Shown: piece after piece, positions 1 to 64,000 of the stretch | Numbering within the stretch: the stretch's first letter is position 1 | How the letters are laid out: each line of letters starts with the position of its first letter | Assembly (NCBI RefSeq): GCF_018446385.1 | Contig: NC_056004.1 | Span: forward strand, 6,042,767 to 6,106,766 | Direction of reading: 5' to 3' | From: Zingiber officinale | Lineage: Eukaryota; Streptophyta; Magnoliopsida; Zingiberales; Zingiberaceae | Length of the DNA stretch: 64,000 nt | The notes under the pieces: model-generated | Databases searched by the model: none | The model's input: the letters and a program-made list of their open reading frames with translations, nothing else | What the model was told of the DNA's origin: nothing | Program-made: the position numbers and the translations under genes

Positions 1-2260
1 TAATCTATTTGTTCTTTTAGGTTTTGACTTGGATCTCCTGCGGAACTTAACACGTTCGACCCAAGTCTCCTTAAGTTATTAATTCCATTAAATATTAATT
101 TCCATAAAAGGTTCCCAGTACTGACGTGGCGAGGCACATGACCTTCTTGGATATGGGAGCAACCACCACCGACTAGACAAAACCTTTAATAGAAAGCTAA
201 TATTTAATTTCCTAAAATAACTTTAGGTTAACCAAAGAGAACAATCAAATCACAAGGAAAAGAAAGAAACAAAAGAACACAACTTCGAAAAAACATATTC
301 GAAATACTAGAACGTAAGCCTCTTGTATTTGGTATTATTTCCATAAATAACTAGCATGATGCGGAAATAGAAATTACTAGTTATACCTTGTAGAAAAAAC
401 CTCTTGATCTTCTACCGTATTCCTCTTCTAACCTCGGACGTTGTGTGGGCAACGATCTTCCAAGATGAAAAACCACCAACCACCTTCTTCTCCTCCAAGC
501 AAGGTTCGGCCACAAAAGAAAAGCTTCACCAAGGAGAAAAACCAAAATACTAACCAAGCTCCAAGAGATGCTAGCTTTCTCTCCTTCTTCTTCTTCTTCT
601 CCGAGTAGTATCCGGCCACCACAAGAACTCCAAGGGAGAGGGAGAGGTTCGGCCACCACAAGAGGAAGAGAAGGAGATGATGGCCGGCCACACCAAGGAA
701 CAAAAGAGGGAGAGGAATAATAGATGTTGTATCTTGTGAAGGCACCCTCACCCATTCTTTTATATTCCTTGGCCTAGGCAAATTAGGAAATTTAATTACA
801 ATAAAATTTCCTTAATTTCCTTGACATGATTTAATTGAGAAAAATTAAATAAAATTTCCCAATTTAATCTCTAATGGCCGGCCACTTCTAGAGGAAATAA
901 ATTAGACAAGTTTTAATCAACAAATTAAAACTTCCTAATTTGTTTCCGGAAATTTTAAAAATAAAATTTCTCTTTAAAAATCTCTTCATGGTTGATAAAG
1001 GAAATTTCTATAATTTTAATTTTATCAACATGTGGATAATTTTTAAAGATAAAATAAAATAACTCATCAATCTACAAATAAGGAAAGAGATCTAATCTCT
1101 TTCTTTAATCTTTTGTAGATCTTTTACAAGAGAGATATTTTAATTTTAATTCTCTTTAAAAAATTATTTCTTCCACATAATAAAAACTAAAATTAAAATC
1201 CCTTTTTAATTTAATTTGGCCGACCCCACTAGCTTGGGTTCAAGCTAGGGCCGGCCAATAATATTCCTAGGCCGGCCCTAGCTTGGTTCCCAAGCTAGCT
1301 TGGCCGACCCCTTATTAGTGGGTATAGAAGGTGGGTATAGGTGGGTATAAAACTTCTACAAATAAGAGGCTACGATAGGGACCGAGAGGAGGAATTGGTT
1401 TGGTCTCCCGATAAAATTAAGCATCCCGTGTTCGCCCCGAACACACAACTTAATTTATCAATGATAATTCATTCCACTAGAGAATTATCATTGAACTACC
1501 GCACCAATCCCAAATTACATTTTGGGCTCCTTCTTATTATGGTGTGTTAGTCTCCTGTGTTTAAGATATCAAATGTCCACTAATTAAGTGAATTATCGAC
1601 AACTCATTTAATTAATATCTAAGTCCAAGAGTAGTACCACTCAACCTTATTATCATGTCGGACTAAGTCCACTGCAGGGTTTAACATGACAATCTTTATG
1701 AGCTCCTCTTGAGGACATTATCAACCTAGTATCTCTAGGACACAGCTTCCTTCTATAATCAACAACACACACTATAAGTGATATCATTTCCCAACTTATC
1801 GGGTTTATTGATTCAACGAACTAAATCTCACCCATTGATAAATTAAAGAAATAAATATCAAATATATGTGCTTGTTATTACATTAGGATTAAGAGCACAC
1901 ACTTCCATAATAACTTTGTTTCTTTATAAAGTCAATATAAAAGAAACGACCTCAAATGGTCCTACTCAATACACTCTGAGTGTACTAGTGTAATTATATA
2001 GTCAAGATAAACTAATACCTAATTACACTACGACCTTCCAATGGTTTGTTCCTTTCCATCATGGTCGTGAGCTACTGTTTATAATTTATAAGCTACTGAT
2101 AACATGATCTTCTGTGTGTGACACCACACACCATGTCATCTACAATATAAATTAATTGAACAACTACATTTATCATAAATGTAGACATTCGACCAATGTG
2201 ATTCTTTTTTCTAGATAAATGTTTATACCAAAAGCTAGGCTTTTAGTATGCACTCCAACA
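1..2260 (-). repeat. C1 LTR, 3' copy (truncated by window edge)
   Basis: Near-identical to 6945-7498 plus 18678-20391. It ends CCAACA directly before the purine tract. It carries the unoccupied target CTAAC (550-554), where the other LTR holds the G2 insertion. Short open frames here, including proline/leucine-rich ones on the minus strand at 381-781, are repeated in the other LTR and look non-coding. Confidence 0.85.
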
Positions 2261-2275
2261 ATCTCCCACTTATAC
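2261..2275 (-). other. C1 polypurine tract
   Basis: On the minus strand the sequence reads AAGTGGGAGAT immediately before the LTR start TGTTGGAG. This is the classic Copia plus-strand primer layout. Confidence 0.75.
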
Positions 2276-5200
2276 TAAAAGACTAAGCTGCTATATTCTG
2301 CCATACATCTGATTCCTAACCCTTCAACATGCCCATCAAAAGCTCTTGCCTTAAGGACCTCAGTGGAAGGATCAATAGGTCATCACCTGATGCAATCTAG
2401 GCGGCAACAACTTCTCCTCGTTTATACGATTTCTCGTATTGGGTGGTACTTGCGCTCTATTGTGTTTACTTGCCTTATAGACTTATGGTTTCTTCGAGTT
2501 TGCTACTGCACCAACATTATTACAATAAATTGTAATAATCTTTGGACAAACCAGAAATCATATCTAAGTCTATCTTGAGGTTATTGAGTCATACAGCTTT
2601 TAATGGCTACCTCAGAGGCTTGCCATATACTAAGCTTCTATGGTGAAGTCCAGAAAAACACCTATGCTTATCACTCTTCCATAGTTATGACTTTACCTCC
2701 TAAAATAAACACAAAAACCCTGAGGTTGACTTATTATTGTCCCTATCCGATTGGAGGTCAAAATCCATACAACCCATAGGAACCAAATTAACTGCCTTGT
2801 ATATAATCTTTAGTGCCTCTAAGGTACTTTAATATATACTTTACTGCAGTCCAATGTCCTTGTCTAGGGTTACTTTGATATCTGCTAACTATGCTCTTAG
2901 CAAAACAGATTTCTGATCTCGTGCATAGTCATACATTAGGTTGTCTAACTGCCGAAGCATAAAGAACTGCCTACATGTCCTCAATCTCCTTTAATGTCAT
3001 CGGAGACATCTCTTTAGATAAAGACACTCCATGCTTAAAAGGTAAGAATCCTTTTGAGGAGTTTTGCATGCTTAAAACGAGCAAGGATTTTTTCGATGTA
3101 TCAAGCTTGGAATAAATATATTTTTTCTTGTGATCCCTTATTACTTTGATCTCAAGAATATATACATTCTCCCAAGTCCTTTATATCTAATTGTTTGGAC
3201 AACCATACCCTTACTTCTAACAACTTTTTGATATTGTTTCCAACTACCAAAAATGTTATCTACGTATAGTACAAGAAATACCACCACGCTTCCATCACAC
3301 CTTTTGTATACACAAGACTTATCCGGTTATTAAATAAATCCATAGGTCTGAATTACTTTGATAAACCGGATGTTCCAAGACCTTGAAGCTTTGCCTCAGT
3401 CCATAGACTGATTGAGCTTTACACAAGATGCTCTTAGCCCTTTGCAATGAACCCTTCTGGTTGCTTTATATGGATGCTTTCTTCAAGACTTCCATTAAGG
3501 AATGCTGTCTTGACATCCACTTGCCAAATAGATAAAAGAATCCGGATAGACTTAAGCATGGCTACCAGTGAAAAAAGTTTCCTTTTTCATCAAGCCTTGC
3601 TTTGAAGGTTTCAACCTTCCTGTCTATCCCTCTTTTCCTATTATAGACCTTTTACACCCAAAGGCTTTTACACCACTTGGTGGTTCTATAAGCTTCCAGA
3701 TTTTATTAGAATACATATATTCTAATTCTATTATTCATTACTCTTTGCCAAGATGCTGCATATTTATCTTGGAGTGCTTCGTCATATGTCCGGAGATCAG
3801 GTTTATGTCCTTCAGGGATCGAATCCAAAAACTCTCCCAAAACATGAACCTATTTAGGTTGCCTAACAACCCTCCCACTATGACAAGACACTTTATGCAA
3901 TTGTGTATCATTTGTGATACATGTTGCAGTTTTCTTGTGGTATCTCATCTTGTACAGTTGGTACTAGGTTAGACATGTCCTTTATTATTTCCTTAAGAAC
4001 AAATTTACTTATGAGCACTTGGTTCATTATATAGTCCTTTTCTAAAAATCAGTCATTGATGCTAACAATGACCTTCTGATTTTTAAGACTATAAACCTAC
4101 TTTTGTTTATCTAGGATAACTTACAAACAAGTGAACTCCTATCCAACTTATCATTATCTCTCTTTAACATATGTGCTAGATTACCCGAATCCGAATATGC
4201 TTCAAAATAGGCTTACGCCTATTCAGCAATTCTATATGAGTAGAGAGTTATGACTTGGAAGGCACTATGTTCACTTTCATTTTCAGAGTTTATCCTTAAA
4301 ACAAATTTGGTAATTTTCTGAATAACTCATCATCTATCTAATTATTCCATAAGAGTTCTTTACCTTCTTTCTACTACACCATTCTGTTGGGGTGTACCAG
4401 ATGCAGTTAGTTGGGATTGAAATCCAACTTCTGATAAGTGACTCCTAAAATCTCTCAAGAGGTACTTGCCACTACGATCTTCCATAGTGACTTTTTACTT
4501 TATTTCTCCACATCAACCTTGTACTCTTTGAACTAATCAAAGTACTTAGTCTTGCGGTACATTAAGTAAATTTATTTGTATCTTGAATAGTTGTCTATAA
4601 ATTAGACAAAATATTCAATACTACCTCTTGTCTGGATAGTCATAGGATCACACAAATCAGAATGAACCGATTTCAACATATCTTTGACTCTATACCCCTT
4701 GGACTTAAAAGCTTCTTGGTTATTTTTCTTCCAAGTAAGACTCGCAGGTTGGAAAGATTTCCACTACCAATGAACCCAAAAGTTCATCAGCTACCAATGA
4801 ATCCTACTCAAGTATAACCTAGCTTTATATGCCAAAGATATAATTAGTTCATTTCCAAAGGTTGCTTTCTCTTAAAATTAGAAGATGTGTTACTAATTTC
4901 CATTTGTTGCATCGTGGGAGTTATTGGATTATAAATTGTCAACCATCATACCAGAATAGATAACTTTCCTATTTTTCTTGATAACAACTTTGTTATCAAA
5001 ATAGACACAATATCTATAATAGTTTAGAAACTGAAATCAGGTTCTTTCTAAACTTGGTACGTAAAGACAATTACTTAAAATCCATATTTTATTCTTATCA
5101 AAGGATAAACATCTCCCACTGCAACAGCTACCACTTTTACAGTAGTGCCCATGTGGACGGTGATTTACCTTTCATTTAGTTGTTGGGTTTCCTGGAACCC

Positions 5201-6780
5201 TGCAATGAATTGCAGACATGATTAATGACATCTTGTATCTACACTCCAGGTTCTGGTAGATAACACCACTAGACATGTTTCAACTAATGAATTAAATACA
5301 CCTAAATTGTTCTTAGTTCTAAGAAGACAGTCTACCTTAATGTCCAAGTCCTATTTCCAATCATTACAATTGGGACTACTAAGTCTTTTCTATAGTATGA
5401 CTACTGGGGATTGACAAACATCCTAAGAATCACAAAAATATTTGGTCAAGATCAACTCCTTAAAATCTCCATGAATTTTGTGTATACAAAATCGAAGAGG
5501 AGATTTTATTCATTAATTTTATTATCTCGTCAACTTTACTTTATGACGAATAAAATTAATAGTTGATCTGTCTTTGATCAAATATTTGGTCAAAACTCTT
5601 TGAATTTAAAATAAAATATTGATTCCTCAAACAATATTATTTAAATTCACCAACACCTCAAACACCGTTAATTTTGTATGCCACGTTAGTGTGGACGTAT
5701 ACAAAATCAATCATTTGTAAGAGGGGTTTTAACCCTTTAACTATCTTGTCAACGTATCTTTATGACAAATAAATTTATCTCAACACCGTTAATTTTGTAT
5801 GCCACGTTAGTGTGGACGTATACAAAATCAACATTTGTAAAAGGAGGGTTTTAACCCTTTAATTTTATTATCTTGTCAACCTAGTTTTATGACAAATTAA
5901 TAGTTGGTGTCTTTTGATCACACAAATAATAGCAGTGACTCCGATGGGGAGGATACTATTAGATGTGTCTAAGTGTATACCATTACTTGAGATTAAGTCC
6001 ATTAATAAGATTATGCCCCTTCCGTTGGGGAAGATCACACGCTCTTAATTAACTTCCTATAGTCATCCAAAAATGGAAGTCTGTTCTAGTGATCCACAAA
6101 CAAGCTCATCCGTTATGGAGGAAGGCACTCAGAGCCAACGCGCAAGCTTGTTCGCATCACTTACAAACCAGTAATGGAGACCATGGAATTTATTTAAAAT
6201 CCCTCTCCCACTTAGTTATTTATAAACGAAGAATTTTAACTATGCTAGCCTACTGGTCATGTATACTATCATGCACACACAGCACAATATAAAAGCAATA
6301 AATAGAAAATCTAATTTTCAACTATTATGGCTTTTATCTCTAGTTGTCCTCCGTGTATTGTCATCCCAAGCTGCTGCCATATTTGGCCACCGCCACCGGG
6401 TCTAGCTGTCGCATCCATCTTGCTCCTAGTTCCGCTGCGCCTCTGGTCCTTAGAAGGTTCCACGCGTTGCAAGATTCGATCCGCGACATAAATAGAATTT
6501 TACATTTTGATCCTATATTCCATAAAAGGAATGTACATGTATCTAGATCAAAAATAAAATCCTAATAAAACTAAATACAGCTCTTGCTGTATTTAAATAC
6601 AATCATGCACACACATATAAATGCCCTTGACATGTCCAAGGGTCCAATCACACACATAATTAACTAAAAGCCATAATAGTTGGATCCTGCATCCACAAAG
6701 TTAGCACATCCTACTATTATCCTGCCTAAATTATGTATGACATGTGCATAATTAAACTAAATACCAAATACACAGAGGCA
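2276..6780 (-). pseudogene. Decayed Copia gag-pol of C1
   Basis: No long open frame survives, but Copia landmarks are readable on the minus strand in the expected order. Near 4350-4405 there is an integrase motif GTPQQNGVVERR followed by a stop. Near 3120-3300 there is a reverse transcriptase stretch with VLYVDN, where active copies have YVDD, followed by a KGLGRMYIL stretch matching the usual KDLGEA..IL region. Near 2600-2640 there is an RNase H remnant. Gag should lie about 5.0-6.6 kb but is not recognisable. Many stops and frameshifts separate these blocks, so the element is not coding-competent. The small open frames on the + strand in this interval are chance. Confidence 0.7.
5640..5915. 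repeat. Two-copy direct repeat with an internal palindrome, in C1
   Basis: A stretch beginning CACCGTTAATTTTGTATGCC occurs twice, about 118 bp apart (near 5663 and 5784). Each copy contains an imperfect inverted repeat (TTTTGTAT ... ATACAAAA around CCACGTTAGTGTGG). No gene is visible here. Confidence 0.55.
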
Positions 6781-6800
6781 AAACCCTAGCTCTGATACCA
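6781..6800 (-). other. C1 primer binding site (tRNA-iMet type)
   Basis: The minus strand reads TGGTATCAGAGCTAGGG two bases inside the LTR boundary at 6803. This matches the initiator-methionine tRNA 3' end used by most plant Copia elements. Confidence 0.85.
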
Positions 6801-6802
6801 AT

Positions 6803-7498
6803 TGTTGGTTGCTACTCGGAAAACCTAGAGGTTCCACTGTACAAAAATTTTGTACAAAGGTCTGAACCTTTTCCTAGCTACCATGTGTTCTTTTAAATTA
6901 AATTTTGGATCGCCTGCGGAACTTAACACGTTTGATCCAAAACTTAATCTATTTGTTCTTTTAGGTTTTGACTTGGATCTCCTACGGAACTTAACACGTT
7001 CGACCCAAGTCTCCTTAAGTTATTAATTCCATTAAATATTAATTTCCATAAAAGGTTCCCAGTACTGATGTGGCGAGGCACATGGCCTTCTTGGATATGG
7101 GAGCAACCACCACCGACTAGACAAAACCTTTAATAGAAAGCTAATATTTAATTTCCTAAAATAACTTTAGGTTAACCAAAGAGAACAATCAAATCACAAG
7201 GAAAAGAAAGAAACAAAAGAACACAACTTCGAAAAAACATATTCGAAATACTAGAACGTAAGCCTCTTGTATTTGGTATTATTTCCATAAATAACTAGCA
7301 TGATGCGGAAATAGAAATTACTAGTTATACCTTGTAGAAAAAACCTCTTGATCTTCTACCGTATTCCTCTTCTAACCTCGGACGTTGTGTGGGCAACGAT
7401 CTTCCAAGATGAGAAACCACCAACCACCTTCTTCTCCTCCAAGCAAGGTTCGGCCACAAAAGAAAAGCTTCACCAAGGAGAAAAACCAAAATACTAAC
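6803..7498 (-). repeat. C1 LTR, 5' copy, left piece
   Basis: Begins TGTTGG next to the primer site and runs to the CTAAC target duplication (7494-7498) of G2. It continues at 18678. Confidence 0.85.
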
Positions 7499-8208
7499 TG
7501 ATCCTGTCCGAATCAGGAGTCAAGGGACGCTGGGCACGTGGCGCTTCCTGCGGAGTCCTCGAATGCTCCGGTGAACCTGCAACAAAACCGAGCCGGGAGG
7601 GGTGTCCCGGCGACGGTCCTCCGACGCTCAAGTCAGGCGAGGAATAACAAAAAGGTGGCTCCCGAATCAAGATTTCGCTTACCTCTGGTGGAGAAATGGA
7701 GGCCTTATATAGACCTCTGGAGGAAACCTGGGTGCTCCAGTCAAAGCAACCACATGCCTTTGACCATGCTCAAGTATGGGTCTGTCAGAAGGGCCATGCC
7801 TGAATCATGGATCTGTCAGGAAGACATCCATGAGAACATACTGTTACTGCGCCAACCTTCCCCTGATGTGACAGCAAGATCTTCCATCGTGCGATTTTGT
7901 GCAAGGCATAATCATCGGACGTGCTCCTACTGATATCCCATAACCCGAGCCGAGCGCATAGGCCGTTCGGCCACCTTTGTACCCTCGCCCCTATCCTAGC
8001 CGAACGGATCACTCGATCGGCCCTTCGGTCCCAGCCGAGCGGACTTCCGCTCGGCCCTTCGATCTTCTTGCCTTGGCGTCGGAAACCCAAGCCCACGGAT
8101 GGGTTATCTCTAGCTCCGCTCGGACCATTACCCTCTTGGCCAGCCTTCCATCCGTCCTTAGGTTGGGACCCTTCAGAAGGTGGGCCCCCCATTCTTACCG
8201 CCGGATCA
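7499..8208 (-). repeat. G2 LTR (3' copy)
   Basis: Starts TGATCCTGTCC and ends CCGGATCA. It matches 17980-18672 except for scattered substitutions and an extra 17 bp near 7554-7575. Open frames inside it on both strands are repeated in the other LTR and are not genes. Confidence 0.9.
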
Positions 8209-8235
8209 CTTGCCTTCCCTTCAAGTCTAGTCGAA
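8209..8235 (-). other. G2 polypurine tract
   Basis: The minus strand reads GAAGGGAAGGCAAG directly before the LTR start TGATCCGG. The same arrangement precedes the G1 LTR at 26513. Confidence 0.75.
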
Positions 8236-8484
8236 GGAGGAAATGAGTCCGACTGACTAGACCATATGTGTCCGAGCGGGCGGTCGCCGTCTTTCTGTAG
8301 CTTATAATATCCATGGGGCCGTTCGGCCCTTCTACCAGATTCAGCCGCTCGGCTCTTTATTTTGGTTGTCTTGTCGTTCCCTGTTGATGTTCACTTGTCT
8401 AGATCTCCTCGAAAATTGTGCAAATCCTCTCCATTAAGTGGGAGCATGCGCGACGTGGGCGCATTAATTGCACTCGGTGACAGA

Positions 8485-8625
8485 GCGCCACGTGTCGATC
8501 TTTGTGTGGCGGCGACGTTACTTACGATGGGATGCGCTCGTTTGAAATGGACGGCCCGATGGCATCCTTGTTTCTCGTAACCTGGATCGGACGGTGGAGG
8601 CTAACCGGCCTCGGCTGTATAAAGC
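8485..8625 (+). promoter_or_regulatory. Promoter of the G2 antisense gene (TATA box, G-box)
   Basis: TATAAA at 8618-8623 lies in CTCGGCTGTATAAAGCCTCC, about 240 bp before the ATG at 8861. A G-box core CACGTG occurs upstream in GCGCCACGTGTCG near 8487-8500. The G1 relative keeps the TATA box (26098-26103, minus strand) at about the same distance from its ATG, but its G-box reads CATGTG. Conservation across two insertions suggests a real promoter; activity is inferred. Confidence 0.65.
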
Positions 8626-8860
8626 CTCCGTCCCTTTCTCGGCCGCACGCTCGCTCGTGCTTCCTCCTTCTGCCTCCTCTGCCTCTGCAGCCTTCGGCGA
8701 TCCAGTCCCACTTTCCGGCTGCTACCTCTTCCCCGGTGATCTTTTCCGCCCGTTTCCTCCTCAGTGAGTCTTCTTCCTTCACTTACTAAGTCTTCCCTGC
8801 TCATTTCGCCCCTTTCGTTTCCCTTCCTTCGCTTTCTTGCTATTCTTTCGCCTCTCCGAG

Positions 8861-11026
8861 ATGGCAAGCTCCTCCGAACCCGCGGTTGGTGTTCAGGGCC
8901 CTTGGTACCTGACCATGGAGAGCCGATTTGATGAGGAGGGTGCTCGGCGCCTGGTTCGGACATATGAGCTTCCTGATGACCACGAAATAATCATAGCCGA
9001 CCCGACCGACCGGCCACATGACCCGCCGACCGGCTCTATTTGTTTCTTTTTAGACCAATTCCAGGGCGGCCTCAGATTTCCTACTCATCCCTTCATTTTG
9101 GAAGTTTGTAACTATTTCCGCATCCCGCTCGGCCAGCTTGTGCCGAATTCCTTTAGGTTGCTGAGCGGGATGGTCGTCCTCTTTAAGTTGCACAGTATCC
9201 CCCTCGACCCTAAGATATTCCATTTCTTCTTCTACCCCAAGCAATCCGAACCGGGCACTTTTATCTTCCAAAGCAGAATAGGCTTTAAATTTTTTGATAA
9301 CATGCCGACCTCCAACAAGCACTGGAAGGAGTTTTTCTTCTATCTTCGACTTCCCGATCGGCCAGCCTTCCGAACCCAATGGCAGACCGCCGTGCCGGCC
9401 CAGCCGGAGCTCGGCAAGTTCAGAAGTAACCCAGCCTATCTTCATGCGGCGAACTGGTTGTCCGGTCAGCGATACAAGATCGACAAATTGCTCTTGCAGG
9501 GGGTGCTATATATTTTCGGATTATCTCCCGTTCGGGCGAATCTTCCCTTCCGCATGAGTAAGGACTCTTTACTCTCTTAGTCTTTTTTGTCTAACTGATT
9601 TTAATTTCTTTCACTGCAGCTGACGTCATGTGGCGATCCAAGGCTACCACTCACTTGAAATTGAAGTCTGTAGAAATTGAATCGGCCACCAAGAAGGAGC
9701 TCGCCGCGCGGGGTTTAATCCCTAGCCGCCCGGCAGGTACAGGAGAGGGAGGGGCACAGTCCGCCCCTGAAACAGAAGCTGCCTCGTCCGATTCTGCGGC
9801 GGTTGAGGCGGAAATCGATCCTGTTTCCTCGGCTCCCGCCGAGCTGGGCGTTCCGCATGTCGAGGATCCCCCATTGGAGGTGCGGCGGAAACGTCGAAGA
9901 GACCCGAACCCTCCGCCGACCCAGGAGGAGGGACCACAGGCGCCGATCGGCGTGACTTCGCCCGACCGCACGCCATCACAGATCGGGACCCCTATGGCGT
10001 CGCCACCGGCACAGCTTTCTGGTTCTCCTCCCCGGACTCGTCGTCGCCTGCGACGGTTCGGCGAAACTTCCACTATAGGGGAGTCTTCGGGCCAGGCTAC
10101 TGCAGCTGCAGAAGCGGCGTCCGGCCATCCGACCATCAAGACCACCCTCCGATTCCCATCGGAGGAATATTTGCTATCCGCCGATCGGCCGTCGAGCCCT
10201 GTCCACGAAATAACCTTGACGGGTCCGCTCGCCAAGCTCTTCGAGGACGCCCAGATTCAGGCGGCCCTCATGACGCCCAAGCAGCTCGGCGATAACAATA
10301 TGCAGCAGGCGACTCAGGTAAACCCATCTTCATTCCCGTGTCATGCTATTGTTTGATTCCTGATTATTATTTCCCTTACAGCGCTGGGCTGAACAAATTG
10401 CCACTAGCCGTCGGCTAGCCGAGTTAGAGGGCCTTCTGGAAAAACTCCAAGTGTCGGAAGGTTCCACGGCCGAGCGGGAGAAACAGGCTCTCGAGGCCGA
10501 ACAGAAGAAGGCTGCCGACCTGGCTGCTGAGGTAGCTCGGCTAGGGGGCTTGGTGAAGAAACGCGATAAAGAGGTGAAGCGCGCCGGTAGCCGTAAGAGG
10601 CAGGCGATCGTTGACCTGGACAGAATGAAAGTGGATGTCCATGCGCTAGGTCAGCGATCCAAGGATCTGGAGGCCCAGCTGAACGCCGAACGGGAGGTCC
10701 GTTCGGCCGAACGCACAAAGGCTGAAGCAAACTTGAAGGCCCTCCAAGATTCCTTAATTGCTTCCCGGGCGCTGCTCAAAAAATACCAGGAGGGAGAGCC
10801 GAGTCGCCTAGCTGCAGCGCGCCAAGAATACATCCGCTCAGAACGATTTGGCGAAAAGTTTGGCGGCAACGTCTCCTCAACCTTCCTCGAGGCAGTCAAG
10901 GTCACCACAGCGTACTTCAAGAAGGGGGGGCATCTTCCTGCTGACCTTAGCATCCCATCTCCCGAACTGACGGCCATGCTCGACGACATCCCGGACACCT
11001 TTTTTAATTTTGAGGATCCGGAGTGA
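8861..11026 (+). CDS. Antisense three-exon gene of G2, putative gypsy-type transposon (PF04195-like) protein
   Basis: Exons are 8861-9557, 9620-10317 and 10382-11026. Both introns are GT-AG (donors GTAAGG and GTAAAC; acceptors CTGCAG and TTACAG), and joining keeps one frame of 680 codons including stop. The ATG at 8861 starts MASSSEP; the upstream in-frame TTG is not a likely start. Residues about 60-215 resemble the 'putative gypsy type transposon' domain (FILEVCNYFRIPLGQLVPNS, then KHWKEFFFYLRLPDRP). The middle is Pro/Ser/Arg-rich and probably disordered. The third exon is a Lys/Glu/Ala-rich coiled coil followed by an acidic end (FFNFEDPE). It runs opposite to gag-pol, between integrase and the 3' LTR, where Grande-like elements are known to carry an antisense ORF. 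Its biochemical role is unknown to me. The G1 copy shares the exon layout, which supports the splicing model. Confidence 0.8.
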
Positions 11027-11344
11027 TGTGTGTTATTTAAGTACTTTTTTGTACTTCCTCCGCTCGGCGGATGTGAACTTTTTGTATGTGCCGTACGGCA
11101 TAATTTTTCTTCTATGGAAACGTTCTCACTCCTTGTCCATGATATTCTCTGGTTTGCTTAACATCAATGCTTGTAAAATTTTCGCCAGCCGTGCTCTTAA
11201 GCTTTCTCCCTCACGCGTCCGATCGGCTCGGCTCGTGTCCCGCTTGCGTGGAGTCAGCAGACGCCGAGTGTCGGAGGACCAACCTCCCTTCGGGCCTGAC
11301 TGTTTTAATATTCATAGTTTCCGTAGTTTCTTACTCTGATATTC

Positions 11345-12345
11345 GTTCCGCTTGTTATATTCATAGCCGGTCGGCGCGGCTCTCGATTTTTAACGACGGT
11401 GCTCGTTGACGCGGTTTTTATAGCCGGTCGGCGCGGCTTTGCGGTTTAACGTCTGGGCTAGACGGCTCGTTCGCGCGGACTATTTATAGGCGCCGGCTCG
11501 TCTCTCGATATTTATCGTCGGAGCTCGACGGCGCGGTTTTTATAGCCGGTCGGCGCGGCTTTGCGGTTTAACGTCTGGGCTAGACGGCTCGTTCGCGCGG
11601 ACTATTTATAGACGCCGGCTCGTCTCTCGATATTTATCGTCGGAGCTCGACGGCGCGGTTTTTATAGCCGGTCGGCGCGGCTTTGCGGTTTAACGTCTGG
11701 GCTAGGCGGCGCGGACTATTTATGAGGCCGGCTCGTCTCGATATTTATCGTCGGGCTCGGAGCGGTTTTATAAGCGGTCGGTGCGGCTTTGCGGTTTAAC
11801 GTCTGGGCTAGACGGCTCGTTCGCGCGTATTTATAGACGGCGGCTCGTCTCTCGATATTTATCGTCGGAGCTCGACGGCGGTTTTATAGCCGGTCGGCGC
11901 GGCTCTGCGGTTTAACGTCTGGGCTAGACGGCTCGCTCGGACTATATATAGACGCCGGCTCGTCTCTCGATATTTATCGTCGGAGCTCGACGGCGCGGTT
12001 TTTATAGCCGGTCGGCGCGGCTTTGCGGTTTTACCGCTGGGCTAGGCCGCTTGTTCGCGCGGACTCTTTATAGACGCCGGGTCGTCTCTGGATATTTATC
12101 GTCGGAGCTCGGTAGCGGTTTTATGATCGGTAGCGGCTCTCGATTTTACGGCGGTGCTCGTCGGTAGCGGTTTTATAGCCGGTCGGTAGCGGCTCGATTT
12201 TGCAGCGGTGCTCGTCGGTGCGTCCGCTCGGATTATTTATAGACGCCGGCTCGTCTCTCGATATTTATCGTCGGAGCTCGACGGCGCGGTTTTTATAGCC
12301 GGTCGGCGCGGCTCTCGATTTTTAACGACGGTGCTCGTCTGTCTC
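11345..12345 (-). repeat. 122-bp tandem repeat array of G2
   Basis: The motif GCGGTTTTTATAGCC recurs at 11411, 11533 and 11655, exactly 122 bp apart, and then continues with deletions to about 12340 (roughly 7-8 units). Each unit is two related halves of about 60 bp. Read on the element strand, each unit carries a TATA-like word (CTATAAAAA). The same family in the same relative place forms the array in G1. No coding frame runs through it. Confidence 0.85.
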
Positions 12346-12787
12346 CAAGTGAGACTATATACCCGGCCGAACGGCTCGGTTCTTCACATCGAGCGCTGGG
12401 CTCAGATACCATATACCCGGCCGAACGACTCGGGCCTTCACATCGAGCGCTTGGCTCGCATATAACCCCCTTCGAGGTAGTCTCGGCTATAATGTACCTG
12501 GTCGAGCGGCTCAGGCCTTCGCTCCTAGGCAATAACCTCCCTCTATCATCCTGATCAGCGCAGGGTTTTGGTTTCTCATCCTGCCATAATAGTATGCAGC
12601 CCGGCCGAACGGCTCGGGGTCTTCGTGTTTGAGCCTGTGGCTCGGATATAAACCTCCCGTCCGAACGGCTCGGGGGCCTTCGGCTCTTAATGATCAAGCC
12701 TTATTTTTGCTCTTCTGACTTTCCATTTTTGCATTTTCAGTAATCGGTCGGAAAATGTACACGTGGTGATTTACAGTGATACCCCAT
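12346..12787. other. Spacer between repeat array and pol of G2
   Basis: Holds several short imperfect repeats of the type CGGCCGAACGGCTCGG(G)...TTC. It has no gene that I can support. Confidence 0.5.
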
Positions 12788-15700
12788 TCACCCCGCCCTA
12801 TAAGGCTGGAGGTGGTTCGCGCTCCACGGCCTATCTAGCTGCCGACCGTCTTCATCCTCCAGATAATATGCGCCCGAACGGAGCTTTTCGATGATTTTGA
12901 AAGGACCTGCCCATGGAGCTTCCAGCTTACCGACGTCGCCAACCGGCTTGACCTTCTTCCAGACAAGATCGCCGACTTGGAATGATCTGGGAATGACGCG
13001 TCGGTTGTAGTTCTGTTTCATCCGCTGACGATATGCCATCAGCCGGACGGACGCCTTTGCCCTCTCCTCTTCGACCATATCTAGCTCCATATTTCTCCGC
13101 TCGGCATTGCCTTCATCATAGCACTGGATCCGAGCGGACTCGACGCCGACTTCAACCGGAATGACGGCCTCACCTCCGTATACCAAATGGAACGGGGTGA
13201 CTCCTGTCCCTTCTTTTGGCGTCGTCCGGATGGCCCACAAGACGCTTGGCACTTCATCTGGCCAACTCCCTCCCACATGGTCGAGCCGAGCGCGCAGAAT
13301 ACGAAGAATTTCCCGGTTGGCGACTTCAGCTTGGCCATTGCTCTGAGGATAGGCCACGGATGTGAAATGTTGCTCAATGCCGTAGCTATTGCACCAATCT
13401 TCTAACATCTTCCCTGTGAACTGCCGCCCGTTGTCGGACACTAGTCGGCGAGGGATGCCGAACCGACAAATGATGTGTTGCCAGATGAATTTTTTCACCA
13501 TTTGTTCAGTAATCTTTGCGAGCGGCTCGGCCTCCACCCACTTGGAGAAGTAATCTACCGCCACTAGTAAAAATTTCCTTTGCCCGGTCGCCATCGGAAA
13601 TGGACCTACAATATCCATTCCCCACTGATCGAACGGGCATGAGATGGTTGATGCCTTCATCTCCTCTGCCGGTCGGTGGGAGAAGTTGTGATACTTCTGA
13701 CATGAAAGGCAGGTAGATACTGTCCGAGCGGCGTCTGCTTGTAATGTTGGCCAAAAGTACCCGGCCAAAAGGATCTTCTTGGCCAACGAGCGTCCTCCCG
13801 GATGACCGCCGCATGATCCTTGGTGTACTTCCTGAAGGATGTACGCTGAGTCCTCTGAGCTTACACATTTCAACAAAGGGCGCGAGAAAGCTTTCTTGTA
13901 CAGCTGATCTCCAATGAGTGTAAACCGCCCGGCCCTTCTCCTGAGCAGCTGGGCTTCGTCCCGGTCGGCAGGTATTTTTCCCGATTGGAGGAACTCTATG
14001 ATGGATGTCTTCCAGTCGCTTGGAAATGAGAGGCCTTCCATCCGATCGACGTGCGCCACCAGTAGTACTCTTTCGATTGGTTGTTGAACGACGATCGGCG
14101 TTATAGAACTTGCTAGTTTGGCCAACTCATCGGCTGCCTGGTTCTCCGTTCGGGGAATCTTCTGGATAAGGACCTCTCGGAAAGTGGCTTTGAGTTTTTC
14201 AAAGGCTTCAGCGTAGAGCTTAAGCCGAACGCTATTGATTTCAAAGGTACCAGAAAGTTGTTGAGCGGCCAACTGTGAATCGGAATAGAGTGTCACCCGA
14301 CCGGCTCCCACATGCCGTGCTGCCTGTAATTCGGCTATAATGGCCTCATACTCTGCTTCATTGTTGGTGGCCTTGTAGTCCAGCCGGACGGATAGGTGCA
14401 TCTTTTCTTCTTGCGGTGAGATAAGCAATATCCCTATCCCACTTCCGAGCCGAGTGGAAGACCCATCCACATATATCCTCCACAGAGCTTCCAGTTCTGG
14501 CCTCTGCACTTCGGTCACAAAATCAGCCAAGGATTGGGCTTTAATCGCCGAGCGGGGCTGGTACTGGATGTCAAACTCGCTTAATTCTGTCGTCCACTTG
14601 ATAAGCCGTCCGGACGCTTCTGGATTCAACAGGACTCTCCCGAGTGGACTGTTCGTCCGGACAATGATTGTGTGAGCCAAGAAATACGGTCGAAGGCGCC
14701 GAGCGGCTAGAACCAAAGCAAAGGCCAACTTCTCGAGCCCGGTGTAGCGAGATTCAGCATCTTTCAAAATATGGCTCAGAAAATACACCGGCTGCTCTTC
14801 GCCGCTCGCCCTCACAAGTACTGAGCCTACCGCATGCTCAGTTGACGACAGATACATATACAGTGACTCACCCCCGATCGACTTGGCCAGCACAGGCAGG
14901 GAATTTAGATATGTCTTCAACTCCTCAAATACTCGGTCACACTCCTCATCCCACTGGAACTTAGTAGCCTTGCGCAGGATCTTGAAGAATGGAAGGCTCC
15001 GGTCGGCGGTTCTGGAGATGAACCTGGATAAGGCAATTATCCGACCGGTCAACCTTTGCACTTCTCTTGTATTTCTTGGGGGCGGCATGTCTTGCAGTGC
15101 TTTCACCTTGTTGGGATTTGCTTCGATTCCCCGCTCGGTCACTATATACCCCAAGAAACGCCCTCCTTTAGCTCCGAACAAGCACTTCTGGGGATTTAGC
15201 TTGACTCCATATTTGCGCAGTGTTCGGAAGGTTTCTTCCATATCCTTGAAAAGATCGGCCGCTCGGACGGATTTGATAAGAATGTCGTCCACGTAAACTT
15301 CCAGATTCCGCCCGATCTGCTCCTTGAATACCTTGTTCATCAAGCGTTGATAGGTGGCCCCGGCATTCTTCAATCCGAACGGCATCACATTGTAGCAGTA
15401 TGTGCCGTCGGCCGTTACGAAGCTCACTTTTTCTTGATCTTCCCGGGCGAGCGGCACTTGATGATATCCTTGGTAGGCGTCAAGCATGCAAATTAATTCG
15501 CAGCCTGCCGTAGAGTCCACCAGCTGATCTATCCGGGGCAGAGGATAAAAATCCTTGGGGCACGCTTTGTTCAAGTCTCGAAAGTCGATACAGACCCTCC
15601 ACTTGCCACCCGGCTTGGAGACCAAGACTACGTTGGCCAACCAGCTCGGGAACTGCACCTCGCGTATGTGGCCTGCCTTCAGAAGTTTTTCCACTTCCGC

Positions 15701-16843
15701 CCGGATTATGGCATTCTGCTCGGCGCTAAAATCTCTTTTTTTCTGCTTCACTGGCCGAGCGTCCGGTCGGACATGTAACTCATGCTGCGTCAGGCTCGGC
15801 AAAATTCCGGGCAACTCATGTGTCGACCAGACAAAGACATCATGATTTCGCTGAAGGCATTGGATCAGCCTCTCCTTCTGTTTTTCCTCCAGATCTGAGG
15901 CGATGAAAGTGGTGGCCTCCGATCGGGTCGGATGGATCTGAACTTCCTCCTTTTCATCATAAATTAAAGCAGGAGGTTTCTCGGTTATGGCGTGTACCTC
16001 GATTCGGGGGGCCTTCCGAGCGGAAGAAGCTTCTGCTCGGATCATCTCTATATAACATCGCCGAGCTGCTAGCTGATCTCCACGCACTTCTCCTACTTTG
16101 TCTTCCACGGGGAACTTTATCTTTTGGTGGAAGGTTGAAACAACCGCTCGGAATTCGCCGAGCGCCGGTCGTCCCAAAATGACATTGTAGGATGATGGGG
16201 AGTCTACCACCACGAAATTTATTGTTCTGGTCCTCCGGAGCGGCTCTTCTCCCAGCGAGGCAGCTAGCCGGATCTGTCCGACCGGCTGAACTTCGTTGCC
16301 CGTAAACCCGTAGAGCGGGGTCGTCATGGGCAGCAGCTCGGCTCGATCGATTTGTAGTTGATCGAATGCCTTCTTGAAGATGATGTTGACTGAGCTCCCT
16401 GTGTCAACAAATATGCGGTGAATGGTATAATTTGCTATTACCGCTTTAATGAGTAGTGCGTCGTCGTGGGGCACTTCTACCCCTTCTAAGTCTCCGGGCC
16501 CAAAAGTAATTTCCGGTCCACTCGCCCGCTCTTGGCTACAGCCGACCGCATGGATCTGCAGCTGCCGGACGGCCGCCTTTCTCGCTCGGTTGGAGTCTCC
16601 TCCGGTCGGCCCGCCAGCAATGACGCTGATCTCGCCCCGGGCAGTATTGCTCCGGTTTTCCTCCTCCCGAGTGGACGGTCGGGACCGCTCCCTCGACGCC
16701 CGGCGATTCTCCTGTCTTCGGGATCGGTGCCGATCGGGCGTTTGGTGATGTTGCCTCTCGGTGCGGGTCCGGTCAGCTCCATGGGTCCTTTGTCTTCTAT
16801 CGACGGGAGGAGACCGTCGTTCGACTTTCCTGGAACGGGTTAG
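12788..16843 (-). CDS. Pol polyprotein of G2 (protease, RT, RNase H, archaeal-type RNase H, integrase)
   Basis: One frame is open from just after a TGA at 16844-16846 to the stop at 12788; a GTG at 16474 is only a convenient start. Upstream of it the frame carries the Tat-typical EISVIAGGPTGGDSN. From 16474, approximate residue positions are: protease VDTGSS near 25, RT YVDD near 395, RT-linked RNase H near 520-640, a second RNase H (YVDGSS, TNNEAEYEA) near 668-790, the integrase zinc region (GGHPGG ... CLSCQKYH) near 893-930, and catalytic D, D, E in WGMDIVG, SDNGRQF and the segment QAEVANRE near 951, 1012 and 1048. It ends at a conserved C-terminal PWSANHLQPYRAG. The protein would copy the element RNA and insert the DNA. 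The frame is intact here but cut off from gag by a stop and a frameshift. Confidence 0.9.
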   Translation of the reverse strand, partial: LTRSRKVERRSPPVDRRQRTHGADRTRTERQHHQTPDRHRSRRQENRRASRERSRPSTREEENRSNTARGEISVIAGGPTGGDSNRARKAAVRQLQIHAVGCSQERASGPEITFGPGDLEGVEVPHDDALLIKAVIANYTIHRIFVDTGSSVNIIFKKAFDQLQIDRAELLPMTTPLYGFTGNEVQPVGQIRLAASLGEEPLRRTRTINFVVVDSPSSYNVILGRPALGEFRAVVSTFHQKIKFPVEDKVGEVRGDQLAARRCYIEMIRAEASSARKAPRIEVHAITEKPPALIYDEKEEVQIHPTRSEATTFIASDLEEKQKERLIQCLQRNHDVFVWSTHELPGILPSLTQHELHVRPDARPVKQKKRDFSAEQNAIIRAEVEKLLKAGHIREVQFPSWLANVVLVSKPGGKWRVCIDFRDLNKACPKDFYPLPRIDQLVDSTAGCELICMLDAYQGYHQVPLAREDQEKVSFVTADGTYCYNVMPFGLKNAGATYQRLMNKVFKEQIGRNLEVYVDDILIKSVRAADLFKDMEETFRTLRKYGVKLNPQKCLFGAKGGRFLGYIVTERGIEANPNKVKALQDMPPPRNTREVQRLTGRIIALSRFISRTADRSLPFFKILRKATKFQWDEECDRVFEELKTYLNSLPVLAKSIGGESLYMYLSSTEHAVGSVLVRASGEEQPVYFLSHILKDAESRYTGLEKLAFALVLAARRLRPYFLAHTIIVRTNSPLGRVLLNPEASGRLIKWTTELSEFDIQYQPRSAIKAQSLADFVTEVQRPELEALWRIYVDGSSTRLGSGIGILLISPQEEKMHLSVRLDYKATNNEAEYEAIIAELQAARHVGAGRVTLYSDSQLAAQQLSGTFEINSVRLKLYAEAFEKLKATFREVLIQKIPRTENQAADELAKLASSITPIVVQQPIERVLLVAHVDRMEGLSFPSDWKTSIIEFLQSGKIPADRDEAQLLRRRAGRFTLIGDQLYKKAFSRPLLKCVSSEDSAYILQEVHQGSCGGHPGGRSLAKKILLAGYFWPTLQADAARTVSTCLSCQKYHNFSHRPAEEMKASTISCPFDQWGMDIVGPFPMATGQRKFLLVAVDYFSKWVEAEPLAKITEQMVKKFIWQHIICRFGIPRRLVSDNGRQFTGKMLEDWCNSYGIEQHFTSVAYPQSNGQAEVANREILRILRARLDHVGGSWPDEVPSVLWAIRTTPKEGTGVTPFHLVYGGEAVIPVEVGVESARIQCYDEGNAERRNMELDMVEEERAKASVRLMAYRQRMKQNYNRRVIPRSFQVGDLVWKKVKPVGDVGKLEAPWAGPFKIIEKLRSGAYYLEDEDGRQLDRPWSANHLQPYRAG

Positions 16844-17934
16844 TCACGAAGGGAGACTTCGACAATCCCTCGTGTTGTGCGTATCCGACTGGTGGAAGGA
16901 GCAACATAGGGGTCCACCTCTTCTTTGGCTTGGGCGAGCGGCAGCCACTTCTTGTACGTGCGATCGGTATGGGAGGATCGAATTGCTTCAGCCCTCGGTC
17001 CTCTGGGTGGTTGCTGAGCGGCGTGCGGCTTCCACTCGGCATGAACAGGTGCACGTTCGGTTGGAGCTTCCTTTTTCCGAGCTGCTTGAGCTTCTTCCAC
17101 GTTTATGTATTCGTTGGCCCGGTGCAGCATGTGATCATAGTCTCGGGGCGGCTTTCGGATGAGTGACCGGAAGAAGTCCCCATCCACAAGGCCTTGCGTG
17201 AAGGCGTTCATCATCGTCTCCGATGTGGCCGTTGGGATATCCATTGCCACTTGGTTGAATCGCTGGATGTAAGCTCGGAGCGACTCTTTTGGTCCTTGCT
17301 TGATGGCGAACAAGCTAACACTTGTTTTCTGATACCGCCGACTGCTAGCAAAGTGGTGGAGGAAGGCCGTTCGGAAATCCTTGAAGCTTGTGATAGATCC
17401 GTCCGGCAACCTCCGGAACCACCGTTGAGCCGATCCCGATAGAGTGGTAAGGAAGACGCGACACTTCACTCCGTCGGTGTATTGATGGAGTGTGGCTGTG
17501 TTGTCAAACTTACCCAAATGATCATCCGGGTCCGTTGTTCCATTATACTCGCCGATCGTAGGGGGCACGTAGTGCTTGGGCAGAGGATCTCGCAGAATGA
17601 CCTCCGAAAATTGGCGGTTGGTCCGCTCGGGAGATGAGTCCGTCCGGGGGGCTTTCCCTTTTCTGTCATCCCGCCTTGGCATTTCGTCTGAAGAGGAGCC
17701 TCTATCTCTTCGAGCTGGTGCTGCTTCAGGGGTGCGAAATAAGGCTCGATGGAATGCGACGGTGGCTTGAGGTGCTTCCGCTCGGCCACCGGACGCAGAT
17801 GTCGCTTGTTGTTCCGGCCGCTCGGCTGTTGCTTTTTGTCTTTGCTCCACTAGTTTGGCAGCCCTCATCTCGACCAGAGCTTCGAGTTCTTCGGTTGAAA
17901 GCGTCACCGCGTGTTGTCGTCCAGCCTCATCCAT
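16840..17934 (-). CDS. Gag protein of G2, frameshifted near its zinc knuckle
   Basis: A 364-codon frame starts at ATG 17934, about 45 bp inside the LTR. It contains a retrotransposon Gag core at about residues 125-270 (KFDNTATLHQYTDG, WFRRLPDGSITSFKDFRTAF, GPKESLRAYIQRFNQVA), the part that forms the particle shell. The C-terminal end is abnormal. Around 16901-16905 the frame slips, so a Cys/His knuckle-like stretch (C..H ... H....C) appears in the pol frame rather than in gag, and a TGA at 16844-16846 then separates it from pol. These breaks suggest this copy cannot make a normal gag-pol by itself. The break position is my estimate by eye. Confidence 0.85.
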   Translation of the reverse strand: MDEAGRQHAVTLSTEELEALVEMRAAKLVEQRQKATAERPEQQATSASGGRAEAPQATVAFHRALFRTPEAAPARRDRGSSSDEMPRRDDRKGKAPRTDSSPERTNRQFSEVILRDPLPKHYVPPTIGEYNGTTDPDDHLGKFDNTATLHQYTDGVKCRVFLTTLSGSAQRWFRRLPDGSITSFKDFRTAFLHHFASSRRYQKTSVSLFAIKQGPKESLRAYIQRFNQVAMDIPTATSETMMNAFTQGLVDGDFFRSLIRKPPRDYDHMLHRANEYINVEEAQAARKKEAPTERAPVHAEWKPHAAQQPPRGPRAEAIRSSHTDRTYKKWLPLAQAKEEVDPYVAPSTSRIRTTRGIVEVSLRD

Positions 17935-17957
17935 TGCTTCCGATCGGATGCAGGAGC

Positions 17958-17978
17958 GTTCCCACAGACGGCGCCAAT
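17958..17978 (-). other. G2 primer binding site
   Basis: The minus strand reads TGGCGCCGTCTGTGGGAACG just inside the LTR boundary at 17980. This is the TGGCGCC-type primer site typical of Tat-group gypsy elements. Confidence 0.8.
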
Positions 17979-17979
17979 T

Positions 17980-18672
17980 TGATCCTGTCCGAATCAGGAG
18001 TCAAGGGACGCTGGGCACGTGGCGCTTCCTGCGGACGAATCTGCAACAAAACCGAGCCGGGAGGGGTGTCCCGGCGACGGTCCTCCGACGCTCAAGTCAG
18101 GCGAGGAATAACAAAAAGGTGGCTCCCGAATCAAGATTTCGCTTACCTCTGGTGGAGAAATGGAGGCCTTATATAGACCTCTGGAGGAAACCTGGGTGCT
18201 CCAGTCAAAGCAACCACATGCCTTTGACCATGCTCAAGTATGGGTCTGTCAGAAGGGCCTTGCCTGAATCATGGATCTGTCAGGAAGACGTCCATGAGAA
18301 CATACTGTTACTGCGCCAACCTTCCCCTGATGTGACAGCAAGATCTTCCATCGTGCGATTTTGTGCAAGGCATAATCATCGGACGTGCTCCTGCTGATAT
18401 CCCATAACCCGAGCCGAGCGCATAGGCCGTTCGGCCACCTTTGTACCCTCGCCCCTATCCTAGCCGAACGGATCACTCGATCGGCCCTTCGGTCCCAGCC
18501 GAGCGGACTTCCGCTCGGCCCTTCGATCTTCTTGCCTTGGCGTCGGAAACCCAAGCCCACGGATGGGTTATCTCTAGCTCCGCTCGGACCATTACCCTCT
18601 TGGCCAGCCTTCCATCCATCCTTAGGTTGGGACCCTTCAGAAGGTGGGCCCCCCATTCTTACCGCCGGATCA
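17980..18672 (-). repeat. G2 LTR (5' copy) with TATA box
   Basis: Matches 7499-8208. On the minus strand CTATATAAGG lies at about 18169-18178, the likely element promoter, upstream of the primer site. It is followed on the + strand by the CTAAC duplication (18673-18677). Confidence 0.9.
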
Positions 18673-18677
18673 CTAAC

Positions 18678-20391
18678 CAAGCTCCAAGAGATGCTAGCTT
18701 TCTCTCCTTCTTCTTCTTCTTCTCCGAGTAGTATCCGGCCACCACAAGAACTCCAAGGGAGAGGGAGAGGTTCGGCCACCACAAGAGGAAGAGAAGGAGA
18801 TGATGGCCGGCCACACCAAGGAACAAAAGAGGGAGAGGAATAATAGATGTTGTATCTTGTGAAGGCACTCTCACCCCTTCTTTTATATTCCTTGGCCTAG
18901 GCAAATTAGGAAATTTAATTACAATAAAATTTCCTTAATTTCCTTGACATGATTTAATTGAGAAAAATTAAATAAAATTTCCCAATTTAATCTCTAATGG
19001 CCGGCCACTTCTAGAGGAAATAAATTAGACAAGTTTTAATCAACAAATTAAAACTTCCTAATTTATTTCCGGAAATTTTAAAAATAAAATTTCTCTTTAA
19101 AAATCTCTTCATGGTTGATAAAGGAAATTTCTATAATTTTAATTTTATCAACATGTGGATAATTTTTAAAGAGAAAATAAAATAACTCATCAATCTACAA
19201 ATAAGGAAAGAGATCTAATCTCTTTCTTTAATCTTTTGTAGATCTTTTACAAGAGAGATATTTTAATTTTAATTCTCTTTAAAAAATTATTTCTTCCACA
19301 TAATAAAAACTAAAATTAAAATCCCTTTTTAATTTAATTTGGCTGGCCCCACTAGCTTGGGTTCAAGCTAGGGCCGGCCACCCAATAATATACCTAGGCC
19401 GGCCCTAGCTTGGTTCCCAAGCTAGCTTGGCCGACCCCTTATTAGTGGGTATAGAAGGTGGGTATAGGTGGGTATAAAACTTCTACAAATAAGAGGCTAC
19501 GATAGGGACGAGAGGAGGAATTGGTTTTGGTCTCCCGATAAAATTACATCCCGTGTTCGCCCCGAACACAACTTAATTTTATCAATGATAATTCATTCCA
19601 CTAGAGAATTATCATTGAACTACCACCAATCCCAAATTACATTTTGGGCTCCTTCTTATTATGAGTGTGTTAGTCTCCTGTGTTTAAGATATCAAATGTC
19701 CACTAATTAAGTGAGTTACTGACAACTCATTTAATTAATATCTAAATCCAAGAGTAGTACCACTCAACCTTATTATCATGTCGGACTAAGTCCACCTGCA
19801 GGGTTTAACATGACAATCTTTATGAGCTCCTCTTGAGGACATTATCAACCTAGTATCTCTAGGACACAGTTTCCTTCTATAATCAACAACACACACTATA
19901 AGTGATATCATTTCCCAACTTATCGAGTTTATTGATTCAACGAACTAAATCTCACCCATTGATAAATTAAAGAAATAAATATCAAATATATGTGCTTGTT
20001 ATTACATTAGGATTAAGAGCACACACTTCCATAATAACCGAGGTCTTTATTTCTTTATAAAGTCAGTATAAAAGAAACGACCTCAAATGGTCCTACTCAA
20101 TACACTCTGAGTGTACTAGTGTAATTATATAGTCAAGATAAACTAATACCTAATTACACTACGACCTTCCAATGGTTTGTTCCTTTCCATCATGGTCGTG
20201 AGCTACTGTTTATAATTTATAAGCTACTGATAACATGATCTTCTGTGTGTGACACCACACACCATGTCATCTACAATATAAATTAATTGAACAACTACAT
20301 TTATCATAAATGTAGATATTCGACCAATGTGATTCTTTTTTCTAGATAAATGTTTATACCAAAAGCTAGGCTTTGAGTATACACTCCAACA
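18678..20391 (-). repeat. C1 LTR, 5' copy, right piece
   Basis: Continues the LTR sequence interrupted at 7498; it matches 555-2260 closely. It ends CCAACA at 20391, where G1 integrase coding sequence resumes without a gap. No gene lies within it. Confidence 0.85.
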
Positions 20392-21628
20392 TCCGGACGA
20401 CTGGAGGACTCCCATCACAGAGTTTTTGCGTTCGGGTGTCACACCGGCCGATCGGGAAGAAGCCCATCTGCTCAGGAGGAGGGCCGGTCGGTTCACACTC
20501 ATCGGCAATCAGCTCTACAAGAAGGCTTTCTCTCGCCCGCTGTTGAAGTGTGTGAGCTCGAAAGACTCGGCTTACATCCTCCAAGAGGTACATCAAGGAT
20601 CGTGCGGAGGACATCCGGGCGGATGGTCACTAGCTAAGAAGATCCTGCTAGCTGGATATTTTTGGCCGACCTTACAAATAGACGCCGCTCGGACAGTATC
20701 TACATGCCTTTCATGCCAGAAGTATCACAACTTCTCCCACCGACCGGCAGAGGAGATGAAAGTATCAACTGTTTCATGTCCGTTCGATCAATGGGGAATG
20801 GATATTGTGGGTCCATTTCCGATGGCGACCGGGCAGAGGAAATTTTTGCTGGTGGCGGTCGATTATTTTTCCAAGTGGGTGGAGGCCGAACCACTAGCCA
20901 GGATCACCGAGCAGATTGTCAAAAAATTCATCTGGCAACACATCATCTGTAGGTTCGGTATCCCTCGCCGATTGGTTTCCGACAATGGGCGGCAATTCAC
21001 CGGGAAGGTGCTAGAAGATTGGTGCAAAAGCTACGGCATCGAGCAACACTTCACGTCCGTGGCTTACCCCGAAAGCAACGGTCAAGCCGAAGTAGCCAAT
21101 CGGGAAATTCTCCGTATTTTGCGCGCTCGGCTCGATCACGTGGGAGGAAGTTGGCCGGATGAAGTGCCGGGCGTTCTATGGGCCATACGAACGACTCCTA
21201 AGGAAGGAACGGGCGTCACACCTTTTCATCTGGTGTACAGCGGCGAAGCAGTCATTCCGGTTGAAGTCGGCGTCGAGTCCGTTCGGGTCCAATGTTACGA
21301 TGAAGGCAACGCCGAGCGAAGAAACATGGAGCTGGATTTGGTTGACGAGGAGCGAGCCAAGGCATCCGTTCGGCTGATGGCATACCGTCAACGGATGAAG
21401 CAAAACTACAACCGGCGCGTCATTCCCAGATCATTCCAGGTCGGCGACCTGGTCTGGAAGAAAGTCAAGCCGGTCGGCGACATCGGCAAGCTTGAAGCTT
21501 CGTGGGCAGGTCCCTTCAAAATCATCGAGAAGCTCCGCTCGGGCGCGTATTATTTGGAGGATGAGGACGGTCGGCAGTTAGATAGACCGTGGAGCGCGAA
21601 CCACCTACAGCCTTATCGGGCGGGGTGA
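20392..21628 (+). CDS. Pol 3' portion of G1 (integrase), cut by C1
   Basis: The frame is open from the C1 boundary (codons in phase from 20393) to the stop at 21628, about 411 codons. It aligns residue for residue with the last third of the G2 polyprotein: zinc region GGHPGGWSLAKKIL ... CLSCQKYH, then WGMDIVG, SDNGRQF and QAEVANRE, ending PWSANHLQPYRAG. It is the integrase half only; protease, RT and RNase H lie on the far side of C1. As it stands it has no start and no promoter. Confidence 0.88.
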
Positions 21629-22160
21629 AAGGTGTATCAATGTAAATCATCCTGTGTACTTTTTTTTTTGACTGAATACTTGAAATGCAGAAATGAAGAA
21701 TCAAGAGAACAAATATAAGGCATCATCAACAAGAATCGAAGGCCCCGTACCATTCGGACGGAGGTAAATTATCCGAGCCGAAATGCTCGACGAAGCAGAC
21801 CCTGAGCCGTTCAGCCAGGAGTACTTTCTCCAAGCTAGGAGAAAGGTGCGCTAAATATAAATTTATATACTTTTTGGTCGCCTATATACTTGTGATGCAG
21901 GGAGCAAAAAGATGAAAACACATTGAGCATTCTCCGCTGAACGGCGTACCGTTCGGCAGGGGCATATGGAGTATTCGAGCCAAGCGTTCGAATAGCGAAG
22001 GCCCCCGACCCGATCGGCCAGGAGGAGTATGCATTTAGATTCGTAAGCAAATGACCCGTGCCGTTCGGATGGGCATAAAAACTGTTCAAGCACGGGATAA
22101 GGTATGAAGGCCAAGGTCGCTCGACCTGGTAAGGAGTTAGCCTTGAAGGCCGTCTAGCCC
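21629..22160 (+). other. Spacer after G1 pol
   Basis: Non-coding element sequence. It contains several short units of the form CCCGACCCGATCGG / CCGTGCCGTTCGG-GGGCAT, matching the spacer beside G2 pol in reverse orientation. No gene is visible. Confidence 0.5.
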
Positions 22161-23325
22161 AGACATTAAACCGTAGAGCCGCGCCGATCGGCTATAAATA
22201 TCCGCGCCGTCGAGCTCCGACGTTAAAGATCGAGAGACGAGCCGGCGTCTATAAACGTCCGAGCGGAAGGTCGACGAGCCCCGTCGTTAAAGATCGAGAG
22301 CCGCGCCGATCGGCTATAAATATCCGCGCCGTCGAGCTCCGACGTTAAAGATCGAGAGACGAGCCGGCGTCTATAAACGTCCGAGCGGAAGGTCGACGAG
22401 CCCCGTTTTTAAAGATCGAGAGCCGCGCCGACCGGCTATAAATACCCGCGCCGTCGAGCTCCGACGTTAAAGATCGAGAGACGAGCCGGCGTCTATAAAC
22501 GTCCGAGCGGAAGATCGACGAGCCCCGTCGTTAAAGATCGAGAGCCGCGCCGATCGGCTATAAATATCCGCGCCGTCGAGCTCCGACGTTAAAGATCGAG
22601 AGACGAGCCGGCGTCTATAAACGTCCGAGCGGAAGATCAACGAGCCCCGTCGTTAAAGATCGAGAGCCGCACCGATCGGCTATAAATATCCGCACCGTCG
22701 AGCTCCGACGTTAAAGAACGAGAGACGAGCCGGCGTCTATAAACGTCCGAGCGGAAGATCGACGAGCCCCGTCGTTAAAGATCGAGAGCCGCGCCGATTG
22801 GCTATAAATATCCGCGCCGTCAAGCTCCGACGTTAAAGATCGAGGCGAGGCGGCGTCTATAAGCGTCCGGCGGAAGGTCAACGAGCCCGTCGTTAAAGAT
22901 CGAGAGCCCCGATAGGCTATAAATATCCGCGCCGTCGAGCTCCGACGTTAAAGATCGAGAGACGAGCCGGCGTCTATAAACGTCCGAGCGGAAGGTCGAC
23001 GAGCCCCGTCGTTAAAGATCGAGAGCCGCGCCGACCGGCTATAAATATCCGCGCCGTCGAGCTCCGACGTTAAAGATCGAGAGACGAGCCGGCGTCTATA
23101 AACGTCCGAGCGGAAGGTCGACGAGCCCCGTCGTTAAAGATCGAGAGCCGCGCCGACCGGCTATAAATATCCGCGCCGTCGAGCTCCGACGTTAAAGATC
23201 GAGAGACGAGCCGGCGTCTATAAACGTCCGAGCGGAAGGCCGACGAGCCCCGTCGTTAAAGATCGGGAGCCGCGCCGATCGGCTATAAATACCCGCGCCG
23301 ACGAGCTCCGTCGTTAAAGATCGAG
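22160..23325 (+). repeat. 122-bp tandem repeat array of G1
   Basis: GCGCCG(A/G)(T/C)CGGCTATAAATA recurs at 22181, 22303 and 22425 and onward, exactly 122 bp apart, for about 9-10 units. Each unit is a 58 + 64 bp dimer; both halves begin GTTAAAGATCGAGAG. The first half carries CTATAAATA and the second CTATAAACG. Units are more uniform than in G2. It lies between pol and the 3' end of the antisense gene. Confidence 0.9.
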
Positions 23326-23699
23326 TGCCGAACCCGCGACTGTGAACTTCTTGGACGGAACTAAGGACGCCAAATAACGAGCGTTCGCAAGTACTAAATT
23401 GATTAAGGCCGATCGGCCGTCAGTTTGTCAATACTTCGCATTCGCTGAACGCAAACAGTATAGCCAAGCGCTAAACGATTTTGAGGAAAACGAGCCAATC
23501 GATTAACCTGATCGGTCGTCTAGTAAGAAACACGTGGAGCCTAATTGATTCTACGAATGAGCATCAAACAGAATAAAAAGGGGCAATGAAGGGCAAACAA
23601 AAATACAAGTAAAGGAACACAATTATGCCGAACGGCACGTACAAAAGTTTTACATTCGCAAAGCGGATGAAATACAGAAAGTACTTAGAAGAACTCGCC
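23326..23699 (+). other. Spacer between the G1 array and antisense gene
   Basis: No gene can be supported. It lies just past the stop codon of the minus-strand antisense gene and would hold its 3' UTR and polyadenylation region. Confidence 0.4.
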
Positions 23700-25858
23700 T
23701 CACTCCGGGTCCTCAAAATTAAAAAAGGCGTCCGGGATATCATCTATCATGGCCGCCAGGTCAGAGGCGGGAATGTGCATTCCCGTGGGAAGGTGGCCAC
23801 CCTTCTTCAAGTACGCCATGGTGACCTTGACCGCCTCGGCGGAAGTTGAGGAAACGTTGCCGCCGAATTTTGCGCCGAACCGTTCCGAGCGGAGGTATTC
23901 TTGGCGCGCTGCTGCTAGGCGACTCGACTCTCCCTCCTTATATTGTCTGAGCGCCGCCCGGGAGGCAATCAGTGAATCTTGAAGAACTTTCTGGTCCACC
24001 TCCGCTTTGGTGCGTTCAGCAGAGCGCTCATCCCGTTCGGCAGCCAGTTGTGCCTCCAGCTTTTTAGATTGCTGATCTAGGGCTCGGACTTCAACTTTCA
24101 TCTTATCCAGATCAGCAATCGCCCGCCTCTTCCGGCTACTGGCACGCTTCACGTCCCCGTCGCGCTTCTTCACTAAGTCTTCGAGTCGGGCCACCTCTGT
24201 AGCCAGGTCGGCGACCTTCTTCTGTTCGGCCTCGAGGGCTTGTTTCTCCCGCTCGGCCGAAGGACCTCCCGACACTTGGAGTTTTTCCAGGAGATCCTCC
24301 AGCTCGGCTAGCCGATGGCTAGTGGCGATTTGCTCAGCCCAACGCTATAAGGGAAATAATAAAATCAGGAGTCAAATGATAGCATGGCACGGGAAGAAAA
24401 ATGAACGTACCTGAGTGGCCTGCTGCATGTTGTTATCGCCGAGCTACTTGGGCATCATGAGGGCCACCTGAATCTGGGCGTCCTCGAAGAGCTTGGTGAG
24501 TGGACCCGTCAGGGTTATTTCATGAACGAGGCTTGATGGCCGATCGGTAGATAATAAATATTCCTCTGAAGGAAATCGGAGGGTCGTCTTGATGGTCGGG
24601 TGGCCGGCCGGCCCTTTCTCGGCCGCAGTCGCCTGGCCCGAGGACTCCCCTATGGTTGAAGTCTCGCCCAACCGTCGTAAGCGACGACGAGTCCGCGGAG
24701 GAGAGCCAGAGTGCTGTGCGATGGGCGAGGCCACGGGGGTCCCGATCTGCGACTCCGTGCGATCGGGCGAGGCAATCTCGATCGGCGCCCGTGGTTCGCC
24801 CTCTTTGGTCGGCGGAAGGCTGGAGTCTCTTCGACGTTTCCGCCGAACTCCCGGTGGTGAATCCCCGGTCTGGGGGATTCCCAGCTCGGCTGGAGCAGAA
24901 GAAACAGGATCCGCCTCGACCTCCGTTGAAGCGGCTTGGGCAACTTCTGTTTCAGGGGCGGACTGCGCCCCCCCTCTCCTGCATCTGCCGGGCGGCTGGG
25001 GATGAGACCCCGCTCGGCGAGTTCTTTTTTGGTGGCCGCCTCAATTTCCACGGCCTTCAATTTCAGATGATCGGTAGCCTTGGAGCGCCACATGACTTCA
25101 GCTGCAGTGGAAGAAATTAAAATCAGTTAGACAAAAAGGTGAAAGAAGTAAAGAGTCCTTACCCATGCGGTAGGGGAGGTTGGCCTGAGCGGAGATAATC
25201 CAAAAATGTACAACACCCCCTTGAGAAGCAACTGGTCGATTTTGTACCGTTGACCGGACAACCAGTTTGCCGCATGAAGGTAGGCTGGACTGCTTCTGAA
25301 TTTGCCGAGCTCTGGCTGGGTCGGCACAGCGGTCTGTCATTTGGTTCTAAATGCTGGCCGCTCGGGAAGTCGTATATAGAAGAAGAACTCCTTCCAGTGC
25401 TTGTTGGAGGTCGGCATATTATCAAAAAATTTGAAGCCTATTCTACTTTGGAAAATAAAAGTGCCCAACTCGGATTGTTTGGGGTAGAAGAAATAGTGGA
25501 ATATCTTGGGGTCGAGTGGGATACTGTGCAGCTTAAAGAGGACGACCACCCCGCTCAGCAGCCTAAAGGAATTCGGCACAAGTTGGCCGAGCGGGATGCG
25601 GAAATAATTACAAACTTCTAAAATAAAGGGATGGGTAGGAAATCTAAGGCCGCCCTGGAATTGGTCTAGAAAAAAACAAACGGTGCCGATCGGAGGGTCA
25701 TGGGGCCGGTCGGTCGGGTCGGCTATAACTATTTCATGGTCATCAGGAATCCCGTACGTCCGAACAAGGCGCCGAGCGCCCTCTTCATCAAATCGACTCT
25801 CCATGGTCAGATACCAAGGGCCATGAACATCAACAGCGGGTTCGGAGGAGCTTGCCAT
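23700..25858 (-). pseudogene. Antisense gene of G1, decayed copy of the G2 gene
   Basis: Exons on the minus strand are 25858-25163, 25101-24411 and 24344-23700. All four splice sites are kept at the positions seen in G2 (donors GTAAGG and GTACGT; acceptors CTGCAG and TTATAG). The third exon is 645 nt, exactly as in G2, and fully open. Exon 1 has a TGA near 25337 where G2 has Trp (TGG) and is 1 nt shorter; exon 2 is 7 nt shorter, shifting the frame after GEGG. N-terminal residues such as FILEVCNYFRIPLGQLVPNS match G2. The gene is therefore inactive as a full-length protein, but it shows that the exon structure predates the split of the two copies. Confidence 0.8.
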
Positions 25859-26094
25859 CTCGGAGAAGCAAAAAGATAGCAAGAAACCGAAGGAATGGGA
25901 ACAAAAGAGGCAAAACGAGTTGGGAAGACCTTGTAAACGAAGGGAGAAGACTCACTGAGAAGGAAACGGGCGGAAAGGATCACCGGTGGGATGGTAGCCG
26001 CCGAAAAACAGGAACTGGATCGTCGGAGGTCACAGCAGAAGAAGAGGCAGAAGGACAACGCACAAGCAAACATACGGCAAAGGAAGGAGACGGA

Positions 26095-26230
26095 GGCTTT
26101 ATACGGCCGAGGCCGGTCGGCCTCCGCCGTCGGATGCAGGTCACGATAGACGAGGTCATCATCTAACCGTCCATTTCAAAGTAATCGGCGTCCCATCGTA
26201 CGGATCATCACCGCCACGCAAGAAGAGCCA
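26095..26230 (-). promoter_or_regulatory. Promoter region of the G1 antisense gene
   Basis: TTTATA at 26098-26103 is TATAAA on the minus strand, about 240 bp before the ATG at 25858, matching G2. The G2 G-box position reads CATGTG here (in GAGCCATGTGGCGC, about 26226-26240), one transition away from CACGTG. Confidence 0.55.
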
Positions 26231-26495
26231 TGTGGCGCTCTGTCACCAGGCGCAATTAAGGCGCCCATACCGCGCATGCTTCGGCTTAATGAAGAGGATT
26301 TACGTGATTTTTGAGAAGATTTAGACAAGCAAACATCCACGTTGAGCGACAAGACAACCAAAACGAAGAGCCGAGCGGCTGAATTTGGCATAAGGGCCGA
26401 ACGGCTCAAGGGATATTATAAGCGACGGTAAGGCGACGACCGCCCGCTCGGACACATAGTCCAGTCAGTCGGACTCACTGCCTCCTTCGACTAGA

Positions 26496-26512
26496 CTTGA
26501 AGGGAAGGCAAG
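26496..26512 (+). other. G1 polypurine tract
   Basis: GAAGGGAAGGCAAG lies immediately before the LTR start TGATCCGG at 26513, identical to the G2 tract. Confidence 0.75.
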
Positions 26513-27216
26513 TGATCCGGCGGTAAGAATGGGGGATCCACTTCCTGAAGGGTCTCAGCTTGAGGACAGATGGAGGGCTGACTAAGCGGTTAATGGCCGC
26601 GCCGAGCAGCTGAGTAGGTCTGAGCGGAACCAAAGATAACCCAGCCATGGGCTTGGGTTTCCGACGCCAAGGCGGGAGAACCGAATGGCCGAGCGGGCGT
26701 CTGCCCGGCTGGGACCGAAGGCCCGAGCGGGTGGTCCGTTCGGCCAGGATAAGGGCGAGGGTACAAAGGTTAGCCGAGCGGCCTATTCATTCGGCTCAGG
26801 ATATGGGATGTCAGCAAAGGTATGTCTGATGATTACGCCGTACACAAGAGTGCACGATGGAGGATCTCGCCGTCACATCATGGAGAAGTTGATACAGTAG
26901 CGGTATGGCCTTATGGACGTCTTTCTGACAGACCCATACCTGGGCATGGTCGAAAGCAGGTGATTGCTTTGATTGGCGCGCCCAGGCTCCTTCGAGAGGT
27001 CTATATAAGGTCTCCATTTCTTCACCGGAGGTACGCGAGTCTTCATTCTGCAGCCACCTTCTTCCTCTATTCCCTCGCCTAACTTGAGCGTCGGAGGGCC
27101 GTCGCCGGGACACCCCCCCCAGCTCGGTTTTGTTGCAGGTTCACCGGAGCACTCGAGGATCCAGCAAGAAGCGCCACACCCCCAGCTTCCGTTGACTCCT
27201 GGTTCGGACAGGATCA
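26513..27216 (+). repeat. G1 3' LTR
   Basis: Begins TGATCCGGCGGTAAGAATGG and ends GGACAGGATCA; it is about 704 bp and is the reverse complement of the G2 LTR family with many differences. A TATA-like CTATATAAGG lies near 27001-27010 on the + strand. No genes are inside it. Confidence 0.85.
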
Positions 27217-27447
27217 GTTCTAATTAAGGATAATGGACCGAGCTTAGGATCTGAATTCCTAATCAACCGATCCAATGGGTCTAACCAATTAGATCAATTC
27301 TAATTGTTGACTTGAACTCCTGAAAATTGAGAAGATTTATTTTTCTTGATTTATTATGTTGGTATTATGCCTGTATAAATTGAATTAAACCGGTTTTCTA
27401 CTGGTTAGTCGGTTTTGTACTGACTTATTTAATTTCAATTTTTTCAT

Positions 27448-27964
27448 ATGGCAAATCGTGATTTACGACAACATGAGCTTTGGGAGGAGATCAAGGAGCA
27501 TGATTTCAACCCGATTCAAGGACTCGGATGGCTTATTGGTTGGCTCAATCGGTTGTTCTGGAAACTCGAGAGAGAAGAGTTTCCGGTCCAAGACACACAC
27601 AAAAGATGGGCTCTGGTCTATTCACTGTCGAAAAATCTTAGGCAGATAGCATTCCAACTTTGAGATGATTATGATGGGCACATCTCGTATTAAGAGATGT
27701 GCAAATAATTACTTCATTTCTATTGGGGTCCTGAAGATTCAGAGGAGGATCCAGATGAATCTGAAGAGGATTCAGAAGATCCTTGATGAATCAGAAGAGG
27801 ATCTGGAAGAGTGTGTGGAGAATCCAGATGAGGATCCTATAGAGAATCTTGAAGCTGTCCTGCCTGAGATTACCCCAAATGAGTCCAGGCTGAAAGGGAT
27901 AATGTTGGTCACTACACTAGTGTCTGTCCTAGTGGGAGTTATAGTAGCCTATCTAGTTTACTAG
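27448..27964 (+). other. Two small open frames ahead of copA gag, unrecognised
   Basis: 27448-27663 (71 codons, starts MANRDLRQHELWEEIKEHDF) and 27665-27964 (99 codons) lie in the copA leader. The second has an acidic Glu/Asp-rich middle (DESEEDLEECVENPDEDPIE) and ends in a hydrophobic segment (LVTTLVSVLVGVIVAYLVY) that could span a membrane. They are separated by a stop. I do not recognise either. They may be remnants of one leader protein or chance frames; I favour low coding value. Confidence 0.3.
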
Positions 27965-28394
27965 AGTTCTGTTATTGTTATTTTTCATTATGTGTGAACA
28001 ATTTTAGTCTATTTCGTTCATGTCAGTCGGTTATATGTTAACAATATGTGGCATAATTTTATATTAATGATATGTTCATTTATTTATGATGTTTGCTTGA
28101 CATGATGCATGATTAGTTCATGATATATTAAATGATTAGTTCATTTAATTAAAGAAATCATGATATATTAAATTTAAAGAATTCATGATATTATAAATGA
28201 TTAGTTCATTTGTTGGGATGTATGTAATAGAATTGATTAATATTGATTTGATTGGTCATACGAATGATGAGTGAAAACATGCATAGTTGTCACTTGATTT
28301 TGTAAACCAGCTCAAATTAATATTGAGTCAATTATAAATTGTATGCATATGTATTACACTGAATACTAAATAATGTATTTATTTATGATAGATT

Positions 28395-29250
28395 ATGGCA
28401 ACCAAAAACATTATAGCTGAACTCAACAAAGGTGAAAAACTTAATGGGGATAACTATAAGATCTGACACCTCATGATACAATATGTACTTGAAGAACAAG
28501 AAGTTCTAGAGGTTGTAAATCAAGTTATGGAAGAACCTGTAGATGGTCCCACTGCACAACACAGACGAGATCTTGATGCCTATAAGGCATGGAAGAAAAA
28601 GGATTCCACTGCGAAGGGTATATTGATTAGTTCAATGGTAGATAACCTAGCTTTTGAGTATGATTCGTATCTTTCGGCTCATGCAGTCTGGGTAGCCATT
28701 AAAGAAAAATACAGTGGAGTAAGTCTGAGCAAGCTTTGACAGCTGACAATCAAGTTTGACAGCTACAAGAAGCGTCCGAATATATCAATGGTTCAACATC
28801 TCAGGGAGATGTCGAACATGATTCGGGAGCTTAAAACTGTTGGTCATGAGTTGACCGATGAACAACAGGTTCAAGTAGTTATTCGTTCACTTCTAGATTC
28901 TTGGGAAACCATGAAGCAGACCCTAACTCACAGTGAGAGTATCAGGACTTTCACTGACGTCTCACGCCATGTAGAATTGGAGGCGGAGAGAGTTGAATCC
29001 ACAAGGATTTCTGGACAAGCCTATGTGGCTATAGGTTCTGTTGGATCATCTAGATCCAAGAACAAGAAATGGTTCAAGAAAGGTAAGGGAAAGAAGAGGG
29101 AAGTTGCTGCTGTGGGATAGAGCCCAATCAAGAAGATAGTAAAGAAGACTAGAAAGAAACCTAAAAACAAGTTGACTTGTTTTAACTGCGGGAAGAAGGG
29201 TCACTTTGCTCGGGAGTGCACTGAGCCGAAAAAAATTAAATTCCATCGTG
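28395..29250 (+). pseudogene. copA gag remnant with zinc knuckle
   Basis: Reads MATKNIIAELNKGEKLNGDNYKI then a TGA, continuing in frame through residues typical of the Copia gag (UBN2-type) domain: AYKAWKKKDSTAKGILISSM, then after another TGA QLTIKFDSYK, and MVQHLREMSNMIRELKTVG at 28788. A CCHC knuckle CFNCGKKGHFAREC lies at about 29178-29220. The stops sit where related proteins usually have Trp or Arg. It would have packaged element RNA; it is now broken. Confidence 0.75.
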
Positions 29251-30476
29251 TCTTCTTTTTCTGAGCATTTTATTGCTAGCTCAGTGTTGTTAGCTGATTC
29301 TTATCCTTTGTGGATTATAGATTCGGGAGCAACTAATCATGTAGCTCGAGAGCGAATTACATTTGTGGAGTATCGTCGGGTACCAGCTAGCAACAAGTGG
29401 ATCTATGTGGGAAATAATACAAGAGTTGAAGTCAAAGGAGTCGACACTTACAAACTCAACCTCCGTGGTGGTAGAGTTTTGTTTCTACATGATGTCTGTA
29501 TGCTCCTGAAATTCGATGAAATCTTGTTTCTGTTACATGTCTTCTTAATTTAGGGTATTGTATTAATTTTTACAGTCGATGTGTTGAACTTAAGATTGAC
29601 TCAGTGTCAATCAGACATGATTTTTTAACAAATGGTTTTATGGTTATTGATGTAGAACCAGATGTCAATTATGCTATTGATGGTTGTTTTTCAAACATTG
29701 CTATAACTAGTGATGCAGATATAATTGATGAGGTTTGGCATGCTAGATTATGACACATAGGACAAGAACGTATGAATCGGTTGGCTAGAGAGGGTCTATT
29801 AGGCACTCGGGCTAAGATTCAATTGTCTATATGTGAGCATTGTCTTGCTGGGAAAGCAACTAGGAAACCATTTGGTAAGACTATTAGATCTGAATCAATA
29901 TTGCAGTTAATTCATTCGGATATTTGTGGTCCGATGAATGTGAAGGCTAGACATGGAGTTTCAAATTTCATTACATTTATTGATGATTTCTCTAGGTTCG
30001 GTCATGTGTATTTGATTTCTCACAAATCTGAAGTATTGGATTGCTTCATTCGTTATATGAACAAAGTTGAGAATCAAACGGAACGTAAAGTTAAGACTTT
30101 ACACACTGACCGTAGAGGAGAGTATTTGTCTGATATGTTCAAGACAATATGTAATGATAGAGGGATTATTAGACAGCTGACAATCCTTAGAACTCCACAG
30201 TAAAATGGGATAGCTGAAAGAAGAAATAGGACTCTTCTTGAAATGGTTAGATCTATGATGGCGCAAGCTAATTTGCCAATCTCCTATTGGGGAGATGCAT
30301 TATTAACTATAGCCTATATACTTAACAAAGTGCCTTCAAAGTCAGTTCCATCTACCTCATATGAACGTTGGGCAGGCAGAAAACTAGATTTAAGTAATCT
30401 GAGACCCTGGGGGGCAGCTGCTTATATTCATGATAATTCTCACAGGTATGGAAAACTAGGACCTAGGGGTAATAAA
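29251..30476 (+). pseudogene. copA protease and integrase remnant, cut by S1
   Basis: The protease motif WIIDSGATNHVARE lies near 29310-29350. The pre-integrase and integrase segment follows: ICEHCLAGKATRKPFGK, LIHSDICGPMN and IDDFSRFGHVYL near 29830-30000, then TPQ-stop-NGIAERRNRTLLEM near 30190-30245, and the frame then runs to the S1 insertion at 30476. The stop replaces the Gln of the usual TPQQNG. It resumes at 38449 after S1. Confidence 0.75.
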
Positions 30477-30580
30477 TGTTGGTGCGGTTAGCACTAACGA
30501 TTTAACCCAAGTTTTGATGAATAACAAATAGGTTAAGTTAGGTTTGGCGTTATCTAATGCTTTGATCGAGTATGCAGGCT

Positions 30581-30826
30581 AAGTCCAGATAGGTCGACGG
30601 GCTGACCGGATGTCTGGCATGAAGTCCAAGCGGGTTGACGGGCTGACCGGATGCTTGGCGAGAAGTCCAGCTAGGTCGACGGGCTGACCAGATAGCTGGC
30701 ACGAAGTCCAAGCGGGTCGACGGGCTGACCGGACGCTTGGCACGAAGTCCAGCTAGGTCGACGGGCTGACCGGATAGCTGGCACAAAGTCCAGACGGGTC
30801 GAAGGGCTGACCGAACGTCTGGCAGG
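30581..30826 (+). repeat. Six-unit 41-bp hairpin array in the S1 5' LTR
   Basis: AAGTCC begins at 30581, 30622, 30663, 30704, 30745 and 30786, exactly 41 bp apart. Each unit is a left arm, then GGTCGACGGGCTGACC, then three bases, then a right arm. Arm pairs are CCAGATA/TGTCTGG, CCAAGCG/TGCTTGG, CCAGCTA/TAGCTGG, CCAAGCG/CGCTTGG, CCAGCTA/TAGCTGG and CCAGACG/CGTCTGG. The arms differ between units yet stay complementary (two with one G-U pair). The centre can also pair as GGTC/GACC. Confidence 0.9.
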
Positions 30827-31228
30827 TAAGTAAAGGTAAGTCACTGGAGGAGAGTGACTGTGAGGACGCATCCCAGTTAAGGGACAGTAGGCGTCGGTCC
30901 AGTTTAGGTCCATTTTGGATCCCTAAATTGAGACCCTGACTAGGTTCTAGTCTCGGGAAGACAGGACCTAACTCATAAATCTATATAAAATGTCTATACA
31001 TATATTTTTCTAACTCTTTTTTATATATACAAATGTAGAGTTTCAAATTCTGCACGCGTAGCAACTGACAGAGCTTGATTCCGAGTTCGGAGTCAAAAGT
31101 TATGACCTTCGGAAGATGACTGTGTCAAACAAGTAGTTGGAGACGACTCGGATTAGCCAGATTCGAACTCTCCTCATCTGATCCGAATTTTTGGGATCTG
31201 ATAAGCTCTGGAGACCCCTCTAAAGGGC

Positions 31229-31238
31229 TATAAAAGGA
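31229..31238 (+). promoter_or_regulatory. S1 LTR TATA box
   Basis: CTATAAAAGG is also present in the 3' LTR (about 38085-38094). Its distance to the LTR end fits a transcription start in the LTR. Confidence 0.65.
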
Positions 31239-31586
31239 GGGGGTGAGCAAGCTTCAAGGACACAACTCTCAGAACGAAGAATCTGCTTCCTTGTGCTCCT
31301 GCTGCGCTGCGATCTCCGACAAGCTTTTCTTTTCTGTTTTAAGTCTTTTTATTGTCGGTAATTTTTCCTTATTAGCAATATTGTACTTAACTTGTAATTT
31401 ATATTTCGAATTGCTAATTGCCCAACGAAAGTACTCACGGAGTACGGGCCTTCGAGTAGGAGTCGTTACAGGCTCCGAACGAAGTAAATCCACTGTGTTC
31501 AATTTTCTTATTCCGCTGCGTTTATACTCGTTGTTTTTCGAATCGATATTCACCCCCCCTCTATCGACGTTTCACGATTCAACAAG

Positions 31587-31602
31587 TGGTATCAGAGCGG
31601 GC
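31587..31602 (+). other. S1 primer binding site
   Basis: TGGTATCAGAGCGGGC lies two bases after the LTR end; this is the tRNA-iMet type. Confidence 0.85.
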
Positions 31603-31843
31603 ACCGCTCTGATTTGGTGCAACACCAATCAGACAGTGGGTGAAAATTTCTTTTTAATTTCAATTTTTTCGCATAAGTCCAAACTAGTATCATTACTTGT
31701 TTTGGATATTTTCTTTCGTTGCAATTAAGACTAAATTGGTGCAACACCAACTTAGTTCATTTTGATTAAACTCTTCCCGCACTGCTAATCCAAGACGAAG
31801 TCTTGGGATATTTTTTTTGCTTAATTTCGTGTGTGTAGAATAA

Positions 31844-33408
31844 CATGTCTTAATTAGAAGGCTTTAGCACAGTACGTCCTCCCCTATTCAACGGGGACGA
31901 CTTTTCATACTGGAAGAAAAGAATGGAGGTTTACCTGAAGACAGACTACGACTAGTGGTTCAGCGTCATAAAAGCCTACAGACCTCCAGTCGACAACTCC
32001 GGAAATCCACTAGACCCGGAACAGTGGACTCCGGACATGAGGAAAAAGGCATCGACTGAGAACAAAGCAATTAACACGCTACACTGCGGTCTAACACGAG
32101 AAGAACTGAACCGGGTCGGACCACATCAGAACGCGAAGGAGCTTTGGGACAAATTGATCGAGCTGCACGAAGGAACGAGCGACGCGAAGGTAACAAAAAG
32201 AGACTTACTTTTAAATAGAATTTTTAATATAAAAATGCAGGAAGGAGAAACGGCAAGTCAGCTCCACGCGAGGATCAAGGACATCCTCAACGGACTCCAC
32301 GCGATAGGCCACCAGATGGAAAACAGAGACTTAATAAGGTACGCACCAAATGCTTTTCCACGTAATAGTTTGTGGGCATCGATCGTAGATGCGTACAAAA
32401 TTTCCAAAAATTTATCTAAATTAAAGTTAGACGATCTTTTTTGTGAGTTAGAACTACATGAACAAACTAATACTAGACCCGAGAAAGGTGTTGCTTTATT
32501 TGCAGGCTCCTCCAAAGAAAAGAAGAGAAAACCTGAATCTGAAGAAGATTCCGACCAAGATTCCGAAGACGAAGAATACCTGGTGAACTTGGTAAGAAAA
32601 ATGTTCACCAGGAGAAAAAGGAGCTTCAGCAAGAAGGATCTTCAAAAGATCAGTTCTCCCACGGAACAAAAGAAAGTGACCTGCTTCGGATGTAACAAGA
32701 AGGGGCACTACAAGAACGAGTGCCCGAGACTAAAGAACGACAAACCGAAGCCGACCAAAAAGAAGGCTCTCAAAGCGACGTGGGATGACTCCTCCTCGGA
32801 CGAATCGGAGGTAGAAGATCAGAAGCACCAGAGCCACCTCGCGCTGATGGCCCGCGAAGCTGAATCGGAAGACGGGTCCGAACCCGAATCGAGCCACGAG
32901 TCCGTACTCATTTCCGAAGGCCCGGAAGAGGTATATTTCGATTTAAACAAATTTTTTTAAAATTATTTCTTGCTTAAATAATAAATTAGTTAAAATAGAA
33001 AATGAAAACAAATCACTCCTTGAGGAAAATCAAGACCTCAAGGAACAAATCAAAAATTCAAATCCAACTCAAGATCTAACACTTGAGGAGGAGAATTTAT
33101 CATTAAAAAATGATATTAACAATTTAAAAGAGATGTTAGAAAAATTCACTATAAGATCAAAAAATCTAGACTTAATCCTGAATAATCAAAAGGCGTGTTA
33201 TAATAAAACCGGACTCGGATATAAGTCGAACTCAAATAAAACCTTTAAATCATTAATAACCCAATTCAAACTAACACGTAAAGCTTGGGTCCCGAAAGTG
33301 TGCTTAACCACGCAAGTAGGACTTAATCAACTTTACATACCTAAAGATAAAATATATTATATAAAATCTGATAAAGAAAATCAAAAATCAAAATACAAAC
33401 TTAAATAA
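31844..33408 (+). pseudogene. S1 gag with early stops
   Basis: Translation from the ATG near 31844 meets a stop at codon 3 and another after KTDYD, then stays open to 32960 (about 307 codons). Visible parts are LFNGDDFSYWKKRMEVYL near the start (Copia gag core), an acidic stretch EEDSDQDSEDEEYL, and a CCHC knuckle CFGCNKKGHYKNEC at about 32680-32725. An Asp/Ser-rich tail follows. After the stop at 32960, another frame holds a Glu/Lys/Asn-rich coiled-coil region (near 33000-33140), typical of SIRE gag C-termini. It would have been the particle protein. Confidence 0.75.
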
Positions 33409-33530
33409 AAAAATTCAAAATCTGAACATTTTAAAACTCAACAAAATATAAATTATCACCAAGTTAATTATAACTATAAAATAAATAGACATAAACCTAA
33501 ATCAAAAAGGTTAAATTGAAGGCCAATAAT

Positions 33531-34020
33531 TCAGGGGGAGGCTCCAGAATAGCTGGCACCTCTAAAACTAACATACCCGACAGGGTAACCCAAATAAACT
33601 AACCCGATAGGGTGATTAGGATTAATTAAAAAGGGACCAGGTTTAACTTGAATCATGGTACTGGTGAAGTTTTTGGATGATAGTACGTTAGGGAAGCTTG
33701 GCATCGCATGTCTAGAACGATATGACTTCGATCTGGTGCATTTGGCCAAGTGGAACTGACCGAAGCTATCCTTAAATGGATCCTAACTAGTTAGACCAAG
33801 GTTTAGTACTAAGCTCCGTGGATAGGACTATTCGAAAAACTTTGACAGCATGGTTACTCTAATGATGTCCAGATGACTCACCAGAGCCCAGAGGTTTATC
33901 CGAAGAATGCCTATTTGTTGAGACCAAAGCTAAACCTGAATCTAACACAAGTTAAATCAAACTCTATAATCTAATCAACTTCTTCTCACAAAATTATAGG
34001 ATTCCCTGATTGATAATTTA
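33531..34020 (+). other. S1 region between gag and AT-rich array
   Basis: No open frame that I can support. It is probably decayed coding sequence between gag and protease. Confidence 0.4.
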
Positions 34021-34039
34021 GATCGGGTGAGATGAATAA

Positions 34040-34990
34040 GGTTTAAATTAATTTTTAAATTTAAATTTTAAATTAAATTTTGAATTAATTTAAATCTCGA
34101 ATTAATTAAATTTTGAATTAATTTAAAATTTTAAATTAAATTTTGAATTAATTGAATCTCGAATTAATTTAAATTTCGAATTCAAAATTTTAATCTTAAA
34201 CTTAAAAATTAATTTCAAAATTTTAATTCTAAAGTTAATTTCAAAGTTTTAATTTTAAACTTAAAAATTAATTTCAAAATTTTAATCTTAAACTTAAAAA
34301 TTAATTAAGTTTTAATTTTAAACTTAAAAATTAATTTCATAATTTTAATTTTAAACTTAAAAATTAATTTCAAAATTTTAATTTTAAAATTAAAAATTAA
34401 TTTCAAAATTTTAATTTTAAAATTAAAAATTAATTTCAAAATTTTAATTTTAAACTTAAAAATTAATTTCAAAATTTTAATTCTAAACTTAATTTCAAAA
34501 TTTTAATTCTAAACTTAATTTCAAAGTTTTAATTTTAAACATAAAAATTAATTTCAAAATTTTAATTCTAAACTTAATTTCAAAGTTTTAATTTTAAACT
34601 TAAAAATTAATTTCATAATTTTAATTTTAAACTTAAAAATTAATTTCAAAGTTTTAATCTTAAACTTAATTTTAATTTTAAACTTAAAAATTAATTTCAA
34701 AGTTTTAATTTTAAACTTAAAACTTAAAACTTAATTTCAAAGTTTTAATTTTAAACTTAAAAATTAATTTCAAAATTTTAAACTTAAAAATTAATTTCAA
34801 AGTTTTAATTTTAAACTTAAAAATTTATTTCAAAATTTTAATTTTAAACTTAAAAATTAATTTCAAAATTTTAATTCTAAACTTAATTTCAAAGTTTTAA
34901 TTTTAAACTTAAAAATTAATTTCAAAATTTTAATTTTAAACTTAAAAATTATTTTCATAATCTTAATTTCAAAAACTTAAAAACTTATTT
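34040..34990. repeat. AT-rich minisatellite inside S1
   Basis: About 950 bp built from a unit of roughly 33 bp (TTTTAAACTTAAAAATTAAT followed by TTCAAAATTTTAA), with shortened and mutated copies. It is non-coding and lies between gag and protease, where an intact element would be coding. Confidence 0.85.
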
Positions 34991-35115
34991 TAAAAATTAA
35001 AACTTAAAGTTTCTTAAAATTTTATTTATCAAAATTCAAAACGTAAAATTAACTTAAATAATGCTTGCTCAAAAATAATCTTAAAAGACTAACTTTAATT
35101 CCTACTTACTGTAGG

Positions 35116-36008
35116 AAACCAAGTGGATTTTGGACAGTGGTTGCTCCAAACATATGACTGGAGATCACACCAAGTTCACTCAACTCACTTACAAAAGCTT
35201 AGGAACAGTTGCCTTTGGAAACAATGGCAAATTCAAGGTAATTAGTATATGTAATATTGAATTAAAAATAGACTTTATAATTACAAATGTTTTACTTGTT
35301 AAAAATTTTAAATATAATATTCTGAGTATAAGTCAATTGTGTGATACTAGGTATAAGGTTAAATTTCTTTCTACAGAATGTTTAATCAAACATCTAGATA
35401 ATCCTACTATAAGCCTAAAAGATTTTAGAAAAGACAACATCTATGTCATCAACTTAACAACTTTTTCAATTAAGTGTTATTTAACACAAAAAGAAGAAAC
35501 TTGGTTATGACATAGGAGGATGTCTCACACCAACTTTGAATTAATAGGGTATTCTGACTCAGATTATGCTGGGTGCAAATTAGACCGTAAAAGCACAAGT
35601 GGTGGATGCCAACTACTAGGTCCATCACTTGTTAGCTGGTTTAGTAGAAAGCAACACTGTGTTGCGCTATCTACAACTGAGTCAGAATACATAGTCATAG
35701 GAGAATGTGTAGCCCAATTATTATGGATGATGCATACCTTAAAAGATTTCAACTTAAATATCACAAATGTAAAAGTCTTAATTGACAATATTAGTTTAAT
35801 TAATTTAACAAAAAATCCAGTGCAACATTCAAGAACCAAACACATTGAAATTAGGCACCACTTTATTAGGCACCATGTCACTAAAGGTGATATTGAACTC
35901 AAATACATTGAGTCCAAGTCAAATTTAGCCGACATATTTACCAAACCACTCCCTGAAAGTGAATTTAGTAATTTACATAGAAAATTAGGAATGTGTTTAA
36001 TAGACTAG
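35116..36008 (+). pseudogene. S1 protease/pre-integrase fused to RNase H by deletion
   Basis: The protease motif WILDSGCSKHMTGD starts near 35125, followed by the usual FGNNGKFKV ... YNILSISQLCD region. After a TGA at about 35508, where Trp is expected, comes HRRMSHTNF of the pre-integrase domain. This runs without any integrase or RT into ELIGYSDSDYAGCKLDRKST, the RNase H domain (35535-36008: LSTTESEYI, IDNISLINLTKNP, HIEIRHHFIRHHV, DIFTKPLPE). The join lies near 35535. The lost segment would normally exceed 2 kb. The RNase H frame itself is open to its stop at 36008. Confidence 0.85.
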
Positions 36009-37317
36009 GATTTTCAAATTACAAAATTATTTTCAAAAATGGTTATTTTTTAGGCTAAAATTATTTCTATTCTTATTTTTCAAAAACTTCCCTATTTTTA
36101 GATTTTAAAAACAGTTTTAGCCTTAGACTAGTTCAAACTCCTTAGAAAACATGTACCTATAGGACTAGTTTTTTAGCATCTCACCAACACCCTAGGCTTA
36201 CCTTGCTTGTGTTTGACAAACATAGAAAAGGGGTGAGATACATAGGCCACTTGCCTAAGACTTAAGATGCTTATTTCAGTGCATCAATATAAGTCTGGGT
36301 GTTAAATACAAGATATACATTAATCAAGTTAAGTTATTCAATTTAAACTTAACTTGACTAACCTAGTGAAAACTACTGTCTTCTGACAATCAGTCAGTAA
36401 CTAACTGGTTAGACATTTGACTTGATGTCAGGTTTAGGGGGAGGAATAAAATCAAAATCTTTAAAGTTCAAAATTACTTAGGTTTTGGAAAACAATATCT
36501 TCTCAGTTTTTGAAAATTCGACTCTACTTAGTCTTTGAAAACTGAGCTTTTCAAATATTTTAAATCATGGTTTTGAAATTAGTACGTTAAACTTTGAAAA
36601 TTTAATTTTGGAAAAAGAATTTTACAAAATTATTTTAAAAACTCCTACAACTTCATTTTGAAACATTATTTTGATTTTAATTCCAAAAATGTGATCTTAC
36701 TTTACCAAAATTAGTTGTGACAAACTTTGAAAACTAAAAGTAAAGTTCAAAATCATTTTTCTTAATGTTTGAATTCGATTTAACTTCACTTTGTTTTGAA
36801 AATAACCCTGAATCAAGTTCTGAAAAATTGGTCGTACTTAATTTTGACAATTTGATTTGACAAAATTAGTTTTGAAAATTACTATCAACTTAGTTTTGAA
36901 AATTATTTTAGAAAGTGATTTTTTTTAAAAAAACTTATGTTTGAAAACTTGAATTTTTAACTTTGACCTTAAAAACTATACTTGAAAAATTAGCTATCTT
37001 TCAAAATTACAAAGTTATAAATCAGCTATCTTTCAAGACTTAGTTTTTTTTAAAGATTTAAGAAATAAAAGCAAAATAATCTATGTTTTAAACTCCCCCA
37101 AATTAACTTGACATTATTTCTTACTTTGTCTGAAGTCTGTATTTATGCTTACTTAATCCATGCTTACTTTTGATGAATGCCAAAGGGGTGGGTTAGGTGG
37201 TTAAGTTAGCTAAACCAAACTGAAAATATAAACTAACTTAAAAACCACATAAATGCATGCTGTTACTTGTTTTTTCTTGCATATGTTTTCACTAACTTAA
37301 CCAGGTTGTCATTCCAT
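36009..37317 (+). other. S1 post-pol region
   Basis: AT-rich, with no supported gene. SIRE-type elements often have an extra ORF here; none is visible, and only short T/A-rich repeats such as TTTTGAAAAxT can be seen. Confidence 0.5.
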
Positions 37318-37332
37318 CAAAAAGGGGGAGAT
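37318..37332 (+). other. S1 polypurine tract
   Basis: AAAAAGGGGGAGAT lies directly before the 3' LTR start at 37333. Confidence 0.8.
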
Positions 37333-38448
37333 TGTTGGTGCGGTTAGCACTAACGATTTAACCCAGGTTTTGATGAATGACAAATAGGTTAAGTTAGGTT
37401 TGTCGTTATCTAATGCTTTGATCGAGTATGCAGGCTAAGTCCAGACAGGTCGACGGGCTGACTGGATGTCTGACACGAAGTCCAAGCGGGTCGATGGGCT
37501 GACCGGACGCTTGGCGAGAAGTCCAGCTAGGTCAACGGGCTGACCAGATAGCTGGCACTAAGTCTAAGCGGGTCGACGGGCTGACCGGACGCTTGGCACG
37601 AAGTCCAACTAGGTCGACGGGCTGACCGGATAGCTGGCACAAAGTCCAGACAGGTCAAAGGGTTGACCGAACGTCTGGTAGGTAAGTAAAGGTAAGTCAC
37701 TGGAGGAGAGTGACTGTGAGGACGCATCCCAGTTAAGGGACAGTAGGCGTCGGTTCAGTTTAGGTCCATTTTGGATCCCTAAATTGAGACCCTGACTAGG
37801 TTCTGGTCTCGGGAAGACAGGACTTAACTCATAAATCTATATAAAATGTCTATACATATATTTTTTATAACTCTATTTTGTAGATACAAATGTAGAGCTT
37901 CAAATTCTGCACGCGTAGCAACTGACAGAGCTTGATTCTGAGTTCGAAGTCAAAAGTTATGACCTTCGGAAGATGACTGTGTCAAACAAGTAGTTGGAGA
38001 CGACTCGGATCAGCCAGATTCAAACTCTCCTCATCTGATCCGAATTTTTGGGATTTGATAAGCTCTGGAGACCCCTCCAAAGGGCTATAAAAGGAGGGGG
38101 TGAGCAAGCTTCAAGGACACAACTCTCAGAATGAAGAATCTGCTTCCTTGTACTCCTGCTACGCTGCGATCTCCGACAAGCTTTTCCTTTCTGTTCTAAG
38201 TCTTTTTATTGTCGGTAATTTTTCCGTATTAGCAATATTGTACTTAACTTGTAATCTATATTTCGAATTGCTAGTGAATTGCCCAACGAAAGTACTCACG
38301 AAGTACGGGCCTTCGAGTAGGAGTCGTCACAGGCTCCGAACGAAGTAAATCCACTGTGTTCAATTTCCTTATTCCGCTGCGTTTATACTCGTTGTTTTTC
38401 GAATCGATATTCACCCCCCCCCCTCTATCGACGTTTCACGATCCAACA
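37333..38448 (+). repeat. S1 3' LTR
   Basis: Matches the 5' LTR; it has its own six-unit hairpin array (37437-37682) and TATA box. It ends CCAACA before the ATAAA duplication. Confidence 0.9.
37437..37682 (+). repeat. Hairpin array in the S1 3' LTR
   Basis: The same six 41-bp units as the 5' LTR. Units 2 and 3 keep perfect arms (CCAAGCG/CGCTTGG, CCAGCTA/TAGCTGG). Units 1, 5 and 6 have one arm mismatch each, and unit 4 keeps a G-U pair. Confidence 0.85.
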
Positions 38449-40325
38449 ATAAACTAGGTGAGCAACTAGATGGAACCATCTCCAAAATAGACTCGAGAGA
38501 TGTGACTTTTCTCGAAACATAGTTCCCAATCAGAGGTGATGTTGATAAAAATGTTCCTCTATTTGAGGAGAATGAGATATTATCAACAAGAGAGGTGTCA
38601 AAAGGGATACCTGAGTCTAGTCAACCGAGTGTGAGTGATATGCCTAGTCATGAGTTAACTTCTCAACATCCCAACTTACGGCGAAGTGTTCGTAAGATTA
38701 AACCTAAGAAGAGGTTTGATATTGAGAATGAGACATTGATTACACTTCCAATTGATGACGACGAACCTCAATCCATTGAGGAAGCATTGGGATGTAGAGT
38801 TAGAGAAAAATGAAAAGTTGCAATGGTTGAAGAGATAAAGTCCATGATTCAGAATCATGTTTGGGACTTAGTCGATCTTCCTCCGGGCCGAAGGGCTATT
38901 GGGAATAAGTGGATTCTCAAAATAAAGAGGAAAATTGATGGATCGATTAAAAGATACAAAGCTCATTTAGTTGCAAAAGGATATACCCAAATAGAAGGTA
39001 TTGACTTTGAAGAGACATTTTCTCCCTAGTGAAATTTATGTCAATACGAGTTATTTTGGCCTTTATGGCACATTATGACTTGAAATTATATCAAATGGAT
39101 GTAAAAATCATCTTCCTTAACGGTGATCTTGACGAAGAAATCTATATGGTTCAGCCAAAAGGTTTCATTGCTGAAGGCCAAGAGCAAAAAGTATGTAGAC
39201 TTAGAAAGTCTATATATGGGCTAAAGCGAGCGTCAAGACAATGAAACATAAAATTTAACGAAGTCGTTTTATCTTATGGTTTCGAGATGATCAATGAGGA
39301 TCATTGTGTTTTCCTAAAAAGGAAAAAAGGAAAGTATGTCATTTTATTATTATATGTTGATGATATGCTGATAGTTGGAAATGACATAGGATATGTGAAT
39401 GAAGTCAAGAAGTAGTTGTCATCACAATTTGATACAGCGGATATGGGAGAAGCTGAATACATCTTATGAGTGAATATCATAAGAGATCATCCTAAAAGAC
39501 TTTGAGTCTGTCACAAGAGTATTATATAATAAGATGTTACATCATTTCAGCATGTCAAATTGCAATGTAGAACATACACCTATTGTGAAAGGTACTATTT
39601 TGAGCAAGAGTATGTGTCCTAAAACTCCAGAGGAAATGACTGAGATAAATAAAAAAATCATATGTCAGTGTTATTGGTAGTTTGATGTACACTATGTTGT
39701 GTGCACACCCCGATATCAGCTATGTTATGGGCTTAGTTAGTCGCTTCCAATCAAACCCAGGACCGAGACACTGAAAGGCAGTAAAAAGGATATTCAGATA
39801 TCTGAAGGCGACAACAGATTATTATCTCTATTTTCAAAGATCAGATATGAGTCTGAAAAGTTATTCAGATGCGATTGGGCTGGGGACCTGGATGATAGAA
39901 AATCCACATCAGGCTATGCATTCTTGCTGAATGATGACGCCATCTCCTGGAACAGTAAGAAACAAGCTTATGTAGCTTTGTCGACTATGGAAACTGAATA
40001 TGTGGCATGTTTAGTGGCTGTGCAAGAAGCAGTCTGGTTGAGAAGGTTCCTGAAGTATCTGAAAATTACTGAGGATAGTGGGAGTCCAGTAACTGTCTAC
40101 TGTGACAGTCAAGCTGCAATAGCTTTTTTCAAGCATCTCAAATATCACAGCAAAGGCAAGCATATAGAAATTAAATATAATTTTGTAAGGGATATTGTGG
40201 CAAAAAGAAAAGTAATTCTTGAGTATGTCACTACACGTGCTATGCTTGCAGATCCTTTTACTAAGCCCATGACTAAAGAGTCATTTAAAGAATATATAAA
40301 GTCTTTGGGACTTCGTAGAATGTAA
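38449..40325 (+). pseudogene. copA RT and RNase H remnant, right of S1
   Basis: Resumes the copA polyprotein. RT pieces are [20 protein letters not shown] and [13 protein letters not shown] at 38823-39029, and LYQMDVKIIFLNGDLDEEIY at 39029-39244. A YVDDML motif lies near 39355-39370. The RNase H end at 39924-40325 is open (LSTMETEYVACLVAVQEAVW, YCDSQAAIAF, GKHIEIKYNFVRD, ADPFTKPM). Stops near 39243, 39414 and 39467 interrupt it, two at positions where Trp is usual. Confidence 0.8.
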
Positions 40326-41585
40326 CAATATTGAAATAACAATAAGACTTTGTGATTTGATTATGTCATTTGTCATAATTTATTCAGTGTATATGTTGTA
40401 TTTGTTACATTCATATAAGATCTCAGTGAGCATGTTGGCATGTGGAGATTGGTCCACTCACATGGACAAGCATCTCTGTTTGTTAAGTACAAATAGGGGT
40501 AAGACCGTTACTTATGAAATAGCTTATGTAACTGAAATTAGAGATATATCCATAAGTTGAGGTCGCCTTGATAATTGTGTCAAGATGAGATCATTTATGT
40601 GTTAATAATGATCGAAGTAAATGAACCCACCATTTACTAAACCTGTTGAAGGCCAGATTAGAATTTATATGTTGAATGCAGGATTAGGCATTAGGTATGT
40701 CTAGATCAAAATCTGTACGATGTTAAATTTGAAGACAACATGCACTCTTTTTAGTAAAGAGAATAACATCGTAACATGTGATTCATACCATATGTGCTAT
40801 TGCGACAATAAAGGTAGTAGGAGAATGAATCCCTGTTTCTCTACTATGTGAGACATTTGAGATTATAAGTTCATCTCAATTTTTGCCTTAGTGACTATTT
40901 AGCTGTTTACTTGAAGTTTTAATCAGTGTCTGCTACTTTAGCGGGTATCCTATGACTATGGATGATTCGGTCTATGGAGCATAACTAGGAAAGCAACTGA
41001 TTAAAATGAATATATTCAATCTAAAAAGGAAGATTAAATATATTTACATCTTTTGATGTTATTCACTTGTCGATCCATTTCTGTTATGTATAGAAATGAA
41101 TGTGAATATTAGATATGGAACATGCTATTGACATAATGGTCATTATAAGATATTAGAGATGTCGATATTGATGTAAATAAAAATTATTTAATCTGGGTAA
41201 ATAGCAAGACATGGATATCTCCAAGATAATGGTTGTGTGCCACTTGAAGATTGGATGGATCTTGGATAAAGGTTATATGCCACTAGGAAAAAGGCTATGT
41301 GTCATGAAGAGTATGCCTCTAATTTATTTGAGCAGCTAAGTAAAGTGTAACAACTTTATTAGCATTGATTACTTAAAGAGCGGCTAAGTAAATGTGTAAC
41401 AATCTTCTTAGCAACTATCGCTCAATGTGCTTGCTATCGCACGAACCATTTTCTCTAAATATGGATTGGATGTTCTAATATGGTCTATGTGACCAAACTC
41501 TCAAATAATCTATGTGACTTATAAAGTCTTTGTGACTTACCTGAATGAACTAGTCTTAGTGACTTACCTTGGACGAGTGGGAGAT
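40326..41585 (+). other. copA 3' non-coding region
   Basis: No gene is supported. It ends in the purine-rich GAGTGGGAGA that precedes the LTR. Small open frames look random. Confidence 0.5.
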
Positions 41586-41908
41586 GTAGGAAATGGAGGA
41601 AGTGGGGATGTGGGAACATGTCCACGTTCCCCACTACTCTTGATGGAAAAAACCATCATACCCCTAGGTCATTTCTCTTTATAAATAGTACATCCAAGGA
41701 TCATGAGGGGTGCAACGTAGAGAGAGGAAGGAGAATATCTGAGGTGGTGGGATTTGGTTCGTGGAATTGAGGAGGGCTTTCCGATCCTGTGATCACTCTT
41801 CCGACAGCAAGTCTTACCGACGCCGATTGCAGATCTGCGGGAGATCAATATAAGCATTTACTGTTTATCAATTTAATTCGTATCCATGTATTTAAAATAA
41901 TCAACAGT
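41586..41908 (+). repeat. Probable copA 3' LTR
   Basis: Begins TGTAGGAAATGG after a purine tract and probably ends at ATCAACA (about 41908). It is roughly 320 bp. The end is uncertain because the 5' copy is not in the window. Confidence 0.5.
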
Positions 41909-42078
41909 GATATCTAAGAAAAAGAAGATATAAAAAAATGAAATGCTTCTAAAAACTAAATGTCATTGTTTAAGATTAATAGGTGATAATTAGCTTGGTT
42001 CATGAAAATTTTAAGTTGGCATAATTATGCTTATATATGAACATGTTCATATCATCACATGGTTATGAAAATTTCATG
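41909..42078. other. AT-rich intergenic spacer
   Basis: Nothing recognisable. Confidence 0.4.
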
Positions 42079-42079
42079 C

Positions 42080-42509
42080 TAATGGTGCAAATGAGCCGAG
42101 CCGAGTTCAGCTCGAGCTTGGGTCAGCTCGAGCTCAAGAAAATTAAAGAGGCTCTCGGCTCGAGTAAGTTTGTGAATTTGAGCTCGAACTCGGCTCGAAA
42201 CATTGAATTAAAATTTAAAAAAAAATTGTAAGCTGGGATTCAAACCTTTAACTATCGACAAATCCAATAAAATCAACACCTTCTCAACTTATTATTTAAT
42301 TTTAAAGAAGTAATTATTTTAAATATTAGAATATTAAATTTGCGAGGCTTGACGAGCCATCGAGCCACTATTAAATGTGCTTGAGATCGGTTCCAATATT
42401 AAACGAGCCGGCTCAAACTGGCTCAACGGTCAACTGCAAGTTAGAGTTAAGCTTTGACTGAGCCACTCGCAAGTGGCTCGCGAGCGGTTTGACTCATTTA
42501 CACCCCTAC
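42080..42509. mobile_element. Non-coding terminal-inverted-repeat element (MITE-like), copy 1
   Basis: The left end TAATGGTGCAAATGAGCC is an imperfect inverted match to the right end GACTCATTTACACCCCTAC. The interior is rich in GAGCTCGAG / GAGCCGAG words and has no transposase. No clear target duplication was found. It resembles the common plant AGGGGTGTAAATGAG-ended family seen again at 44 kb. Confidence 0.5.
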
Positions 42510-43998
42510 GTCAAGCTGCCATAAATTTTGATAAAGTTTGGACATGTTATCATAGCTATTTATTTGATATGATTTTGATTGAGATATCCTAGATGTTAAT
42601 ATAGCTATTTAAGATATTTATTTGACCTATGCAAGTTGACATGTTAAGCCATGTGAATTGTCCTTCGGGATATTTATCCTTAGGGATATTTATAGGCCTC
42701 AAATTAGCCATGTGAACTTGTATTTTAAGAATATTCTATGTGTCTACTTGGTGGAGTTGTTTTATTTTCAACAACATTCTTACAAGATCTTCATGAACAA
42801 TGCAATTAATCGAAAGTTATTATTACCTTCTTCAATAAACATATGGCGATGAATATTGAATTTATGCAATGTGATTTATATAATATGGGTTGATTTGGAA
42901 AGGAGTGCTAAGGGCACATGGTTATGTACTTATGTTGAGGCTGACCTTGCTGCTTTATACATTGATGTTGTTCTATGGTGTATACGTGAAAGCTGCTTTT
43001 TAAATGATGAATTTTTTATTTTGATATAACCAAACGATTGTGTTGCCACAATGAGGTCTGAGGTTCGAATAATGTCTTCCTTATGTGTTAGTCACTATTC
43101 CAAAGATTAGTAGCTGCCCGTGATTTATCTCCTCCGTGTTAGTCCTAGAATAAATTGGTGGAAGTATTAGGGATGAACATATTCACTTTTACCATAATTG
43201 TATGTCTCAAACAAATAGATCTACTAGTAGATAACATTTATAATTCTGTCTAGAATCTTTTGTGCTTATTATCAGTAATTTTTGAGATAAATAAAATTTT
43301 TATGATATTTTTTTATTGATAGTTTTCTCTATGAGTTCTCTTTTGTGGCTACGTAATTATGTGATTGAGTCAAATGCATGCTTTGTTTTATCTAAACCGA
43401 ATGCGGATATTTGTTGGTCTTAAGGGTTTATTAAATGCATAGAAATATTCATGTGGCTGTGGCTGATTAATTCATTTTTATATAATTAATGAGTTGTTCA
43501 GACTTTATAGACTTGCGGCAAGTGAATCTTGCCTTACATGTTTCTTTTTGTTTGGTTATCTAACTCATGAATTGTTTCTGAATTATTATTATATATTGTG
43601 ATATCTGCTGTTGTTGAGATGGGAACAAAATTAATGATAAAAAAATTGAAAAAATCAAAGGAGAAAGATGAAATTTGGAATAGTATTTAATTCTTTTTAA
43701 TAGCTTCATGTTGAAAAAATCAGCCAAATTTATTAATTTGATCGAAAATTGAATTAATCAATTTTTTTTTATTTTTTCAATTTTTATAAAAAAAATAGAT
43801 CAATTCGATTTATTAAAATTTTTATCGATTCAACTTAATTAAATACTTATTCTGTAATTATTTTATATTTACTTATCCTTACAAGTTCCTAAAAACATAC
43901 ACCAAATAAATCACGATCCCAGACAGGGTATTAAGTATTAGAGACTGTTCAACATGTAACTATGCTTCTTACCAATAATCAACTTTGGTCCACACAGA
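42510..43998. other. Intergenic spacer
   Basis: AT-rich, with no gene, RNA or repeat that I can support. Confidence 0.4.
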
Positions 43999-44495
43999 TA
44001 AGGGTATAATCGAGTCGAATCGAATCGAATTCTTAAATATTTGAACTTGACTCGTTTATAATCGAACCGAGCTCGAGTTTTATTTAACAAATATATTTAT
44101 TGTTCACGAGCTTATTCGAACTTTTATCAAATTCAAACGAACTTAATAAATATAAATCATAAATTTAAATATTCATTAAAAACTGAATTATATATTTAGA
44201 AAAAATTATAATACTATTATTAAAATTTATAATTTTATTCTAATAAATAAATTTAATATATTTGTTTATATTTTTTATAAGTAGAATGTAAAATCTATAA
44301 ATTCAATATCAAAATTATTATTTTTTTATTTAAAAGTTACTTAATGAATTTATTCACGAGCTAACGAGTCCAATATTGTGAAACTTGAGCTTGATTTATT
44401 TATCTTAACGAATCTCATTAAACGAACTCAAACGAACTTTTATCAAATCGAAATTCGAATAATTCATGAACGACTTAATTCATTTACACCCCTAC
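43999..44495. mobile_element. Non-coding terminal-inverted-repeat element (MITE-like), copy 2
   Basis: Begins AGGGTATAATCGAGTCGAATCG and ends CGACTTAATTCATTTACACCCCTA. The ends are imperfect inverted repeats, and the right end shares TTTACACCCCTAC with copy 1. The interior is AT-rich with CGAACT/AGTTCG words. It lies about 225 bp upstream of the UPF0496 gene. Confidence 0.5.
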
Positions 44496-44602
44496 CCACA
44501 TATCAACATTTTTCCAAAAACCGCGGTTTTGAATCCGTCCTACCCTATTGAAATTCGTTCACTGACTTTTCCTTCTGGACCAGTTCTGCTCACGCCCGCT
44601 CC

Positions 44603-44609
44603 TATTTAA
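44603..44609 (+). promoter_or_regulatory. TATA-like box of the first UPF0496 gene
   Basis: TATTTAA in CTCCTATTTAACGCC, 112 bp before the ATG at 44721, with a pyrimidine-rich leader between. Confidence 0.45.
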
Positions 44610-44720
44610 CGCCATAAGAGCGTTCAGAAATTCACAATTCGTTCCCTTCCTCGATTCTTTCGACAGTTCGTTCTAATATACTCTCCTGGCTCTTCGGCTC
44701 TGTTTCAATTCAGATCTGAG

Positions 44721-45932
44721 ATGGGCTGTAGCATCAGCAGTAGGTCTTACACGCCCCCGATCCTCGCAGGCGGTGCCGTGGTCGGACATGTAACCGGTTC
44801 TCCGGCCGCAAGTTCCTTCGTTAGCTCCTACGAGGCAGCGTGCATGCTCGACCCGGAGCTCCAGAGCTTCGACGCCACGCTGCGGCAGCGTACGAGTCGT
44901 GTCCTATCCACCCTCGCCATGGACGGCGAGGTCCCTTCCCTGTCACTCGATAACCTGCGAGCCGCCACCGCCGACCTCCTGGAGATGAACCAGGAGGCGC
45001 ACCTATTCATCCTGAAGAACAAGAAGGACATCCTGAAGAACGCCGACCTCTTGGACTTCGTCAAGGACTACCTCGACAATTGCCTGCTGACCATACACTT
45101 CTGCGACACCCTCAAGAACTGCCTCGGTAAAGCCTCCGAAAGCCAATCGATCATCCGCTTCGCCCTCCAGCGCTTCACCGAAGATGATGCGCGAGAAGCA
45201 GATCAAGGTGGCAAGCAGAAATACGCGAGGACTTTGGACGAATTGCGTCGATTTATGTCGGCGGGCAATCCGATCACCAAAGAGTTCTCCTATCCATTCT
45301 TCCGAACACTTCACAGGCAGCAAGTAACGATGCTGGAGAAGCTCCGCTCGAGAAGGGAGAAGCTCGATAAGAAGTTGAAGACCTTGACAACGTGGAGGAG
45401 AGTATCCAATATCCTATTCGCGTCAGTCTTCGCAGCTGCAATAATTTGCTCGATTGTACTTGCGGTGGCCGCCCCGCCGACGGCGGCCGCGGCTGTAGGG
45501 GCGGCCGCCGCCATGCCGATCCCGATGGGCAACTGGATCGACTCCCTGCTAAAAGAATACCAGAAATCCTTGGAAGGGGATGAAGAGATTGTGAATTCCA
45601 TAGAGTGCGGCAGCGTTGCGATGGACATGGATGGCATTCCGTCGCAGGTGGGGAGGTTGGAGATGCATATCAAATCTATGTTGGAGTATGCCGATTTCGC
45701 GCTTAGAGACGAGGAAGCCGTGAGATTCGAGATGGAGGAGATCAGGGAAAAGTCGAAGGAGTTTGCGGAGGGATTGCGAGAATTGGCGAAGCAAGCAGAA
45801 AGATGCAGCAGGAATATTCAAAAGGCCCAGACGGATCTTCTGCTGCTGATAAATCGGCATCCAAGACGCGCGTCAACGTCATCAAAATCCGACCGGAGGT
45901 CCAGACGGCAAATCTATCGGTCCAGTAGTTGA
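44721..45932 (+). CDS. UPF0496 (DUF677) family protein, copy 1
   Basis: A single exon of 403 codons. The N-terminus MGCSIS fits an N-myristoylation signal (Gly2, Ser6) with Cys3 available for acylation, suggesting membrane attachment. The DUF677 body includes DLLEMNQEAHLFILKNKKDI, SQSIIRFALQRF, KYARTLDELRRF and NPITKEFSYPFFRTLHRQQ. One or two hydrophobic segments follow at about residues 229-270 (ILFASVFAAAIICSIVLAVAA, then Ala-rich). The C-terminal third has coiled-coil character (RLEMHIKSMLEYADFALRDEE). Members of this plant family (At14a-like) are reported at the plasma membrane; no enzymatic activity is known. A second copy is at 57881. The GC-rich codon use contrasts with AT-rich flanks. 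Confidence 0.88.
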   Translation: MGCSISSRSYTPPILAGGAVVGHVTGSPAASSFVSSYEAACMLDPELQSFDATLRQRTSRVLSTLAMDGEVPSLSLDNLRAATADLLEMNQEAHLFILKNKKDILKNADLLDFVKDYLDNCLLTIHFCDTLKNCLGKASESQSIIRFALQRFTEDDAREADQGGKQKYARTLDELRRFMSAGNPITKEFSYPFFRTLHRQQVTMLEKLRSRREKLDKKLKTLTTWRRVSNILFASVFAAAIICSIVLAVAAPPTAAAAVGAAAAMPIPMGNWIDSLLKEYQKSLEGDEEIVNSIECGSVAMDMDGIPSQVGRLEMHIKSMLEYADFALRDEEAVRFEMEEIREKSKEFAEGLRELAKQAERCSRNIQKAQTDLLLLINRHPRRASTSSKSDRRSRRQIYRSSS

Positions 45933-46740
45933 ATAAGTTGAACCGGTTTGACGGCTCAATTGGATCTTTGTTTTCGTACTGTAATTTTTTTAATTAAAAA
46001 AGAAGAAAAACGGAATTCTAACGCTTCCCGCGCATATGAGGAACCAGGAGCCTTTGATCCGACAGATGGACGGCCTCGATTGTTTTACTTTGGCGGGAAA
46101 ACGGCGGTGGCAAGGAATCGTCCCCGCCCCCACAAACGCGTCCGTGGCCGCGCGGTGCGGAACAAAAAGCCTTAAATTGTGGCGAAAGGAGAAGTTAACA
46201 GAGTTAAATGCATCGCGGGCCCTCCTCCGTTAACGGGGGCGATTGATCTTCGGTTACCGTTACGACCTTTCCCGTAACTTCCTTAATTGCCCTCGCGCGT
46301 TTAGACAGTTCACTTCGTCGAAAATCCAAACGAGGCTCAATTTGTCTTCTCGGCTCGTGCTTCGTGGCACGCTTCCGTTACCGTCAAGAGTCGCCGCCGT
46401 ACGCTGCACATCGCGCTCGTGACATGACCCTTCGAGTGGACACGTGCCGGATTCTCGTTGGCAAGGCTCTGGACGTCGGGATTCAGAACAGCGAAAGGAT
46501 TTCACGATTAGGGAAAAGCTGAGCAGCGAACAATAAGAAAAAGGGAAACAGAGACAAAGTACTCTGATCTCCTCCTGTTCGATGATTCCCCCCCTAATTT
46601 TCTTTTTTTCCTTTTCCTGATCAATTTCCCTCCTACACTGTATAATCTCGTGTGAAATTGTTTGATCCCTTGATTACGTGGACTTTGCGCTATGTTTTGG
46701 TGGAAATCTGATTCGATGGAGTGGCTACGGGAGTGAAGAA
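45933..46740 (+). other. Spacer and leader between UPF0496 and SAP30-like genes
   Basis: Holds the 3' UTR of the UPF0496 gene and the promoter and leader of the SAP30-like gene. Parts are duplicated at 50090-50480 and 59190-59640. Open frames here are not supported. Confidence 0.5.
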
Positions 46741-49621
46741 ATGCCGGCGGCCATGGAGGGCAGGATAAGTGGTGGATGCCAGCATAATTTCGGGGAGAGC
46801 AGCGAGGAGGAGCTGGCAGTGCTCCCTCGGCACACTAAGGTAATCGTCACCGGCAACAATCGGACCAAATCGGTGCTCGTCGGCCTCCAGGGGGTCGTCA
46901 AGAAGGCTGTGGGACTTGGAGGTTGGCACTGGCTGGTAATTGCCTTCGTCTATCTGAGTAAAATCCTGATGGAAATGTGAGATCCTTACTGAGTTACCGT
47001 GTGGGTATGGTTATGATTTTTTTTTTTTTCGGAGAATTTGATTGTGTTTTCACTAGGAGATAAGGATTGTGTTTTTCAGTTTGTTGGATAAATTTAAGTA
47101 GAGAATGTAGCCGAATTATCCGATTTTAGGTTTAACATGAAATGCTAGTTTCGTTTATTTGTTGTTCTTTTAATTCAGGAAAATGCTGGTTTTTTTGTTC
47201 TTATTCTTGGTGAAAAAGTTCTATACTTACCCCATCCCCTGCTAGAAGTCAGATTTTTACGTTTGTTTTTCTACTTTAAATTTTAGTCTGTTGGTGGAAG
47301 CAAAATCCTGACACATGGTACAATTCGTACTGATGCAGGTTAAAATACTCGAATTGTTTACCTTTGTGTCTGCCCGTTTGGCCTTACATTAGTGATCCTT
47401 TTTCATGATCTAATTATTTAGATGTTGCAAATTTAATTTCTAGTACATCAAATTTGGTATCTTGCATCATACATGCTATTCTTCCATGTTTCATGGTCAG
47501 CTAATCAATCACCGGTAAAATTCTTCTGCATGGCATGACCTGAAGCTTAACTTTTGGTGATCTCTCTTTTAAAAAACATGTAACCATTAGCGGTTTTTTT
47601 GTAGGTCAGATTCTCAGATAATGCATGAACAAATTTGAGTGAAGTAATACGATTTATATTAAAACATCACAATGAAACATTATTTTTGTTGATTGTCTGT
47701 TGCATCACATGATTTTTGTTTTTTTGTTTTGACCAACCAACATTGTCAGTGTACTCACAAGCTAGAATTTAAAAATACAAATTACTCTAGCTGTCTAGTA
47801 CTAATGTTTCATCTTGATGACTGCTGCTTGGAGACATTGAAATTTGAAAATGATCATTACTTCTAAGTCCTTGTTCTTGATTAACTTAATAGGTTGCTTT
47901 AGCTGATAGTGTCATGATATTTGAACATTAAGATCCAATAGTATGCTCCCATTCCCAACAGTATACTCTTGTAGTAATCATATAAAGAATTGCATATGAT
48001 CAGGCAAACTCTTCAGAAAGAGGAGATTGAGATTCTAAATCAATTGAAACTTAACAAGTATAGAATATTTCAATTGACACCTATAAAAAAGGCTACAAAA
48101 GGATGATGATGATGTTTGATGATAACTGCAAGAGTTTAAACCAGAGAAACATCATTTCATCATGTTTGCTTCAGCTCTACTGTACGTTTTCTGTCAGTGA
48201 AATTCTTATAATTCCATATTGGTGTTCCTTTCTTTCTTCTGTTTTGGTTCTATGATAATCTTCCACAACATCAACTCTTCCACAATATAACTTCGTAACT
48301 ACTTATTCATGTATCCAACATGTATTTAGCTATAATATCTTGAAAATTCAGGTTTTGACAAATGGAATAGAAGTGAAGCTGCAACGTAATGCACTAAGTG
48401 TGATTGAAGGCCCAACTGGCAATGAGGAAGATGATGAAGTTGAATGTAACAATGCACTCTGTAATGGCTCAGGTATGGATGTACGTCTATTTCATCCTTT
48501 AAAGTACAAATACTTGCCGTAGTCATTTTAGAATTTTGTACTTTTCTCCCTTGTGTTTGACTGTTTTCCAGCAGACACTCCATAGTAAATAGACACCAGA
48601 AAAATTTTCAATCTTTCTTATCTTATTTACATTGCTTCTAGTAATAGCTGTTTATTCTACATATAATTGACTTGTTTGATCATTTTAACAGTTATTGCTA
48701 TCTTTCTTTTTTGCTATTTCATTTTCAGTGAAAATGCTAGTGTTTCCTTAAAAATAAAAGTGGAGTATCATAGTGAGTTGGATGGTGTTTAAATGACCAA
48801 TAAATTAAATATCATTTCATGTAATATATTCTTCCATCATGCTTTCATCATTTGCGCTTGAATATTATTTCTGCTAGAACTATTTTTGTTTTCTTCAGTT
48901 TCTGGATCTATACAATTACATAAAACTCAAAGCTCAAGGAGCAGACACCAAAAAGGATCTTGGAGCAGATCTAACTCTTTTGATTCCCAGTCTAAGGGAT
49001 CTGTTTCCTCCTCCACAATGAGCACAGTAAGATCTAAAATTCACATCCCTCAGTTATTGGCTTATGGAATCTAGTCCACTCCATTGTACATGCCCAATGT
49101 TAAAGTGGTTATTAGGTCCCTTTGTGTTGCTTTTATTGGTCGTTCATTTCATATACAGAAAACAGCATTCATTAGTGCTTTCTGATTCTGATGGCTAGAG
49201 CTCAATATTTTGTTTGTGTAGAAGGTTGACCTGAGCAAATTAGAAACAACAGCATTGCAGAGATATTATCGACACTTCAACCTTGTAAGTTGTACTCTTC
49301 TCAACTGTGAAATTAGTACCTGTTTTGTCTTTCCTACACCTCTTTATTGGGTAGTCATATTTTCTTGGATGGAACAGATGGATGCTAATCCTAATCCCTC
49401 CAAAGAGCAGTTGATTGAAGTTGTTCAAAGGCATTTCGTTTCTCAGGTAATATTCATTTTTATTTGCTCGAGTAAATGCATCCTTTATGCTTAACCAAAG
49501 GAACATAACCCTATTGCTGGAACCCAATTGCTCATGATTTGGCCTGAAGCAATTGGATGAAATGCAGGTAATTACAGGGTTCATGCAAGCCGCAAAGAGA
49601 CTGAAGACCATCTGCAATTAA
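46741..49621 (+). CDS. SAP30-like subunit of a Sin3/HDAC corepressor, six exons
   Basis: My exon model is 46741-46935, 48352-48472, 48899-49026, 49222-49284, 49378-49446 and 49550-49621, giving 215 residues with every junction GT-AG and in phase. The N-terminal exon has a GVVKKAVGLGGWHWL motif, continued across the first intron as VLTNGIEVKLQRNALSV. Exon 3 is Ser/Arg/Lys-rich. Exons 4-6 (residues about 149-215) encode the Sin3-binding domain: VDLSKLETTALQRYYRHFNL, then MDANPNPSKEQLIEVVQRHF, then QVITGFMQAAKRLK. This matches plant SAP30/AFR-type proteins, nuclear adaptors of histone deacetylase complexes. A GTG-initiated extension from 46678 was not used. Fragments of its 5' end recur at 50.1 and 59.2 kb. 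Confidence 0.85.
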
Positions 49622-50086
49622 ACGTGGGGGTACCTGTCTAACGTAAGCTAGCAGAATGGCGGTAAGTCCTGCGTATCTATCGGAAGTTAGTTACTTCATT
49701 GTTAGTTTTGTGCAGATAATCTTCTCTATAAAAGATCACTAAGTTAAACGTTGTTGATGGACTATTTGGAATAGAAATGGGCAGTGTGTGTCAAAACTGA
49801 ACCTGTATATTAGAACCATGGTATTGATTTCCACAAGTAATGCATTTTTTTTTTTTTGACGATGCATAAATGACAGGTCTTCAGTATTGGCTACGACACA
49901 AACTGTGGAGCTTTTGGCAACGGAATGCTTATATCACTGGAAGTTCCTATTATTTATTCCATTTGCGAGCATACCATGTAAGCTTTATGTGAATCTCGAG
50001 CCTATATGGAACCAAGTGAGCTAAATTTGTGGGAGTTGGTGTTAAACCTTATAGTTGAGTAACTGGCGTGGGTTTCTCAACTGTCA

Positions 50087-50516
50087 ATTCTCGCACACCC
50101 TCCTAAGCTTCGTTGGATCAATTCGTTGTGCTCCGTGGCTCACTTCCGTAACCGTCAAGAGTTGTCGTCGTATGCTGCCCATCGCGCTCGTGACATGACC
50201 CGGGGAGTGAACACATGGTGAATTCCCGTTAGTGAGGCCCTGGGTGTCAGGATTCACAGCAGAGCAACGAACAAACACGGCGTATGAAAAAGGATCAGAG
50301 AGATAAACTACTCTGATATCCTCCCATTCAGCGGTTCCCCCTAATTTCCAATTTTTTCCCATCAATTTCCCACCTGCACTTTATAATGTTGCTTGAAATT
50401 GTTTGATCCTTTGATTCCTTGGACTTTGTGCTATGTTTTGATGGTAAAATCTGATTCAATGGAGTGGCTAGGGGGTGAAAAATGCTGGCGGCCATGGAGA
50501 GCAGATGAGTGGCGGT
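50087..50516 (+). pseudogene. Fragment of the SAP30-like 5' region and exon 1 start
   Basis: Repeats the leader region of the intact gene (46350-46760): the CGTCAAGAGT..GTCGTATGCTGC block, the GTGAAATTGTTTGATCC region and an ATG at 50482 with CTGGCGGCCATGGAGAGCAG. Homology stops just inside exon 1, where unrelated sequence begins. No functional product is expected. Confidence 0.75.
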
Positions 50517-50834
50517 TGTCGAAATCACAGGCGCCTGAATTGATTAGACATGTCCAGGCGCCTGAAATCTTCCGGGCGCCCGGATAACGTTTATAAAAGT
50601 GGACCGAATCCCAGATGCCTTCCCCTAAACCTATTACGGATTACTGCCGCTTTCCACAATTTAGGATCTTCTCAAACTCCGAGTTTTCAAGTTTTTATCA
50701 TCATTATCCGGCGGTAACAATTCTCAAACCTTACTTTACATTTTTAATTAATTGTTAAAATTATTTATTCGTTTTATTATTTGTTTAGTCTAAAGCGAAA
50801 AATTACCCAGGCTAGTTCATCACAGCTTCCTATT

Positions 50835-51845
50835 ATGGATTCTAGGCTTCCATCTCATTCTTTTGTACCCATGCATACTAGGTATTTGAGTAAAAGTTTT
50901 TTTATGGATCATTGTCCTGACATCATTGAGATAATTGATTACTATCATTTAGATAACCTAATTTATTGTACTCATTATGTCAACTTAGATTGCTGTGTTG
51001 AATTTTATAATAATCTAATTAAGATAAATGATCTCAACTATAAAACTAGAGTCAGAGGTAAGGACATCACTTTCACTCCTAAGTTACTTGGAGATCATTT
51101 AAAATTCAATCCCTCAACCTCCACTTTAATTGCTTTCCTCTTCAATCTCTGACTATGCCAGACCCTTCTCCCATATAATTTTAGATACCATTTATACTTA
51201 CTTCTTTGGGGGTAAGCGCACTCCAACTGTCACTACTTTCAACTCTACTCAACTTAGAGCTACTGATTATATTCTGTACCGAGTTCTTGTTGCTTGCCTT
51301 TTACCAATTAACACTAGAAATTTAGTTGTCATTAGACCATTTCATTTCTTTTTATTATATGCATTACATCATAAATTAGATATTAATTTCAGTTTACACA
51401 TGTTTCAATCTATCCTCTATCACTCTAACATTAGTACTAGTAGTAGAGTATATATGCCTTATTGTCATATCATTGCCTCGCTCCTAGCTACATTAGAGGT
51501 TGATGTGTCTGTAGGTAACATTAAACCCCTATCAAATTTTGATAAAATAGGACTCAAACAGTTTTCCCTAGCTAAGATGGAAATCATAGATAGAGTCGTA
51601 GTCTGGAAGCATAGGGAACAACCTCATGTCCTAATGAGGAGGAGATGCTAGAAAAAGATACAGATCTGCCACAATTGTCATTACCTTCGGCTTCTCTCAC
51701 CTTAGAGGATAGAGTTACTATACTAGAGGAGTCCGTCACTAAGGGATTTCAACGAATGGAGGAGCAGCAACAGATTAGACATATGGAGATGATGGACCTG
51801 CTTAGATCCTGGCATATGAACCAGCACCCTCCTTCTGATGATTAA
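50835..51845 (+). pseudogene. Transposon-encoded protein remnant (putative plant transposon protein, PF20167-like)
   Basis: Three overlapping frames follow one another: about 50835-51152, 51130-51651 and 51645-51845. They look like one protein with two frameshifts (near 51140 and 51645). The first has YVNLDCCVEFYNNL and VRGKDITFTPKLLGDHL, the second ILYRVLVACLLPINTRNLVV, and the third a short coiled-coil end RVTILEESVTKGFQRMEEQQ. The pattern resembles the domain named 'putative plant transposon protein', found with gypsy and related elements. I recognise this by pattern only. It sits in DNA that splits the duplicated segment, so it arrived later. Confidence 0.55.
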
Positions 51846-52069
51846 AAATTATGTTATATGGATGTTTGGCTGATATTTGACTTGGATATTTATCTTGTTT
51901 GATTTAACTTGATGTTAACTTTAGGTACTTATTTTCAATTATGCATGTTCTACTTTGTTTACCCCCATTTTACCTACATTGCTTTGCTTTGTTTAATTGT
52001 TTGTTGGTTTAAATTTTTCCTCAAAGTCTCATTTGGATAGTGTTTAAAAATTCAATATTTATTCTGTTA
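51846..52069. other. AT-rich spacer
   Basis: Nothing recognisable; it runs to the target duplication of the solo LTR. Confidence 0.4.
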
Positions 52070-52074
52070 TGCAT

Positions 52075-52941
52075 TGATCCTGTCCGAATCGCTGAATCAA
52101 CGAACGCTAGGTACGCGGTGCTCTCCGACTGCTGACGTAGATCTCCGATTACTTGTACTGACTTCCGGCGAACCTGCAAAGAAGTCGAGCCGGAAAGGGG
52201 TTCCCGGCGACGACCCTCCGACGCTCAAGTCAGGCAGACGAAAAAACAAGAATGTGGCTTCCAGGATCAAAGATTTCATACCTCCGGTGAAATCTAAGGG
52301 CTCTTATATAGAGCTATAGGAGCTTGGTGCACACAAACCGAGGTGTACACGTGTCCTATACCATACCGCAGCATGGGCTTGTCAGAAGAGCATGTCTGAC
52401 GCCATACTGCTACAGTCTGAGCGTCTCCTTGATGGGACAGCAGAACCCTTTGTCGTACGATACTGAGTATGACCTGGTCCTCGAACATGCATGTTGTCAG
52501 CAACAGGGGTTACTAAGATGACGTACCCACTGTCCCATACTTTTTGACTTTCTCTTCCCGGATCGACCATCAAGCCGCTCGGCCAGAATATTCGCCTTTG
52601 GTCTGGCGTAGGTGGTCGTCCGTCCGAGAAGGTTCAGGGTCGTCGCCTGCTCGGCTCTCATAGCCTGACACCCTGGCCGAGCGGGCAGACTGCTCGGCCT
52701 TTACTCTTGCTTTGAACTGCGGCCGAGCAGACTATCCGCTCGGCCATACGATCTTTTTCCCTTTATTGGAAATCTGGGCTCACGGCCAGATGGTTGTTCT
52801 CTCGGATGAAGGTCATTGCCTAGTGATTGGCCTGTCCTGCCCGCTCGCCGAGCCCATGGGGTTGCCCCCCCTTTGATTGTTGACCTCCATATGTCGTTGA
52901 CCTTGCCCTCATGCGGGCCCCCTGGTCTTATCACCGGATCA
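52075..52941 (-). repeat. Solo LTR of a Tat-type gypsy element
   Basis: Begins TGATCCTGTCCGAATC and ends CACCGGATCA, flanked by TGCAT on both sides (52070-52074 and 52942-52946). It is 867 bp, related to the G1/G2 LTRs at its ends and in the CGACGACCCTCCGACGCTCAAG block. No internal element sequence remains, so LTR-LTR recombination removed it. The orientation follows its LTR ends. Open frames inside are not genes. Confidence 0.85.
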
Positions 52942-52946
52942 TGCAT

Positions 52947-53409
52947 CAATTATGATTAATAGAGAAATATAATCTTTAAAGTTTCTTCCGAAGAAAGAAA
53001 TTCAATGTTTTCAAATTTAAAAATTATTTTCTTTTGAAAATTTATTGCCAATGTTTTGCAAAAATTGGTTTTAAATTATTGATTGCTTTTCTAAAAAAAT
53101 CTTAAAAATACTTTTGACAATGTGTTTTGTAAAATGAGCAAACTGTTTAAGAAATTATTTTTTGAAAAGTGTTTAGAAAAATATGAATAGTGTTCATAGA
53201 TGATATTGGAAAACTATTTATTTATATTAGGTAGCTAAGAAGAGAATAGAGAGTGTTTTATTCAACTTCGAATGGCCAATGGTTAAATGCTTCATGGATA
53301 CCTTAAGGTTAATTAAATTATCTACCCAACTTTGAATTTCAGTTGTTTCAAACATTTCAAAAAGAGAAAAATTCAACTTCATGTCTCATTTCTTTAAAAT
53401 GCTTTAAGC
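52947..53409. other. Intergenic spacer
   Basis: AT-rich, with no gene. Duplicated sequence shared with 59.95 kb begins near 53410. Confidence 0.4.
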
Positions 53410-53774
53410 GAATCAGCTAAGCTCATTAACTATGCAAAAGACCAATATGAAGTGGACAAAAAAAAATAAAAAGACAATTTTTTCAAGATGCTTCTTTAGA
53501 AAGCCCATCAACATAATTATTTACTTTTGGAAGCATAAATCCTTGATAGAACACTGAGTGTTTCAGTGACAGAAATTCAACAGGTTGACCTTGACGGCCA
53601 AGGATAAATGCACAATGATCAATGCCTCAAAACTGTATTCTAGTGGGCAAACAATGTAAAAAAGAAAAAAAGAATAACAAGCCTTTGTCCAGTTGATTTG
53701 CCAAGCCTTACAAATTTATACAAGTCAGAGCATTATGACAAACTTTCCTTCTAGAAACAGCTATCTTTTCATGT

Positions 53775-54022
53775 TCAATTACAGTTTACAGAACAGGAAC
53801 TGGACCTCCTTAACTCCCAACCGGAAAGGGAGCCCTTAAAGGGAGAAGAAGGTAAGAACAGAGAAGAGGCACGGAACTGCTTCTGGCACATCGATATTGA
53901 ATATGGGCAACTGTAAGGACTCGCCAACTTCCTCCGCTCACCGTCCTCTATTTGAGAATCTGGATCATGACGAACAACAGTTGTCTTAAGGGGCTCAGGC
54001 AGTAGGAAGTTACAGACGAATC
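53775..54022 (-). pseudogene. Orphan last exon of a DeSI/PPPDE-type gene
   Basis: On the minus strand an acceptor CTCTACAG precedes an open exon starting (G)FVCNFLLPEPLKTTVVRHDP and ending SSSCSVNCN. It is a near copy of the last exon at 60414-60658, one codon longer. Its flanks (about 53410-54520) are also duplicated at 59.95-61.15 kb. No other exon of the gene is seen upstream before an LTR fragment at 54649. It is probably dead unless the LTR and spacer are spliced around. Confidence 0.7.
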
Positions 54023-54648
54023 CTGTAGAGTAATTACTCAAATCGGAATCCATGTCTTCAAGATTAATAGCTTTGTATTGTTGTTGAATAAAAAAGCTAG
54101 AAACTAATCCAAGATATACGAGGATAGGCTGCATTACTAGCAGATGAAAAAACGCGAACAAAGATTCAGTTTTAGATTCGTAAAAGTAAAACAATGAAGA
54201 ATGTTTCAACGTCAGGTTCAAGCTCTAGCCTCAGATAGCCATGAATAAGTTTCTTAACCGGAGCTATAACAAAAACATAGAAGTGAACCATGTACAATGT
54301 TGAGAAAGGAGGCAAGGATACCAGTTCCACTGATTATTTTTCTAGGTCTTTTCAATAATTATATAAATTAGTAATGAAACATCTCTTGCAAGACAAAGGA
54401 AATAAAGTACCCACAATGTTTAAACAATATCTTCCACAGGTAATGTTCTGCCATTATTGTCACAGAAACTTTTGTTGATCTAAAAACTTACAAGAACTCT
54501 ACCATGTTCTCACATTAAAGGAGGAAAAATATAAATATTTAGGCAGATTAAGAGTCTATTAGATGGTTCAAGAAAATTTTCCCATTCATAATTTGACTAT
54601 AAGCAACTTATATAAAGACTAATGCATTCCCAAAGTTCTTTCAATGGT

Positions 54649-55030
54649 GATCCTGTCCGAAAGTCGATAAGATAGATACTGGGATGTGGTGCTTTCGCTG
54701 ATCTCCTGTGAATTCCGCTCCGACTTACAATACAAATGACGTCAGTGCCGAGCTAGGGAAGGGGCCCTCGGCGATGGCCCTCTGATGCTCAAGTCAGTCT
54801 CCAACGAAGAAGAAGAAGCAGAAAGCGGAGCAACAAGAAACTGTAGCACAACAGTAAATATCGCATACCTCCGTCGATGTTTGGACCCCCTTTATATAGA
54901 GCTCCTATAGCACGCGTGCACACTTCTCAAAACGGGCATGCTTCCCAAAGTTTTTCCTGAAAAGACTTGATGATGAACAAGCGGACATGCTTCTCAAAGC
55001 GAGCCACCGAGTATAAGATCGAGGATAGAG
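54649..55030 (-). repeat. Partial Tat-type LTR
   Basis: Begins TGATCCTGTCCGAAAGTC and contains GGCGATGGCCCTCTGATGCTCAAG and a TTTATATAGAGC block like the G2 LTR. The right end is not recognisable and no GGATCA end was found. Probably a truncated or diverged LTR. Confidence 0.6.
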
Positions 55031-56040
55031 AATAAGTCAAGTTTTGATGATGAATCCACTCCAATTACTGATAGAAAGATTAGAATTCTGCTCTAATAAT
55101 GAACTCTTAATTTAAGTAAATGCAATTTAATTCGTTCGAATGATAAAAATAGTGTACTATTTATTTTGGGAATAGAAAGACCAATTTTCTTTGGACATTA
55201 TTATACTAAGCTAGTTGGTTTCAAACTTTAGATTTGAAAGTAATGCTGATGTCAGTCCCCAGTCGTGGGGTGTGACACTTTCTAATCGATTAATGGTGAC
55301 AAAAAGCTGATAAACAACTAGATTCGACGTGTTGAAAAGGGAAGATTTCGGCATGAACCGAAACACTGTTCTATTGCTATCATTTCGTGCCAAGCTCTTA
55401 TCTTCAAATCTTTAAGCAATCAAGAGAAGGAGAATCAATCAAAAACTTGTAATCTTTCTTTTCTTTTTCTCCTTTGTTGCTATATTCTTGTGAGAGTTTT
55501 GAAAGTTTATTATGAAAGATTCATCACCTTTGATGTTGTTCTGATAAGGAGAGTTCATAGTAAAATTTGTAATTACTGGTGTGGACTTTTGGAATAGTTA
55601 TCTCAAGATGATTGAAATTAAGTAAATCAAAGATATTAATATTAATATGTTCTAAACTTCAAGTATCCGTTAAAAATAAATAAATAAATAAAGTAAGTTA
55701 TTCACCCATTAATTTTACTAGTCCTATCACCCATAACAAAATGAAAAAAAAAAATAAATTACAGTAATCCAGTAGACTTCATTAGGTAGGAGGAATTATA
55801 TTTTTTAAAATTTATTCTTTAGACTTTAGAGATTCAATTTCTATTTTTATATAATAATTTATCATTGAAGTATTAACTCAATTATTCCCACACAAATATT
55901 TAATTTAGTATTCTGAATTAGACATCGAGACATTAACTTGAGGTGCCGTCTTCATTTTGATGAAATAAATGCCTTTGACTAACAATGTATCTTTAATTTT
56001 CAATTTTTTTAAAAAAGCGGAGCCACTCTAGTTTTCAAAT
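55031..56040. other. Intergenic spacer
   Basis: AT-rich, with no gene supported. Confidence 0.4.
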
Positions 56041-56450
56041 TTTTTAAAAACAATCGCTATTTTCACTTTTGTTCGTCGTTGATGAATTGTATCCTACAAA
56101 TCATCCTACCTTTCTCGATCGCGGCGTCTGGCGTCACTAGAATTCTCAAATTTTAAAAACAAATGATATTTTCAGTTTTGTTCGTCGTCAACGAATTTTA
56201 TCCTACAAATCATCCTACCGGCGTCAATGGCGTCACTATCATTTTCAAATTTTTTAAAAACAAACGATATTTTCGGGTTTGTTCGTCGTCAACGAATTTT
56301 ATCCTACAAATCATCCTACTTTTCTTGATCGTAACGTCAGTGGCGTTACTATAATTTTCAAAAAAATTTAAAAACAAATGATATTTTCGATTTTGTTCGT
56401 CGTTGGCGAATTTTATCCTACAAATCATCCTACCTTTCTCGATCGACAGT
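56041..56450. repeat. Four-copy tandem repeat of about 101-114 bp
   Basis: GTTCGTCGT recurs at 56071, 56180, 56281 and 56395, each followed by GAATT(T/G)TATCCTACAAATCAT and preceded by a T-rich/A-rich ...GATATTTTC block. Two copies keep CTTTCTCGATCG. It is non-coding; short frames on both strands arise from the repeat. Confidence 0.75.
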
Positions 56451-57780
56451 TGTACAAGTCATAAGAATTCTTATTTAATTTTTTTTAAGGACACTTTAGG
56501 AAAAACGCAATTAATTGCTAACACAACAACATCATTTTAGTGAAAAGTACAGGAGCTATTATTTTATATTTAATTCCATATTCAGTTAACTCAGGGAATA
56601 ATAATATATACGCAGATGACTTTAAACCATCTTAATATTTTTATTAAACTACTTTTCAACTTCATTATGATATATAAAGTAAATTTCTCTATACATTCAT
56701 TATATTTCGAATTAGTTGAATTGTAGACATAATTTTCAATATTAATAAATCTAGCAATAATATTCTACAAGTATGGCGGTATTTAATTCATTATTTTTAT
56801 AGTAAAATGTAAGCCGCTAATCTCAAAGTACCTAACATTGGTCTCACCAGCATATAAAACGGGTAAATCATAGCGTGGTCTTTATATGAAAGAGAAAGTT
56901 TATGTTTCGTAAGAATATTATTCTTAGTGATTCCATGCCTATTTTTATATGATAATTTATCATTGAACTATCAATTCAATTATGTCTTTAAAAATATTTA
57001 ATTTAGTGTTCTAAATTAGACATCAAGACATTAGAAAATCTCCAATCCATAACACCATATTTAATATAATTTTTATATCAAAATAGTACCATTTCAACAC
57101 TAAATACTATTATAGTCCAATCCACCCACGGCATATCATATCAAAAAAGAATATTATTTAAAGTATTCTATTTTTCTTATTCATAATTTAATTATCAATA
57201 TATATATTTAAATTTATTAATATTTTATATCATAATTATTATATTTAAAATTAATACTTCATTAATATTCGATATGCAACTAATATATATGAAAAATTAT
57301 GATTTTTATTTTTATTTTTTATTACATAATTATTCAGTATAAAATTTTAATAATTTATTATATTTTTTTTAATAAAATTAGTGATATAATTTATAAATAT
57401 AATTATAATTAAATATATTAAATAAATTAAAATAATAATTTTAATAAATTAAATCTTTACAAAATACACTTAATTTAAATTTATAATAAATAATAATTAC
57501 ATTTAATTATATTTAAATATCCAAACAAAGGAAATAATAATTACAAATTAATTATATTTAATTTTATTAATTATATAATAAAATTTTAAAATAAAAATTC
57601 TCATCCACACCAACTATATTCTCATGAAAGTTGGTGTATGTCCCTAGAGGGTAGCAGAGTTAGGTAGGGACGCATGGATTTTAGGAGGCGTAACGGTTCC
57701 ATATTTTTTTAATTGGAGACTTGAAGTTGGTGTATGATTTAAAGCATTTGGTGTTGCGGTAATGGTATCGATCGGCTGAA
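56451..57780. other. Very AT-rich intergenic spacer
   Basis: About 57000-57600 is almost wholly A/T. No gene is visible. The last 60 bp lead into the second UPF0496 promoter. Confidence 0.4.
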
Positions 57781-57823
57781 TTAAATGCCTTTGACTCGGC
57801 GTAGTATCAGCCCGCCCGCCCCC

Positions 57824-57830
57824 TATAAAA
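57824..57830 (+). promoter_or_regulatory. TATA box of the second UPF0496 gene
   Basis: TATAAAA in CCCCCTATAAAATCGG, 57 bp before the ATG at 57881. It favours that ATG over the in-frame one at 57785, which lies upstream of the TATA box. Confidence 0.55.
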
Positions 57831-57880
57831 TCGGCAAATCGGCTTGTTTTATTTCCGATCTCAACTCTAGAGGGCGCAGT

Positions 57881-58963
57881 ATGTCAGCCGCAAGTTCCAG
57901 CGACGTCGACATCTCCGTCGAGATGAGCTCCTGCGAGGAGGCGTGCATCCTCGACCAGGAGCTCAAGACCTTCGACGTCCCACTGCAGCAGCGTATGAAT
58001 CGTGTCCTCGGCACTCTCGCTGTGGGCGACAAGGTCCCTTCCCTGTCATTTGACAACCTGCGAGCCGCCACCGCCGACCTCCTGGAGATGAACCAGGAGG
58101 CCTACCAATTCATCCTGAAGAACAAGGACATCATGAAGAACGCCGACCTCTTCGACCTCATCGACGACTGCTTCGACGATTGCCTGCTGACCATTTACTT
58201 CTGCGACACCCTCCAGAGCTGCCTCGATAAAGCCTCCGAAAGCCAATCGATCATCCGCTCCGTCCTCCGGCGCTTCACGGAAGATGATGCGAAAGAAGCA
58301 GATCAAGGTAGAAAGCAGAAATACGCGAGGACTTTGGACGAATTGCGTCGATTTAAGGCGGCGGGCAATCCGATCACCAAAGAGTTCTCCCATCCTTTGT
58401 TCCGAACACTTCACAAGCAGCACGAAACGATGCTGGAGAAGCTCCGCTCGAGAAAGGAGAATCTCAAAAAGGAGTTGAAGACCTTGACAACGTGGAGGAG
58501 AGTATCCAAGACCATATTCGCGTCAGTTTTCGCAGCTGCAATAAATTGCTCGGTTGTACTTGCGGTGGCCGCCGCGCGGCCGGTGGCCATGGCTATGGGG
58601 CTGGCCGCCGCCATGCCAATTCCGATGGGCAACTGGATTGATTCCCTGCTGAAAGAATACCAGAAATCCTTGGAAGGGGATGAAGATGTTGTGAAGTCCA
58701 TAGAACACATCCTCGTTGAAATGGGCATGGGTCGTATTCCGTCGCAGGTGGAGAGGTTGGAGATGCATATCAAATCTATGTTGGAGTATGCCGATTTCGT
58801 GCTCAGAGACGAGGAAGCCGAGAGATTCATGATGGAGAAGATGGAGAAGATTAGGGAAAAGCTGAAGGAGCTTACGGGGGGCGTGGGAGAATTGGCGAAG
58901 CAAGCAAAAAGATGCAGTGGGAGTATTCGAAAGGCCCAATTGGATCTTCAGCGGATGATATAA
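57881..58963 (+). CDS. UPF0496 (DUF677) family protein, copy 2
   Basis: From the ATG at 57881 it encodes 360 residues; an in-frame ATG at 57785 would add 32, but it precedes the TATA box and covers sequence aligning with the leader of copy 1. The body is closely similar to copy 1: DLLEMNQEAYQFILKNKDIM, KYARTLDELRRFKAAGNPIT, a hydrophobic stretch (TIFASVFAAAINCSVVLAVAA) and EMHIKSMLEYADFVLRDEEAE. It differs at the N-terminus: it lacks the MGCSIS acylation signal and starts MSAASSSDVDISVEMSSCEE. It ends 43 residues shorter than copy 1 overall, without the Ser/Arg-rich tail. Function is unknown; membrane targeting may differ from copy 1. Confidence 0.85.
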   Translation: MSAASSSDVDISVEMSSCEEACILDQELKTFDVPLQQRMNRVLGTLAVGDKVPSLSFDNLRAATADLLEMNQEAYQFILKNKDIMKNADLFDLIDDCFDDCLLTIYFCDTLQSCLDKASESQSIIRSVLRRFTEDDAKEADQGRKQKYARTLDELRRFKAAGNPITKEFSHPLFRTLHKQHETMLEKLRSRKENLKKELKTLTTWRRVSKTIFASVFAAAINCSVVLAVAAARPVAMAMGLAAAMPIPMGNWIDSLLKEYQKSLEGDEDVVKSIEHILVEMGMGRIPSQVERLEMHIKSMLEYADFVLRDEEAERFMMEKMEKIREKLKELTGGVGELAKQAKRCSGSIRKAQLDLQRMI

Positions 58964-59189
58964 ATATCCAAGACGAGCGTCAACGACATCAAAATCCGAC
59001 CGGAGGTCCAAACGGCAAATTTATAGGTCCCGAGTTCATTGAGCTGAACCGGTTTGACGGCTCAATTAAATCCTTGTTGTAGAGATAATTTATTCAATTG
59101 GGCAGTATTAAAATGCGTATTTAACGCGTTTTTTTTTTTTTTGTTTCTTTGGACTGTATCATGACTCATGAGTCGATTACTAGGTGAAG

Positions 59190-59945
59190 GGCTCGATTGT
59201 TTTTTTTACTTTGCCGGGAAAACGGCAGTGGCAATGAATCATCCTTCCCGCCCCACCCCCCGTGCTTCGTGGCTCGCATCCGTTACCGTCCAGAGTCGTC
59301 GCCGTATGCTGCACATCGCGCTCGTGAGTTGACCCTTCGAGTGGACACGTGCCGGATTCCCGTTGGCGAGGCCCTGATCGTCGGGAACCAGAGCAGCCAA
59401 AGTATTACGATTAGGGAAGCGCAGAGCAGCGAACAAACACAGCGTTAGAAAAAGGAAAACAGAGACAAACTACTCTGATCTCTTCCCATTCAACGGTTCC
59501 CTCTGATTTCCATTCTTTTTCGATCAATTTCCTTATTCGCTGCATAATCTTGCGTGAAATTGTTTGATCCCTTGATTCCTTAGACTTTGCGCTATGTTTT
59601 GGTGGTAAATCTGGTTCAATGGAGTGGCTACGGGAGTGAAGAAATGCTGGCGGCCATGGAGAGCAGGATGAGTGGTGGATGCCAGCATCATTTCAGGGAG
59701 AGTAGCGAGGAGGAGCTGGCCGTGCTCCCAACAACCGGACCAAATCGGTGCTCGTCGGCCTCTAGGGGGTCGTCAAGAAGGCTGTGGGCCTTGGAGGCTG
59801 GCACTGGCTGGTAATTGCCTTCGTCTATCTGAATTCCTGATGGAAAAGTAAGATTTTTACTGAGTTACCATGTAGGTTGGCTTATGAATTCTTTTCGGAG
59901 AATTTGATTGTGTTTTCACCAGGAGGTAAGGATTGTGTTTTCACC
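59190..59945 (+). pseudogene. Broken copy of the SAP30-like 5' region and exon 1
   Basis: Repeats the spacer and leader of the intact gene. It keeps the ATG at 59644 and the splice donor after GGCACTGGCTG (59810), but exon 1 is 167 nt instead of 195. The 28-nt deletion shifts the frame, and a CAG-to-TAG change (near 59763) adds a stop. No later exons follow; sequence homologous to the DeSI 3' flank begins at about 59950. Confidence 0.8.
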
Positions 59946-60413
59946 AGGCCTCTAAGCTCATTAACTATGCAAAAGACCAATATGGAGTGGAAAAAACATA
60001 AACAGACAATTTTTTCAGGATGCTTCTTTAGAAAGCCCATCAACATAATTATTTACTTTTGGAAGCATAAATCCCTGATAGAATAGTGAGGTTTCAGTGA
60101 CAGAAATTCAACAGCTTTCACCTTAACGGCTAAGGGGAAAATTTCCAGATAGTGCCCTCACCTCTCCCATTGTGTACAAGTAGGCTCGAACTAACTCGGC
60201 TAAGGATAAATGCACAATGATCAATGCTTCAAAGCTCTATTCTGGTGGGCAAACCATGAAAAAGAGAAAAAAAGAATAACAAGCCTTTGTCCAGTTGATT
60301 TGCCAAGCCTTTACAAATTTATACAAATCAGAGCATAGAGAATAATAGACTGTCATCTTCTGTGATCTGCAATATGACAAACTTTCCTTCTAGAAACAGC
60401 TATCTTTTCATGT

Positions 60414-62862
60414 TCAATTACAGTTTACAGAACAGGAACTGGACCTCCTTAACTCCCAACGGGAAAGGGAGCCTTTAAAGGGAGAAGGTAAGAACAGAGA
60501 AGAGGCACGGAACTGCTTCTGGCACGTCGATATTGAAGATGGGCAACTGTAAGGACTCGTCAACTTCCTCCTCTCACCATCCTCTATTTGAGAATCTGGA
60601 TCATGACGAACAACAGTTGTCTTAAGGGGCTCAGGCAGTAGGAAGTTACAGACGGCACCTGTAGAGTAATTAGTCAAATGGGACTCCATGTCTACAAGAT
60701 TAATAGCATCGTATTGTTGTTGAATAAAAAAAAAACTAGAAACAAATCAAGATTTACGAGGATAGGCTGCATTACTGGCAGATGAAAAAACAGAACAAAG
60801 ATTCAGTGTTTAGATTCGTATTTTTGAGTTTGTTTTCGTAAAAGACAGTACACGAAGCTCCTGCCATACGATGTTCGGGGAAAGATCCATTGTACGTAAT
60901 CTTACTCTACTTTTTGTAAAAAGTTATTTTCAAAATTTGAATCTATTATCTTTTGATCACAAAATAATAATTTTACCGTTGCGTCAAATCTCCCATTCTT
61001 TTTCCATAATTATATAAATTAGTAATGAAACATCTCTCACAAGACAAAGGAGATAAAGTGTCCACAATGGTTAAACAATATTCTCCACAGGCAATGTTCT
61101 GCCATTATTGTCACAGGAAGTTTTGTTGATCTAAAAACTTACAAGCAGCTCTGCAAACATGGTATGCTGAATATCACAGTTGATCAGGCTTAACTTGAGT
61201 AAGAAATTATTTGTACAGGGCACCTCAGCCTAGTTAGCAGAATCATATAATTCCAAAGAAAAACTATAACTTTGAGCAAGATCAAGCTTGTCTATGGGTG
61301 TTTACTAAAAAACCAAGGCATAATGATCCATTCAGACAGATATTTCCACGTAAAGCATCAAAGTTTGCAGTTGCAGGTAACATACCAGGTAAGACTGCCT
61401 TTTTTAGCAAAAAAAAAACACAAGCAGTGAAACTCACAATTAGCATTATCTGAATCATGAATGCTCGATTGAACCACAATCACTTATTATTGTTGACTAA
61501 TGGAAACAACTTGCTTTTTGATGGATCATTGAATTATCAAAATTCTCCGGGCCAAGCCAACCATAGTAATACATCATGGTTTCCTTATAATATGTTTTCT
61601 AAATTCACAATTAAACAAACACTTTAATCCAGATTGCCAATGAAACAAATTGCAACTATACCAAGAGAAATGAAAGTAGACCATACAAGAGCATAATGAG
61701 TTGTTTATGCAAGACTTTGACATCTGTAAATTTGGAAGGTTTTGCATGAAGCTCAAATTATTGATTAAATTGGCATAAAATTTATAAATTAGATTAACCA
61801 ATTAATTTGTCAAGCCTATGATTTATCATATTCTATGAATCAAAACATAGTGGAAACATAATTGGAAAACCATAAAATGACATTTTAGCATGGGTAATCA
61901 TATCAATATTTTTGAATTGCCAAGTAGCAAATGCCATTTCTTCTTGCTTTGAAAAACCAATCTGAAAAAATTCTACTCTGGCTGTATCTGGTCCAATCTT
62001 GGCTGATTATCGTAAAAATATGATTCATCTTAGTCATCTTAAGCAAAGGAAGAGGACAATACAGAAAAATCAAGGACAAAGAAGATTAATATAAGAAAAA
62101 TCACAAGCAAGGGAGACAAGAGGAGATATGTCCACATATATCCAATTTATCACTTTCATTCATAGAATGCACGTGTCTTTTGAGTTTCTGGAGCTTCTTA
62201 GGTATATAATGCTTCTCTTTACTGAGTTGTGCTCTATTTTATTTTATTTTTCTCCAGCCATTGATAAATGATTGGGGGAAAATGATTAAACATTATTCCT
62301 TTCGAGACAATATGAAACCAAAATTTCCTCATCTTGCTTCAAATATAATGTTAAGAATTGTTCTAATAACATCGAAAGCTAAACGACTCTTTTCACCATT
62401 ACTTCAAAGTCTCTTGTAATGCTTTTAACATGATATTATAATTATCTTAAGAAGGTGATTATTTGAGATGTATATGAGGTTTAGTCCTCTCCACAACAAA
62501 GTGCAGCTGTCCAGTATCACCATAAATACCTATTTCTGAAAAATAAGAACACTATAAAAAGAAGAGAGGTATACCTATCCTAGCAAGTCTATTCACCCAT
62601 TTAGGAATAGACTTACCAGTCAACTGGTAACAGATATCTTGGCAGAAATGATTGCAATTCTTTGTGATCAATTGGTAAGTGTCTCCATTGTAATTCAAAG
62701 ATTGAATTTCCACAAACTCTCTGACCTGCAAGGGGTCTAAATGTGTTGTGCCCATGAATATTGATTTCCTAAACCTGAAGCCTGGACATTGACGAGGATC
62801 AACCTCAAAGATTCCACTTGTTGGATAATCATGTGCTCCAAATGCATATTCCACACCATGAA
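60414..62862 (-). CDS. DeSI/PPPDE-type peptidase gene, last two exons (5' part not seen)
   Basis: Minus-strand exons are 62862-62575 and 60658-60414. The acceptor TTGTAG, donor GTATAC and acceptor CTACAG give a continuous frame. The first visible exon carries HGVEYAFGAHDYPTSGIFEV, CPGFRFRKSIFMGTTHLDP and YQLITKNCNHFCQDICYQLT; the Cys of NCNHF (about 62654-62656) is the expected catalytic cysteine of PPPDE/DeSI isopeptidases. The catalytic His normally lies one exon upstream and was not found, so it is probably beyond 64000 or overlooked. The last exon is (G)AVCNFLLPEPLKTTVVRHDP with a Ser/Arg-rich tail, like the Arabidopsis deSI-like group. The family removes SUMO or ubiquitin-like modifiers; the plant substrate is unknown. 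Confidence 0.8.
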
Positions 62863-64000
62863 CTACAAGAATATTTTTATAGAGTGAGGGTAAATTTTTA
62901 TATTAGTAGATGACAAAAAAGAATGTTTTAAACTCAAAAGTCCAAAAGAAGGCGAGGGAAAGAACAGTGGTCCTACAATACTCACTTCTAGATAATAATC
63001 CAATCAGAAACTACGCAACACAAGAAGCAATCAAGCAGCAAAATTTCCTGTCAAATAACAGCAGTATGACTATGTTAAGTAGCTTTCCTTATTATCCCTC
63101 ATAGAACAAATTCAGGAACTTCAATCAGACTAATGGCAGTGATATCTGCAGTTGCATTGAGTAATCTTTTGCAGTTTTAGATTGAGGTATTTACAATTAA
63201 ATTCTGTGATCTTATGGTCTAAGATTTGATAATCCTTGTTGTCAAAATATTACTAACGTGCATCCATGGGATGATATGAGCTAAAGATTCCATGTGGCAT
63301 CTACAACTCACCTTCAACTGATAATCTGTGTCCATTTAACACAAAGCAATAGTATAATAGGCCCTCTTGTTATGAAAGACAAGGAAAGAAAGTCTTACAA
63401 TTGGACCTAAGTGGCTAAGACAATACTACCTTTATCTATTTATCATTGTACAGTTAGAATCTCTACACTACACATTTACAAGCAATAATCTAATTAAAAG
63501 GTTCTTAAACAAATAATGCCGCATTGTAGCAAGTTCAAAGCTTGAGATTCCCTCTTCCTAGTTCAGGTAGGCTTGTTGAACCAGCAGGTAAGTCATTTCA
63601 GCCGATGGAAATCAGCAGTCACTGATGAGCAGGATGAATACAGAAATCCTAGCCTTAGTTAGGTGCAAAAAGCCAAATAAGATGTACAATCAACCTATAA
63701 TTCTATAAACAAATACCAAAGTGATTTCACCATTCTAGCTAGCCTACAACAATATCATGTTCAGCAATTAATCAAGCCTATCATAAGATTTCCTATAAAC
63801 AAGTCGTTTACCCACTTAGTTATGAGGGGTCTTAAGAAGGTCAATGCTGGCACAAGCTTGTGCCTCCAACCTATTGGAAATCCTTACCGCTAGTATCTAC
63901 AGAACAGCAGAAGTAGGCCTATTAGTTGACTAATGTAAACACTATGACAGTATTGATTTGCACTATCCTTTCTTCCTTTTCTCCTGAATGTGGCAACTCC
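62863..64000. other. Intron or upstream sequence of the DeSI-type gene
   Basis: No exon, RNA gene or repeat could be recognised on either strand. Because the gene's 5' exons are missing, most of this is probably intron. Confidence 0.4.

Follow-up and report, generated by a model that had tools for sequence, protein, structure and literature searches.

The window, as we term the whole 64,000-nucleotide stretch of ginger (Zingiber officinale) DNA analysed here, contains a Ty3/gypsy retrotransposon bounded by long terminal repeats (LTRs) and a target-site duplication and, on the strand opposite its gag-pol, a gene in which an ATG opens three joined exons of 679 codons and a TGA (Table 1). Coordinates, strand, start and stop agree with those of the first-pass annotation, which had described three exons, two GT-AG introns and a frame of 680 codons without an internal stop (679 amino acids plus TGA). 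Its label of 'gypsy' for the element is likewise borne out by gag, a protease match below the cut-off, reverse transcriptase (RT), RNase H, a second RNase H and integrase, all on the minus strand, with RT, RNase H and integrase in gypsy order. In the Ogre and Retand branches of Tat, RNase H and integrase are described as flanking a second RNase H (PMC6317226); here, PF13456 and PF00075 sit between PF17917 and the integrase domains. Antisense open reading frames (ORFs) with the TRP28 domain (PF04195) are described as a mark of Retand-lineage elements (Vicient 2025, PMC11963269), and in the ginger element TRP28 is likewise encoded in antisense, in the interval from pol to the 3' LTR, where the antisense gene and an array of 122-nt repeats lie. 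On its domain order, second RNase H and antisense TRP28 region, the element is probably a Tat/Retand-type Ty3/gypsy retrotransposon.

Table 1. Positions of the retrotransposon, its antisense gene and associated features (window coordinates unless stated otherwise)
Feature	Position	Strand	Remarks
Ty3/gypsy element carrying the antisense gene	7499-18672	-	11.2 kb; strand is that of gag-pol
3' LTR	7499-8208	-	TGATCC...GGATCA ends
5' LTR	17980-18672	-	97.05% identity to 3' LTR across a 712-column match
Target-site duplication	7494-7498; 18673-18677		CTAAC, 5 bp
gag ORF	16840-18000	-	PF03732
pol ORF	12788-16843	-	Protease-like (below cut-off), RT, RNase H, second RNase H (PF13456), integrase
Tandem array, period 122	11372-12111		Between pol and antisense gene
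G-box, CACGTG	8489-8494	+	129 nt before TATA box; 19/20 copies including window copy
TATA box, TATAAA	8618-8623	+	243 nt before ATG, 410 nt from LTR end; 19/20 copies including window copy
Exon 1	8861-9557	+	697 nt; TRP28/PF04195 region and conserved remainder of N-terminal part
PF04195 Transposase_28 (TRP28) match	9038-9235	+	Residues 60-125
Intron 1	9558-9619	+	62 nt, phase 1, GTAAG...CTGCAG
Exon 2	9620-10317	+	698 nt; S/P/T-rich linker with two basic clusters
Basic cluster RRKRRR	9883-9900	+	Residues 321-326; possible nuclear signal
Basic cluster RTRRRLRR	10033-10056	+	Residues 371-378; possible nuclear signal
Intron 2	10318-10381	+	64 nt, phase 0, GTAAAC...TTACAG
Exon 3	10382-11026	+	645 nt including TGA; long helix/coiled coil (predicted) and conserved C-terminal tail
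Predicted continuous helix (coiled coil)	10385-10792	+
Related antisense-gene copy in truncated second element (G3)	23700-25858	-	Open frames interrupted
Upstream coiled-coil gene end, distant family (loci L002, L004, L006, L007, L008, L047, L048)	First ~600 bases of locus, in gene orientation

The surroundings are rich in repeats. The element is nested in an outer LTR element, with LTRs at 1-554 and 6945-7498 that are 99.3% identical, and its insertion point lies approximately at the junction between LTR and internal region of this outer element, of which a segment (549-2260) recurs at 18672-20391 with 97.7% identity, suggesting a tandem or recombined array. Arrays of period 122 occur in both the 11.2-kb element and the truncated G3 (the latter at 22175-23325), the period being kept though the units are only about 70-84% alike. 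The idea that palindromes in this repeat serve as binding sites for the antisense protein was dropped: CGATATTTATCG occurs six times in the array next to the gene and three times in one close copy, and is absent from G3 and from four other copies examined. Elsewhere in the window, a dense array of direct repeats, with spacings mostly of ~33 nt or fractions of 33 nt, runs from 34056 to at least 35044, downstream of an ORF (31956-32960) that appears gag-like by eye. Two similar ORFs at 44610-45932 (440 aa) and 57785-58963 (392 aa), in DNA repeats 83-90% identical and 13.1 kb apart, are likely to represent a gene duplication.

Splice sites and reading frame among related copies

An open frame does not by itself fix the gene model, since 18 GT/AG combinations keep the frame open within the stretches searched around both splice sites. 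The introns chosen have GTAAG and GTAAA donors and pyrimidine-rich CAG acceptors that are kept in other copies; they are rich in T (48% in intron 1 and 42% in intron 2, against 17-27% in the exons), and both contain in-frame stops when read through in the window copy. Intron 2 of one subfamily has 66 nt and, in the three copies read, no stop, so that its retention would keep the frame there too, which counts against splicing, as does the shortness of both introns in the window copy. Further upstream, in the 5' leader, a candidate donor for a 5'-UTR intron, GTGAGT (8764), recurs in 17 of 20 copies; an AG adjoining the ATG, with its end 97 nt past that GTGAGT, is kept in 18 of 20 copies in a poor acceptor context.

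The window copy was compared with 48 others, comprising the 29 best exon-3 matches (from which L009, the window copy itself, was excluded), 18 hand-picked among the 150 matches listed, and G3; some may be alleles if the assembly holds both haplotypes. As copies were chosen by their match to exon 3, that exon is biased towards intact copies, leaving exons 1 and 2 and the introns unselected. Intron 2 retains GT-AG in all 48 and intron 1 its GT in all 48, with a complete GT-AG in 41; each of the seven lacking it has at least 18 small exon deletions. A fully open frame was found in 6 of the 33 copies with the start in view, a count that speaks against a working gene but may be too low. The assembly is probably the ginger genome built from nanopore (ONT) reads (PMC8342452), and in the two deletion-rich copies inspected the small deletions are dense and sharp-edged, as is likely to result from uncorrected nanopore error, which makes counts of frameshifts and broken genes in this assembly unreliable. 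Assembly error explains part of the broken frames, and frameshift counts were set aside as a sign of decay. Many small deletions spread over hundreds of bases were seen in L025-L027, L029, L031, L033, L035, L045, L046, L051 and L058. Copies with long uninterrupted frames (as much as 475 aa around exon 3, and 826 aa at L047) were considered as cases of intron loss, a reading that was rejected, the introns there being present but open.

Selection on the coding frame was measured between the window copy and representatives of four other subfamilies, the groups being set by hand and differing slightly between the splice-site count and the frame test. Whole-gene dN/dS is 0.132-0.157 (95% limits 0.095-0.217), with exon 1 the most constrained (0.083-0.117), against 0.147-0.225 in exon 2 and 0.161-0.195 in exon 3; in windows along the gene it drops to 0.03-0.05 in the TRP28 region and immediately ahead of intron 2, and rises to 0.34 in the linker. 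For pol, dN/dS is 0.044 (over a 414-codon stretch common to both window elements); the antisense gene is thus under constraint, if weaker than that on pol. The strongest test of the gene is the position of the switches in constrained frame, which coincide exactly with the two introns: in all four comparisons, exons 1 and 3 are constrained in f0 and exon 2 in f2, the pattern expected from splicing, with dN/dS of 1.11-4.98 in the other forward frames. A comparison of dN/dS and splice sites across copies had been proposed in the first-pass annotation, and values of 0.13-0.16 with splice sites kept are the opposite of what it had named as evidence against a gene.

The introns themselves appear constrained. 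Sites outside the splice motifs change less than four-fold degenerate sites, a contrast that may partly reflect methylated-cytosine mutation in the GC-richer exons, which was only roughly controlled: at A/T sites, Fisher p ranges from 3e-5 to 0.002 in five single comparisons, and transversions number 0/77 intron against 23/326 four-fold sites in one comparison and 2/76 against 35/292 in the most distant, so that 0-2 transversions among 76-77 intron sites stand against 7-12% of four-fold sites. This constraint is clearer for intron 1 and among near subfamilies and weakens with distance, intron 2 differing in 43/216 (20%) and 30/108 (28%) of site comparisons in two subfamilies.

The three exons, read antisense to gag-pol, have evolved together as one protein-coding gene, on which purifying selection has acted in the amplifying lineages. 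That this is a real protein-coding gene we regard as practically certain, and splicing of its transcript as drawn in Table 1 as very probable from the conserved sites and the switch of frame. Such constraint means that copies making a functional product left more descendants, from which it follows that the product helps the element.

Promoter-like region, protein and a distant family

Both the TATA box and the G-box lie outside the LTR, in the stretch that separates the 3' LTR from the ATG; the TATA box upholds the earlier proposal that the gene is preceded by one of its own. The spacing between the two is 125-131 nt in the 18 copies that have both, and that between TATA box and ATG varies over 209-255 nt; the 12-nt window beginning at TATAAA is the best kept upstream segment, at 96% (19 copies against the window copy). 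Together with the introns, these motifs strongly indicate, at the level of sequence, transcription by RNA polymerase II from an internal promoter and removal of two short introns.

The PF04195 profile search advised in the first-pass annotation, which had likened the first part of the protein to the 'putative gypsy type transposon' domain, gave a score above the curated cut-off of 26.2 (35.5 bits, E 1.2e-8, for the whole protein and 38 bits for exon 1). Conservation spans all of exon 1, though the domain covers residues 60-125 only. Profile and PDB sequence searches with exon 1 found no known fold or enzyme domain, two weak PDB matches (E 0.12 and 0.23) not being used, and one scan of viral contigs found no relative. 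The AlphaFold2 model of exon 1 from two sequences had a pLDDT of 35, and therefore shows no DNA-binding fold. Of the two basic clusters of the linker, RTRRRLRR is the better conserved (7/8 positions invariant in 12 aligned sequences); RRKRRR, with 4/6 invariant in the same alignment, does no better than the surrounding residues 256-400 (62%).

For the end of the protein, a long coiled coil had been proposed. In favour, AlphaFold2 modelled exon 3 as a single 136-residue helix (two sequences; pLDDT of at least 90 at 76/214 residues), and a hydrophobic period of 3.50 runs over residues 466-615, matched in strength by 57 of 2000 shuffles; residues 541-615 taken alone lack such a period (826 of 2000 shuffles). 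A coiled coil in exon 3 is likely, with moderate support.

Beyond these copies, a distant family was sampled as ten loci chosen by their best PF04195 scores (69 positions), with donors and acceptors sought by set motifs near the expected place. Exon 1 shares 35-39% identity with the window gene in the four loci aligned and measures 687-694 nt from the ATG (697 in the window copy), in phase 1 in seven of ten loci; the frame breaks before the donor in three, and only two loci have an exon 1 free of stops from the ATG onward. Intron 1 follows the same codon in all ten, with a GT donor, one base carried over, a CAG acceptor and a length of 83-87 nt, and intron 2 was found at the same place, in phase 0 by local reading, in both loci that reach that far (L047 and L048). 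Since the introns are common to both families, they predate the split between them. Exon 1 is again constrained, with dN/dS of 0.08-0.19 at a high dS of 0.56-1.40 (eight comparisons with one reference locus, leaving out L006, one of the nine other loci). The sequence ATAAATA occurs 114-144 nt before the ATG in all ten loci, within TATAAA in eight, and no CACGTG was found within 500 nt before the ATG in any of the ten. Just upstream of the TRP28 gene, in the same orientation, seven of the ten loci hold the end of a further coiled-coil gene, and its C-terminal region (L047) matches that of the TRP28 gene (L048) and of the window protein, a match that none of 2000 shuffles equalled in any of three comparisons. 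Some elements may, on this similarity, carry two paralogous antisense genes.

Role of the product and alternative explanations

We propose that the gene is a functional accessory gene of its retrotransposon, which would be transcribed from DNA copies under its own promoter, with G-box and TATA box, and then spliced. In the genomic RNA, the introns of this antisense gene appear as CT...AC, would not be spliced out and so survive each cycle of retrotransposition; for the same reason, the protein would be made only from the DNA copy and independently of the 5' LTR. The 679-residue product, with its TRP28 region, S/P-rich linker with basic clusters, coiled coil and conserved tail, would be a nuclear dimer or oligomer that acts in trans on DNA of the element itself, be it in transcription and silencing or in the pre-integration complex. 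A nuclear location is fairly probable, and a nuclear, dimerising accessory regulator is, by analogy and on balance, the explanation we favour as a whole. Action on the element's own transcription or silencing is a tentative suggestion, a little short of probable, and action on nuclear entry or integration would be rather unlikely.

A low dN/dS could in principle be cast by a coding frame on the gag-pol strand, and the mirror frame is indeed low, at 0.18-0.34. It is nonetheless weaker than the forward frame in each exon in four of four comparisons, and a continuous opposite frame is refuted by at least one stop in each frame of each exon in all seven open copies examined, in which the forward frame has only its terminal stop; the mirror signal would be accounted for if third codon positions coincide between the strands, and we give a coding frame on the gag-pol strand a negligible probability. 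That the antisense transcript, rather than a protein, is what matters, by pairing with genomic RNA and feeding siRNA silencing or limiting copy number, would suit a gene located within the sense genomic RNA, and retrotransposon antisense transcripts can form dsRNA and act in silencing (PMC7264820; PMC12786077). A pure RNA role, however, predicts no codon-level constraint, against the dN/dS found and a constrained frame that switches at the introns, which makes it quite improbable; RNA and protein roles could exist side by side.

Introns and an own promoter are features of host genes, and transduction is known for other elements (PMC7264820), so that the gene might be a captured host gene without a lasting role in the element's cycle. 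Constraint in two families with common introns argues against this, and Vicient reports no TRP28 similarity outside transposable elements (PMC11963269); the presence of the gene in all compared copies is no argument against capture, because the copies were found by the antisense gene itself. We consider such a passenger very unlikely, and an ancient capture of a host gene a possible origin. The long predicted coiled coil, and an exon 1 in which searches found no known fold or enzyme domain, would also fit a structural component of the particle or a chaperone, a role that is unlikely given that Grande's antisense product is reported to be nuclear (PMC7264820) and that the gene has a separate antisense promoter region and one conserved basic cluster.

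HBZ of HTLV-1 is an antisense, spliced gene with a nuclear, coiled-coil product, and the ginger gene, likewise antisense and read from the 3' end, is likened to it by description and not by sequence. VANC proteins of VANDAL DNA transposons are element-encoded anti-silencing proteins that act on the silencing of their own element; VANC is a DNA-transposon protein that is not known to contain TRP28, and serves as a model of action only, that of an element-encoded accessory protein. Antisense genes of retroviruses are mentioned in PMC7264820 and PMC11963269; the HTLV antisense promoter lies in the 3' LTR (PMC7264820), whereas here the promoter-like region is outside it. Closer to home, the antisense product of Grande is reported to have a nuclear location and its own promoter (PMC7264820), and gene23 of Grande (Gomez-Orte et al. 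2013) resembles the ginger gene as an antisense accessory gene of the 3' internal region with own promoter and nuclear product, a likeness drawn by description only, via the review PMC7264820. In Vicient's survey a TRP28 ORF was present in 97% of clusters, and nearly every recently active Retand element is reported to carry such an ORF (PMC11963269). The ginger gene shares with them its antisense orientation, its place between pol and the 3' LTR, PF04195 and the tandem repeats often found in the region; it differs in that the survey (PMC11963269) lists ORFs, mainly of at least 600 bp, whereas here the ORFs are exons of one gene with two conserved introns and measured selection.

In the main text of that survey, 'intron' and 'Zingiber' do not occur and 'splic' occurs twice, both times in one reference title (PMC11963269). 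Among the titles and abstracts of the literature searched, none concerned introns in antisense TRP28 genes; as the original paper on Grande gene23 was outside that scope, priority is not claimed. Antisense TRP28 ORFs were already known, and the new part is that an accessory gene of a known kind is here a conserved three-exon gene. A wider, speculative and somewhat doubtful extension would hold that Retand antisense TRP28 genes are ancestrally three-exon, with a phase-1 and a phase-0 intron that predate the divergence of families only ~37% identical, and were kept as true pol II genes, in some families as two in tandem with a common coiled-coil tail; their products would be trans-acting nuclear regulators, made from DNA copies only and opposing silencing, and the antisense orientation would have let the introns persist.

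A review of 2020 calls for the study of antisense and spliced transcripts (PMC7264820), for which the exon structure provides exact junctions for RNA mapping and a full-length protein to express, the three-exon model joining what ORF scans cut into pieces. In this lineage, introns have been kept within a retroelement, apparently because the gene that holds them runs against the genomic RNA.
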